Of a stretch of 64,000 bases of DNA, positions 1-64,000 are shown in pieces. The first letter of the stretch is position 1; every line of letters begins with the position of its first letter. The stretch is from Liquidambar formosana (lineage: Eukaryota > Streptophyta > Magnoliopsida > Saxifragales > Altingiaceae). The notes below the pieces were generated by a model that saw only the letters and a list, made by a program, of their open reading frames with translations, had not been told where the DNA came from and searched no databases. Made by a program: the position numbers and the translations under genes. Location of the stretch: the NCBI GenBank assembly GCA_039720395.1, contig CM077832.1:17641850-17705849 (forward strand), in the 5' to 3' direction.

Positions 1-3000
1 AATAGGCCCATCTGAGGGTTTACTGGAAAAGTTGAATGACTCCTAGTGGTCTGTGAGACTAAAGATTAAGGGTAAGGGGGTTTGGTTACGAGTAGGGAAG
101 GGGTGAGGCACCCCACATCGCCCATTGGAATCCAACAGGTTCCTGATTTCAACGATGTTTCTGATTAAAATCCCATTTGGTATTTTTGATTTCCTATACG
201 AATGATTTGACATAGAATACGCTTTTGAAGGGTGGTGAATTCTATCATTTTGAAAGAGAGATCCTTAAAGGCATTGGAACAAAGTCTTTGGAAAGTGTTG
301 ATGTTTGGAAAAGTATGCCTTAAGGTTGTGAATGAAAATCATTTGAAAGGACCACAAATTCCGCCTTCCTTCTCTAGGGTATCTTAGGTCAAATTGATTA
401 ACTCTAAGGTATCCCTATCTTGCAGTGGTAAAAATCAATCCTTCATGAAAGGATGGAAATGGAAATGATGTGAGTCCATTTTTAAAGAGTTAATATCAAG
501 TGCGAACCGCTTTTGGGATCCGGAGAAAGCTCGAGACTTTTTGAAGTCAAGGAATGGGTAAAGAAAATGATGCTTTTTGAAAGCTATTGAAATGAAGAGG
601 ATGTTCTCTTTTGAAGAGAAAAGATCGCCTTTTGAAGGCAGGGGTTCCTTTTGAAGGAATAAAAGTGCATTTGATTGAGAAAAGAACACTTTTGAAGTGT
701 AAAGAAATCTTGTTTAAACAAAATGAAAGTGAAACTTTATGATTCTCGATCCATACTAGAAAAGAAATCCTAGTATGGAATGAAGGTTTTTGGAAATTTG
801 ATTTGATTAAATGGAAAGAAGGCATGTGCCTTTTTGAATGAAAAGAATTATCCGAGTACATTTTTGGAATGAACCCGTTAATTAAAATGATGCGCGTATC
901 AACAGTTTGCTTGATGGCAAGAGGTTCTTTTTTTGAATCAAAATCTTTATTTGATGAAGATGGTGATGTTGTCAAAAATGTTTGGTAGGAAGATGGTCCC
1001 ACGCAGGTATGAACCTTTCAACAAGGATTTGAGATGTAAAGAATCACTTTCAATTTTAAAAGACTTTTTGAAAAAGTACTTGGAGCTTTTGAAGCTTAAA
1101 GATGGTTTAGGAGGATTTTGAATCCAATCTTGGTGCGCACTTGAATTAATTGAGTAAAAATGCAATCCATTAAATCTCTTAAGGATTGAGTTCTTACTAC
1201 GTGACATAGGGACATGCAGGAGTTTCTAGATCAGGGGTAAAGTGATTCATTGGAATCTGGCGAGTCAATTAATTAAATCCATTTTATGGCGATAAGTTAT
1301 TATGCTATAGATGAGTTTTTAAGCATTTGATGCTGTAAACTTTTATCCATAGCATGATAGTTTACCTGAAGACATTAGTTGAACCTTATTCACATGGGAA
1401 TAGAATTGAAATATCAACATAGCATGAAATTTCAAGATGAACATACCAAGATGTCAAAAGATATATAAACATAACTAACCTTGGCAAGATTTGGAACTCA
1501 TGAATGCGATGTTTATTGCTTTGAAAAGCATAGGTATATGTACATAAAATGAAAGGGTTAAGTGACCACCAAATGAAAAGTGCTTAAATATTGGGGCAAA
1601 GGATCGCAATGACCACAACCCTGGAGGGTAGCGAAAAGCCATAGCCTCTAAATAAGTGGTAAATAAAGCGATAAATAAAGCTAGGAAATGTACAAGCAAA
1701 GGGGACAAAGGGTCGCAACGACCACAACCCAGAGAATAGCGAAAAGCCATAGCCTCTAAATAAAGAAAATGAAAAATGAGAACAATCATTTTGAATGAAT
1801 TTGTCCAAGTCCTTGTATTTGTCCATTTATCCAAGCATGGGGATATTCAATCAAGTCCGATAAGCTTAGTAGCAAAGGGGATTATTTTATGTTCAAGTTG
1901 ATTATGATTACCAATAAGGAAACAAGAAGAGGTTAGTATAAACAATATGCATGCATGCATGAACCTAATCTTGCCAAATTTGATTTTGTTTAAACATCAT
2001 CTCAACCTTTTGATATGCTTAAATTTCCATTTCACACATCATAAATGCAAGCTCACATGCAATCAAAGGATATGAAAAATGGGTGCTAGCAATCTATTGG
2101 AATGGTTTGCATTCAAAGGGTGGTTTAGGGTCTCCCTGCCTCTTACCCACCATACCGGACTTTGATCCCTCCACGACACGTGTTAGGAGGCCCATGTACA
2201 TACTCGGGCAAAGGCAAGAAGGGTGACAATCACATATTAAGGTTGCAATTAATAATGAGCTTAATAGGAAATTAAACTAAAAGATTAAGAATGAAATTTA
2301 AAAGGGAAGCTCACCTAGTGTAGGTGATTTCAGCTTAGCTTTGACCAAGTTTAGGCTTGAGTGATCCTTTCCTAGGCTTAAAAATCTCCCCTTTGAGGTG
2401 CTCCTTTGAAGGCTCCAAGTATGCTTTGGAAGGTGGTGGAGTGGTGGTGGAAGTGGTGGATTGAAGTAGTGGAGGAAGTGTGGTAACAGTGGAGTTACCA
2501 GTCAGCAGACGTGAAAGTGCCCCTCAGGCAGACACGAAATTGACAGTCTTTCTGTAGTAAAACTGCAGCAGAATTTGTGTCTTTTTTTATACTATCCAAG
2601 TGCACTTTGGGTGGTTCAACCCTTGGATTTTCCTTCAAGAACAGCCCCTAAATTTGTGTGAAAGGGTTTTTGAGAGGATGTGTGGTAGGTTTCTTTTTGT
2701 GGTGGATGGAATTGGATTGGTGTTTAGGATGGTTTTCTTTGGATGGAATGGTTTGTGTATGGATTGGGAATTCTTGGTGTAAAGGTGAGATGGGTTAAGG
2801 CTTCCTAATTGAGTGTGGGAGAGATGGAATTGGGTTAGGGATTAGGGGCTCTTAAGGATTGGCTTGGCTTAGATAAGGGTTCTTCTTTTAATGCATAAAA
2901 ATGGGGGGCTATTTATAGGAAAACATGGACTTTTAGGAGTAAAATGGTCATTTGGAGGGGCATTTTGGTCACATGGGATGTGGAGGGCATTTAAGCTTTG

Positions 3001-4857
3001 TTTGATGAAGGAATTACCTCATTTGATGAGGGCAAGACGGTCGAAAAGTAGCAAAAGGGAAAACTACCTATCCACATTGGAATGGCAAGTGTGGCCCATG
3101 CTGGCCTGGCCAGCGTGGCAGGTAGTCCCATTTGGGTAGTTGGATTGCGGCCGTAGGTGGCCACAGGTTGCTGCAGAGCCGAAAGCAGGATCTCCCCATG
3201 CTGGTTTGGATAGTGTGGGCACACTTATCCCACATTTGTGATGATTTCTCATCATCACACATGGGGACTTGTGTTTTTTGGGCAGTGTGCCCTTCTAGAA
3301 GGTGTAGGGCCACTGAGGTAGGCCTATGGTGGTGGTCCGCCCTACTATGGGGCCGTAGTGATCGTGCGATCGCGTTTGATCGACGATCGGGTGGAGTCCG
3401 ATCGTTGATCTTGAATGGGGATTGAAACTTTGGGTTCCTAAACTTGGTTTGGGACCAAAGAGTGGAGTGTGCACCCTCTAGGGTGGGATTGAATGGTCCG
3501 GATGCGAGCATGATGCTCGTAGGGCTCTATAATTAGGGTTTTGTTGATCGTGTGCCGAACGAGGCCCGATCCTTGATCAAATGGTCCTGTATTGATCTTG
3601 AGGGGTTGAATTGAAGATCCAACAGGTCGGTTTAACCATTGGATGCGAAATTGTGGAGAATTGAACCACCTAAAGTTGCATCAAGGGTTCGGTTTTGGGC
3701 GATTTGGGGATCAGAGGGCTCGTGCCTTCTGATTCCCAATCAAATGGTCCTAAACTGCTCTAGAGATATTAAATTGAAGATCCTACGGTTGAATTAACTG
3801 TCGGATCAAAGATTGTTAGGAATTGAACCACCTAGTGCCGATTTAGAGATTCTATTTGGGGTAAATTGGGGATTGGAGGACTTGTGCCATCTGATTCCCA
3901 ATTAAATGGTCCTAGACCTCTCTAGGGATATTGAATTGAAGATCCTATGGTTGAATTGACCGTCGGGTTGAAGATTGTTGGAGATCGAACCACCTAGTGC
4001 CGATTTAAGGTTCGATTTGGGGTAAATTGGGGATCGGAGGGCTCGTACCTTCTGATTCCCAATTAAATGGTCCTAGACCGCTCTAGGGATATTGAATTGA
4101 AGATCCTATGGTTGAATTGACCATCAGATCGAAGATTGTTGGAGATCGAGTCACCTAGTGCTGATTTAGGGGTTCGATTTGGGGTAAATTATGGATCGGA
4201 GGGCTCGTGCCTTCTGATTCTCAATTAAATGGTCCTAGACCACTCTAGGGATATTGAATTGAAGATCCTATGGTTGAATTGACCAGTCGGATCAAGGATT
4301 GTTGGAGATCGAACTACTTAGTGCCGATTTAGGTGTTTGATTTGGGGTAAATTGGGGATCGGAGGGCTCGTGCCCTCTTATTCCCAATTAAATGACTCTA
4401 GACTGCTCTAGGGATGTTGAATTGAAGATCCTACGGTTGAATGGACCGTCGGATCAAGGATTATTGGAGATCGAACCTACCTAGTGCCGATTTAGGGGTT
4501 CGATTTGGGGTAAATTGGGGATCGGAGGGCTCGTGCCCTTTGATTTTTAATTAAATGGTCCTAGACCGCTCTAGAGATATTGAATTGAAGATCCTACGGT
4601 TGAATTGACCGTCGGATCGAATATTGTTGGAGATCGAACCACCTAGTGCCGATTTAGGGGTTCAATTCGTGGTTTTCGGGCATCATGCCTGTTCTTGGCT
4701 CTCGCGCTTCAGGTTGAATTGGGGAGAGGCTTTGTCCCTGGTGGGTAAGACAAGACTGAACAAAGTTAGGTACGGAGTGTAGTCCGACCTAATTGTATTG
4801 TTAACGGGTTATGGATTTTGTCCAGGAGGCAGCCCGACTAAAATTTGGGTGTCTATA
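1..4857 (-). mobile_element. Large Ty3/gypsy-type LTR (family B), 5' part outside window
   Basis: This block is collinear with 55555-59694 and is a second copy of the same LTR family. Read on the minus strand it starts near 4857 with TGTAGACACCCAAATTTT-like sequence (here TATAGACACC), the usual start of Tat-lineage LTRs, and runs out of the window at base 1. A minus-strand TATA box (tataaata) lies at 2917-2910. A short imperfect palindrome (3096-3118) sits about 180 bp upstream of it. A 162-bp tandem repeat fills 3570-4670. The right end abuts family A LTR sequence exactly where that LTR has its G-run, so this copy inserted into an older LTR. I see no coding sequence; the open frames here are not conserved between the two copies. 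Whether it is a solo LTR cannot be told from this window. Confidence 0.7.
3570..4670. repeat. 162-bp tandem repeat array inside LTR (6-7 copies)
   Basis: Successive copies of a unit containing gattcccaattaaatggtcc recur at about 3731, 3893, 4054, 4216, 4379 and 4542, a spacing of 161-163 bp. Each unit also contains a GATCGAACCACCTA-type block and a TTGAATTGAAGATCC block. The homologous array is at 58080-59500. It is part of the family B LTR, not an independent satellite. Confidence 0.85.
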
Positions 4858-7357
4858 GGGAGAAAGGGAAAGTATTAAGGAAAGAAAAAGTGAATTAGGG
4901 TACTTTCAAACCCTACTTACCATATGTAATATCAACCTGTCAAAATAATCACCCTATTTCATAAGGTAATTACCCTATTTGCAAGATTTATTCTTGCCAT
5001 AGCCAAAATAATCACCCCACGTTGGTGGGGTAATTCCACCTGCCATATCCCACTTTCTATGGGTTTTGTACTTGCCAAGTTACTTGCAAATTGCATGCAA
5101 TATCCACCAAAAATACCAACAAACTAATCCAATTTTTAACCAATCAATTATCATGCTTACAAATATGCTTTCACATGTTCAAAATATGACAACAATGACA
5201 ATGAACAAATCTAGACAAGGATTGAAATAAGGTCTAAAATCACCCATAAGTCATGTGAATAATACGAATCATGAACTAATAAAAACCTTAATTCAACCCT
5301 TTATGCAATGACTCAATTATTATGCATAAAAGCTAACAAAAAATATGCTAGAACTCATAAAAACCTCCAATAACATCAATAACCATGATAACAAGGAAAA
5401 CTTTAACCAAAAAGTTAATATTTTATATAAAATATGCAAAAAGGCCTTCTACGGCAAGCTTTCTTAAGTGAAGCTATCCTAAGGATAATTTCACAGTAAA
5501 ACCCTTATCATTGGGAGGTGCAATCAACATATCCTACATAAAATATACATACTAGAACACAATAGAAGCGATTTCATGCTTAAACACATTATAGAAAGCT
5601 CTCACACAAAACCCTACATAACAAAAAAGGACAATTATCCTCTAAAAATGATAACGTCTCCAAAACCCTAAGAAATCAACTACATGCATGCAGCAATCAC
5701 CATAATTATTCTACATGTATCACATATATAACAATCATGAAGAAAAATCAGAGAAAAACTCTAACCTAACATGCTATATAAACTTACCCAAAACGAGGAT
5801 AATAGAAACCCTAGAATCACAACTATGCTTTAAACTACATGAAGTAACTCTAAATCATGCAAAACTAATCATGGATGACATTTTAATCATGTATAAATAG
5901 AACCATCAACACATGATAAAAATTTAAGTTTCAACATACAATGGAACTATTCTAAGCAAAACCCTAATTTCAGCACTATAGAGAGGATAATAGAAACACT
6001 AGAATCATAACTATGCATTAAATCATATGAGATAACCCTCTACCATTAAAAAATAATCATGAATGACATTTTAATCATGTATATTAACTAATAGAAGCAT
6101 CAACACATGATAAAAATTCAGACTTTAACATGCAATATAGCTATTCTAAGCAAAATCCTTAATTTCAGCATAAAGGAAATAGATATATACCTTAGGTTAA
6201 GCTCTCTTGTTGTTGTAGAGACTCCTTTGTTCTCTTGTGAATGACTTGAAACACTCTCCTTCAAGCCTCTATACAAACCCTAGCTCTCCTTTGGAAGTTT
6301 CTTTCTCTACCTCTTTCTTATAAATTAGGTTAAATGCATCAAAGTACCTCCTAGTTCCCCCCTAATGCTGAAACATAGTGGAGTATTTATAGGGTTTGAG
6401 TAGAATAAATCAATAGTTGGGATTGAAATCCTAAATATCAATCCAAGGGTCATTAGAGGCTCTCTTAGGGCTCAAGACACTCAAATAGGGTAAAAATAAG
6501 ATGGAATGGCAGTTGGAGGCGGAAAAATCCGTTAAAATAGGAAAGAGATAAAAAAAAAAGAAAATGACGGAGTCCCTCAGCTAACCACCCAGGGCTGGAT
6601 GGCTAGCCGCCTAAGCCCAGGCGGCTAGTTGCCCAGGCCTAGGTGGTCACCCGAAGGGGCCTATTCTATTTTGTGTCCTTTTAGCTTCCAAAATTGTTTC
6701 AAGGGACCAAATTAACTCCGATTTTGACGAAATGAAAGCCAAGATGACCATGTTTTGAAAAGGAATATGATTTGAGACATTTTAGGGCAAAAATCCCTAA
6801 CCATGGTTGCATGGTTAGGTTTTACAAAGGCGACTAACCGCTATACACCATTGTCGCTAAGCTTAGGTATGCACATAGGGTCGCACCTGAATACTTTCCA
6901 ATTCAAAATTTAACATTCTAAAACATATTTTGGAATGTAATTAAGACTAATTAAAGTCAAATAAGTAGGGATTGAGTGAAAATCATGAGCCGATTTGAGC
7001 CAACTTGAAGTGGGTCTCTTGACCAACCTGAACCATATTGAGCCATTTCAATCCCAAACCATTAATTCATCAAATTGAACCTATAAATACCTCATATATA
7101 TCAATATGAACCCCAATTGACAATTTAGAGGTTATTTCAAGGTTAAATGGAAAGTTTGTGACCTAAAAGATGATTATGCCCCTCAAGTCGCAAAAGTTCT
7201 TATTAACTCTCAAGATCAACTCCAAATTGAATCAAAATTCATACCTATTATCTTTAAGACCCCAGAAACTCAATGTAAAAAACGACACTCAAAAAGGAAA
7301 GAAAAAGGCACATAAAATGACAAACCCTAGCTGAGATGACAAAAATGGGGTGTGACA
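4858..7357 (-). mobile_element. Truncated old family A LTR (copy A1)
   Basis: The block aligns with the 3' three quarters (plus sense) of the 12709-16001 LTR, from its G-run/agaaaggg block to the terminal GGGGTGTGACA, which ends at 7357. It is clearly diverged from that LTR. A minus-strand TATA box is at 6391-6384, and the GC-rich palindrome characteristic of this family is at about 6581-6654, 190 bp upstream of it. The left end is cut by the family B LTR. No gene is present; the short open frame at 5715-5900 is also open in the other LTR copies only by chance. Confidence 0.75.
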
Positions 7358-8982
7358 ATATCACATCAAGAATTGCATACATATTATATATTCCATTCAT
7401 CAATCCATGCACAATAACCAAAATAAATAAAACAAAAAGAAAACTAGCTAGGATACTTGGATCCTAAGGCGGACTTGAACCTCAAAGCGAGCGCCTACGT
7501 ACCATGCAACGAAAAACATGGATCAAAGTCCACGTAGTTCATTTAGAATTAGGGTTAAATCCTAATATAAACCTATGGTAGAAACCCTAAGTTTCCTTAG
7601 AAATGATAGAAAGTTTGTTAAGTAAACCAAGTTTGAAATCAAGAGACTTCCACAGGATGAAAACTTTGATAAAAAGGGTATTTTATTTAACAAGGAAGCC
7701 TTTGGTAATTAACCTAAATTCATATTAAGAAATAACCCTATACAGAAAGGGAGAGGAGAGAGATTAGGGATAGAAATTTAGGGCACTTTTGTACCCTACT
7801 TACTTTGTGCAATTATTTCCAAGCAAAAGCAAATTTAAGCAATAGTAGCCCTATTTGCAATAAGGCAATTATCGCACCTGTTTGTACCCTTACACGTGCT
7901 CAAAACCATGCAAAACAATGATATATAAATCTGGACAGAATAGTACTAAAGCCTAAAATCATCCATTACTCACTGCAAATAACATAAGTAATGAATTAAC
8001 ATAAACCCTAATACAACCCTAATACCATGACATGCATGAAAACCCTAGAAATCCACTAATAATGAATGCAAAAATTATCATAGCTATTCTATATGCAATA
8101 CATATATGACAACCATGAAGAAAAACCAATAAAAAACCCTAACCTAGCATGCGATATGCAACTTACTTAAAACAAGGATAATAGAAACTCTAAACTCACA
8201 AACATGCATTAAAACCTATAGAATAACTCTAAAACATGCTATAATCATCATGAACAGCCTTTATTACATGTATATTAACTAACTAAAGCATTAATACATA
8301 ATAAAAAAAACTCAACTTTAGCATGCAATAGGCCTATTCTATAAGAAAACCCTAATTTTAGCATTGAAAGGGATAGAACATACCTTAGGAAAGCTTCCTT
8401 CGCTACTGTAGAGACTCTCTCTTTCACTTGTGAATGATTGGAATCAAACTTCTTCAAGGCTATAGCAAGAACTTTAACTCTCCGTCAGTTCTCTCTCTCT
8501 CTTAGAACTTAGGTTTAATGCATAAAAGTAGCTCCCCTAATGCTGAAACATAGTAGGGTATTTATAGAGTTTAATTGGGATAAATCAATGGCTAGGATTA
8601 AAACCCTAATAATTAATTCAAGGGTTATTAGAGACTCCCTTGATGCTTAAGGAACTCAAAAGTTACTAAAAATTAGGAAGGAAACTCATCTAAAAGAGCC
8701 CTGGTCAGTCAAAATAGGGAAGGAATCCCATTTTAGCAAAAATAGGCAAGTGGTCTCGGGTGACCACTAGGGCCTGGGCGGCTAGCCTCCCGGGATTAGG
8801 GGGTCACCCGAGCCTGCTCTAGTTTTTTCCCTTTTTTGGACTTTGTTGCCTTATAGGAGTGTTTTAGGGGTCAAATTAACTCCGATTTTGATGAAATAAA
8901 AGCCAAAACGACCATATTTCGATGAGAAATACATTTTTAAACATTTTAGGGTGAAAACCACTAAAAATGGGTGCATGGTTAG

Positions 8983-10300
8983 TGTAATGCCCCAAAATTT
9001 ATATACAATAAACACGTACAGTTTTTATGAGCTCTGTACAAATAAACTCTTTTAAAAAATACATTCCTTTTGAAAACACAGAATATTGCGCAGCTGCGGA
9101 TAGCGATGGTTAACTCAAAAATCTTTATCAATATACATTGGCCAACCAAATGAATAAAATTATATCAGCTTTAAATAAAAATAAATGTACACGATAACTC
9201 CTCAAAATGTCGACCCCAATTCTATTACATGCCTCCAACAATGATCACCTGAAAATATATTGGGGTGAGCGAACAACGGCCCACTAGGAAATCTAATTCC
9301 TATACAATAAATAATGTTTCAAATATCACATGCAAGCATTTATATATTCAAAATAATATATAAATCAAATAATATAACTCCAAATCATAAACCTCAAATA
9401 TAATCCATTGATCAATAATAATTCAATTCCCAAATATATTGACCTCAATAAAATCAACCATCATAATCCATGACATCAAATAATATCACCATCAATAATT
9501 ATCACCTTGCATAAATCAAATCTTAACATATGTTTCAAAATAATCATCATTCATTGTACAAGAATTAAACTCCTTACCTCAAAACTGAGTGAATAAAATG
9601 ATTAACCACAATTGTAGACATGTAGATCGGCTCCAAAAATACTAAAATCCATACTAGTAGACATGGGATTGGAACTCCCACCTCCAGCAAATATCCGTCC
9701 CCCCTCCCCCCTCTGAGAGCCTCTCTTGGCTTCCTCCTACTCGTTTCTTTCTTCTTTCTCTCCTCTCTTCTCCTTTTATTTCTTTCCCTCCTCTCTTTCT
9801 CTCTTCTTCACTCACGTCCTTATCTCCCTTTCTCTCTCTTCATTTATTTCTTCTACACCTACCTGCAATTTTTTTCTTCCATCTTTCATTTCTTCTCTTC
9901 TTTCTTCTTTCTTTTCTTCTCTTTCTACCCGTCCTATCTCTTGCCATCTTCTTTCTTTCTTTTTTTTTTTTTTTTCTACACCTAATCTTCTCCCTGCCAT
10001 CTTCTTTCTTCTTTTTCTTCTATTCACACGCCACTTTTCCTTTTTTATTTATTATCTCCTTTTGACTTTTCTTCTCCTTTTTCTTCTCTTGTCTTTTCTT
10101 TCCTCTATAAATAAATAAATAAATAAATAAATAAATATATATATATATCTCAAAATTTCAGCATCTTTTCCATCCAAAGCAATTTAATACAATGTCTCCC
10201 AACATCCAACTAACCTCAAAAATATTTAAAATTATCCTCATGTGTACAGTTCCATTGAATATACACGTAAAATAAATTAATAAATATTCAGGGTGTTACA
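8983..10300 (-). repeat. 3' LTR of Tekay-like element
   Basis: Starts tgtaatgcccc and ends gggtgttaca on the plus strand. Contains a long pyrimidine-rich tract (about 9720-10100) that creates chance open frames on both strands, followed by TAAA and TA microsatellites. Confidence 0.8.
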
Positions 10301-10639
10301 CTCCACCACCTTTAAAAGAAATTTCTTCCTCGAAATTTGAATAGCCTCAGATCAAATACTTATAGGTTATACCACTATTCTTCCGCTGCAAAACTCTGAT
10401 TTTTAAAAAAGCTCATAAATGAAACAAAAATTTTCCATTCTCAAGAAAACAATTTTCTAAAATAGTAAGATATTGTATTTTCTCATCAATAATTTCAAAT
10501 AAACCACAGTACCACACGCGGTGCTAATTCAACCATATCATTTCATATAAAACAATACCTTCACTTTTCCCAGATCTTCGGACTTGTCCACTTCTGATGT
10601 GAAATATGTGACTCATCCCTCAACCTCACCCTCACCCTA

Positions 10640-10750
10640 TTGAGCCTATTGGGACTGTTGGGACTGTTGGGACTGTTGGTTCACTCAACCTCACCCTCAC
10701 CCTCACCCATCTTGGGCCTATTGGGATTGTTGGTCCTATTGGGACTATTG
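10640..10750. repeat. Degenerate 10-bp minisatellite (ttgggactg)
   Basis: Runs of gggactgtt/gggactatt and caccctcacc repeat in the short internal region of the Tekay-like element. No coding role is visible; the minus frame across it is a repeat artefact. Confidence 0.7.
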
Positions 10751-10803
10751 CCACATTATCTCCCATCCAAAAGTCAAAGTTGTCCTTAGCTCTAATATCA
10801 AAT

Positions 10804-12040
10804 TGTAATGCCCCAAAATTTATATACAATAAACACGTACAGTTTGTATGAGCTCTGTACAAATAAACTCTTTTCAAAAATACATTCCTTTTGAAAACAC
10901 AGAGTATTGCACAGCTGCGGATAGCGATGGTTAAGTAAAAAATCTTTAGCAATATACATTGGCCAACCAAATGAATAAAATTATATCAGCTTTAAATAAA
11001 AATAAATGTACACGATAACTTCTCAAAATGTCGACCCCAATTCTATTACGTGTCTCCAACAATGATCACCTGAAAATATATTGGGGTGAGCGAACAACGG
11101 CTCACTAGGAAATCTAATTCCTATACAATAAATAATGTTTCAAATATCACATGCAAGCATTTATATATTCAAAATAATATATAAATCAAATAATATAACT
11201 CCAAATCATAAACCTCAAATATAATCCATTGATCAATAATAATTCAATTCCCAAATATATTGACCTCAATAAAATCAACCATCATAATCTATGACATTAA
11301 ATAATATCACCATCAATAATTATCACCTTGCATAAATCAAATTTTAACATATGCTTCAAAATAATCATCATTCATTGTACAAGAATTAAACTCCCTACCT
11401 CAAAATTGAGTGAATAAAATGACTAACCACAATTGTAGACATATAGATTAGCTCCAAAAATACAAAATCCATACTAGTAGACATGGGATTAGAACTCCCA
11501 CATCTTGTAAATATCTGTCCCCCCTCCCCTCTCTGAGAACCTCTCTCGACTTCCTCTTGCTCGTTTCTTTCTTCTTTCTCTCCTCTCTTCTCCTTTTATT
11601 TCTTTCCCTCCTTCTCTCTTTCTCTCTTCTTCTCTCACGTCCTTATGTCCCTTTCTCTCTCTTCATTTATTTCTTCTACACCTACCTGCAATTTTTTCTT
11701 CCTTCTTTCATTTCTTCTCTTCTTTCTTCTTTCTTTTCTTCTCTTTCTACCCGTCCTATCTCTTGCCATCTTCTTTCTTCTTTTTCTTCTATTCACATGC
11801 TACTTTTCCTTCTTTATTTATTATCTCCTTTTGTCTTTTCTTCTCCTTTTTGTTCTCTTGTCTTTTCTTTCCTCTATATCTATATATATATATATATATC
11901 ACAATTTCAGCATCTTTTCCATCCAAAGCAATTTAATACAATGTCTCCCAACATCCAACTAACCTCAAAAATATTTAAAATTATCCTCATGTGTACAATT
12001 CCACTGAATATACACGTAAAATAAATTAATAAATATTCAG
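10804..12040 (-). repeat. 5' LTR of Tekay-like element, end truncated
   Basis: Closely matches 8983-10300 with an 80-bp class difference in the T/C tract and in the TA microsatellite. It stops at aaatattcag, about ten bases short of the left copy's end. Confidence 0.8.
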
Positions 12041-12582
12041 GTTTTACAAAGATAGTTAACCACTATGCACTACATTTGCAAAGCATAGGTATGCACATAG
12101 GATTGAACCAAATGCTTTCCAAACCAAAATTGAATATTCCAAAACAATTTTAGGGATAAAATAAAGACTATTTAAAGTTAATTTGAGAAGAATTGATTGG
12201 TAATTGTGAGTTGAATTGAGCCAACCCAAAGTGGGTTAATTAACTAACTTAAATCATTGTGAGCCATTTTAATCCTAAGCCATTGATTCATCAAATTGAA
12301 TCTAGAAACACCTCATTTGCATCAATATGAAGTCCAATTGACAATTTGGGGATCATTTTAAGGTCAAATGAAAAGTTTGTGGACCTAAAAGACGATTATA
12401 CCCCTCAAGTCACAAAAGCTTTTATTAGCTCTCAAGATCAACTCCAAATTCAACCAAAATTCATACCCATCATCCTTATGACTCTAAAAACCAAATGCAA
12501 GTGACTAGACTCGAAAACAAAATAAAAACCTAAATGGAATGAAAAACCTTAGTAAGGAGGTACAAAAATGGGGTGTAATACG

Positions 12583-12703
12583 TGGTTTTCACGGACACAC
12601 GTATTGTACACAAGTGTTTGCCATAAACAGCTCACAGCCATGAGATCTCGTCCAGGATGTCTAGGATAGTCCGTACACGATCATTTTCATGAGTTTTTAT
12701 ATA
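12583..12703. mobile_element. MITE fragment (type 2) at the insertion site of the big element
   Basis: The segment matches 37000-37130 and 39543-39660 (gtgtttgcca...cagctcac..ccatg..atctcgtcca) and ends in the same TA-rich tail. Only the right half is present. The 20.8-kb Tat element is inserted in its terminal TA-rich tail. Confidence 0.65.
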
Positions 12704-12708
12704 GATAT
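12704..12708. other. Target-site duplication GATAT (left)
   Basis: Five bases directly before the LTR start TGTGAACC, identical to 33492-33496. Confidence 0.9.
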
Positions 12709-15700
12709 TGTGAACCCCGGAGATCGGGCCCACGAGGGATTGGCGAGAAGATTCGCGCGGGTTTAGGTTTTGAAAAGAAAAGAAAAGGAGTCGCCACCTT
12801 ATTTTTTAAAGGAAACAAGGAAAACCCTAAAAAACAGTTTTGTTTTAGGAAAACAAAATAATGACTCCACGTTTAAAAATGGTAAGGCAAATGATCTTTT
12901 GGAAACCAGAGAATTCGGGGATTTGGAGGCTAAGTTACGATATGGGAAGGTTCTAGGCAAAGCCTATAGGCACCCATATCGCCCTAAACGGTCTCTTAAT
13001 TTAATTGGGCTAAATCAAAGTCTTAATCACACACAAATCAACAATTATCATCATAAGACAGCATGCATATCATTCATTCATTCATCCATATAGTCAAGTA
13101 AATCAAAGAAAAACAGAAAAAAAGAAAGGGGGAGAGGAGAAAACCTAGGATACTTAGTATCCTAGGGCGGACTTGAACATCACGAAGAGCGCCTACGTAC
13201 CATGTATGGAAATACATGGATCAAAGTCCACGTAGTTCGAAAGGGAATAGGGTTATAACCTAATCAAGGCCTATGGTAAACCCTAAGTTTCCTTTCAAGT
13301 AAAACATGGTAAGTTTCCAAAATAAATGATTCCCAAAAGATTTTTGGTAAAATATGGGACTTTGATAAGAAATGGAAACCTTGATTCAAAAGGTATTTTT
13401 TATTGAAAGGAAACTATAGAATCTACCATACCCCTCTATTAGGAAACAACCCTAGGGGGGGGGGAGAAAGGGAAAGTTTCAAAGGAAGGAAAGAAGGGTG
13501 AATTGGGGCACCCTCACACCCTACTTACCTTAAGCAAAAGCAACCTGTCAAAGTAACCACCCTATTGCATAGGGTAATTACCTTATTTGTAAGATTTCAT
13601 CTCACAATAGCCAAAATAACCACCCCACATTGGTGGGGTAGTTGCACCTGTTGTACCTGTCAAAGCACCTGCAATTTCCATGCAAAACATACCAAAATAC
13701 CAACCAAACAAGCTAGATTCCAAATCAAGCCATTATCATGCCCAAACATGGGCTAACACATGCTCAAAATATCATATCAAGGACAACTAACAGATCTGGA
13801 CAGAATTGAAATAAGGTTTAAAATCAACCACAAGTCATGCAACAACATGAATCATAAGCTAACTAAAACCCTAATTCAACCCTACATGCAATGTCATGCA
13901 AAAAAACACTAAAATCCACTACTATGAATGCAGAAGAGTGTCATAGTTATCAAATATGTAGCACATATATATCAACTATAAAGAAAACACAAAGAAAAAC
14001 CCTAAGCTATCATGCTATATGCTACTTTCCTAATACAAGGATGAATGAAACCCTAGAATCACCATTGTGCTCAAAATCACATAAAATAACTCTAAATCAT
14101 GCAAAACTCATTGTGGACATCATTTTAATCATGCATATTAATCAATAGAAGCATCAACACATGATAAAAACACAAGCTTGCACATGAAATATAGCTATTC
14201 TAAGTAAAAACCTAATTTCAGCACAAGAGAAACCCTAAAATTGCAAACATGCATTAACTCACATGGGATAGCATCCTAGCATACTAAACAACCCATAAAC
14301 ATTATCCTAATCATGCATACTAACTAATAGAAGTAACAAAACACAATAAAAACACAAGCTTCAATATGCAAAAGTGTTATTTCATGTAGAAAACCAATTT
14401 CAGCACTAAGGAAACCCTAAAGTCCCAAACATGCAGTAAATCACATGGAATAGCATCCTAGCTTACTAAACAGCCCATGAATATTATCCTAATCATGCAT
14501 ACTAACTAATAGAAGCAACAAGATATGATAAAGACACAAACTTGAACATGAAATAATGACTATTCCATGTAAAACCCTAGAAAAGACTCTAAAAAAACCC
14601 TAAAAACACAAACACTCATAAAACCACATAGAATGACATTATATCATGCAAAACCAGCCATAAACAATATCCTAATCATGTATTCTAAGCATTGGAAGCA
14701 TCAACACATGATAAAACAATAAGCTTTTAACATGAAGTAATGCAAAGCTATGCAAAAACCCTAGTTTGAATGAAAGAGAGAGAGGGGAAGGGGTATACCT
14801 ATGGTGGCTGCTGTAGAGAGTCCTCCTCTTCTTATGTGCTGCTGGAAATTCCTTCCTTCAAGCCTTCAAGCCAAACTCCAGCCCTCCTTTAAGCTTTCTC
14901 TCACACTCTCTCACTCAAAGTTTAGGTTAAACTACCCTAAGGATGGCTGCCATAGCCTCCAATATGCCTCTCACTTCAGAAATTTTGCCTCCCCCCCCCA
15001 TTGCTGAAGTATAAGGGGGTATTTATAGGGATTGTGGGAAAACCCTCAATGGTTGGGATTAAAACCCTAGGGATTGATCCAAGGGCTCTTAGAGGTTCCC
15101 TTGGGGCTCAAGTAGGTCAAAAAGGGCTGAAATTAAGGTTAAATGGCGGCTAAAGGCGAGCAAATCCGAGGAAATAGGGAAGGAGCCGCGTCAAGGCTCA
15201 AAAAAGGAAAGTGGCTCGGGTGACCACCTGGGGCTGGGCGGCTAGCAGCCTGGGCCCAGGCGGCTAGCCGCCCAGGCCTGGGTGGTCACCCGAGGCCTTG
15301 TCAGCTTATGCCCATATTTGACCCCTTCGGCTTCCAAATGCGTTTCGGGGTTCAAATTAACTCCGATTTTGACGAAACGAAAGCCAAAACGACCGTGTTT
15401 CGAAGGGGAATGTAATTTGAGTCACTTGAGGGAAAGAAACCCTAGCCATGGGTGCATGGTTGGGCCCTACAAAGGTGGTTAACCGCTATGCCTCACCATC
15501 GCTTATCTTAGGTATGCACATAGGGTCGCACCGAATGCTTTCCAATTCGAAATTCAACCTCCCTAAACACATTTGGGGATGAAATTAAGACCAATCAAGG
15601 TCAAATGAGTAGTCATAGAGTGAAAATCATGAACCAATTCGGGCTATCCCGAAGTAGGTCTTTTAGCCAACCTGGGCCTTGTTGAGCCATTCTAATCCCG

Positions 15701-16001
15701 AACCTTCAATTCATCGAATCGAACCCACAAATACCTCAAATACAACCATATGAACTCCAGTTGGCAACTTGGAGATCATTTCAAGGTCAAATGGAAAGTT
15801 TGTGACCAAAAAGACGATTATGCCCCTTAAGTCACAAAAGTTCTTATTAACCCTCAAGATCAACTCCAAATCGAACCAAAATTCATACACACCATCCTTA
15901 GGACCCTGGAAACTCAATGCAAAAGACTAGACTCAAAAAGGAAGCAAAAAGACACATGCAATGACAAACCCTAGCTAAGGTGACAAAAATGGGGTGTGAC
16001 A
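12709..16001 (-). repeat. 3' LTR of the Tat-lineage element
   Basis: 3,293 bp, TG...CA ends. A minus-strand TATA box (tataaata) lies at 15027-15020 and the 80-nt palindrome at 15215-15294. The short open frames at 12770-13093, 13565-13756, 13891-14148, 14801-15007 and 15282-15482 recur at the same place in the other LTR. They have no recognisable domain and run against the element, so I do not call them genes. Confidence 0.95.
15215..15294. promoter_or_regulatory. 80-nt GC-rich palindrome in 3' LTR
   Basis: Identical counterpart of 32705-32784, 188 bp upstream (minus sense) of the TATA box at 15027-15020. Confidence 0.8.
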
Positions 16002-16014
16002 GAAGCCCCTCATT
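16002..16014 (-). promoter_or_regulatory. Polypurine-tract-like sequence before 3' LTR
   Basis: Minus strand reads AATGAGGGGCTTC directly before the 3' LTR start TGTCACACC. It is purine-rich but not a clean tract. The position is right for plus-strand priming. Confidence 0.45.
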
Positions 16015-16221
16015 GGTGAGCAAGTTTCACTTGCAAGCCAATGACCAAAAGAACAACCCATTTTTGCCCGGGGAATTGATTTCATCAAGACCCACTGGGG
16101 AAAGGAGGGTGACCATATCATCGAATTCTTCGAATTCATCATACACAAGCACAAAGGTACTCTTCATAAGTTCTACAGAACTCTTCTCATACTGTATACT
16201 AGTTTCACTGGGGAACAAGAT

Positions 16222-16548
16222 GAGGTATCCATAGCTTACATCGAACTTCGTTCAATGAAAGGTCTTCCCATACTATGCCAGTGACAACTGGTGAATAGTA
16301 CGAGGTATCCATAGCTTACATCGAACTTCGTTCGGTGAAAGGTCTTCCCATACTATACCAGTGACAACTGGTGAATAGTATGAGGTATCCATAGCTTACA
16401 TCGAACTTCGTTCGATGAAAGGTCTTCCCATACTACACCAGTGACAACTGGTGAATAATATGAGGTATCCATAGCTTACATCGAACTTCGTTCAATGAAA
16501 GGTCTTCCCATACTATGCCAGTGACAACTGGCGAATAGTACGAGGTAA
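16222..16548. repeat. Four tandem copies of an 80-bp repeat with two hairpins each
   Basis: Units start at 16222, 16302, 16382 and 16462 (gaggtatcc) and a fifth breaks off at 16542. Each unit contains CATCGAAC-TTC-GTTCGATG (stem of 8, loop of 3; some copies with one change) and CCAGT-GACA-ACTGG flanked by TACTAT/ATAGTA. It lies next to the 3' LTR in the element's tail. Confidence 0.85.
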
Positions 16549-16554
16549 CACAAT

Positions 16555-17000
16555 GTCGTCAAGGCTATTTCAAAATATGAGAAAGATACATCCTTCTCAT
16601 ATTCAAACCATCAAGGTTATCATTCAAATATCAAGGTAATCACATAACACGAGAAAGATCACGTCCTTCTCTTGCTCAAATCAATCAAGGTAAACACATA
16701 CCACAGGAAGCCATCAAGGCTATCTCAAAACATGAGAAAGATACATCCTTCTCATATTCAAATCATCAAGGTTATCATTCAAATATCAAGGTAATCACAT
16801 AACAAGAGAAAGAGTATGTCCTTCTCTCGCCCAAATCATCAAGGTAAACACATAGCATGAGAAAGACCGCGTCCTTCTCATAATCAAACCATCAAGGTAA
16901 ACACAAGTCATGGGGAAAGATTGCATCTTTCAAGTCATCAAGGTAGGCATGTAATCATGAGAAAGATTGCATCTTTCTCTCACTAAGTCATCAAGACAAA
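16555..17000. repeat. Imperfect 150-bp and shorter repeats (catcaaggt / gagaaaga / tccttctc)
   Basis: 16558-16705 and 16708-16853 are near copies. Shorter half-units continue to about 17000. Each holds gagaaaga...tccttctc, an 8-base inverted pair. No coding frame. Confidence 0.75.
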
Positions 17001-17424
17001 GGTAAGCTTCTACTCACCAACACACAACAAGTTCACCAAGTCATCTCACATGGAGGCTATTCATGCCTCAACTCAAACACCAACTCATATAGGAGACACA
17101 ATTATCTCATGAAAGCAATCATTCACATGCATATAGGGAAGGTATCTTTATCCCAAAAGACAACAAATCATAGTGACATAGGAGGGAATTCATCCCTAAC
17201 AATCAAAACCATATGCATAGAGAGGGTTGTTCAACCCTACTAGCATGCCATGCCCACACAAGGGCCACCAATGCAATCTCATTCAAATCATTTCATGTCA
17301 AACAAAGTCAAGATTTTTATTCATTTTTCAACTCAAAACAAGCTTGATAATCCATCTCAAAGAAGGTTCAAAAGCGCGAATAGGCGAGCAAAGGCCAAAC
17401 GAGCGCAACGGAGCGAGCAAGGGG
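17001..17424. other. Non-coding tail sequence upstream of the PMD gene
   Basis: No repeat or gene recognised. The open frames at 17227-17531 overlap the palindrome and show no domain. Confidence 0.5.
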
Positions 17425-17498
17425 GGGTAACCACCTGGCTGCTGGTGGCTTGCCGCCCAAGCCCAGGCGGCTTGCCGCCCCATGCTGGGCGGTTACCC
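17425..17498. promoter_or_regulatory. Diverged copy of the palindrome upstream of the PMD gene
   Basis: Outer arms GGGTAACC / GGTTACCC, inner GGCTTGCCGCCC blocks, 74 nt. It lies 300 bp before the PMD gene ATG, within a stretch suited to a promoter and leader (17500-17797). Confidence 0.65.
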
Positions 17499-17797
17499 GA
17501 GGCTAGGGTCCTCCAAAATCTGGGTTTTTAAACCCTTGACCCCCATTTGATGCACACACACACCCAATTCGAAAATAGAGAGTTTCTCTCTCTAGAAACT
17601 CATTCCATCTTCTCCAAACACTCACAAACACATTCTCAATCAAAGTTTCACTTTCAATTCAAGTTGTGTGCATGAAATAGCATCAAGAACAAGTCATTCA
17701 ACAACAAAAACAAGCATCAATCATCAAATTGCAAGATCAAATTCATCATCTTTCTTATCAAACCCATTTTTCACACATACAAGCTCAACCACCAACA

Positions 17798-20460
17798 ATG
17801 GCTTCTAGCAATGATTCCAACATCAAGTATCCATATTATGTGATCAAGAATACATACAAGGCACCAATCTATGATGCATCCCAAGACAAGGTGTTGCTTG
17901 AACCCAAGAAACATCTCTCATACCTCCATTCCCAACATGAGGTTAGTTCTTCCCAACTTAACATGTTTATCTTGAAATCTTGATTTCTATTGGATAAAAT
18001 GCATTCCCATGATCTTCTCTTGATTGTTTTTATCATTGTTAAGCCAAGTTCATTGATTTGGCAAGGATTGAATGTGTAAAATGCTTGTTTCCCAATGCTT
18101 GAGAAAAGATGCCCACCAAGTGTTTGATAAAATGCCAAAGAGACAAAAACATGTTCAATTCTTGAAAAATCAATTGGTTTGCATTGTAGCACAAAGTCAA
18201 ATGGTCTTGGCAAGGATTTGGTAAACAAAAATCTTTCATTTCAATGCTTGAAAACAAGTCACACACCAAGTGTTTGACAAAATGCTCGAAAGGCAAAAAC
18301 ATGTTCAATCCTTACAAAATCAATGAATTTGAATACACAAAGTCATGGGCATTCATTTCTAATTCATTTCATGAATCAAAACCCATATTTTAAAACTTTT
18401 GGAAAACCATTTGAAATCAATTACCAATGTATGCCCAATATCTCTATGTTTTTAATGCTAACTCAATACACAATCTTTTGACATAGCCCGACTTCCAAGG
18501 TCTCCGTACAAGGACATCAATAAAGGGGCTCATCTCATGGTGGAGATATATAGAACATGCCCAACCACGTGCTCGCAAGATAATAAAAAAGGCGGGTTTT
18601 GGGCCCTTCCTAGATGCTCTATGGAACGAGCAATGGGATAGGCAAGCATTGTTTGCCTTGACAGAGCTATGGTGGGACACCACCAACACTTTCCATTTTA
18701 GCTTCGGGGAGATGACCATGACTCCTAAGGACTTCACCATGATAACTGGGTTGAGCTTGAAAGGTAAGCGCTTGGAATACTATGAACAAGCCAACATGGA
18801 TCAAAACTACATAGTAGCTCTACTCGGGGTTGAAGCGGAATTAAGCCCAAAAGGTGTGCGCCGTACTTGGCTCTACAACACCTTTGCCACTGAAGAAGAG
18901 AGTGAGGGGACGGATCCCAAATACATTGTGAGAGCTTTCTTGCTCTACACGATTTCATGCACCTTCTTTGCGGGCACCAATGACATGGCTCGACTTGAGT
19001 TGCTAGCTAGCATGGAAGATGTGAACAAAATTGGGAGATACAATTGGGGTGGAGCTGCTTTCGCAAACATGTATCGCTCCATGACTGACATGTCCCGAGG
19101 AGTTGCAAAGAACTTTGGGGGACTTCCTTTCGTTTGGGAGGTAACAAAGAACATTCAATTCTCTATTATTTCCCGAAACTTAACACACACATGATTTCAT
19201 CTATATTTTTTTTGGTTTTCCCCAGATATGGTACTACGAGTACCTGAACATGTGTCGCCCAACTCTTGCTAGTGATGCCATGTCATGGCCCATCCTTCAG
19301 AACTATGCTCCATCTTGCTTGGCTACAAGAGCCGCCAATCGCCATGATTATGCCCATGCAAGGGCATATCTTGCCAGCTTGACTGCTGATATGGTAGAAT
19401 CTTTCTTTCTCCTTATCTTTTTATCTTTCTTTTTTCATTTCTCATTTCAAACTCAACAGGTGGAATGGGATCCATGGAGGTTGTGGGAGCATAGGCTTCC
19501 CAAGAAGTACTCCTCTTGTTTGGAGTTGACAAGCAAAAGGGTCCTTTTTGAAGGCCCCACAGGTAGATGCTGGTATCTTGGGGAACGAGTCCTAAGACAA
19601 GTCCATGGAAATATGAATGCAGCTGTGACACCTTCCATGCCACCAGAGAACATGAGGCACACTAGCCACCTAGTGGGGGATGAACTAGAAGAAGCTCTGA
19701 GGGGTTGGGATGCTGAGGGATTCACCTCCCCTCGCATAGAATACACTACCTTCTGTCGACAATATCTGATGAATCCTAGGGTCACTGGTCTCCCACCTCA
19801 AGGGGTGAGCTCCCCACACTCTTAAACTCTTTTTTAAGATTATAAGAAAGACTCCATTTGACAAGCATTTGAATTTCAGGGCCGACGGGCAAGGGGACAC
19901 AGCTCCACAGTTGGATCTGCCACTGGGATGACTTACAACGACGAGGATGAGGACCTTGAAGGAAATCAACCTCCACCCCTCCCACAACTAAATTGGTATG
20001 TGAACTTGTGCAATGGGACAAAATTTGTGAAGACTGACATTACCCATCCACCGTTCGATGAATATCCCAAGATCGATCCATATTATGAGAATGTGAGTTC
20101 TAAACTCTTATCCTCTTGAAATTGGATTCTTTCATTATTGTTAACCATGTTTATACTTTCCTAGGTTCCACGGGAGTATGCCCAGGAATGCATTGAACTC
20201 AATGAAGGATTGAGGAGGGATCTTGTGCGAATGAGTTTAGAGAACTCAGTTCTAGAAGCACGCTTAAATCCCCAAGTGAGTGATCATCTTATTAGCTTTC
20301 AACTAGGATTGGCACCATTACCCTCCTAACTCATTATCTTTGTTTGCAACAGGCATCATCATCTAATCCACCACAGGATATGCCCCCTTCTAGAGCACCT
20401 CGTTCAGGGCATGATGGAGCTGGGCCAAGTCGAAAGAGAAGGCCCACGGGAAATCATTGA
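17798..20460 (+). CDS. Antisense 7-exon plant mobile domain (PMD) gene inside the retrotransposon
   Basis: Exons by GT-AG reading: 17798-17941, 18487-19140, 19226-19393, 19460-19804, 19880-20092, 20165-20275, 20353-20460. They give 580 codons with no stop, and all six introns are phase 0. Residues about 60-330 read as a plant mobile domain (the aminotransferase-like PMD of the MAIN/MAIL family): KAGFGPFLDALWNEQ, HTFHF-like TFHFSFGEMTMTPKDFTMIT, then TWLYNTF and RAFLLYTISCTFFAG. Exon 6 is a short charged helix, probably coiled coil. The C-terminus is basic (GPSRKRRPTGNH), a likely nuclear signal. PMD proteins of plants act in gene silencing and genome stability, and PMD genes are known to be carried by transposons. 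Its role here is unknown. It runs opposite to gag-pol and lies in the tail after integrase. I place the start at MASSNDSN (17798); the frame extends upstream with an alternative ATG at 17729. Confidence 0.85.
17942..18486 (+). other. Intron 1 of the PMD gene
   Basis: Donor gag|gttagt, acceptor ttttgacatag|ccc, 545 nt. It contains two diverged copies of a tgcttg...caagtgtttgataaaatgc segment (18080-18310). Confidence 0.7.
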
Positions 20461-20713
20461 GTTTCACTCACCTCTTGTTAGGAATGTTGGAACCTTTCTA
20501 TCTATCTTGTTATGTATTAATTAGGAATTTCAATTCCCAACCTTGAACCTTTATTATGGATACTTGATGAATCTATGTTCGAACTTTATTGCAATGATAT
20601 GATCTTGTATTGAGTGAAAAATGGGCTTAAATCAAGCACAAAAGAGTCAAAACATCACAAAAGGGCCAAACGAAGGCATAACAAGGCAAAAATGGGCGAA
20701 ACAAGACGGCGGT

Positions 20714-20793
20714 CTCGGGTGACCACCTGGGGCTGGGCGGCTAGCCGCCTGGGCCCAGGCGGCTAGCCGCCCAGGCCTGGGTGGTCACCCGAG
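20714..20793. promoter_or_regulatory. 80-nt near-perfect palindrome upstream of antisense gene 2
   Basis: Centre at 20753/20754 (GGGCCC). Of 40 arm positions about 37 pair. Outer arms CTCGGGTGACCACC / GGTGGTCACCCGAG; inner arms GGGCGGCTAGCCGCC / GGCGGCTAGCCGCCC. It could fold as a hairpin in RNA or single-stranded DNA, or bind a dimeric protein. Confidence 0.8.
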
Positions 20794-20880
20794 CCCGAAG
20801 CGGTGTTTCGCCTGATTTTAGGAAACTTCCTATTTTGACGGGATTCCACCTTCCAAAACACAGATTTCTGAATTTTTTCC

Positions 20881-20888
20881 TATAAAAG
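20881..20888 (+). promoter_or_regulatory. TATA box of antisense gene 2
   Basis: tataaaag, 56 bp before the ATG at 20937, leaving room for a short leader of about 25 nt. The 80-nt palindrome ends 87 bp upstream. Confidence 0.6.
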
Positions 20889-20936
20889 CACATCCAAGGG
20901 GTCTCAAACCCTACTAACATTCATTGAAAGCAAGTT

Positions 20937-22223
20937 ATGGAAGCCCTAGACAAACTCTTGAGTGATTTTCTGAAAGTTATGAGTGTGGGGGCAAGGAAGG
21001 AGTTCAAGCGCTACTGCTTGGATCCGTTGCTTTCTTTGATGCATGTGAAGCTTGAAACCACTCTTCTTACTGCTGCTACATATTTTTGGGATCCCCAACT
21101 TCATGTATTCTGTTTCAACTATGAAGAACTATGCCCAACAATGGAAGAGTTCTGCGCTTTGTATGGAGTTTCACCTGTAGGACCTTTCATCCTCCCTACT
21201 CCACGCTCAAGTTACTTGATTTCCTTCTCCAACTTCCTTGGGATTTCTCAACAAGAGGCCTCCATATTTGTGAAGGATCATAAGGTGAATCTCATGGAAA
21301 TAGCAACTTCCTTCTTGGCTCATGATAGCAAAGGTACCTTGGATTTCAACCTTCCTACTCAACATGCTCTTGCTTTCTGCTTGGTTGGTCGCTTCCTTAT
21401 CTCCACGGGGACTCTCTATGTCCCTATTCAAATTTGTGAACTGATCCCTTTTCTTCTTGAACACAACAACCTGATTCCCATAGTGCTAGCTGAAACCCTC
21501 AATAGTTTAGACAAAGTTCATGATAACCCACAAGCCCCATTAAGAGGGAGCCCCGTTCTACTGCAGATGTGGCTTCTTGAAAGGCTTAACTTCTTATCTC
21601 CTACCACCATTAATCCATACAAACCCCAACATTATTGTTGCCGTTGAGTTGAACTTCCTGGTCAATTTTCTTTGAGGGAATGGTTGGGCTACTTCCAAAC
21701 TCTCTCATGGCGAAACATCAGGTGGTTTGTCTCCACATGGGGATGCAAGGAACAAATTCTTCTCCGAACTTCTGGGTGTGCTATGGTCAAGCTCATAGGG
21801 TTGAGATCAACTTCATTCTATTGGACTTCAAGAATCCTTCGTCAAATGGGTGCCATGCAAACCATACCTACTTCTGTGGTATTTGATCATTCTGTCGAAC
21901 CCGTGGGCCCCACAATGGTTAAGTGGGCCAAGACTAGATGGACTGACCAATTGAAACTGACTCGAGTTGAAAACACTGATGGGCCTTATGTCATGAGCCC
22001 TGAATACAAGACATGGTTGAAGACTAGCTTGGGTGAAAGAGAAACCATACGCAGGGAAAGGATTTATGACCTTATCAAGGACACAAGACTTGGATTTTGC
22101 AGGGAAGACATTCTGGAAGCAGTGGAAGCAGCACATGCTCATGACTTACGAAAGAAGCGAAGACTTGAAAGAAAGGAGCAGAAAGCAAACCAAGAGACTC
22201 TGAAGAAAATCAAAAGGACTTGA
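20937..22223 (+). pseudogene. Second antisense gene, PMD-like (DUF7745-type), one internal stop
   Basis: A single 429-codon frame from ATG 20937 to TGA 22221-22223, broken only by TGA at 21645-21647. The sequence before and after stays in the same frame. The N-terminal half has TAATYFWDPQLHVFCFNYEE, LCPTMEEFCALYGV and QHALAFCLVGRFLI. The C-terminal half has EWLGYFQTLSWRNIRWFV, RILRQMGAMQTIPT and MSPEYKTWLKTS, then a basic helix (RKKRRLERKEQKAN). This pattern matches the plant retroelement family that I know as DUF7745, a relative of PMD; the name is from memory. TATA at 20881 and AATAAA at 22277 suggest its own transcription unit. The internal TGA may be a mutation or an error. Function unknown. 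Confidence 0.75.
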
Positions 22224-22276
22224 AGACTTTAGAAATAGCATATCTATGGCATGTCAATAGTTCTTTATCTAACATC

Positions 22277-22282
22277 AATAAA
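22277..22282 (+). terminator. Polyadenylation signal AATAAA of antisense gene 2
   Basis: AATAAA 54 bp after the stop codon of the second antisense gene, in an AT-rich 3' region. Confidence 0.45.
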
Positions 22283-22573
22283 TTGCTATGTCAATCAATT
22301 AGTTCTAAATGAATTGCCAATAATAATTCAATTTTGAGATTTGTTGTTGTCGTGTTGTTTGGACCGCACCCAAGGTAACTTTATGGGTTGCCTACGTATC
22401 CCCATCTTTTTTTCATTTTTTTCATTTTTTTCATTTTTCTCTTTTTTTCTTTTTTTTTTCTTTTTCTTTTCTTTTTTCTGTTCCTTTTTTAGGAATGGGG
22501 AATCAGGCCCTCGTAGTTCAAATGCCTTAACTTTTGCCTAGGCCGCCCTTATGGGTTTTCAACCTAGCAGGCC
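22283..22573. other. Convergent spacer between antisense gene 2 and integrase
   Basis: Holds a long T-rich run (about 22407-22486), which on the minus strand is an A-rich tract just after the integrase stop. No gene. Confidence 0.6.
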
Positions 22574-24640
22574 TTACACATAATACTTCTTCAATTGATC
22601 CAAATTGGTAGGGCGAGCGAACTCAATTCCATCCAAATCCATGAGGCGAACAGCCCCTGCTGGTAATATCTCCTTGATAACATACGGGCCACCCCAACTT
22701 GGCTTGAACTTCCCTTGTGGATCAAAAATTGGAGCTCTGATTTCTTTCAACACCAAATCCCCTGTCTTCAAACCTCGGTCTCTGACATGCTTGTTGAATG
22801 CTCTCGCAACCCTTCGCTGATATCCCTGCACATGATACAAGGCCCTCAATCGCCTTTCATCGAGCAATGCCAGCTCATCATAACGGTTCTTAACCCAATC
22901 TGCTTCTGCTATCTGACTTTCCACAGCAACTCGTAATGACGGTACCTCCAACTCAATAGGCAAAACAGACTCCATCCCATACACCAAGGAATAAGGGGTA
23001 GCCCCTGTTGACGATCTCACAGATGTTCTATAGCCCCACAAGGCTAATGGCAACTTCTCATGCCAATCAGTGTAGGTGTCAGCTGTTTTCTGTAATATCT
23101 TCTTAACATTCTTGTTGGCGGCCTCCACTGCTCCATTAGTCTGCGGGCGATAAGGGGAGGATAAATGGTGCACTATGTTGTATTTCTGCAAAAGCTCCTT
23201 GGTTTCTTTCTGAAAGTGCTGACCATTGTCTGAAATGATCTCATGGGGTACCCCATACCTGTAGATGATGTTGAGCTGTATGAACTGTGCTACCTTCTTG
23301 GCGTTCAGGGTCTTGAAAGATGCTGCCTCTACCCACTTAGTGAAGTAATTGATAGCTACCAAGATGTACTCATGCCCATTGGAGGCTTTCGGCTTAATCT
23401 GTCCAATTATATCTATCCCCCACACTGCAAACGGCCAAGGCGACGACATGCTTGTCAAAGGCATGGAAGGCAAGTGTTGTCCATTAGCAAAGACCTGACA
23501 TTTGTGACACTTCTTAACATGTGCATGGCAATCTCTCTCCATTGTAGACCAATAGTAGCCCAACCTCATGATTTTCTTAGCTAGCATATAACCATTCATG
23601 TGCGGTGCTCCAACTCCTTCATGGATTTCACTAACAAGACGTTCGGCTTCTTCCTCAGTGACACACAACAGATGGACCCCATCGTATGACCTTCGGTATA
23701 GCTTTCCTCCACACAAAACATAGTGACTCGCTAGCCTCCTCAGTGTTCTCCTATCAATGCGGGTTGCTCCTTCAGGATACTCCCTTTCCTCGATGAATTT
23801 CATGATATCATAGTACCAAGGATGGCCATCTTTCAACTCTCCTTCTCGAATAGAACAGCAATACACAGGTTTTTCTCTACATTCTATCACCAACGGTTTT
23901 ACATTCCCACCATCCGGGATTTCCACCATGGAAGCTAGAGTTGCCAAAGCATCGGCGAACTGATTCTTATTTCTTGACAGATAATTGAACTCTATTTCCA
24001 CAAATTCTTTAGTCAAGGCTTCTAAGTATGCATGATATGGCAGCAGCTTCTCATCACGAGTCTTCCACTCTCCCTTTATCTGGCAGATAATCAGTGCTGA
24101 ATCTCCGAAAACCTCTAACTCTTTGATCCCCAATTCTAGTGCAGCTTCCAACGCAAGGATGCAGGCTTCATACTCAGCAATGTTGTTGGTTGCTTCAAAC
24201 CCTAGCTTAACTGCCAAGGGTGTAAATGCTTCTTCAGGTGAAACCAACAGAACTCCTATCCCATACCCTCTCTTATTTGCAGCTCCATCGAAGTATACCT
24301 TCCAAATCTTCTTTCCAATCTCCAGGACATCCTCATCGGGAAATTGGTCATTAAATTGTTCTGATGACGCCACAGGGCAGCTAGCCAAGTAATCTGCAAT
24401 GACACTTCCTTTTACTGACTTCTGGGTTACATACTTTATGTCGAATTCATTGAGAAGAATTGACCAATGAGCAGTTCTGTAGGACAAGACCGGCCTTTCT
24501 ATCAGGTACTTCAGTGGATCCATTCGGCTTATCAAGAAAACCTCATACGACATCATGTAGTGACGGAGTTTCTGAGTTGCCCATACCAAAGCCACACAAG
24601 CCTTCTCTATGGCATTGTACTTCACCTCATAGTCTGTCAT
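22574..24640 (-). CDS. pol: Dual RNase H and integrase of Pol
   Basis: Follows RT after a frameshift, with the first ATG at 24640. Residues 1-95 are the retroviral-type RNase H/connection (MTDYEVKYNAIEKACVALV). Residues about 110-245 are a second, archaeal-type RNase H (VYFDGAANKRGYGIG, NIAEYEACILALEAAL, FGDSALIICQI, FADALATLAS), giving the D-E-D-D set. Two RNase H domains are diagnostic of the Tat lineage. Integrase follows: an HHCC finger (HMNGYMLAKKI...CHAHVKKCHKC), then DDE with GIDIIGQIK, ISDNGQHF and NGAVEAANKN, and a basic C-terminal fold (GDLVLKEIRAP, PYVIKEILPAG). It ends at a TAA (22576-22574) and faces the antisense gene 2 tail to tail. Confidence 0.93.
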   Translation of the reverse strand: MTDYEVKYNAIEKACVALVWATQKLRHYMMSYEVFLISRMDPLKYLIERPVLSYRTAHWSILLNEFDIKYVTQKSVKGSVIADYLASCPVASSEQFNDQFPDEDVLEIGKKIWKVYFDGAANKRGYGIGVLLVSPEEAFTPLAVKLGFEATNNIAEYEACILALEAALELGIKELEVFGDSALIICQIKGEWKTRDEKLLPYHAYLEALTKEFVEIEFNYLSRNKNQFADALATLASMVEIPDGGNVKPLVIECREKPVYCCSIREGELKDGHPWYYDIMKFIEEREYPEGATRIDRRTLRRLASHYVLCGGKLYRRSYDGVHLLCVTEEEAERLVSEIHEGVGAPHMNGYMLAKKIMRLGYYWSTMERDCHAHVKKCHKCQVFANGQHLPSMPLTSMSSPWPFAVWGIDIIGQIKPKASNGHEYILVAINYFTKWVEAASFKTLNAKKVAQFIQLNIIYRYGVPHEIISDNGQHFQKETKELLQKYNIVHHLSSPYRPQTNGAVEAANKNVKKILQKTADTYTDWHEKLPLALWGYRTSVRSSTGATPYSLVYGMESVLPIELEVPSLRVAVESQIAEADWVKNRYDELALLDERRLRALYHVQGYQRRVARAFNKHVRDRGLKTGDLVLKEIRAPIFDPQGKFKPSWGGPYVIKEILPAGAVRLMDLDGIEFARPTNLDQLKKYYV

Positions 24641-24648
24641 CTTCTTGC

Positions 24649-25945
24649 TTAAATGGCATTCTCCCTTTTCGACCCCTCAAGGTACTGAGCTAGCATAGCT
24701 CCCGTCGCGGTTTCAGTGACCGTCAAGTATAACAATAACGGTTCACCTTGTCGCGGGGGAACTAGAATTGGTGGATTACTCAAATACCTTTTAATAGTTT
24801 CAAAGGCTTCTTGACATTCTTCATTCCATACCTTCGGCACACCCTTCTTAAGCAACTTGAAAATCGGTTCACACACCATGGTCAAATTACCAATGAACCT
24901 GCTTATGTACTGAATTCTCCCCAAGAACCCTCGAATCTGCTTCTCTGTGCTAGGCGGCTCCATCCCCACAATGGGCTTGATTTTTCCCGGATCAACCTCA
25001 ATTCCTCTCTGAGTAATCATGAATCCTAATAGCTTGCCTGCAGTGACACCAAAAGCGCATTTCTGAGGATTCAACCGCAAGTTGTACTTCTTTGCTCGCT
25101 CTAGGAACCTTTCCAGTGCCCTGAAGTGTCCTTCTCGATCCACGGACTTCACGATCATGTCGTCCACATATACTTCCGCCTCCTTATGGATCATGTCGTG
25201 CAGCAATGTTGTAGCAGCTCTCTGATAGGTAGCCCCGGCATTTCTCAAACCGAACGGCATCACTTTGTAACAATATGTTCCCCACTGTGTGATAAAGGCT
25301 GTTTTTTCCATATCTTGCGGCGCCATCTTTATCTGATTGTATCCGGAAAACCCATCCATAAAAGAGAGGAGCGCATGTCCTACAGTACTATCTACCAATA
25401 CATCAATGTGGGGCAAAGGAAAATCATCCTTAGGGCTTGCTGCATTAAGGTCTCGAAAATCCACACACATCCTCACTTTTCCATCCTTTTTAGGCACGGG
25501 CACTATATTGGATAACCATTCCGGATACTCCACAACCTGCAGGAACCCCGCATCGAGTTGCTTGGTTACTTCTTCCTTTACCTTCAATGCCCACTCGGGT
25601 TTCAATCTTCTCAATTTTTGCTTTACCGGCTTTTTAAGGGGATTGGTGGGGATGAAGTGCTGCACAATGTCTGGATCTATGCCGGGCATGTCTTCATAAG
25701 ACCATGCAAAGGCCGTTATGTTGGCCTTTAGGAGGGCTATCAGCTTTTCTTTTTCAAGTGGTGAAAGGGTTATCCCAATTTTAATTATCTTTGGCAATTC
25801 ATTTGTCCCTAAATTGATTGATTCCAATTCATCCATGTTAGGTTCGGTGACACCCCTTTTCCTTCGCTCGACGAGCTCCGGGGGAACGTCATTCCTAGGA
25901 TCTATATCCATGCCATAAATATCCATAGAAGAGAGAAAGGAAACA
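24649..25945 (-). CDS. pol: Reverse transcriptase domain of Pol
   Basis: Synthesises element cDNA. All core RT motifs are present: WLSNIVPVPKKDGKVRMCVD, SFMDGFSGYNQIKM with the first catalytic Asp, MPFGLRNAGATYQR, and YVDDMIVKS with the catalytic Asp pair, followed by the connection/thumb (LGFMITQRGIEVDPGKI). The natural start is the intron acceptor at 25946, not the ATG at 25977. The frame stops at TAA 24651-24649, directly before the RNase H domain resumes two frames over with SKKMTDYEVKYNAIEKA. Comparison of the flanking codons suggests a loss of about seven bases near 24645-24650. The lesion disconnects RT from RNase H and integrase. Confidence 0.92.
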
Positions 25946-26125
25946 CTGCAAGCAAACCATGTATAAAAGAAACACACTTCATTAAAGGATCAAACAAAAA
26001 GACACAAACTTGAAAAGGAAACAAAATTTGGTGCCACAACTATGAAACGACTCCTAACTCCACAAAGTGGGATAGGCGGACACACTTTATTGAAAGCAGG
26101 AAAGACTTCTAACTAAGGAACCTAC
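25946..26125 (-). other. Putative 180-nt intron between protease and RT
   Basis: On the minus strand the donor is GTAGGT (from 26125) and the acceptor is TTTGCTTGCAG (ending 25946). The exon ends join in frame, bridging the stop at 26124-26122. Ogre elements are known for an intron exactly here; splicing would separate Gag-Pro from Gag-Pol production. Not tested on RNA. Confidence 0.7.
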
Positions 26126-27456
26126 AAGCTACTATCAGGCAGGTCATGATCTTCCTCTTCAAGGATCTCTGCAATGGCTCCATCTTCTAGGTACCAATTA
26201 TGAAGCGGCATGGTTGCATGGTGAATTGACGAATCTTGGCAATCTTCTGTTGCTGACTCCCCCAAAGTAAGAACCATATCTTGGAACATGGTGACCATGG
26301 TTTCAGAATCCATGTGCTCCACCCAGTCTTCTTCTTTCTTCTCCCAATAACTGTCATTGATGGCTTCATCATCCACGATTTCGGCGGTGATTGGATACCA
26401 CTCGGTGAAGAAAATCTCAAATCCTAGGATTCTGATCTTGGTTTTTGGATTGAACATAGGCTCTGGGAACCCACAGTACAGGAAGTCATCTCCCTCCTTG
26501 ATAAAATAGCCATTCAGAGTCGGCCTGTATGGTGAAATCTTAAAGTCTGGCACCCTTCCTTCTGCTCTAGCTTTTCCCTTCTCCTTATTCCTCCTTGTCA
26601 TTTCTGCATAGTCATTCTTAGTGGGCTCATATCCTAACCCAAAAGTGTAGGAAACAACCCGACTTTGAACAGAATGGGGAATTCCTTGTTGGCGACGCCC
26701 TAGGCCCATACCCGGGAAGAAATTCATTTTCCGCATTATCTCACCAACATGTAAATTACCATGGGGACAATAGTCAAGGGGGATCAGTTCTTCCTTTTCC
26801 AACTCCTTTTCAATGCATTGCACATACTCAAACCCCGACAAGGGTATCTCAACTGATTCTGGTTTTATTTCGCATATGGGTACACCCGCCATTTTCAAAT
26901 CATAATCCCCTTGAAGTGTAACAACGGCTCCCTCATGTGGGAACTTTACCTTTTGATGCAATGATGATGGTACAGCCCCAGCGGGATGAATCCAAGGCCT
27001 TCCCAATAATAGATTAAAACATGACGGCACATCCAAGACTTGAAACTCCACTCTGAACTCCGTGGGTCCCATGATTAAAGGTAGAGTGATCACCCCAATT
27101 ACTTCTCTACGGGTATTATCATACGCCCTCACTGTCTGCCCAGATGGAGTGAAATCAGTGGGCCCCAAGCCCAAAACAGTTGCAGTTCTCAAGGGACATA
27201 CATTCAACGCGGAACCATTATCAATCAAGACCGTAGGAACTCTCTTCCCCATGGTATCAACAGTTATATGCAAGGCTTGGGAGTGGCTTGGCCCACTCTT
27301 AGGTAAGTCCGCCTCTGTGAACACTATAGTGGAATTCTTCGGAGCAGGGTTTACTAGATTCACCAATCCCTCAGGGGACAAATCAACCGGAACCTGTATC
27401 TGGTTTAACAACTTCAGCACTGTCTGTCTGTGTTTGTGAGAGGCCATAAGCAAGCC
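26125..27456 (-). CDS. pro: Retropepsin-like aspartic protease with G-patch
   Basis: Cleaves the polyprotein. The active-site region reads VLIDNGSALNVCPL, the DNG variant of the retropepsin D-[ST]-G found in Tat elements. The flap and second conserved region (FNLLLGRPWIHPAGAVPS) follow about 80 residues later. Further on is a G-patch-like segment (MRKMNFFPGMGLGRRQQGI), a glycine-rich RNA-binding motif also found after protease in some retroelements. It begins directly after the TAG at 27459-27457, with the first ATG at 27447. The frame ends at TAG 26124-26122, but a GT at 26125-26124 opens an intron that would remove that stop and join to the RT exon in frame. Confidence 0.85.
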
Positions 27457-28272
27457 CTAGATGGTGATATTGGCATTGGTCTTCTTCAATTGTCGGAGTA
27501 CTTCATCCTCTTCTTCTTGCACATCAAGGCGCTTATCTAACTCACCCAGTGGATTATCAGATTCCAAGTGCGGAGGCTTGAAATGGCGGCCCCCTCTTGT
27601 CATGTGGTCTACTTCTTCATCACTAGCCCATATGTCATCAATTTCATTTGTGTCACCCATCAGGTCATCCCATTCAATCATGTTAATGTCCTCCATCTGC
27701 ACCTCTTCGGGTATATCATCCCAGCCAGTGGGAATTATGGGCTCACTTGGCAATGGATCAGGATAAAGCACATAGTAATCAAATTTCCCCGAAGGTTCTC
27801 CCAATAACCCCACTTGAGGGTCTCCTGCTTCATACCTTTCTCTCAACTGCTGTTGGATGGACTTCTTTGGCAATTGTAGGGTCTTTTGATCAATGAGGTC
27901 TTGAACGACCTTTCTCAACATAGTACAGTCCTCAGTGTCATGGCCGGGTATACCATGGTATTGGCAATATTGATGGGGTGTTTGGGGTCTTGGCTTTGGA
28001 GGGTGAGGTATGATAAGGCCTTGGTTACAGCATTGGTAAAAGGCTTGGGTCAAAGACATGGGTAATGGAGTGTATTGTCTTATGGGTAGGCAAGGTCGAG
28101 ATGGGTCGGCTTCAATGGCATTTATGGAGTTGGATGAATTATGAGAGGGAAGTGGATTTTGAGTGACATTTGGGCGATTTGGTGGAATTGGTGGTGAGAT
28201 GATTTGCTTGTCAAGTAAGTCTTGGATTTCATGCCTAAGGCGATAGCAACGGTTGGTTGAGTGGCCTTTGGC
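27457..28272 (-). pseudogene. Gag nucleocapsid and linker, same frame after the TAA stop
   Basis: Direct continuation of gag. It starts inside a CxFHxxKGHSTNRC module and contains a second one (CQYHGIPGHDTEDC), the RNA-binding knuckle type of Tat-lineage Gag. Each is followed by a helix rich in leucine and aspartate (RLRHEIQDLLDK and MLRKVVQDLIDQ). A long acidic linker leads to TAG at 27459-27457, again in frame, directly before GLLMASHKHRQ. Related elements usually have tryptophan at that place (recalled, not checked), so TGG to TAG is the simplest explanation. Stop-codon read-through as a deliberate gag/pro switch is the alternative. An ATG-initiated product could start at 28059. Confidence 0.8.
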
Positions 28273-29454
28273 TTAGTGGAATTTGCAGTATTCATTCTCA
28301 TTGTAGCTCTTGGGCAATGGGTTTGGTGGTGGTCTTGGGTCGAGAGGTTTCAACAGGCCTCGGCTTTTTAGCTTTTCAAGTACTTTCTCAAGTGGCATAT
28401 GCAGCTCGGTGAATTGGCGAGGTGGGTTGGTGTCATTTAGGGAGATAGGTTGAATGGGTTGGGCTATGGCATTGACCTCGGCATTTTTCCCAGCAAAGTT
28501 CGGCCTGCGGCTCTTTTGGACTTCTTCTGTCTTGATTGACCCATCGGCAATGGCATCCTCAACTTGTGTACCTGCTCCGATAAGAGCCTTGAAATTAGGG
28601 AAGTAGTGAGCAAAGAGGTGCTTGTGATATACCGGCAATAGGTTCTTAACCACCAACTGAATCTGATCTTCCTCATTCGGTCTATCTGCCATTCTCGAGG
28701 CCTTTTGCCTCCACCTTGTAATGAAAGCAGAAAAGGTCTCATTAGCCCCTTGTTTTGTGGTCTCTAGGTCCCTTCTTGTGACATCCACCTCAGTGTTGTA
28801 CTTGTAGTGCTCTGAAAACTCATTACATATGTCCTCCCAAGTTCGGGTTCTATTCTCATCCAAGGCTAGGAACCACTTTAAAGCGGAAGTGGCTAGGGTT
28901 TCATGGAACATTTGGGCCAAGAGTTCATCTGTCGCTCCTCGAGGGTGCATAGCTCGTACATACATTTTCAAATGGGTCTTGGGGCAACCCGTTCCATCAA
29001 ACTTTTCTAATTCGGGCATCTTGAATTGTAATGGAATACGAGCTTGAGGGAACAAAGATAGGGTACGTACATCCACCATGTCATCTGTCCTACGGATTCC
29101 CTTTATAGTTCTCTCCAAGGCTTCTACCTTACTAGCCAATACAGAGTCTGTATCAGAGGTCTTCCCCTTACTTCCCCCTTCTAGGTTAAAAACTTCAGGT
29201 GATTCATTCCCTTTGGGCTGAGTGCTTCCCCCATCATTGGTCTTAGTGCCTTCTCCAGACTGGGTCCCATTTTCGGTGTTATCCCCCGGGGTACGGCCAT
29301 TATTCTGTTCAGGTTCGGACATCTTATGTTGGATATCTTGGGCCATTTTCAATGCTCTCTCGGATACATCAGTGGTGTAATCAAGTTTGGTCATGATAGC
29401 CTTCAAACAAGTCTCAACATCAAAACCCCCTTCTCTAGTTGCTTCATCGGCCAT
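28273..29454 (-). CDS. gag: Gag capsid region (Retrotrans_gag), ends at in-frame stop
   Basis: The structural polyprotein that packages element RNA in cytoplasmic particles. I take the start as the first ATG (29454, MADEATREGG); the frame is open a little further up to a TGA but has no earlier ATG. The acidic, low-complexity N-terminus is followed by the Retrotrans_gag core from about residue 110, with FKMPELEKFDGTGCP, a tryptophan-rich ALKWFLALDE and an FITRWRQKASRM helix. The frame stops with TAA at 28275-28273 inside the first zinc-knuckle-like module (CKFH, stop, AKGHSTNRC). Translation continues in the same frame to 27457 without other stops. The stop is therefore a single-base-type lesion (a CAA or AAA codon would fit), not the natural end of gag. 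Confidence 0.9.
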   Translation of the reverse strand: MADEATREGGFDVETCLKAIMTKLDYTTDVSERALKMAQDIQHKMSEPEQNNGRTPGDNTENGTQSGEGTKTNDGGSTQPKGNESPEVFNLEGGSKGKTSDTDSVLASKVEALERTIKGIRRTDDMVDVRTLSLFPQARIPLQFKMPELEKFDGTGCPKTHLKMYVRAMHPRGATDELLAQMFHETLATSALKWFLALDENRTRTWEDICNEFSEHYKYNTEVDVTRRDLETTKQGANETFSAFITRWRQKASRMADRPNEEDQIQLVVKNLLPVYHKHLFAHYFPNFKALIGAGTQVEDAIADGSIKTEEVQKSRRPNFAGKNAEVNAIAQPIQPISLNDTNPPRQFTELHMPLEKVLEKLKSRGLLKPLDPRPPPNPLPKSYNENEYCKFH

Positions 29455-30180
29455 GTCTGACTGGTTGGTAGAATCAATCTTCACTAAGCGCCCTTGCTGG
29501 TCGCGGATTCAAGCCAGTACGTCTTCTCACTCCTCTAAGAAAGGGAACAATCAGTCTCTCATCCTAAGGGTATGTCCTAGGCTTCCATATTTGTCTCAAT
29601 GACTTCACGCCATATATACTCAATTAGTCCCTTTTAATCCAATCACCTTTACAAGGGTCATGGGTGAAAGGTACGTATTAAGGATATAGGGTGCAAAGGT
29701 CCTCTATTAATTGTCCATTAAGCACATCACAAGCACGGTCATGATATCATTACAAACAATGTGGGTGCATAAGGGTGAAACCATAGTGTCCTACAAGGCT
29801 GTCTATATGGACTAATGATAAGGGTAGGCTGGGGTCCTTCACTTGCTTGAGCAATCTTTATACCTAACCACATGTGGCATCAGGAACGCCGCGTGGGTCC
29901 AGCAGTACGTGATTAACTCATTTAATATACCCAAGGGCAAGCCCAAGGGTACTTGGCAAGAGAGGTTGAGAGCTTTCGCCCCAACTCATGGAATCAGGAA
30001 AACCAAGGTTGAGGCTAGGCCCGTCAGTGGCAAGGGACATCGATCCTAACATGCAAGAGTTTGCGCACACAATGCAATAAATGAAAGCACACAATCAAGC
30101 GGATGCAATGTGATTGATTTTAATTAAACAAAAGAAATTAACTTAGCCCAATCAAATTGTATAGAGTCTAGCCCACAAAT
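29455..30180 (-). other. Leader between primer site and gag
   Basis: About 0.7 kb with no supported gene. Classic Ogre elements have an extra ORF here; this interval is too short for it and its frames are closed. Confidence 0.6.
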
Positions 30181-30197
30181 CCCCAGCGGAGTCGCCA
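30181..30197 (-). promoter_or_regulatory. Primer-binding site (tRNA-Arg-like)
   Basis: On the minus strand, three bases after the 5' LTR, TGGCGACTCCGCTGGGG is complementary to a tRNA 3' end ...CGGAGTCGCCA. That fits a tRNA with acceptor arm GACTCCG, as in plant tRNA-Arg(ACG), the primer usually given for Ogre-type elements. The tRNA identity is from memory and not checked. Confidence 0.75.
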
Positions 30198-32509
30198 GTC
30201 TGTGAACCCCGGAGATCGGGCCCACGAGGGATTGGCGAGAAGATTCGCGCGGGTTTAGGTTTTGAAAAGAAAAGAAAAGGAGTCGCCACCTTATTTTTTA
30301 AAGGAAACAAGGAAAACCCTAAAAAACAGTTTTGTTTTAGGAAAACAAAATAATGACTCCACGTTTAAAAATGGTAAGGCAAATGATCTTTTGGAAACCA
30401 GAGAATTCGGGGATTTGGAGGCTAAGTTACGATATGGGAAGGTTCTAGGCAAAGCCTATAGGCACCCATATCGCCCTAAACGGTCTCTTAATTTAATTGG
30501 GCTAAATCAAAGTCTTAATCACACACAAATCAACAATTATCATCATAAGACAGCATGCATATCATTCATTCATTCATCCATATAGTCAAGTAAATCAAAG
30601 AAAAACAGAAAAAAAGAAAGGGGGAGAGGAAAAAACCTAGGATACTTAGTATCCTAGGGCGGACTTGAACATCACGAAGAGCGCCTACGTACCATGTATG
30701 GAAATACATGGATCAAAGTCCACGTAGTTCGAAAGGGAATAGGGTTATAACCTAATCAAGGCCTATGGTAAACCCTAAGTTTCCTTTCAAGTAAAACATG
30801 GTAAGTTTCCAAAATAAATGATTCCCAAAAGATTTTTGGTAAAATATGGGACTTTGATAAGAAATGGAAACCTTGATTCAAAAGGTATTTTTTATTGAAA
30901 GGAAACTATAGAATCTACCATACCCCTCTATTAGGAAACAACCCTAGGGGGGGGGGGAGAAAGGGAAAGTTTCAAAGGAAGGAAAGAAGGGTGAATTGGG
31001 GCACCCTCACACCCTACTTACCTTAAGCAAAAGCAACTTGTCAAAGTAACCACCCTATTGCATAGGGTAATTACCTTATTTGTAAGATTTCATCTCACAA
31101 TAGCCAAAATAACCACCCCACATTGGTGGGGTAGTTGCACCTGTTGTACTTGTCAAAGCACCTGCAATTTCCATGCAAAACATACCAAAATACCAACCAA
31201 ACAAGCTAGATTCCAAATCAAGCCATTATCATGCCCAAACATGGGCTAACACATGCTCAAAATATCATATCAAGGACAACTAACAGATCTGGACAGAATT
31301 GAAATAAGGTTTAAAATCAACCACAAGTCATGCAACAACATGAATCATAAGCTAACTAAAACCCTAATTCAACCCTACATGCAATGTCATGCAAAAAAAC
31401 ACTAAAATCCACTACCATGAATGCAGAAGAATGTCATAGTTATCAAATATGCAGCACATATATATCAACTATAAAGAAAACACAAAGAAAAACCCTAAGC
31501 TATCATGCTATATGCTACTTTCCTAATACAAGGATGAATGAAACCCTAGAATCACCATTGTGCTCAAAATCACATAAAATAACTCTAAATCATGCAAAAC
31601 TCATTGTGGACATCATTTTAATCATGCATATTAATCAATAGAAGCATCAACACATGATAAAAACACAAGCTTGCACATGAAATATAGCTATTCTAAGTAA
31701 AAACCTAATTTCAGCACAAGAGAAACCCTAAAATTGCAAACATGCATTAACTCACATGGGATAGCATCCTAGCATACTAAACAACCCATAAACATTATCC
31801 TAATCATGCATACTAACTAATAGAAGTAACAAAACACAATAAAAACACAAGCTTCAATATGCACAAGTGTTATTTCATGTAGAAAACCAATTTCAGCACT
31901 AAGGAAACCCTAAAGTCCCAAACATGCAGTAAATCACATGGAATAGCATCCTAGCTTACTAAACAGCCCATGAATATTATCCTAATCATGCATACTAACT
32001 AATAGAAGCAACAAGATATGATAAAGACACAAACTTGAACATGAAATAATGACTATTCCATGTAAAACCCTAGAAAAGACTCTAAAAAAACCCTAAAAAC
32101 ACAAACACTCATAAAACCACATAGAATGACATTATATCATGCAAAACCAGCCATAAACAATATCCTAATAATGTATTCTAAGCATTGGAAGCATCAACAC
32201 ATGATAAAACAATAAGCTTTTAACATGAAGTAATGCAAAGCTATGCAAAAACCCTAGTTTGAATGAAAGAGAGAGAGGGGAAGGGGTATACCTATGGTGG
32301 CTGCTGTAGAGAGTCCTCCTCTTCTTATGTGCTGGAAATTCCTTCCTTCAAGCCTTCAAGCCAAACTCCAGCCCTCCTTTAAGCTTTCTCTCACACTCTC
32401 TCACTCAAAGTTTAGGTTAAACTACCCTAAGGATGGCTGCCATAGCCTCCAATATGCCTCTCACTTCAGAAATTTTGCCTCCCCCCCCCATTGCTGAAGT
32501 ATAAGGGGG

Positions 32510-32517
32510 TATTTATA
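32510..32517 (-). promoter_or_regulatory. LTR TATA box
   Basis: tataaata on the minus strand in the 5' LTR, followed downstream by a leader. It is conserved in place in the other LTR (15020-15027) and in the old copies (6384-6391, 8569-8576), so it is the likely core promoter of gag-pol transcription. Confidence 0.6.
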
Positions 32518-32704
32518 GGGATTGTGGGAAAACCCTCAATGGTTGGGATTAAAACCCTAGGGATTGATCCAAGGGCTCTTAGAGGTTCCCTTGGGGCTCA
32601 AGTAGGTCAAAAAGGGCTGAAATTAGGGTTAAATGGCGGCTAAAGGCGAGCAAATCCGAGGAAATAGGGAAGGAGCCGCGTCAAGGCTCAAAAAAGGAAA
32701 GTGG

Positions 32705-32784
32705 CTCGGGTGACCACCTGGGGCTGGGCGGCTAGCAGCCTGGGCCCAGGCGGCTAGCCGCCCAGGCCTGGGTGGTCACCCGAG
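32705..32784. promoter_or_regulatory. 80-nt GC-rich palindrome in 5' LTR
   Basis: CTCGGGTGACCACC begins it and GGTGGTCACCCGAG ends it. The two 40-nt arms meet at GGGCCC with only a few mismatches. It lies 188 bp upstream of the LTR TATA box. The same structure precedes both antisense genes. Confidence 0.8.
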
Positions 32785-33491
32785 GCCTTGTCAGCTTATG
32801 CCCATATTTGACCCCTTCGGCTTCCAAATGCGTTTCGGGGTTCAAATTAACTCCGATTTTGACGAAACGAAAGCCAAAACGACCGTGTTTCGAAGGGGAA
32901 TGTAATTTGAGTCACTTGAGGGAAAGAAACCCTAGCCATGGGTGCATGGTTGGGCCCTACAAAGGTGGTTAACCGCTATGCCTCACCATCGCTTATCTTA
33001 GGTATGCACATAGGGTCGCACCGAATGCTTTCCAATTCGAAATTCAACCTCCCTAAACACATTTGGGGATGAAATTAAGACCAATCAAGGTCAAATGAGT
33101 AGTCATAGAGTGAAAATCATGAACCAATTCGGGCTATCCCGAAGTAGGTCTTTTAGCCAACCTAGGCCTTGTTGAGCCATTCTAATCCCGAACCTTCAAT
33201 TCATCGAATCGAACTCACAAATACCTCAAATACAACCATATGAACTCCAGTTGGCAACTTGGAGATCATTTCAAGGTCAAATGGAAAGTTTGTGACCAAA
33301 AAGACGATTATGCCCCTCAAGTCACAAAAGTTCTTATTAACCCTCAAGATCAACTCCAAATCGAACCAAAATTCATACACACCATCCTTAGGACCCTGGA
33401 AACTCAATGCAAAAGACTAGACTCAAAAAGGAAGCAAAAAGACACATGCAATGACAAACCCTAGCTAAGGTGACAAAAATGGGGTGTGACA

Positions 33492-33496
33492 GATAT
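33492..33496. other. Target-site duplication GATAT (right)
   Basis: Five bases directly after the LTR end GTGTGACA, identical to 12704-12708. Confidence 0.9.
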
Positions 33497-35794
33497 ATAT
33501 AGATACAGTTTGGTTCCATGCACCAGGTGTCTTTGCTGTTTTGCATCCCACGCGAGCTTCCATCCACACCATCCATTCGTCATCTACGGCTAAGATTAAA
33601 AGCAACTTTAAGTTGCTTTATCTGCCATTTACTCGACCCATTTTTAGGTGAAAATCTTGCCTTACTTGATACATCAGAATGTCGGGCAAAGTGCATTCGT
33701 TTTCTCCAATAAAAGTTTAAGAACAAAACGCTTTAGCTCTTTCTCATTCTCTTACCCTTCCTTGTCTCTCTTCCTTTTTTCTCACCATTCTCTATCTGCA
33801 TCTCAACACACTACTAACTCCATTCTCTTCTTCTTCCTTCGACGCCAACGTCGACGCCGATTGTGACGTAGAAGATGACCGTCTCTATTTCTGACATCGA
33901 CGATCAAACCTTGATGCCCAAACCCATGTATGATATTCTTTTTTAGGTCTTCAAATTGATTTTAGGGTCTTTTTTCTTTGTAATCATATTTATAAGATTT
34001 AGGGTAATTCTCACAAGGAAAAAAAAATTGAATTTACAGCTAGCAATCTCTACCCCTATCCTTAATAAATTGATTTTGGGGTTTTTGGTGTGTGTGTGTG
34101 TGTGTGTTGTTGTTGTTGTTTCTTCTTGCTCACATAAAAAATCTAATGCTCATCGAGGTTTGGAAAAGTAGAAGTTAAACCACAATCTTAAAGCATTAAT
34201 CAGAAAAATTCAAGAGAAATACTGCAGGGAAGAGAAGCCAAATGAATAGTTTAAAGGGAATTTTAGCCAAAACCCCCATGAATAAGAGTCCTTAAACAAT
34301 AGAACCCACAAAAACTAACATTTGCTGAAAACCCCTTTTGACAGTAGAAGGATTAAAACATCCTTGTTTTAATAACTTACCTTAATTTACAAACGTGCCA
34401 TTTCACACCCCCCGCCCAAAAATCAAGCTTCTCCCACACCCCATTTTTTCCGACGAGAATATATAAAGAAGAAGAAACGGCACTAAAAACCTTCCAAAAG
34501 TCACATTTCATCATTCGCACCGTACCAAGAGTCAATTATATGGTTTATTTTTCTCTCTTTCGAGTATCCCAAAGTGCTTCCTGAACGTGAATTGAAGATT
34601 TAGGGATTTCAGTTCCAAAAAAAACATACTATTTATATAGCTAATAGTAACATTTTACTATTCGTGCCTTAAAAATTTTATATAGCTAATAATAACATAC
34701 AGTTTACTATGTGTGATTTGTAAAATTTATACATACAAAAGTATCAATTTACTATTGTGTGTTTTATAAAATTTATACATACAATAGTATCTATTGTCTG
34801 CTTTATAAAATTTATATACCACATAATAATAGTTTACTATTTGTGTTATAAAAAACACTATAAGTGACAGTATCATCATACTTTTTGAAACAAAAAATAT
34901 GAATTCCAAGGAAAAAAACTTAAAATAGTACTATAGATAACATGATACTTTTGGTGAAACAAAAGCATGCTGCCAGATACGTGCTAACTCGAAAATGGTA
35001 ATTACATAGTAACAACATACTGTTCCATATTAAAAAACACAACTGCAAATTGTATTGTTACAAAAAATAGTGTGCAACAGTATCAATATATTGTTAAAAT
35101 AAGAAAAATAGTCAAAAAGTTTTTCCGAACAAATCATACACCCCAAAAATTAACATATCTGACGTTTCAAACAAAGACACAACAAATAAATAAATAAATA
35201 AATAAATAAACCAGCCCAGATCTGGAGTTTAAAGAAGAAGAAAAAGATGATGACATCCGGGACGGTGGTCAGAGAAGTTCGGTCGCTGTTGAAGAAGAAG
35301 GTTGATCTGCTTTTTCAGATTTAATACTATAGCCGAATGCCTCCCCTCCCATTCTTCTTTTTCTACTACTTCGTCTTCTGCTTCTTCTTCTTCTTCTTCT
35401 TCTTCTTCCTTAAAACCAGATCTTCATAGCCATCGTCGCCTCTCCTCTTCAACAGCTGCTACCACTCTTCTCCCCCTTCTCTCTCTCTCTCTCTCTTTAC
35501 CTTCCTCCCCTCTCTCCTTTCTTTCGGTAAATGAATTGGGTTGTAAATATAAAAGGTTAAAACAGGTATTTTCAAAAAAAATATTTCCTTTTGCTTAAAG
35601 AATCTTTTAAAAAAGGGGTTTTGGAGTTAAAAAATCTTATGGTGGGTTTTTTTTTTGTTAAAAGCAATCCCCTAATAGGGGTTATTGCTAATTTCCCCTA
35701 GTTTAAAGGAGTATTTTTTAATCTCTACTCCTTACCCTAATAAATTAATTTTAGGTTTGTTTGTTTGTTTGTTTGTTTGTTTTTTATTTTTTAT
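33497..35794. other. Host intergenic DNA
   Basis: AT-rich, with microsatellites GT (34089-34106), GTT (34106-34120), AAAT (35185-35208), TTC (35376-35408) and TC (35478-35496). Nothing coding is supported beyond the weak exon at 33875. Confidence 0.5.
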
Positions 35795-36090
35795 TTTTTT
35801 CGGTTTTGGGTTCCTTCCTCCTCTCATGTGTGTTGTAGATTTAATATTTATGATGGTTCTTCTCCTTTTTAAAAAAAATTTTCCATCTTAGTTTATAATG
35901 TTTATAGAAAAAAAAAATCAATCCGCTGACCAAATTGATCCTAGTATCTATGAATTTGAAAACTTCAATTCAAATTTTCAAGGGATATCTACTAGTGATT
36001 TTATAATTTGTTTTCTCTATTTGCAGGTTTGACTTTATCTCGCAAGACAATGAAATGTGGTTGGAGGCGTTGATGGGTGGTATAATTTAA
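33875..36090 (+). other. Possible remnant of a small two-exon gene
   Basis: A pyrimidine-rich leader is followed by ATG at 33875 (MTVSISDIDDQTLMPKP) and a GT donor after 33927. At 36027, after the acceptor ttctctatttgcag, lies an in-phase terminal exon (FDFISQDNEMWLEALMGG) with TAA at 36088. The two ends join in frame, and the second exon is conserved in the duplicated copy at 38608-38670. Between them lie CT- and TTC-rich tracts (35340-35530) and unremarkable AT-rich DNA. I do not recognise the protein, and more exons may exist. Confidence 0.22.
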
Positions 36091-36393
36091 TGGAGTCCAA
36101 TTTTCGTGCAACACGTTAACTTGGGAATTGCTTGTTTTCTAGAATCGTAGTTGGAATTGTAAATTGGAATCATATCAGTTAGAATTTTGTTTTAGGCATT
36201 TTTCCTGGACAGGTTTATTGGCATTTGTTATAGCACAATGAGCATGTTTGTTTGAATTTGAAGCTTATTGGACAAGTTTAGTGCAGCCCTTCCTAATTTA
36301 CTTATTTATTTTGTTGGGAGGAAGAAACAAATGAAGACTCACAAGTTGGACGGAAATACAACTGATACCACCAAATTAATAAATGAATCCTCC

Positions 36394-36424
<31 letters not shown>

Positions 36425-36742
36425 AAAGAAAGAAAGAAAGAGAAATAAGTGGAAATTACTAAAAAAGTACAAAAAAAAAAAAAGTACAAAAAAAAAAAAG
36501 AAAAAAAAAAAGAGAAGAATCCAAAGATTGTCATTGAATCTTAGTGGTGGTTAACCAAACATGGCTAATCAAGAGAAAATAGATGTTCACCAGATTGGGT
36601 ATGTGATTTTGATGATGACAAAAAAAAAAAAGAATGTGGTGCGGAAGGGATTGTTCACTGGAGTACGTAGTTGTAAATTAGAAGGCAAATAAAAACACAA
36701 TATTCAATAAGACATTCTCATGTTAAGCCGTTATATATATAT

Positions 36743-36920
36743 AGTCTCGATCAGAAAAAAATGTGTTCAACTAACTTATATCAGTACCATAGTACCACAC
36801 ATTAGCGGTTGTACCTTGTGCATTGGCCTGATGTACCTCATAACCCACTAATGCATGAGGTACAACCTCTAATGCGGAGGCTGATATAAATTAGGTGAGT
36901 ACATGCTCAGTTTATCGGAA
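36743..36920. mobile_element. MITE type 1
   Basis: Imperfect terminal inverted repeats end in CTAACTTATATCAG on the left and CTGATATAAATTAG on the right. Inner inverted segments are ggttgtaccttgtgcatt and aatgcatgaggtacaacc. Second copy at 39288-39455. Confidence 0.65.
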
Positions 36921-36930
36921 AATATATATA

Positions 36931-37115
36931 TAGGGAGCTAATTGAGTGTGAACTGTCTAGACTGTTCTGGATAGATCACACCGTTGAGAGTCGTGCATGG
37001 TTTTCATGCGCACACGTATCGCACATGAGTGTTTGCCACGAACAGCTCACGGCCATGCGATCTCGTCCAGGACGTCTAGGACAGTCCGCACATGATCATT
37101 TTCATGTGTTTATAT
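36931..37115. mobile_element. MITE type 2
   Basis: Terminal inverted similarity GAACTGTCTAGAC...CTGGATAGATCAC against the complement of gatctcgtccagg...gtctaggacagtccgc. Other copies: 39479-39660 and the half at 12583-12703. Confidence 0.6.
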
Positions 37116-37173
37116 ATAGATATATATAGATCTATATATATCTATAATCTATATATATATATATATATATATA

Positions 37174-37483
37174 GGATGATAATCAGGTAAGCACGTGCTG
37201 ATATAACTTATATCAACATTCGCATTGGGAGTTGTACCTTGTGCATTAGTGGGATATGAGTACATTGGACCAATATAAGAGATACAACCCCTAATGCATA
37301 GTGCTGATATAAATATCAACAGATATATATATCAGCGTGTGTTGATATAAGTAGGATTATGCATTGGGGGTTGTACCTTTGTATTGGTCTAATGAACCTT
37401 ATATCCCACTAATGCACAAGGTACAACTTCCAATGCAAGTGTTGATATAAGTTATATCAGCATGTGTTTACATAATCATTATA
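37174..37483. mobile_element. MITE type 3
   Basis: About 40-bp terminal inverted repeats (gcacgtgctgatataacttatatcaac / gttgatataagttatatcagcatgtg) around inner palindromic gttgtacc...ggtacaac blocks shared with type 1. Second copy at 39754-40088. Confidence 0.7.
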
Positions 37484-37549
37484 TATATCCAATGTAAGGC
37501 TAATATATTTCTTGAGTTAGTAGAGATATCTCATGTTAGCATAATCAAC

Positions 37550-37755
37550 AATTCCGTGGCTCATGATTTTGCATGGTTTGCTAAGAAGGTTGATGATTTG
37601 TATGTTTGGTTGGAAGAGTTCTCAACTTGTGTATGAGACCAGTACCTTCCAGACTTAAATTATATTTTTGCTTAATAAATTATATTTGATAAGTTTTTTT
37701 TATTTTTTATTTTTTATTTTATTTCTGATCCTACCAAAAAAAAAAAAAAAAATCC
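37550..37755 (+). pseudogene. LINE 3' tail: end of RNase H frame and poly-A
   Basis: Encodes NSVAHDFAWFAKKVDDLYVW and a stop, the usual C-terminus of plant LINE RNase H (RVT_3) regions, then an AT-rich 3' end and an A-run at 37737-37752. Copy at 40145-40365. Confidence 0.5.
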
Positions 37756-38382
37756 ATCAATCAAAGTTCAAAGATATCGGCCAATAAATAAATAAGGAGG
37801 AATTTTAGATTAGCCGGGCTATGAGAAAATAATTACTGTTAGTAGTCATTTATTGGAAGTTAGTAGAAAATAGCAAATTATTTTCCCATAGTCTTACCAA
37901 TCTAAAATTCCCCCAGGAAATAAATATAGAGAATTCAATCAACGCATATATACACACCAAATAAGAACCCTTCATTGGTACTTGTTTCTTTCTTTCATGC
38001 ACCATACTCACATACACTTTTTATGCTTAGTTTTGACGATGATCTCCATTGATCATGATACGTGTATATGTATTTTTATTAATTCTTTACGCATTGTTGT
38101 CGACAATTCAAAGACTAAAATGTAACAAGATTTTATGTTGATGATTTTTAACTAATAAATTATTTTCATATTGATTTTTTGAGAAAAAATTTTCTCACAA
38201 AAAAATGGACCCACGTTAATTAAAATGCCCTGATTGAAAGAAGTAGTTGCTTCTTCCCTGATGAACGTCTTATTCCCACGTCTCTTACTCTCCATCAAAA
38301 GTCAAACTGAACATTTCTTTTCGCCTTCCATCATCAAAAGTCAAACTGAACATTTTTTTATTTTATTTTATTTTATTTTATT

Positions 38383-39651
38383 TTGGTTTTGGGTTCCTTC
38401 CTCCTCTCATGTGTGCTGTAGATTTAATATTTATGATGATTCTCCTCCTTTTTAAAAAAAATTTTCCATTTTAGTTTATAATGTTTATAGAAAAAAAAAA
38501 TCAATCCGCTGACCAAATTGATCCTAGTATCTATGAATTTGAAAACTTCAATTCAAATTTTCAAGGGATATCTACTAGTGATTTTATAATTTGTTTTCTC
38601 TATTTGCAAGTTTGACTTTATCTCACAAGACAATGAAATGTGGTTGGAGGCGTTGATGGGTGGTATAATTTAATGGAGGGCAATTTTCGTGCAACATGTT
38701 AACTTGGGAATTGCATGTTTTCTAGAATCGTAGTTGAAATTGTAAATTGGAATCATATCAGTTAGAATTTTGTTTTAGGCATTTTTCCTGGACAGGTTTA
38801 TTGGCATTTGTTATAGCACAATGAGCATGTTTGTTAGAATTTGAAGCTTATTGGACAAGTTTAGGGCAGCCCTTCCTAATTTACTTATTTATTTTGTTGG
38901 GAGGAAGAAACAAATGAAGACTCACAAGGTGGACAGAAATACAACTGATACCACCGAATTAATAAATGAACCTTACCCCCCCAAAAAAAAAAAAAAAAAA
39001 AAAAAGAAAGAAAGAAAGAAAGAAAGAGAAATAAGTGGAAATTACTAAAAAATAAAATAAAAAAAAGTACAAAAAAAAGAGAGGAATCCAAAGATTGTCA
39101 TTGAATCTTAGTGGTGGTTAACCAAACATGGCTAATCAAGAGAAAATAGACGTTCACCAAAAAAAAAAGGAACGCGGTGCGGAGGGGATTGTTCACTGGA
39201 GTAGTTGTAAATTAGAAGGCAAATAAAAACACAATATTCAATAAGACATTCTCATGGTAAGCCGTTATATATATATATATATATATAGTCCCGATCAGAA
39301 AAAAGTGTGTTCAACTAACTTATATCAGTACCACACATTAGTGGTTGTACTCTCTGCATTGGCCCGATGTACCTCGTAACCCACTAATGCATGAGGTACA
39401 ACCTCTAATACAGAGGCTGATATAAGTTAGGTGAGCGCATGCTCAATTTATCAAATATATATATATATATATATATATAGGGAGTTAACTGAGTGTGGAC
39501 TGTCTAGACTGTTTGGGACAGATCACACCGTTGAGAGTCGTGCGTGGTTTTCACGTGTACACATATCGCACACGAGTGTTTGCCACGAATAGCTCACGGC
39601 CATGGGATCTTGTCCAAGACATCTAGGACAGTTTGCACATGATCATTTTCA

Positions 39652-39694
<43 letters not shown>

Positions 39695-40945
39695 ATATGT
39701 ATCTATTATCTATACACATATAGATCTATATATATCTATATATATATATATATAGGATGATATTCAGGTAAGCACATGCTAATATAACTTATATTCAACA
39801 TTTACATTGGGAGTTGTACCTTGTGCATTAGTGGGATATGAGATACATTGGACCAATGTGAGAGATACAACCCCTAATGCATAGTACTAATATAAATATC
39901 AACATCTATATATATATATATATATATAGATATCAACACGTGTTGATATAAGTAGTACTATGCATTGGGGGTTTTACCCTTTGTATTGGTCTAATGAACC
40001 TCATATCCTACTAATACACAAGGTACAACTTCCAATACGGGCTGTTGATATAAGTTATATCGGCACGTGCTTACATAATCATCATACTATATATATCCAA
40101 TGTAAGGCTAATATATTTCTTAAGTTAGCAGAGATATCTCATGTTAGCAGAATCAGCAATTCCGTGGCTCATGATTTTGCATGGTTTGCTAAGAAGGCTG
40201 ATGATTTGTATGTTTGGTTGGAAAAGGTCCCAACTTGTGTATGAGAGCAATACCTTCTAGACTTAAATTATATTTTTGCTTAATAAATTTTATTTGATCA
40301 GTTTTTTTTTTCTTATTTTTTTTTATTCAATCCTACCAAAAAGAAAGAAAAAAAAAAAAAAAAAATCTATCAGTCAAAGTTCAAAGATATCGGCCAATAA
40401 ATAAATAAGGAGGAATTTTAGATTAGTCAGGCTATGAGAAAATAAATACACTTAGTATCATTTATTGGAAGTTAGTAGAAAATAGCAAATTATTTTCCTA
40501 TAGCCTCACCAATCTAAAATTCCCCTAGTAAATAAATACGGAGAATTCAATCAGTGCATATATACACACTATATAAGAACCCTTCATTGATACTTGTTTC
40601 TTTTTTATGCACCATACTCGCATACATTTTTATGCTTAGTTTTGATGGATGATTTCCATTGATCATGATACGTGTATATGTATTTTTATTAATTCTTTAC
40701 GCATTGTTGTCAACAATTCAAAGACTAAAATGTAACAAGATTTTATGTTGATGATTTTTAACTAATAAATTATTTTTATATTGATTTTTTGAGAAGAAAT
40801 TTTCTCACAAAAAAATGGACCCACGTTGATTAAAATACCCAGATTGAAAGAAGTAGTTGCTTCTTCCCTGATGAACGTCTTATTCCCACGTTGCTTATTC
40901 TCCATCAAAAGTCAAAACTGAACATTTCTTTTCGCCTTCCATCAT
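38383..40945. repeat. Tandem segmental duplication, unit 2
   Basis: Second copy, carrying the same order of MITEs (39288-39455, 39479-39660, 39754-40088) and LINE tail. It differs by point changes and by microsatellite lengths. The acceptor before the FDFISQDNEMW exon reads ttgcaag here instead of ttgcagg. Confidence 0.88.
40145..40365 (+). pseudogene. LINE 3' tail, duplicated copy
   Basis: Encodes RISNSVAHDFAWFAKKADDL and ends at TGA, followed by an A-rich tail. It arrived here as part of the segmental duplication, not by a second insertion. Confidence 0.5.
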
Positions 40946-41745
40946 CACACCGGTTCTTTCTTCTCTTTGAGATTCCAATCCTTTATCATGAGTAGTCAAT
41001 TAATGGCTTTTGGGGTCGATGGATGAAGCAGGAGTTTTGGCTCCATTTTTTCTCAAATCCGAGGGTTAAAAGCTTCAATGTCAAGATATCAGCACATGTC
41101 TGATGATATGATTAATCAATTTTTCATGTGAATATTCGATCATTTCTTCATCTCACGTTCTCTGCTCAACCAATTTCCCAATTTCCACTTCAATAGAATC
41201 AAAATTTCTTCTCTTATTATAATTCATTCATTGTGTGTGTGTGTGTTATGTTTTTTACAGGAAATTTTCATCCAATATACACATTTATCTATTGAGGGCT
41301 GCATTTTGATAATGTTTGGAAATATCCAAGAGGATTATAGTGATCAAAAGGTGAGCATGAAGAAGCTCCGCAGTTGTACTTTTCTTATCCAATATGAGAA
41401 GATCCCAGTAACATAGCTTTCGTTGTTATCAAGAATTTGCATCTTCTTTAAATTTCTACTATCCTTCATCTATTTTTCAACCACTTATGCATCAAACTGT
41501 GTACGACATAGACAAAAATATTACTATAGTGAGATTTGCATAGAACGTGTTTGTCAAAATGCAACTATGTCTTCAATAGTAGAAACATTTCATTCCTTAA
41601 AAGTTTTGATTTTATCAGCTTCATTGGGTTTAAGTGTAATGCTTGTTTTTATGAGAGCAAGGTTCTTTGTAACTGTAGAACCCTCATTGCTTTTTGAATC
41701 TCTTAATATGAATTGAATTTTTAAATTTATTGAAGCAATTATGTA
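40946..41745. other. Host intergenic DNA
   Basis: No gene or repeat recognised apart from a GT run at 41233-41246. Short plus-strand frames (41231-41416, 41423-41716) show no domain. Confidence 0.5.
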
Positions 41746-42022
41746 CTCACTTCCGTCCCACAAAGATAGCCATTTTTGCTACTTTTTTTTGTCCTAAAAT
41801 ATTTATCCCTTTTGAAAAGTCAAATCATAATTTTTTTTTTAATTTTCCTATACTACCCTTTATTATTTCAATAATTACTTTCAACACAAAACCCAATACC
41901 TAAGTAGAAGAGGGTGTTTTTGGAAAGATGTGGTTTAATAAATGATGAGTCAATACTAATGATGGCTTTTCTTAAATTGCGTGTTTTGTCAAATTTGACC
42001 TATCTTTGTGGGACTGTGGGAG
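41746..42022. mobile_element. Stowaway-like (Tc1/mariner) MITE, 277 bp
   Basis: Starts CTCACTTCCGTCCCACAAAG and ends with the complementary ctttgtgggactgtgggag. It is flanked by TA on both sides (41744-41745, 42023-42024). The CTCCCTCCGTCCCA-type end is characteristic of Stowaway elements. Confidence 0.85.
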
Positions 42023-42024
42023 TA

Positions 42025-44600
42025 GCTTCCTTTAATTTATTTTGATTGAGAAATCAAAATAGCAAAATGTATAAGCTACTTAGGACGTAGTTTTCCGTAA
42101 TATGGGTTGTTGTGAGAGGTTGGGCCTTTTTTCTTTTTTGCTCTTTCTTTCTTTCTTTTTGTGGAAATAATGGGTAAAAATTAGTGTAAGAAAGAGACTT
42201 GACTGATTAGTGGAAGGGAATTCAAATGCTGAAGGTTGTCATGGCTGGCAACCATATTGCATCTAAGAAACAAACCTACAAAGAAAGCATAAAAAAATTT
42301 TCACACACAAACTATTTGTGACATAGCATCAAAGCACCTTCTACTCACAAAGAAAGCAGATAATATGGTTGTTAAACTGGCAACCATATTGAATTTAGAC
42401 ACAAACAATTTGTGACATAGCATCAAAGCACTTCACATGTGCTGTCATTAGCCCACAGTAAAAATCAGTCAAGAAAGGGATTTCTAGAGGGGTCTTTGCG
42501 GAGATACAATAAAAAAACACACTACTTTTACATGAAAACATGAGTAACTCAATTTTAGTGCACAAAATTTGGTGATTTGGGGTGGATTAGAATTTAATTA
42601 TGAATTCCTATCATAAAATTCAGGTTCAAGCTTATGGAGAAGCATTAATATCCATTGGTTGATATTAAGTGGGGTTAGGGGTAAGGGTAGGTTCTATTGA
42701 TTGTCAAAAAAGAAGAAAAAAGAAAAAAAAAAGGTTGTGTGATTTGGTGGCCAATTCCCATACCAGCTTAGTATTTTTATGAATATTACATTTTGTTGTG
42801 CTTTACAATGTGATTTGAATCCATATTTGCATCTCTTTTTTCTGTTTTCTTGAGTGGCAATTGAGACATAATATAATGAATTATATACTACTAAGGTGAT
42901 TATGCAACTTTGTAGAAAGAATATATATTTTTATATTAGCTTGATTTGTCTTTATGGTGTGAGTGAGAAGTTTTCCAATATATTGACTTGGTAAGCCTAT
43001 ACAGGCACAGAATGCTTAGCCATCTCTGCTCATTTGGTAATTCTACATCTCAGACTCACAGTAGGAAATATTGTTGCTGCTAAAAATATCTGAAGTTATG
43101 TAGCCTTGGTTTCTTATGCCATTGTTCCTCTGGTCCCTTGTCTAATCTTGTGGATATGAATGGTACTAGAAAGATTCTTGACAAAGAAATTCTTAAGATT
43201 ATGAAAAATATTTTAATGTAGAAACTGCTTGTTTTGATTCAAATGCAACAGAATCTTGTTCTTGTAAGCAAATTTGATGCAATAGCAGAAATAAATAACT
43301 AAAAGACTATAAATTATTGAAATTGCAACATTTGTATGCATGTATATGTATATAAACAAAAAGAATGATTACATTTGGGGAAGGCCTTCAAGAAATCTAA
43401 AGAAAAATGCATCTCATGTATAAAAGAATTTAGAAAATGTAGGATTAGTAAAAAAACTATGATTACTAAAAAAAAAAGGGTTTTGAAGAGGGCCAAATCT
43501 ATGATTAATTAAAAAATCTAGGCAGTAAACTAAAAATTTAAATTAAAAAGAAAACCAAGAGGATCAGCCGATCCTCTCAACCCCATGTGCCTCCGCCCTT
43601 GGCTTAAGATATCCACGTGCAATGCATGTGTGCAACAACTAGTTTACCAAAAGGGAAAGAAAGAAAAGAAAAACAAAATCCTTTTTTGTTTGCCATTTGA
43701 ATAGGTTTGGATGTGTTTGGTTTATCTCTAGCAAGTTTCCAGCTTTGTCGTACAGTGGGAACTAATACCTTACCATACTGAGATGAAAGGAAGATTCTAA
43801 TTTTTATAGACATTTTTGAACCCTCTCGAGTCCCAGACTTTTGATTGTCAATTGGTACAACCGTGTAGCAAGAAAATAATCTTCTCATAAGAACTTTTAT
43901 TTTTTTTGGGTCTTGATCTTCTCCTAGGAACTTAAACTTATGGATCCACGAGAAAACCTTTAAATCAACAAGTAAGATAAAGAAAGAACTCCAAATATTA
44001 TTGATAAAGTTGATACACTCATACTCTTACTTAAGAACTCCATTAGGACTCTTAGTTCATTAATTCAAGGGGAATAGAGTGTCCGGTAAGGATTGGGACT
44101 TAGGAGTCAAGGTACTATAGTTCCGCACCCCCGCCCGGGGGGGGGGGGGGGGGGGGTGTGCTTTCCATTTATTATATATAAGTAAAGTTGAGACCAATAT
44201 AACCTATGTCACTAAGATCAAATTTCTCCATGAATTCTTCATTCATTCTAGACAAATTCCCAGAATTGCATGCCCCCCCCCAGTTTTCCCTCTGGTTTGC
44301 TGACTTCATTGAAATCACACAGTCACCTGTCAAGATTCAACGGCTATCGATCAAAATCTGAAATATCCTCTTCGATCAGTCATATGCTTTCAGTTTTTTA
44401 ATGCACTTGTCCGTAATTAAAGCAAGAATAAAACCACGATTCAAAGCTAAGTTTTGTGAACTTTGTTCAGTTCATTCCATAAAATCCACAGACCTCCATA
44501 GAGGCCAACAACATAATGAACAACACACACACAAATCTTTGTGATAATTGCTTGGTCCTGTTGTGATAATGAACAGGTGCTGAATCTATGTAAGTGGTTG
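42025..44600. other. Host intergenic DNA upstream of the resistance gene
   Basis: AT-rich. It contains an imperfect repeat (aacaaa...atttgtgacatagcatcaaagcac at 42310-42340 and 42405-42435) and a long G-run (44138-44156). No gene supported. Confidence 0.5.
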
Positions 44601-44608
44601 TTAAATAG

Positions 44609-44645
44609 TTGACTTTCCGACGGAAAGTCATTTTTCGATTGACAT
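44609..44645 (+). promoter_or_regulatory. W-box cluster with perfect hairpin upstream of the TNL
   Basis: TTGACT at 44609 starts a 19-nt palindrome (9-bp arms, 44611-44629) whose other arm carries AGTCA, an inverted W-box core. A further TTGACA follows at 44639. WRKY factors bind TTGAC and often regulate defence genes. It lies 240 bp before the ATG. Confidence 0.4.
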
Positions 44646-44868
44646 CAGTTTGTGTGGAGGATCAAGTCTCTGAATTTTGTTATCGAATTGTTCAACAACT
44701 CTTTTATTTTAATTTCTGTGTTATGTTAAAGGAAAATATTGTTTTTTTAATTAATTAATTAATTATATTATTATTATTATTTTTTTCTTTTAACTTTCTG
44801 TATATGTAGAGCAACCAACGTCCTCCTGAATTGGCCAAAGTCAATCCTTTGTCAATTTGATACCATCC

Positions 44869-45288
44869 ATGGCTTCTACCAGTGCCCGAGCAGAGTCATC
44901 CACCTCCTCCTCTTCCCTTCCACCGCAATTTTGGTTTGATGTTTTCTTGAGTTTCAGAGGGGAGGATACACGTAAGAACTTTACGGACCACCTCTATTCT
45001 GCTTTGGTCCGTAATGGCTTCTCCACGTTCAGAGATGATGACAAACTCAAGCGAGGAGAAGAAATTGGGCTCGAATTGTTGAACTCAATCGAGCGATCAA
45101 GGATTTCTGTTATTGTATTCTCAAGAAACTATGCTGATTCGAGATGGTGCCTTGATGAACTGGTGAAGATCCTAAGATGCAAGAGTGCCTACAGACAGAT
45201 TGTTCTGCCTGTCTTTTACCACATTGATCCGTCCAACGTTCGGGCTCAGAAAGGGAGTTATGCGGAAGCATTTGCCAAGCATGAATAG
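44869..45288 (+). CDS. Open TIR-domain fragment (139 aa) of the TNL
   Basis: ATG at 44869 (MASTSARAESS) to TAG 45286-45288. It holds most of a TIR fold: the BB-loop region, the WCLDEL helix with the putative NADase glutamate, and PVFYHIDPSNVRAQKGSY. The stop falls before the last TIR helix (KLENWRAALTEV is still encoded behind it). TIR-only proteins exist in plants, but this truncation looks accidental. Confidence 0.6.
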   Translation: MASTSARAESSTSSSSLPPQFWFDVFLSFRGEDTRKNFTDHLYSALVRNGFSTFRDDDKLKRGEEIGLELLNSIERSRISVIVFSRNYADSRWCLDELVKILRCKSAYRQIVLPVFYHIDPSNVRAQKGSYAEAFAKHE

Positions 45289-47683
45289 CATTACAAGGGT
45301 CGTGGAATGGAAACCAAGCTTGAGAATTGGAGGGCTGCACTGACAGAGGTCTCTAATTTGTCTGGGTACGACTTGCAAAATTTAGCTGACGGGTAATGGT
45401 TTGATCCCTTTGTTATAGCTAGCATTGTCTCTTATACTTTAGTGGCATGTAAATTTTAGGTACTTCATGTTTATTTCCAGTTCCATTGCTCATTTCCAAA
45501 GTGTTTATTTTGCTCACATCTCTTATTCGGGTTGAAAATGGCAGGCATGAGGCCAAGGTTATTGAGAAGATTGTGGAAGACATTTCAGAGAGGCTAAATA
45601 TCAAACACTTAAATGTTGCCGACTACCCAGTTGGCATAGAGTCTCGTGTACAACGTGTAAATGAGTTGTTAGAGTTGGGGTCCGATAATGTTCGCATGGT
45701 TGGGATTTGGGGGATTGGTGGAATAGGCAAGACAACAATTGCCAAAGCTATCTATAACCAAATACATCTCCAATTTGAAGGCAACATCTTTCTCGCAAAT
45801 GTCAGAGAAATTTCAAAGCAACCCAGTGGTCTAGTTTTTTTACAAGAACATATATTATCTGAATTCCAAATGAAAGACAACCAAAAAATAAGAAATGTTG
45901 ACCATGGTATTGAGGTTATAAAACGTCGAGTATGGTCTAAAAGGGTTCTTGTTGTTCTTGATGATGTAGATGATTTCGAGCAATTAAAGGCATTAGCCAT
46001 AAGGCGTGATTGGTTTCAACCGGGCAGTAGAGTCATAGTAACAACAAGAGATGAGTCTTTACTAAAACTGTTGGAAGTGGATGGAGTATATGAGGTTGAA
46101 TTATTATCTTACAATGAATCCTTTCAACTCTTTAGTTGGCATGCCTTTGGAAAAGACCATCCTGTGAAAGACAATGAGGATATTTTGAGGAAAGCTGTGT
46201 CTTATGTTGGAGGGCTACCATTAGTTCTTGAAGTTTGGGGTTCTTTCTTTAAAGTCACTGATGTATCTCAATGGAAAAGTACATTGGAGAGACTCAGACA
46301 AAATTCCCCTAAAAAAATTCAAGAAAAGCTTAGAATAAGTTATGATTCATTAGAAGATGAAGACAAGAAATTATTCTTAGATATGGCTTGTTTCTTTGTT
46401 GGAATGGACAAAAATTATACAATTCAAGTTTTGACAGGCTGGCGTCGCTCCCCAGAATTTGGACTTGGGGTTCTGTCTCGTCGATGTCTAGTAAGAATTG
46501 ATGGTGAAATTCTGAATATGCATGACGTGATTCAAGACATGGGTAGAGATATTATTCACAAGGAATGCCCTAAGGAGCCTGGGAAACGTAAGTAGATTAG
46601 TAGTCCATGAGGATGTCCTTGATGTACTAAAATATTACACGGTAAGATACATATGCATGAATTTGTTTGTTAATATGTGAGTTATATTAAGTTAATGTAA
46701 GAACGCATGATAATATGAAATTATTGACCTTACAACTTGTTTGGCTCTTAAGCATATTGTAGTATAGAACATTGCTTAGGGAACAGTGTATTCAACATAC
46801 ACTTCCCTCATCTGGGCAATACAAGGCACTTCCCATCAATAAATTAATAGAGCCTGGCTTTCGCATGCATTAGGGTTCAGTCCTCACTTATATTGTATTT
46901 TTGCTTATGCAATGGTCTTTCTTATCAGGGAACAGAAGCGGTTGAAGGTCTTGTCTTAAAGTTGCCTAGCTCAGATGACGTTCAAGTGAATGCACAAGCA
47001 TTTGCAAAGATGAGCAGACTAAGGTTACTTGAACTCAATTATGTACGTGTAAGTGGAAGTTTTGAACATCTCTCCAAAAAGCTAAGATGGTTGCGTTGGA
47101 TTGGATTCCCTTTGGAATCTATACCATCACAGTTATTTATGGGGGAAGTGGTTATAATTGACATGCCCAATAGCAACTTGAAACAAGCTTGGAAGGGACG
47201 GAAGGTATGACAGTTTCTACATCTAACCAAATTTGATTATATTATAAGTCATATGCATGCAACTTAATTTTCCTTTTTTTTTTCTTCTGCTTTTTACAAT
47301 AATAGGTTCTCAGCAATTTGAAAATCCTTAATCTCAGTCATTCCCACAACCTAACTGAGACCCCGGACTTCTCTGGTCTCATCAATCTTGACATGTTGCT
47401 ACTTAATGATTGTCCAAGGTGGGTTGAAGTTCATGAATCTATTGAGTGTCTTGACAAACTTCTTGTCTTGAATTTGGGAAACTGCAAAAACCTTAGGAAG
47501 CTGCCGCCAGGCATTTTCAAATTGAAATCTCTCCAAAATCTCAGTCTCACTGGCTGCTCAAATATAGAAACATTGCCAGGATTCAAAGGATCACCATCAA
47601 AATCATGGTTTTCACACTTCTCATCTTGGGTATCACCAATGAGAAATCCTGATTCCATCAGTCTCGCACCAACCTCTATGCAA

Positions 47684-48246
47684 GGATTAATTTCTATTAG
47701 AAGATTATATCTGGCGGACTGCAATTTATCATATATTCCTAATGATCTTGGGAGTTTAATCACATTAAAAGTCTTGAATCTTGACGGGAATAATTTTTGT
47801 AGCCTACCAGCTAGCATCAGACACCTTTCTCGACTGGAAGCCCTTTATTTGAATCGATGTACAAGGCTTCAATCACTTCCAGAGCTTCCAATAAATTTGG
47901 AAGAGATGAATGCAAACCATTGCACAGCGTTGGAAAGAATATCATTGGATCAAACCTGCAAGAAGGATTAATTTCTATTAGAAGATTATATCTGGCGGAC
48001 TGCAATTTATCATATATTCCTAATGATCTTGGGAGTTTAATCACATTAAAAGTCTTGAATCTTGACGGGAATAATTTTTGTAGCCTACCAGCTAGCATCA
48101 GACACCTTTCTCGACTGGAAGCCCTTTATTTGAATCGATGTACAAGGCTTCAATCACTTCCAGAGCTTCCAATAAATTTGGAAGGGATGAATGCAAACCA
48201 TTGCACAGCATTGGAAAGAATATCAATTGGATCAAACTTACAAGAA
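47684..48246 (+). repeat. Tandem duplication of 281 bp inside the LRR exon
   Basis: 47684-47964 and 47965-48246 both start ggattaatttctattag and end caagaa. Only a few bases differ, including one extra A in the second copy (atatcaattgg). 281 is not a multiple of three, so the reading frame is lost at the junction (TAA at 47969-47971). The near identity marks it as recent. Confidence 0.93.
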
Positions 48247-48920
48247 TCACCGTTCTTCACTTTTTTGGTTGCCACAACTTAATTGAGAACAATCTTGCAA
48301 GTAATTTCAGAAAGAGTATCCTCCAGTATCAGGTCCTCTCTCTCTTTCTCTCTCTCTCACACTGTTTGTGTGTGGTTTGATGGAACAGGGTTTCATACTC
48401 ATAACTCAAAATTTGATGCAACAGGGACTGTTGGAACTTGGTGATTTTAACATTTTTCTTCCAGGAGTTGAGGTTCCTGATTGGTTCACCTACCAGAGTG
48501 TGGGATCAGTTTTATCTTTTGTTGTGTCTCCACTTCCGAATCTGAAGATCAGAGGGTGGATTCTATGTGTGATTTATGCAGGCCGCATAGATGATGAAAC
48601 TAAAGGTTTTGGTGTTGTCTATCATGTCAAAAATAAGACCAAGGGCATTGAGGACGCCTATCAACCAACACTTGGTGGCTATCCAATAACCCGTCAAGAT
48701 CACATGTGGCTCCATTATGCACCTCTAGATTGTCCTTGATTTTCAGATAGAAGCGGGGGATGAAGTGGAATTTTCAATAGATATGGCTGCTCAGCTGTTC
48801 CAAGTGAAGAAGTGTGGGATCAACCTAATTTACGAGGATGATGAAAAAGATTACCCATCAAATAATCTAGCAATGACCCAATATGCCTCCCCTCGAATTC
48901 GGGATGTCACTTTTGATTGA

Positions 48921-49669
48921 GATTGTTTCATCAGATCAAGCTGTCAGCCTGTCGCTGATGTTAAGAAAGTACAACATTCATGTGTAGCTGTGGGGTTATC
49001 TATGTTTGTTTGTTTATTGTGCTTATGAGTAGTTTTATGTATATATCTATTGCAACTCGGACAGATTAGAGTAGCAGTGTGCATATGATTTCAAAGTTGT
49101 TATGTCTATATAGAAGTCAAAATACACTTTGCTGATCCTCAGCCCGCAACCTAGGTATCCTCCCAAAATGTGATTTCAAATATACATACATAACTGCGCT
49201 TCAATTTGGCAAGACTGAGACCAGTCACAGATTTTAGGTCAAGTTTTCAGGCTAGCCTTTGCCGAACTCTAAGCTTTCCTAGGCTTGATGCCACTTCAAT
49301 GGATTCAATAATGGGCCGTTATGACACTTCAAGTAATGGGTCGAGCTTATTTTGGGCTGAGTTGAAGCTAGCTTATTCACTTTGGGCTAAACTTAGCTGC
49401 TCAGAGTTTCCAAAACTGACCTATCAAACATAAAAAGCTGCTTTCGGGGTCATATTGGGCTAAGGTTTCTAAGTTCTCGAGGTATTGGGCCTCATTGTAA
49501 AGACTGGTTGTTCAGTGATTTTGAAACTTGAAAGCCTAGAATGGTTGCACAGTAAGTTTGAAAACCTATACAAACCTATACAATTGGCCCTGGGAAACCC
49601 ATTTCTAGCTCGCCCAGATGGTGTTTGCCCTATTCAAAACATCATCCTCTTCGAGTAGCTGTGATCTTC
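48921..49669. other. 3' flank of the TNL
   Basis: No gene or repeat recognised. Contains several short repeats of gggct/agctt without order. Confidence 0.4.
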
Positions 49670-49675
49670 CCCTAC

Positions 49676-50312
49676 CGACTTTGTGAAGTTGAATTTTGAT
49701 GTGGCAATCGGTCCCTTAGGGTGTTGTGCCGCTGTTGTGGTCTGCGATCATAATGGTGAAGTTTCGGGGGTCTGGTCTCACATTTCAGACAGGGTGGACC
49801 CAATGGTCGCAGAGGACAAAGTGGCCAGATTAGCTGTGTTAACAGCTAGGGATAAACAGTGGAACATGATATGGGTTGAAGGAGATGCAAAGTCCATCAT
49901 TAACCTGTTCTCTCCATTAGTGGATGTCCCATGGCACTATGAAGTCATCATCTCCAACATTCGTCTTGGTTTGACACAATTTAGTTGTCACTTCTCGAAA
50001 AATCCCTAGAATGCCTAATACAATTTAGTTGTCACTTCTCGAAAAATCCCTAGAATGCCTAATGGAGCTGCTCACGCCATGGCGAGGTAGGCACTCAGCT
50101 TGGACTTCCCAGGTTTCCTTGGTGCAGACTCTCTTCCTGCCCCGGCTATGGCGACCTGCATAGCAGATGTGTGCTAGTCCGTTGCTTGTTTTTTGTTTTT
50201 TTGTTTTTTGTTTTGTTATTGTGTTGTTTAGTCCCTTTTGGTTGTTTGGCTCTGTGTTTGTTTCTTTGGTTTTATATGTTCTTCGCAGAAAAAAACAAAG
50301 AAAAAAAAAAGA
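49676..50312 (+). pseudogene. LINE RNase H (RVT_3) fragment and 3' end
   Basis: The frame KLNFDVAIGPLGCCAAVVV...NGEVSGVWSH resembles the RNase H domain at the C-terminus of plant LINE ORF2. Later parts are AHAMAR and a leucine/proline-rich tail ending ATCIADVC, in a different frame. A 44-bp tandem duplication (49977-50020 and 50021-50063, caatttagttgtcacttctc) shifts the frame. The element ends in T/G-rich sequence and an A-rich tail at 50288-50310. The 5' part is missing, as usual for LINEs. Confidence 0.7.
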
Positions 50313-52077
50313 AGGGTTTGAAAACCTACGACTGGTTGCTCAATTCCCATCTTGCAGCATTATACATTTATTAAGGTTCTATTTGGTTTGCAAATTTTAT
50401 CAAGGAAAAAAATATATATATAGGAAATTGTACTTTTCTTTATTTGGTTGCAATAGAAAATTAAAAAAAAAATTAAAATTAAAACAATTTTGACTTGATA
50501 TGATTTTATCTTTTTTTTAAATTTTTTTTTCTTCATTTTTTTTCCATTCCCTTTTTTTTTTTCCTTGGATTGAATCCATGAACCAAATAGAGGGTAAGAG
50601 TCAAGTTATGTAAAATGCATAGCAGCATGCCAGCATAGATTCAGTTTCCATGCGACTTCCACTAAGAGCAACCGAGTCCCTGCACGGTTGCACCGTACCT
50701 TACATGGTGAATTCGACCAGTCTCAGTATTTATTTCTTCTCATGAGATAAGTTTAGCGACAGTTGGGATTTGGGACCATTGGTTTAGAACTCACCACAAA
50801 CTAATGAGCAAATTTTTATTTATTTATTTATTTTATTTTTAAGACTCAAATACAACTTTTTCTAAATTCTTGAATTCACGAGTGACTTTCGAAAATTTGA
50901 ATTGCCTCTTTTTTAATTATATAGAGTGGAATTCACTGTTTTAGGATGCTTTCTGAATCCGTGTTTGGCTTGCTAGTTGCATACTCATTACTAGTTTATA
51001 AAACCATGTTTTGGAGTTTAGGACATCTACTTAATTCCAAACTTAAGTAATGGTACAGAAATTTCAAACGAGCGAGAACTATAAATATTTTCCTACAGAT
51101 ATTTTGGTCATTTTTTAGGAAGATTTAGTTGATCCTATTTGTATTAGGATGTATTGATCTTCTTCATATACAAAAAAACAAAAAAAAAAAAAAAAAAAAA
51201 AAGAAGAGTGTGCACTATGATTGTCACATATATTTGATGTCAGTAATGTAAAAGGGAAGAGCCAGTTCCGTTTAGTTATCCTGCCACTAGTTTTTTAACA
51301 AAATATTTTTTAAAAGGTTATCCTGCCCCTAAAAAGGTTATCCACTACCAAACATTTTGTTTGGTTTGCTGGAGAGCTACTAGCCAGCTACCTCTCTCAC
51401 TAACATGGAGTCATATGCATTTTCGTATGTATTTGACATTAAGGTTATATATGGATTGATAGTGAGAAAAAAAAAAAAAAAAAAAAAAAAAAGGAGAGAG
51501 AGAGAATAACTTTTTTTTTCCCACCCAATTTGGTTAATTGGACCTCATTAAGAGAAAAGAAAAAAATCATAATTACATTATTACATTTTTTTACATATTA
51601 AAAAGAAGTTGTATAGGAATCTATTTGTCATTTTTTCACTCATTTATTTTCTCTCTATTTCTTTCCAAATCTCTCCAATTTGGTGAGAAAGGTAAAGAGT
51701 TTCATTTTCTCTCCATTTCTTTTCTCTTTCCTCCCAATTTCAATCCAAATGAGAAAAATGAGGAAAAAAAATCATTTTCTATTCTCTTCTCTCCATTTCT
51801 CTCAATCCATACATAGCCTATTATTCACAGAGGATCTAGCCCCTTAAATCTACGTGTGAATTGATTTAAGGTCTCCACTGGATTGGAAAAGAGCCCTCTG
51901 CTTAAATATTATGATTTTTTAGGCCTTCTTTGGTTGTCACATGGAGATCGAATGTCTCCATTTATTTTGGAAATGCATGAGATGCCTTCGTTTAGAGTTT
52001 ATATGCTAATAACAATTAATGGATTTGTTTACAAAATTATATTTAAAGCACATTGTATAAGCATTTAAAAGCTATTA
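50313..52077. other. Host intergenic DNA with A-runs
   Basis: Long A-runs at 51174-51202 and 51467-51493, the first preceded by sequence like a LINE tail (gtattaggatgtattgatc). No gene supported. Confidence 0.45.
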
Positions 52078-52402
52078 GGTTGCATTTGGTATAAGTGAGT
52101 ACAATGGAAAAGAATGAAATACGAGTGAGAATGTAATGAGAATGAGAATGGTCATTTCATTCTATTGATAAAGGATGGAAATGGAATAGAAAAGATTAGG
52201 TAGAATCCATTTTTAATGATTTTCTTAAAGGTGGGAATGGTCATTCTTGGTTTGGGAAGGAATAATTATTCACTTTTTTGGGAGAATAGATCCTACAAAA
52301 AAATGGTCATTCCATTCTCTTAGAGTTCCAAATAATTATCTTTTTGAACTAATAGAATTACCATTCCATCTCATCTCTCATTCCTTTATAACAAATGCAG
52401 CC
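52078..52402. mobile_element. Tourist-like (PIF/Harbinger) MITE, 325 bp
   Basis: Ends GGTTGCATTTGGTATAA and TTATAACAAATGCAGCC are inverted repeats. TTA flanks both sides (52075-52077, 52403-52405), the 3-bp target duplication of PIF/Harbinger. The inside is rich in gaatgg/ccattc inverted pairs. Confidence 0.8.
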
Positions 52403-52813
52403 TTAGGCTTTGTTTGTTATTAAGAGACAAGGTAAGGAAATTTAGAAATACTGTGAAACCCACCTCATGACCTCATCCACTTTAAGGATACATTTTCCCG
52501 TAAATTCCTATAACTTTTGGCTCTGTGAAATCCTTGAACCTAGTTTAAACTCTCCATTTTTTATTTTTTATTTTTCAACTTTCTTACAAACTTCTCCTAC
52601 TCGAAAACAAACACAATAAACTTTAAGGAGTAACCTAATTTGATAGGGAAATCCTATGTACAGCATCTTATGTGCAACACGTATCAAAATACAACATCTT
52701 ATGTGACACTATGTATATGGACCAAAAGTTCTTCAATTTATTTAACAAATATCTTTTTTATTGATGTGGGTTGGGATGTTGCATGAGGTGTTGTGCGAAA
52801 AAACTTCATATGG

Positions 52814-53662
52814 TGTTGGGAATATTCGTGGATTTTGTATAATATGATCGACATAGAATCTTTATAAAAATTAAACATGAATATAATTTACAATACAAAT
52901 CAAAAATCATAAAATACAATGAAATTGTACACGGATAAATCTCATAATAATGACAATTTAAATTAGCAAAATCAACACGAGAACTCACAGTTTCCTCTTC
53001 TATGGGTATATCCACATGAAGACTATGATGAACTCATCCACGATCAATTGCCCTGTAAAAACAATATGTGAATCCATATTTCATTTATGTAGAGAAGCCC
53101 ACTATTTATAATAGAATATGGCTAAATTTAGTTTGGGCTAATAAAGGCCCAAAATAAATGTCATAACAATTCTTATAACAGCCCAATAAATAATATGAAA
53201 TAAAAGTCCAACGGTTAGTAACAGACACTCATAAATTATAGAAATTAAGACATAACGGTTTATGAAATAAAACTCATAAAGTTAGCCCATAAAGCCACAT
53301 TTGTGCCATGTCATATCCCTCATGAGCCACGTTACGACATAGTCGGTCCAGATCAAGGTAGGCTATGTACGTGTGCACACGTATGTGGTTCGAAGTTTTA
53401 AAACTTAAAAAAAAAACCCACATATTTTCTAACATATAACACCGCCCCATTTGATAAAGGACTACACTTCAAGTAGAATAACGGCTTATGAAATAAAACT
53501 CATAAAGTCAGCCCAAAAAGCCATATGTGTGCCATGTCATATCTCTCATGAGCCATGTTACGACATAGTGGGTCCAGATCAAGGTAGGCTATGTATGTGT
53601 GCACACGTGTGTGGTCCAACGTTTTGAAACTTTAAAAAAAAAAACCCACATATTTTCTAACA
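52814..53662. mobile_element. Copia-type solo LTR with internal duplication
   Basis: Begins TGTTGGGAATATTCG and ends in TTTTCTAACA (53434, and again at 53662), the TGTTR...YAACA form of Ty1/copia LTRs. A tataaatag on the minus strand (53109-53101) may be its promoter. A 228-bp segment is tandemly repeated (53253-53480, 53480-53707), which doubles the right end. No clear target duplication, so this is less certain. Confidence 0.45.
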
Positions 53663-53707
53663 TATAATACCTGCCCCAATTGATAAAGGACTACACTTCA
53701 AGTAGAA
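53253..53707. repeat. 228-bp tandem duplication
   Basis: Both copies run from taacgg(t/c)ttatgaaataaaactc through cacatattttctaacatataa to cacttcaagtagaata. Confidence 0.85.
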
Positions 53708-54114
53708 TAACTCATGCTAAACTCTTGGAAGTATTACCCACACAAGATTTCATGTTTTTGGTAGGTCTTGAACTGACCTTTATAGGTGTAGGGTCTTAAT
53801 ATGAGCTTGTGATTTGTCCTGTTTCCTTGTTAAAATTAAAAACAAAAATAAAAAATAATCACACCATAAATAAAAAATAAATAAATAAATAAAAAGGGGA
53901 AAACACATTAAAGAAAAAGCTTCTTTGCTTTTAGTCTTTTACCTTACCATACTGTATGTACTTTTCCCCGAATGATGATTTCTTGCAACTTGCAAAACTT
54001 TTACCATTAACCAAAGAAAGGTTCTCCTGAATTCATTTCATCAATTTGATCTCTGCGTTAAGAACCATGGTTGCTTCCAAGATGAAGAATCCTTCGCTTC
54101 GTCTTCATCCCTTC
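53708..54114. other. Host or old repeat DNA
   Basis: No gene; holds AAAT-rich low-complexity sequence (53836-53895). Confidence 0.4.
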
Positions 54115-54519
54115 TGTTTACATCAAAATTTTACCCCTTGACATGTGTCAATTTGTGGTCAAAAAGTGGGTCATAAAAGAGTAAGAAAATGATTAAGAAA
54201 AACAAGAGAATTTATTGTCTTAGGCCAAAAATCTTCATGTCGAGGATTTTCATGCCAATGAAATGAATTAAGGCCGAGGGTAGGTGGTTGTAGAAGTGAT
54301 GTCCTTTAACCAATGATAAGTCTGGTTAGATACTAGTGGGCCACGTGGCAGTCATATTCTTAGGTTGGTTGGATTTTTGACCAACAAGGTCTTGACACAT
54401 GTCTTTTGGCAAGACAACTTGGTATTTATGCATGATGTGCGGGTGAGAAAATGTGGGAAGTTAGTGGGCTAATGTCCTCAGTTTATGGGAGTTAAAGTGA
54501 ATAGGTGGCGAGATTTCAT
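54115..54519 (+). mobile_element. Inverted family C LTR fragment
   Basis: Starts TGTTTACATCAAAATTTTACC and reads as the reverse complement of 62527 down to about 62140 and of 54950-55277. It ends at gcgagatttca and abuts a family C LTR in the opposite orientation, making a spaced inverted repeat of about 330 bp. Confidence 0.75.
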
Positions 54520-55277
54520 AGGTGGAGGAAAGCAAATTACAATAAAAGATTGGAAAGGAAGATAGATAAACTAAGTCACACTACTCCTGAATCCTGTAAA
54601 GGATGGTGGTTGTACAACCTTTTCACTGACTTCAATTTTGCAATTTATAGACAGTAGTCCACTCCTATAACTGTTGGAAGTTATCAGCGGTTTCCTTTGA
54701 CTTGAACTAATAACTGCTTAGTAGTTATGTCTTATGTGTCAGCACATGTGGAAATTATCCTTTACTACTAGGAGTTACTTGGTAGTTTCCTTTAGCCTGT
54801 GAAATCTCGCCACCTATCCATTCAATCCTACACTTTATAAAAGACAACTCATTTCTTTAACTGCTGGAAGTTTTTCTAAGTTACATCCGGCCTGAATCTC
54901 TGCCACTTGGAAATAACTACCTTTGACAGTTTTCTTCCAACTGTGAAATCTCGCCACCTGTCCACTTTAACTCCCATGAACGGAAGACATTAGCCCACTA
55001 ACTTCCTATGTTCTCTCACATGCATATCATGCATAAATACCAAGTTGTCTTGCCAAAAAACATGTGTCAAGCCCTTGTTAGTCCAAAATTCAACCAACCT
55101 AAGTACATGATTGCCACGTGGCCCACTTGTATCTGACCAGACTTATCATTGGCTAGAAGACATCACTTATGTAACCACCTACCCTCGGCTTTAATTTCAT
55201 CGGCCTGAAAATCCTTGGCCTAAGGATTTTCGGCCTAAAATAATAAATTCTCTAGTCTTTCTTAATCATTTTCTTAC

Positions 55278-58200
55278 TTTTGCTACCCTAAAAAAGGATA
55301 GGATATTTCCCTCCTAAGATGGGACGATCCTTGGGTCATTAGTTTGTGGGTGTATGAAATGATGGTTATGGAAATTGATTGAGTTTAGGGGCGCCTTGAT
55401 CGGCGGCCTAGGCATGCAAGTATATCTAGAATAATTAAGGTTATGGAATCGCCACCAATTAGGGGGTTTGAAAATGTAATTGGGCATCCTATGGTCTATT
55501 AGGGAATGGGGTCATCTGAGATCCCAATATAAGTCTATCTAAGACCTTATTGACAAATGGGTCCATTTGAGGTCTATTTGAAAATTGAATGACTCCTAGT
55601 AATCTGTAAGACTAAAGATTGAGGGTAAGAGGGTTTGGTTATGAGTGGGGAACATGTTAGGCACCCCACATCGCCCGTTGGAATCTAACGGTTCTCAATT
55701 TTGATGATGTTTCTGTTTAAATCCCCATTTGATATTATTGATTTCCTATGTGAACAACTTGACAAAAAATACCCTCTTTGAAGGGTGATGAAGTTTGCCA
55801 TTTTGAAAAAAGATCCCTAAAAGCAGTTTGAATAAGTTTTTCGAAAGTATTGGTGTTTGAAAATGTGCTTTAAGGTTTTTGTAAATGAGAATCTTTCGAA
55901 AAGACCACAAATTCACCTTCCTTCTTAGGGGTATTTTAGATCAAATTGATTAACTCCCAAAAATGAAGTATCTCTATCTTGTAGTGGTAAAAATCAATCC
56001 TTTTATGAAAGGATGGAAATGGAAATGATATGATTCCATTTTTAAAGAATTAACACTAAGTGTGAATCTATTTTGGATTTTTAAAGAACTCGGAATTTTT
56101 GAAGTCAATGGAATAGGTAAGAAAAAGGATGCTTTTTGAAAGCATTTGGAGGGTAAATTAATGTTTCCCTTTTGAAGAAAAAGACAGTCTTTTGAAGATA
56201 GCGGTTCCTTTTGAAGGAAGAGAAATGCATTTCAATTGAAAAGGGGACACTTTTGAAGTGTGAAGAAATTCGGTTTAAACAAAATGAAAGCGAAACTTTT
56301 ATGATCATAGAAAGATGTATTTTTGAAAAGGGAGCATGTGCCCTTTTAATGAAAAGAATTTATTCGAGTAATTTTTGGAATAAACTCATGCGATGTTTAT
56401 TGCTTTGATAATCACAAGTATATGTACAAAAATAAAAAGGTCAAGTGACCATAAAGTAAAAAGTGCTCAAACATTAGGGCAAAAGAGTCGCAATGGCCAC
56501 AACCCAGAGGATAGCTAAAGCCATAGCCTCTAAAATAAGTAAATAAAATGAGAACAACCATTTTGAATGAATTTGTTCAAGTTCTTGCATTTGTCCATTT
56601 ATCTAAGCATGGGGATATTCAATTAGGTCCAATAAACTCCGCAGCAAAGGGGATTATTTTATGTCCAAGTTGATTATGATTACCAACAAGAAAACAAGAA
56701 GAGGCTAGTATAGATAATATGCACGCATGCATGAATCTAACCTTGCCAATTTTGATTTTGCTTAAATATCACTTCGAACTTTTGATATGTTTAAAGTTCG
56801 ATTTCAAACATTACAAATGCAAGCTCACATGCAATAAAAGAAGAATGAAAAATGGGTGCTAGCAACATATTGGAGTGGTTTGCATGCAAAGGGTGGTTTA
56901 GGGTCTCTTTTGCCTTTAACCTACCATACAGGACTTTAATCCCTTCACGACACGTGTTAAGAAGTCCATGTACGTACTCAAGCAAAGGTGGGGATGGTGA
57001 TAATCACATATTGAGGCTGCAATAAATAATGGTATCAATAGAAAATTTAAAAAAGCTTAAGAATGAATTTTAAAGGGAAGCTCACCTAGTATAGGTGGTT
57101 TTCACCTTAACTTTGATCGATGTAGACTTGATTGCTCATTTGCTAAGATTGACAATCCTTCCTTGGGATGTTCCTTTGATGTTTCAAATATACTTGGATG
57201 GTGGTTAAATCTGAGGATTTGACAACTTTGAAGAAATTTTAATGCATGGGTGCATGCATTAAGATAGATCTTTGGGAGAAATGTAGTCGAGCAGTGGAGG
57301 ATTTTGTGTGAGGATTTTTGTAGTGGATGGAGTGAGATTGGATTAAGGTAGAAAGAGTTGGTGTTTAGGTAGGAAAAGTTGGGATCCTTTTGGTAGAAAA
57401 GGTTAGGGATCCCTTTAATGAATAAAAAGTGGATTATTTGTAGGAAAAATTGGACTTTTAGGGGTAAAATGGTCATTTAGAAGGGCATTATGGTCATATG
57501 GGACATAGAGGGTATTTGGAAATTGTTTGGTGAAGAAAATACCCCATTTGATGGGGGCAAAATGGTCTATTTGTGGCAAAAGGGCAATCTGCCATGGCAG
57601 GTTGCCCATGCTGGCATTGCAATGCTGGCCTGGTAGGCCTGGGCCAAATCCCATCTTTGCAGCTGGATTACGGCTACAAAGGGGATTGTAGGGTGGCTGG
57701 TAGAGCCGAAAGCACATTGTTCATGTTTGCAGTGCCAGTGTGGGCTCACTTTTCCACATTTACAATGATTTTTCATCATTTGCCATGGGAACTTATAATC
57801 CTTAAAATGTGTGCCTCATATGATGAGGTAGGGCCACTATGGTGGGTCAGAGGTGGTCGTCTGATTTACTATGGGGCCATACGATCGTCCGATCACGTTC
57901 AATCGACGATTGGATGGCTTCTAATTGTTGATCTTGAATGTGGATTGAAACCTTGAGTCCCTAAAATTGGTTTGGGATTGAAAGGGAGTGTATACCTTCT
58001 AGGGTGAGATTGAATGGCCCGGATGCGAGCGTGATGCTTGTAGGGCTGTGTGATTAGGGTTTTGTTGATCGTGAGCTAAATGAGGCATAATCTTTAATCA
58101 AATGGCCTTGCATTGATCTCAAGGGATTGAATTGAAGATCCAACGGTCGAATTGACCATTGGATGAGAAATAGTGAGAAATCGAACCACCTAAAGTTGCT

Positions 58201-59694
58201 TTAAGGGTTTGGTTTAGAGGTTTTTAGGGATTAGAGGGTTTGTGCCTTTTGATTCCCAATCAAATGGTCCTAGACCACTCTAGGAACATTGAATTAAAGA
58301 TCCAACAGCCGGATTAATCATTGGATCAAAGATTGTGAGCAATCGAACCACCTAAGGTTGTATTAGGGGTTCGATTTAGGAGTTTGGGGGATCATAGGGT
58401 CTGTGCCTTCTGATTCCCAATCAAATGGTCCTAGATAACTCTAAGAACATTGAATTGAAGATCCAACGGTCAGATTGACCATTGGATTAGAGATTATGAG
58501 AAATCGAACCATCCAAGGTTGTATTAGGGGTTCGATTTAGGGGTTTTGGGGATCAGAGGGTCTGTGCCTTCTGATTCCCAATCAAATGGTCCTAGACCGC
58601 TCTAGGAACATTGAATCGAAGATCCAACGGTCTGATTGACCATTGGATTAGAGATTATGAGAAATGGAACCACCCAAGGTTGTATTAGGTGTTCGATTTA
58701 GGGGTTTTGTGGATCAAAGGGTTTGTGCTTTCTGATGCCCAATCAAATGGTCCTAAACCGCTTTAAGAACATTGAATTGAAGATCCAATGGTCGGATTGA
58801 CCATTGGATCAGAGATTGTAAGAAATAGAACCACCCAAGGTTGTATTAGGGGTTCGATTTAGGGGTTTTGGGGATTAGAGGGTTTGTGCCTTTTGATTCC
58901 CAATCAAATGGCCCTACATTTATCTCGAGGGATTGAATTGAAGATCCAACGATTGGATTGACCATTGGATTAGAGATTGTGAGAAATCGAACCACCCAAG
59001 GTTGTATTAAGGGTTCGATTAAGGGGTTTTGGGGATCAGAGGGTCTATGCCTTTTGATTCCCAATCAGATGGTCCTAGACAGCTCTAGGAACATTGAATT
59101 GAAGATTCAACGGCCGGATTAACTATTGGATCAAAAATTGTGAGAAATCAAACCACCCAAGGTTGTATTAGGGGTTCAATTTAGGGGTTTTGGGGATCAG
59201 AGGGTTTGTGCCTTCTGATTCCCAATAAAATGGTCCTAGACCACTCTAGGAACATTGAATTGAAAATCCAACAATCAGATCGACCATTGGATCTGAGATT
59301 ATGAGAAATCGGACCACCCAAGGTTGTATTAGGGGTTCGATATAGGGGTTTTGGGAATCAGAGGGTCTGTGCCTTCTGATTCCCAATCAAATGGTCCTAG
59401 ACCACTCTAGAAATATTGAATTGAAGATCCAACGGTTAGATTAACCATTGGATTAGAGATTGTAAGAAATCGAACCACCCAAGGTTGTGTTAAGGGTTCA
59501 ATTTGGGGGTTTTGGGCATTGTGCCCGTTCCTTGCTCTAGGGCCTCGAAGATTAAAATGGGAGAATGCTTTGCCCTAGTGGTGGGTAGGACAAGGTGAGA
59601 AAAATTAGGTACCGAGTGTGTCCAACCTAATTATACTATTGATAGGTTGATTGATTTTGTCCAGAGGTGGGCCGACAAAATTTGGGTGTCTACA
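55278..59694 (-). mobile_element. Solo LTR of family B, 4.4 kb, nested in family C LTR
   Basis: Ends TGTCTACA at 59694 (minus-strand start TGTAGACACCCAAATTTTGT). The other end is near 55278-55281 (ttttgctaccc). CTTAC occurs at 55273-55277 and 59695-59699 as target duplication. No internal region, so it is a solo LTR. It shares a 161-bp tandem array (58080-59500) with copy 1-4857. No coding sequence is supported; the frame at 58846-59064 lies inside the repeat. Confidence 0.8.
58080..59500. repeat. 161-bp tandem repeat array (8-9 copies)
   Basis: gattcccaat recurs at 58251, 58412, 58573, 58733, 58894, 59055, 59217 and 59377. The units resemble those at 3570-4670. Confidence 0.88.
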
Positions 59695-59773
59695 CTTACT
59701 CTTTTATAAACTAAAGACTCACCTTTTGGCTTCAAATTGACATATGTCAAGGAGTAAAATTTTGGTGTAAACA

Positions 59774-60260
59774 CTTGCCCCCTCATTATCTATTTTTTGA
59801 AAAAGTTTGAAAAGATTGATGATGAAAACCCCACCCCTGGTGTCATATAGCTTGAAAACATTAATTAAAGTCATTCTCTAATACTCTGATAATTTCTTCA
59901 ATCTTAAGGACCGAAGTAGCATTTTTTGGTTTCTATTAGGCCTTTGTGATTCCCTTTTTAAACAGAATTATTCGATCAACATGATTGTTTTGGCCATTTT
60001 CAGTGGCCAGTAATATTCCGCCTTCTTAACTAACCATCTCATTTTTATCATATCCTGATGGCCTCCAGAAGTCCATTCAAAATGCAAGATTAAATGGGAT
60101 AAATGTTTGAATTTCAAATTAAATTCATGTTCAAAAGTTCCTTCAACCATATTGAAATTTTTTTCTTGATCTAAAGAAACCGGAAGACGTTTTAGTCGAA
60201 TACACTCAAAAGTGAGAAGTAAGAATGAGTATTGCTCCCCAAATATTACATCATTCTATC

Positions 60261-60300
<40 letters not shown>

Positions 60301-61337
60301 TATATATGTATACATATATATATATATATATGTATGTATATATATATATATATATATGTATGTATATCTATTTAATCATTTTTCTCATCATTTTGATAAA
60401 ATATTGAAGGTTTAAAACCCATGCCATTTCCCTGGCCGATGATATCATGTAAAGCCGATGGCAATAAATATGTTCAAGTCATTATAAAATTCGAACGGTC
60501 TTTGTAAAACAATTTGTAACTTGATTAGAGTCCTAACTCTCTAGGGTTGCCTTTCAGGCCTTGGTGAAACTAGCTCCTGAGTGAATTGATTACTTAGCCT
60601 TGGATTTTCCTCAAACAAAGAGTTCATTATCCTTTTTATAGGCCATCCATTTGCTTCCCAGATAGAGATATAATTTCTAATGATACCTGACCTTAATAAG
60701 GCCTAAGATTAGGCTCAAACAAAGGGTTTACAAGTCCTTTAATTTCTTTTTTTCAAGGGTCTGAATAACAACATCACTATGAAAATTGCTTTGTCTTGAA
60801 ACTTTTTGGCTGTTTGAATTACCATTCATCTTGCCCCTCTCCCTCGGGAAGTCTTAGACATAGATCGATCAAATTAACTAATCCTAAGAGGTTGAGGCAC
60901 ATAAACTCTCTCTTCTTCTGAACGAGGAAAAGATACAACAAGAGATTATGTAGAAACCTCACTCTAAGGTTGTTCACTCATCACATCAATTTTTTTTTTT
61001 TTACCAGAGTTAATTTAACTCTCGATTTGCTTTCCAGTATCCACTGGTGGCATTCTATTAATAAGCAACTGAATGACATTGGTTAAAGAAACTATAGCCA
61101 ATTTAATCTTAGCCATTAAAATTTCATTTTTCTTACTAGATTCTTTAAAAATCTTAGTTTGCTTAAATATCTTACTAAGTATAATCTTAGTTAAATCTGA
61201 GTTCCTCCTACTTAAAACCATAAGGCCATGCATGGCCTCAGACATTTCTCTGATGGCATTACCCATCTCTTTAGCCATTTGAATATTTCTCCTTGACATT
61301 GACATTTCATCTGGTCCCACTGGGCATGCCAAAATGG
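59774..61337 (-). mobile_element. Family C internal region 1 (decayed)
   Basis: Between a polypurine tract (59787-59774 minus) and the primer site TGGCATGCCCAGTGGGAC (61331-61314 minus). Its one longer frame (61015-61310, starting MSMSRRNIQMAKEMGNAI after the primer site) is homologous to 63558-63917. The rest, homologous to 63169-63456, is broken by stops. No RT or integrase. I do not recognise the protein; the position suggests a gag-like product of a non-autonomous element. A TA microsatellite fills 60258-60368. Confidence 0.65.
60258..60368. repeat. TA/TATG microsatellite
   Basis: Uninterrupted TA blocks with tatg and tatc interruptions; absent from the homologous internal region 2. Confidence 0.9.
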
Positions 61338-62527
61338 TGTTCACACTAAAAATTGTGTTTTCCACGATTTGTGGATTTGTGTGGGTGTACTAAGGCCAAG
61401 TTTAGCCCGAAGTTGTGCGCACATGACCCTCAACACCTTCCAGGCCAAGAGATTATAGTCGTGAACTACAACCGCTTAGTTGGTCACTTTTCTAAATGTC
61501 AGGCGATTGTTTAAGGGATAGGGGGTTACTCCCTTAACGTTCTAGTATGAATGTCTAAAGAGAAACAAATTTAAAGAACTTGTTAACACAAGAGAAATAT
61601 GGAAATGGAAATGCATTAGTAAATTGGAAAGCATCCATGCTTACAAGCATAAACACGAATTGAAAGTCAAGTCCACGAGCGATTACATGCAAAGAGTAAA
61701 GAATCACGAACAAATTAGGAAAGCAAATTATAGTAAAGGATTGGAAAGGAATATAGATAAACTAAGTTACATTACTCCTAAGAAGAGAATTATGTGAAGG
61801 ACGGTGGTTGTGGAACCTTTTCATTGACTTCAATTCTGCAATTTATAGATAGCAATCCACTCCTATAACTATTGAAGTTACTAGCGGTTTCCTCTAGCCT
61901 GAACTAATAATTGCTTGATAGTTATGTCTTATGTGTCAGCACATATGAAAATTCTCCTTACCTTCTATGAATTAGTGGGAAGTTACCTTTAGTACTTGAA
62001 CTTTTGCCACCTGCCCTTTCAATTATGCATTTCAAAGAAAACAATTCAATTCTCTAACCGTTGGAAGTTACCAGTAGTTATCTTCAGGCACGAACTTCTG
62101 CCATTTCCCTATAACTGCCTTGACAGTTTTCTTTGACCTGGAAAATCTTGCCACTTGTCCACTTTAACTCCTATAAACGAAAGACATTAGCCCACTAACT
62201 TCCTATGTTTTCTTATCTTCACATCATGCATAAATACCAATTTGTCTTGCCAAAAGACATGTGTCCCCCTTGTTGGTCCAAAATCCAACCAACCTAAGTA
62301 AATGATTGCCACGTGCTTACTTGTATCTGACCAGACTTATCATTGGCCAGAGGACATCATCTCCCTAACCACCTACCCTTGGCTTTGATTTCATCGACTT
62401 GAGGATTTTCGGCCTAAAACAACAAATTCTCTGGTCTTTCTTAATCATTTTCTTACTCTTTTATAAACTAAAGACTCACCTTTTGGCCATAAAATGACAC
62501 GTATTGGGTAAAATTTTGGTGTAAACA
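61338..62527 (-). mobile_element. Family C LTR shared by two internal regions
   Basis: On the minus strand TGTTTACACC...GTGTGAACA, 1,190 bp. On one side lies a primer site and internal region 1, on the other a polypurine-like tract (GATGAGGAAGCAAG) and internal region 2. Confidence 0.75.
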
Positions 62528-64000
62528 CTTGCTTCCTCATCTTCTATGTTTTGAAAAGGTTTGAAAAGATAGATGATGAAAACCCCCTAGTTCCATGTTG
62601 CTTGAAAACAATAAATTAGACTTATTTTCTTCAGCCTACAAAACAAATATATTATGATTAACCCTTCAGTCTTTAAGACCGAAGATACATTATGTCCATT
62701 TCCTTTGGCCTGAGATTGTATCTCTAATATTTTGATAATTTCTTCAGTATTTTAGACCGAAGTAGCATTTTTTGTCTCCTCTCAAGCCTTTGTGATTCCC
62801 TTTTTAACAAATTTATTCAATTAACATGACTGTTTTGGCCATTTTCATTGGCTAGTAATATTCCACCTTCTTAATCAACCATCTCATTTTTATCATATCT
62901 TGATGGCCTCCAGAAGTCCATTTAGAATTCAATATTGTGTGAGATAAATGGTTGAACTCCAAATTAAATTCTTGCTCAAAAGTTCCTTTAACCATATTAA
63001 AAATTTTTCCCAGTATAAAGAAACCGGAGGATGTTTTAGTCGAATACACTCAAAGATGAGAAGTAAAAATGAGTACTGCTCCCCAAATGTTACCTCATTA
63101 AACATATTTTTCTCATTTTTCACATCATGTCGATAAAATATTGAAAGTTTTAAACTCATGCCATTTCCCTAGCCGATGACATTATGTAAGGTTGGTGGCA
63201 ATAAATCAAGGTCATTATTAAATTCCAACAGCCTTTGTAGAACAATTTGTAACCCAATTAGAATCCCAACTCCCTGGGGTTGTCTTTTAGGCTTTGGAAA
63301 AACTAGCTCCTGAATGAATTGATCACTCAGCTTTGAATTTTCCTTGAACAAAGGGTTCATTATCCTTTTTATAGGCCATCCTTTTTGCTTCCTAGATAGA
63401 GACATAGTTTCTAAGGATATCTGGCCTTTATAAGGCCTAGGATTAGGCTCAAACAAAGGATTTACAATTCTTTCAACTTCTTCTTTTTCAAAGGTCGAAA
63501 TAACATCATTATAAAAATTGCTTTAACCTAAAACTTCTTCGCTGTTTGAATTACCATTCATTTTAGCCCTTCTTCCCTGGAAGTCTCAGACACAAGTCGG
63601 TTAAATTGACCAATTTTAAGAGGTGGAGGTACATAAACTCTATCTTCCTTTGTTCGAGGGAAATATATTCCAGTAGAATGATTAAAAACCTCAGTTTGAG
63701 GTTGTTCACTCACACCATCTATTTTTTCTTGACTTGAGTTTATGAGATTCTCATTCTGTTTTCCTTTGTCCACTGGTGGAGTTCTATTAATAAGCATTTG
63801 AATAGCATTGGTTAAAGAAACCACAACCAATTCAATTTTGGTCATTGAAATTTTGGTTTTCTTACTAGACTCAGTAATTGAATCCGAATTCCTCTTACTT
63901 GAAAGTTGAAACCACAAGGCCTTGCTCGGTCTCAGACATATCTTTAATGGTATTGCATGTCCATCTTTTCAATCATTGAAAATTCCCTAATAGGAACTTC
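62528..64000 (-). mobile_element. Family C internal region 2 (runs out of window)
   Basis: Homologous to 59774-61200. The minus frames 63558-63917 (VDKGKQNENL, EDRVYVPPPLKIGQFNRL) and 63169-63456 (YKGQISLETMSLSRKQKGWP) appear to be parts of one decayed protein, better kept here than in region 1. No polymerase domain. Function unknown. Confidence 0.6.

Follow-up and report, generated by a model that had tools for sequence, protein, structure and literature searches.

Two antisense PMD-family genes and a half-site array shared with the LTRs in a young Ogre-like retrotransposon of Liquidambar formosana

Introduction

The tail of a minus-strand retrotransposon in Liquidambar formosana holds two PMD-type genes that run against the element, which raises the question of what such genes do there and whether they act together. 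PMD ORFs of Ogre elements were reportedly described by Steinbauerova in 2011. Surveyed Ogre elements carried PMD ORFs in 57% of cases (PMC6317226), PMD and G-patch are among the frequent extra domains of gypsy elements (PMC9289625), and two PMD clades, PMD-A1 and PMD-A2, are found only in Gypsy elements (PMC5418596). Antisense genes with their own promoter are likewise known from retrotransposons (PMC7264820). Among host PMD proteins, MAIN and MAIL1 of Arabidopsis co-precipitate (PMC7156037, PMC9899485).

Results

Structure, age and lineage of the element

The window, by which we mean the whole 64,000-nt stretch of DNA that was analysed, contains a complete Ty3/gypsy LTR retrotransposon on the minus strand at 12709–33491, with an Ogre-like layout (Table 1). 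The element is 20.8 kb long with LTRs of 3.3 kb each, its ends read TG...CA, and it is bordered by a perfect 5-bp duplication, GATAT, at 12704–12708 and 33492–33496. The two LTRs differed by 12 substitutions and 4 gap columns over the 3290 columns compared. With an alternative substitution rate of 7e-9, the insertion would be dated to 0.26 My. Applying 1.3e-8 per site per year (PMC6123737) to the 12 LTR substitutions gave an age of ~0.14 My, that of a young insertion.

According to Pfam, the domains are ordered gag, a G-patch ORF in the protease position, reverse transcriptase (RT), RNase H, a second RNase H, H2C2 and integrase; no protease match was found by Pfam in the ORF at 26122–27453. 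The last of these ORFs (22574–24640) contains RT_RNaseH at 2–66, RVT_3 at 117–235, H2C2 at 328–383 and rve at 403–499. This order, in which the second RNase H lies between the first and the integrase, is described for Ogre and Retand, two Tat clades of angiosperms (PMC6317226); the initial annotation had assigned the element to Tat. Within this lineage the sequence features lead us to favour Ogre, because of the 20.8-kb size, the 3.3-kb LTRs, the PMD genes, and a 144-nt gap (25978–26121) between the protease-side and RT ORFs in which splice-like signals were read by eye. In this copy gag-pol is spread over five ORFs, the frame of the integrase ORF differing from that of the four upstream ORFs. 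No Rfam family reached its gathering score in the element, and no tRNA genes were found within the 64-kb window.

The initial annotation had also placed two tandem plus-strand genes between the integrase and the 3′ LTR of a minus-strand element, and we confirmed this arrangement at 16002–22573, where the longest stop-to-stop stretches were 239 codons on the plus strand and 123 on the minus strand. We refer to the two genes as A and B.

Table 1. Positions of the features of the element, numbered from the first letter of the window.
Feature	Position	Strand	Basis or remark
3′ LTR	12709–16001	-	99.5% identity with other LTR; ends and duplication
Matching palindrome, 3′ LTR	15215–15294		188 nt before TATAAAT (15027, minus sense)
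80-nt tandem array, 4.1 copies	16222–16547		Non-coding stretch ahead of gene A
Decayed array copy upstream of gene A	17422–17501		Half-site spacing unchanged
Gene A exon 1 (predicted)	17798–17941	+	Gene model; junction 1 without cover from a close relative
Gene A exon 2 (predicted)	18487–19140	+	Gene model, Pfam, relatives
Gene A exon 3 (predicted)	19226–19393	+	Gene model, relatives
Gene A exon 4 (predicted)	19460–19804	+	Gene model, relatives
Gene A exon 5 (predicted)	19880–20092	+	Gene model, relatives
Gene A exon 6 (predicted)	20165–20275	+	Gene model, relatives
Gene A exon 7 (predicted), basic SRKRR tail at end	20353–20460	+	Gene model, relatives
Four-half-site palindrome upstream of gene B	20714–20793		Palindrome scan, half-site search
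Gene B TATA-box match TATAAAA	20881–20887	+	Consensus match only
Gene B (DUF7745/PMD), intronless, basic C-terminal tail	20937–22223	+	ORFs, Pfam, relatives
RNase H, second RNase H (RVT_3), H2C2, integrase ORF	22574–24640	-	Pfam matches
Reverse transcriptase ORF	24649–25977	-	RVT_1 96.8 bits
ORF at protease position, with G-patch domain	26122–27453	-	G-patch 23.7 bits, cutoff 22
gag ORF	28273–29484	-	Retrotrans_gag 41.6 bits
5′ LTR	30201–33491	-	99.5% identity with 3′ LTR; ends and duplication
Matching palindrome, 5′ LTR	32705–32784		Palindrome scan, half-site search

Gene A has an intact frame with predicted splicing; gene B is interrupted by a stop in this copy

Gene A (17798–20460, plus strand) was modelled with seven predicted exons that encode an intact frame of 580 aa. 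All six introns are GT-AG and of phase 0, five of them measuring 66–85 nt and one 545 nt, and their GC content (0.27–0.39) lies below that of the exons (0.45–0.51 by codon position). The product matched PMD (PF10536) with 121 bits (E = 8e-35) against a curated cutoff of 34.9. Matches to PMD were also found in all 17 gene A hits obtained from 7994 scored candidates. Five of the six junctions were supported by annotated L. formosana proteins: the alignment with P0001 is gapless over residues 278–580, which span junctions 3 to 6, and P0002 aligns across junction 2. Close to junction 3 (within one residue), where the gene A intron measures 66 nt, P0002 carries 23 additional residues. Since gene A lies antisense to the genomic RNA, its introns would persist through transposition.

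Gene B contains a single in-frame TGA (21645–21647) and is therefore broken in the present copy; an AATAAA is found at 22277. The first piece matched both DUF7745 (PF24924; 41.8 bits, cutoff 26) and PMD (39.4 bits, cutoff 34.9), while the second piece matched the end of PMD alone, with 18.7 bits, which is under the cutoff of 34.9. Relatives of gene B numbered five among 2376 candidates, and 15 among 4420 when an alignment served as the query. They include intact full-length proteins of 428 aa, P0018 (93%) and P0019 (76%), the former matching PMD with 55.5 bits and DUF7745 with 58.3 bits. At E ≤ 0.001, DUF7745 was found in all 15 B-family proteins and PMD in 12 of them.

A and B come from two distinct PMD families

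The profile scores of gene A and of the first piece of gene B, all above their cutoffs, agree with the original proposal that the two genes belong to related PMD/DUF7745 folds, and the relation proved to be a distant one: the family profiles align along the domain with an hhalign probability of 96 (E = 4.9e-9, 280 columns), whereas a direct alignment of the A and B proteins (215 columns, E = 7e-4) showed 21% identity. In a protein tree of 31 of 34 proteins (search hits plus A and B, with P0023, P0025 and P0032 dropped at <250 aa), A and B fell into separate groups with support of 100/99, a split that is partly built in by the separate A and B searches and is to be read with the flagged long branches and midpoint rooting in mind. 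The low identity and the separate groups argue for two distinct families over a fresh duplication, and we rejected a recent tandem duplication of a single PMD gene on these grounds. By sequence, then, one element carries genes of two distinct families that are remotely related through PMD.

A four-half-site array recurs in the LTRs and ahead of both genes

Upstream of gene B we found an 80-bp palindrome (GC 0.76–0.78) made up of four half-sites, GGTGACCACC, GGCGGCTAGCCGCC twice and GGTGGTCACC, with a matching palindrome in each LTR. At a threshold of 72% of 38 pairs, these were the sole palindromes in the 64 kb besides an AT microsatellite. The gene B and LTR copies differ at one of 80 positions, and as DNA they fold far better than shuffles (z = −10.3 and −11.5, respectively). 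The decayed copy ahead of gene A no longer folds into this hairpin with DNA parameters (z = −0.93, with 33 of 200 shuffles folding equally well), though with RNA parameters it forms a long one (−64.2, no shuffles). When compared with the B copy, it agrees at 42 of 48 half-site positions versus 17 of 32 spacer positions (Fisher p = 0.0008, with half-site borders set with the A copy in view). This half-site bias was absent from an older LTR copy (p = 0.21). Related array copies also occur at 6576 and 8755, in older LTR fragments of the window.

Allowing up to two mismatches, the 14-base half-site occurred 11 times in the window, eight of these inside the element, against 0.00 expected; within the element, all 11 hits of the half-site core and all seven of the outer core fell inside the four arrays. 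By these positions, the three transcription units to be expected, namely the LTR, gene A and gene B, all have an array upstream. The end of the gene B array lies 88 nt from the TATAAAA at 20881, and a second TATA match in the LTR was found at 13971, all TATA calls being consensus matches only. The initial annotation had credited both genes with promoter-like regions of their own, which for gene B gains a TATA match at 20881 but is unsupported for gene A, upstream of which no TATA match was found.

A hairpin kept by compensatory change was unsupported, as the two pairs changed on both sides were reached in 62 of 500 shuffles. We read the array as a set of DNA half-sites and as a candidate target for protein binding. 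Beyond the array, one of ten flank comparisons was strong (A left versus LTR left, 2 of 500 shuffles), A left versus B left was weaker (14 of 500), and the remaining eight were reached by 24 to 274 of 500 shuffles. Viral contigs, prokaryote genomes and plasmids yielded no DNA relatives, a result that is little informative because these are not plant collections; a bacterial-type promoter scan gave no result, its bacterial model not being informative for plant DNA.

A possible resemblance of the predicted fold of a gene B relative to DNA-bound VANC21

For an intact relative of gene B, the predicted fold aligned with the VANC21–DNA complex (9lnj). Short motifs that lie in introns and in intergenic and terminal non-coding DNA of VANC21's own element are bound by this protein, and silencing is lost at these places (PMC5735166, PMC10398659). 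By profile, DUF1985 scored 16.5 bits against gene A (E = 0.0088), below its curated cutoff of 35.1, and Pfam gave no DUF1985 match in the gene B pieces; among relatives, it appeared in one of 17 for gene A, at E = 0.18, and in none of the 15 B-family proteins. A sequence search of solved structures gave no credible match, and Foldseek against viral models gave none with E ≤ 0.001. The suggestion that these genes act against host silencing gains from the predicted fold match, and is an idea already in print for TE-borne PMDs, both in general (PMC8616336) and for MULEs (PMC5418596).

Discussion

The explanation that we consider best, and advance tentatively as one that may well be wrong, is that an Ogre-like element carries two antisense PMD-family genes whose proteins would likely bind the array in the LTRs and before each gene, lifting host silencing as VANC21 does for VANDAL21. 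It draws on the element, the genes with their domains and the array with its spacing as observed, together with the gene A exons and the gene B-relative fold as predicted. By analogy with Arabidopsis MAIN and MAIL1, A and B may work as a pair with the half-site array as their target, and binding would open both antisense promoters along with the LTR, giving a feed-forward loop specific to the element family; perhaps it would also keep methylation off the array, which is dense in CG and CHG. We infer binding and promoter opening from the motif binding of VANC21 and from the pairing of MAIN and MAIL1 and their promoter motif. That the two genes form one functional module, as had been proposed, agrees with the arrays upstream of both and in the LTRs, but gene B is broken in the present copy, and the pair would therefore need B from another copy.

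We think it unlikely that A and B are instead mimics of host PMD proteins, which would enter the MAIN/MAIL1/PP7L complex and weaken silencing generally without binding element DNA, the array then being an ordinary promoter element for host factors. That complex is needed for TE silencing (PMC7156037), and PMDs carried by TEs have been put forward as counter-silencers (PMC8616336); however, mimicry would leave unexplained an array common to all three expected transcription units and the predicted match to a DNA-bound fold. It is similarly doubtful that the proteins merely regulate the transcription of the element or the transport of its particles, like retroviral accessory genes and with no anti-silencing, using the array for ordinary activation or repression (copy-number control). 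The basic tails of A and B would suit such a role, as would the nuclear protein of Grande gene23, which has its own promoter, and the antisense TRP28 proteins of Retand, which are predicted to bind DNA (PMC7264820, PMC11963269). The predicted fold match, in contrast, points to an anti-silencing factor, yet a shared fold proves no function.

A role for antisense RNA and not for proteins is improbable. Overlap with the genomic RNA would produce dsRNA and siRNA, through which the element would be silenced or kept in check, as suggested in PMC7264820, and 175 PHAS loci lie at PMD genes of the tea plant (PMC10673657); but gene A is an intact spliced frame with conserved relatives, whereas an RNA role needs no frame, and intact full-length relatives of gene B exist. 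Most improbable of all is that the PMD genes were picked up and are unused, with the palindrome a foldback repeat spreading within the element, since the separate families of A and B, the broken gene B and the near-identical LTR and B palindromes in unlike flanks have to be set against the presence of PMD ORFs in 57% of the Ogre elements surveyed (PMC6317226), an intact gene A beside a gag-pol that is split over five ORFs, and arrays that, within the element, occur solely ahead of the expected transcription units, all of which have one.

Returning to the reading with A and B as binders of the array, the putative link to the VANC21 fold and a candidate target array in the same element make it testable by binding assay. 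A wider idea, which we regard as speculative and rather unlikely, is that PMD is a sequence-specific DNA-binding anti-silencing fold of retrotransposons (PMD, DUF7745) and VANDALs (VANC, DUF1985), that this element holds a complete system of two PMD subunits driven by and acting on the array that controls its LTRs, and that host MAIN and MAIL1 are domesticated versions of it whose DNA binding has gone unnoticed. If this were true, retrotransposons and DNA transposons would open their own promoters with one protein fold, and plants would have turned the same fold into a silencing factor.

Our search of the literature, which covered the main texts of papers, found no published precedent for a PMD pair, a shared array or a VANC21-like fold. 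With PMD in Ogre already known, we see as new that genes from two different PMD families are paired, that they share an array with the LTRs as a candidate target, and that there is a putative fold link to VANC21. Like the Ogre elements with PMD ORFs, it has an extra PMD ORF in a Tat/Ogre-type element; unlike them, it has a tandem pair from different PMD families, both antisense, and an array in common with the LTRs. The antisense genes of Retand (TRP28) and Grande (gene23) differ in protein family, since at E ≤ 1 the TRP28 domain Transposase_28 (PF04195) matched neither gene A nor either piece of gene B, and gene A has six introns.

MAIN and MAIL1 resemble A and B in being two PMD proteins, and the host pair interacts and has dependent genes with a shared promoter motif, found in 25 of the 26 genes down-regulated across the mutants studied except ddc (PMC7156037, PMC9899485). 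They differ in being host genes that promote silencing, and their direct contact with DNA or chromatin is called unknown in these papers (PMC7156037, PMC9899485, PMC5418596). VANC21 of VANDAL21 is likewise TE-borne, may share the predicted gene B-family fold and has short repeated motifs in the non-coding parts of its own element. VANDAL21 is, however, a DNA transposon where the present element is an LTR retrotransposon, and the VANC domain DUF1985 scores below its cutoff in gene A and gave no match in the B family; the motif of VANC21 also differs from the array described here, to which binding is predicted.

Additional domains and surroundings of the retrotransposon

We detected a G-patch domain immediately past the protease position (23.7 bits) in a minus-strand ORF of the retrotransposon (26122-27453), and PMC9289625 includes G-patch among the frequent extra domains of gypsy elements. 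Older LTR fragments (75-80% similarity) were found around the insertion, at 4858-7361, 8175-8982 and 12045-12576, and two of these contained a palindrome related to that of the retrotransposon's LTRs, one at 6576, in the matching LTR place, and the other at 8755. Related tandem arrays with a unit of 161-162 nt lay 54 kb apart, at 3685-4667 (6.1 copies) and 58126-59516 (8.6 copies).

A plus-strand locus at 44857-48739 resembled a plant disease-resistance gene; its LRR part carried an exact-looking 281-nt tandem doubling (47682-48246, 98%).

Components of the disease-resistance-like locus
Feature	Position	Strand	Remark
TIR-like ORF, upstream of NB-ARC	44857-45288	+	likeness judged by eye
NB-ARC with Roq1-type winged helix	45486-46595	+	
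LRR ORFs	47318-47971	+	

Relatives of gene B and a second candidate target

Two short database proteins related to gene B, the DUF7745/PMD gene, were labeled as bacterial (P0024 and P0025; Modestobacter lapidis and Geminicoccus harenae), and probably represent plant contamination in bacterial assemblies.

The non-coding stretch between the 3' LTR and gene A, the PMD gene, contained tandem arrays (16222-16905), one with 4.1 copies of an 80-nt unit and one with 2.4 copies of a 53-nt unit. Since the targets of VANC, the anti-silencing proteins of VANDAL DNA transposons, take the form of tandem repeats, these arrays are a second candidate target, in addition to the palindrome array.
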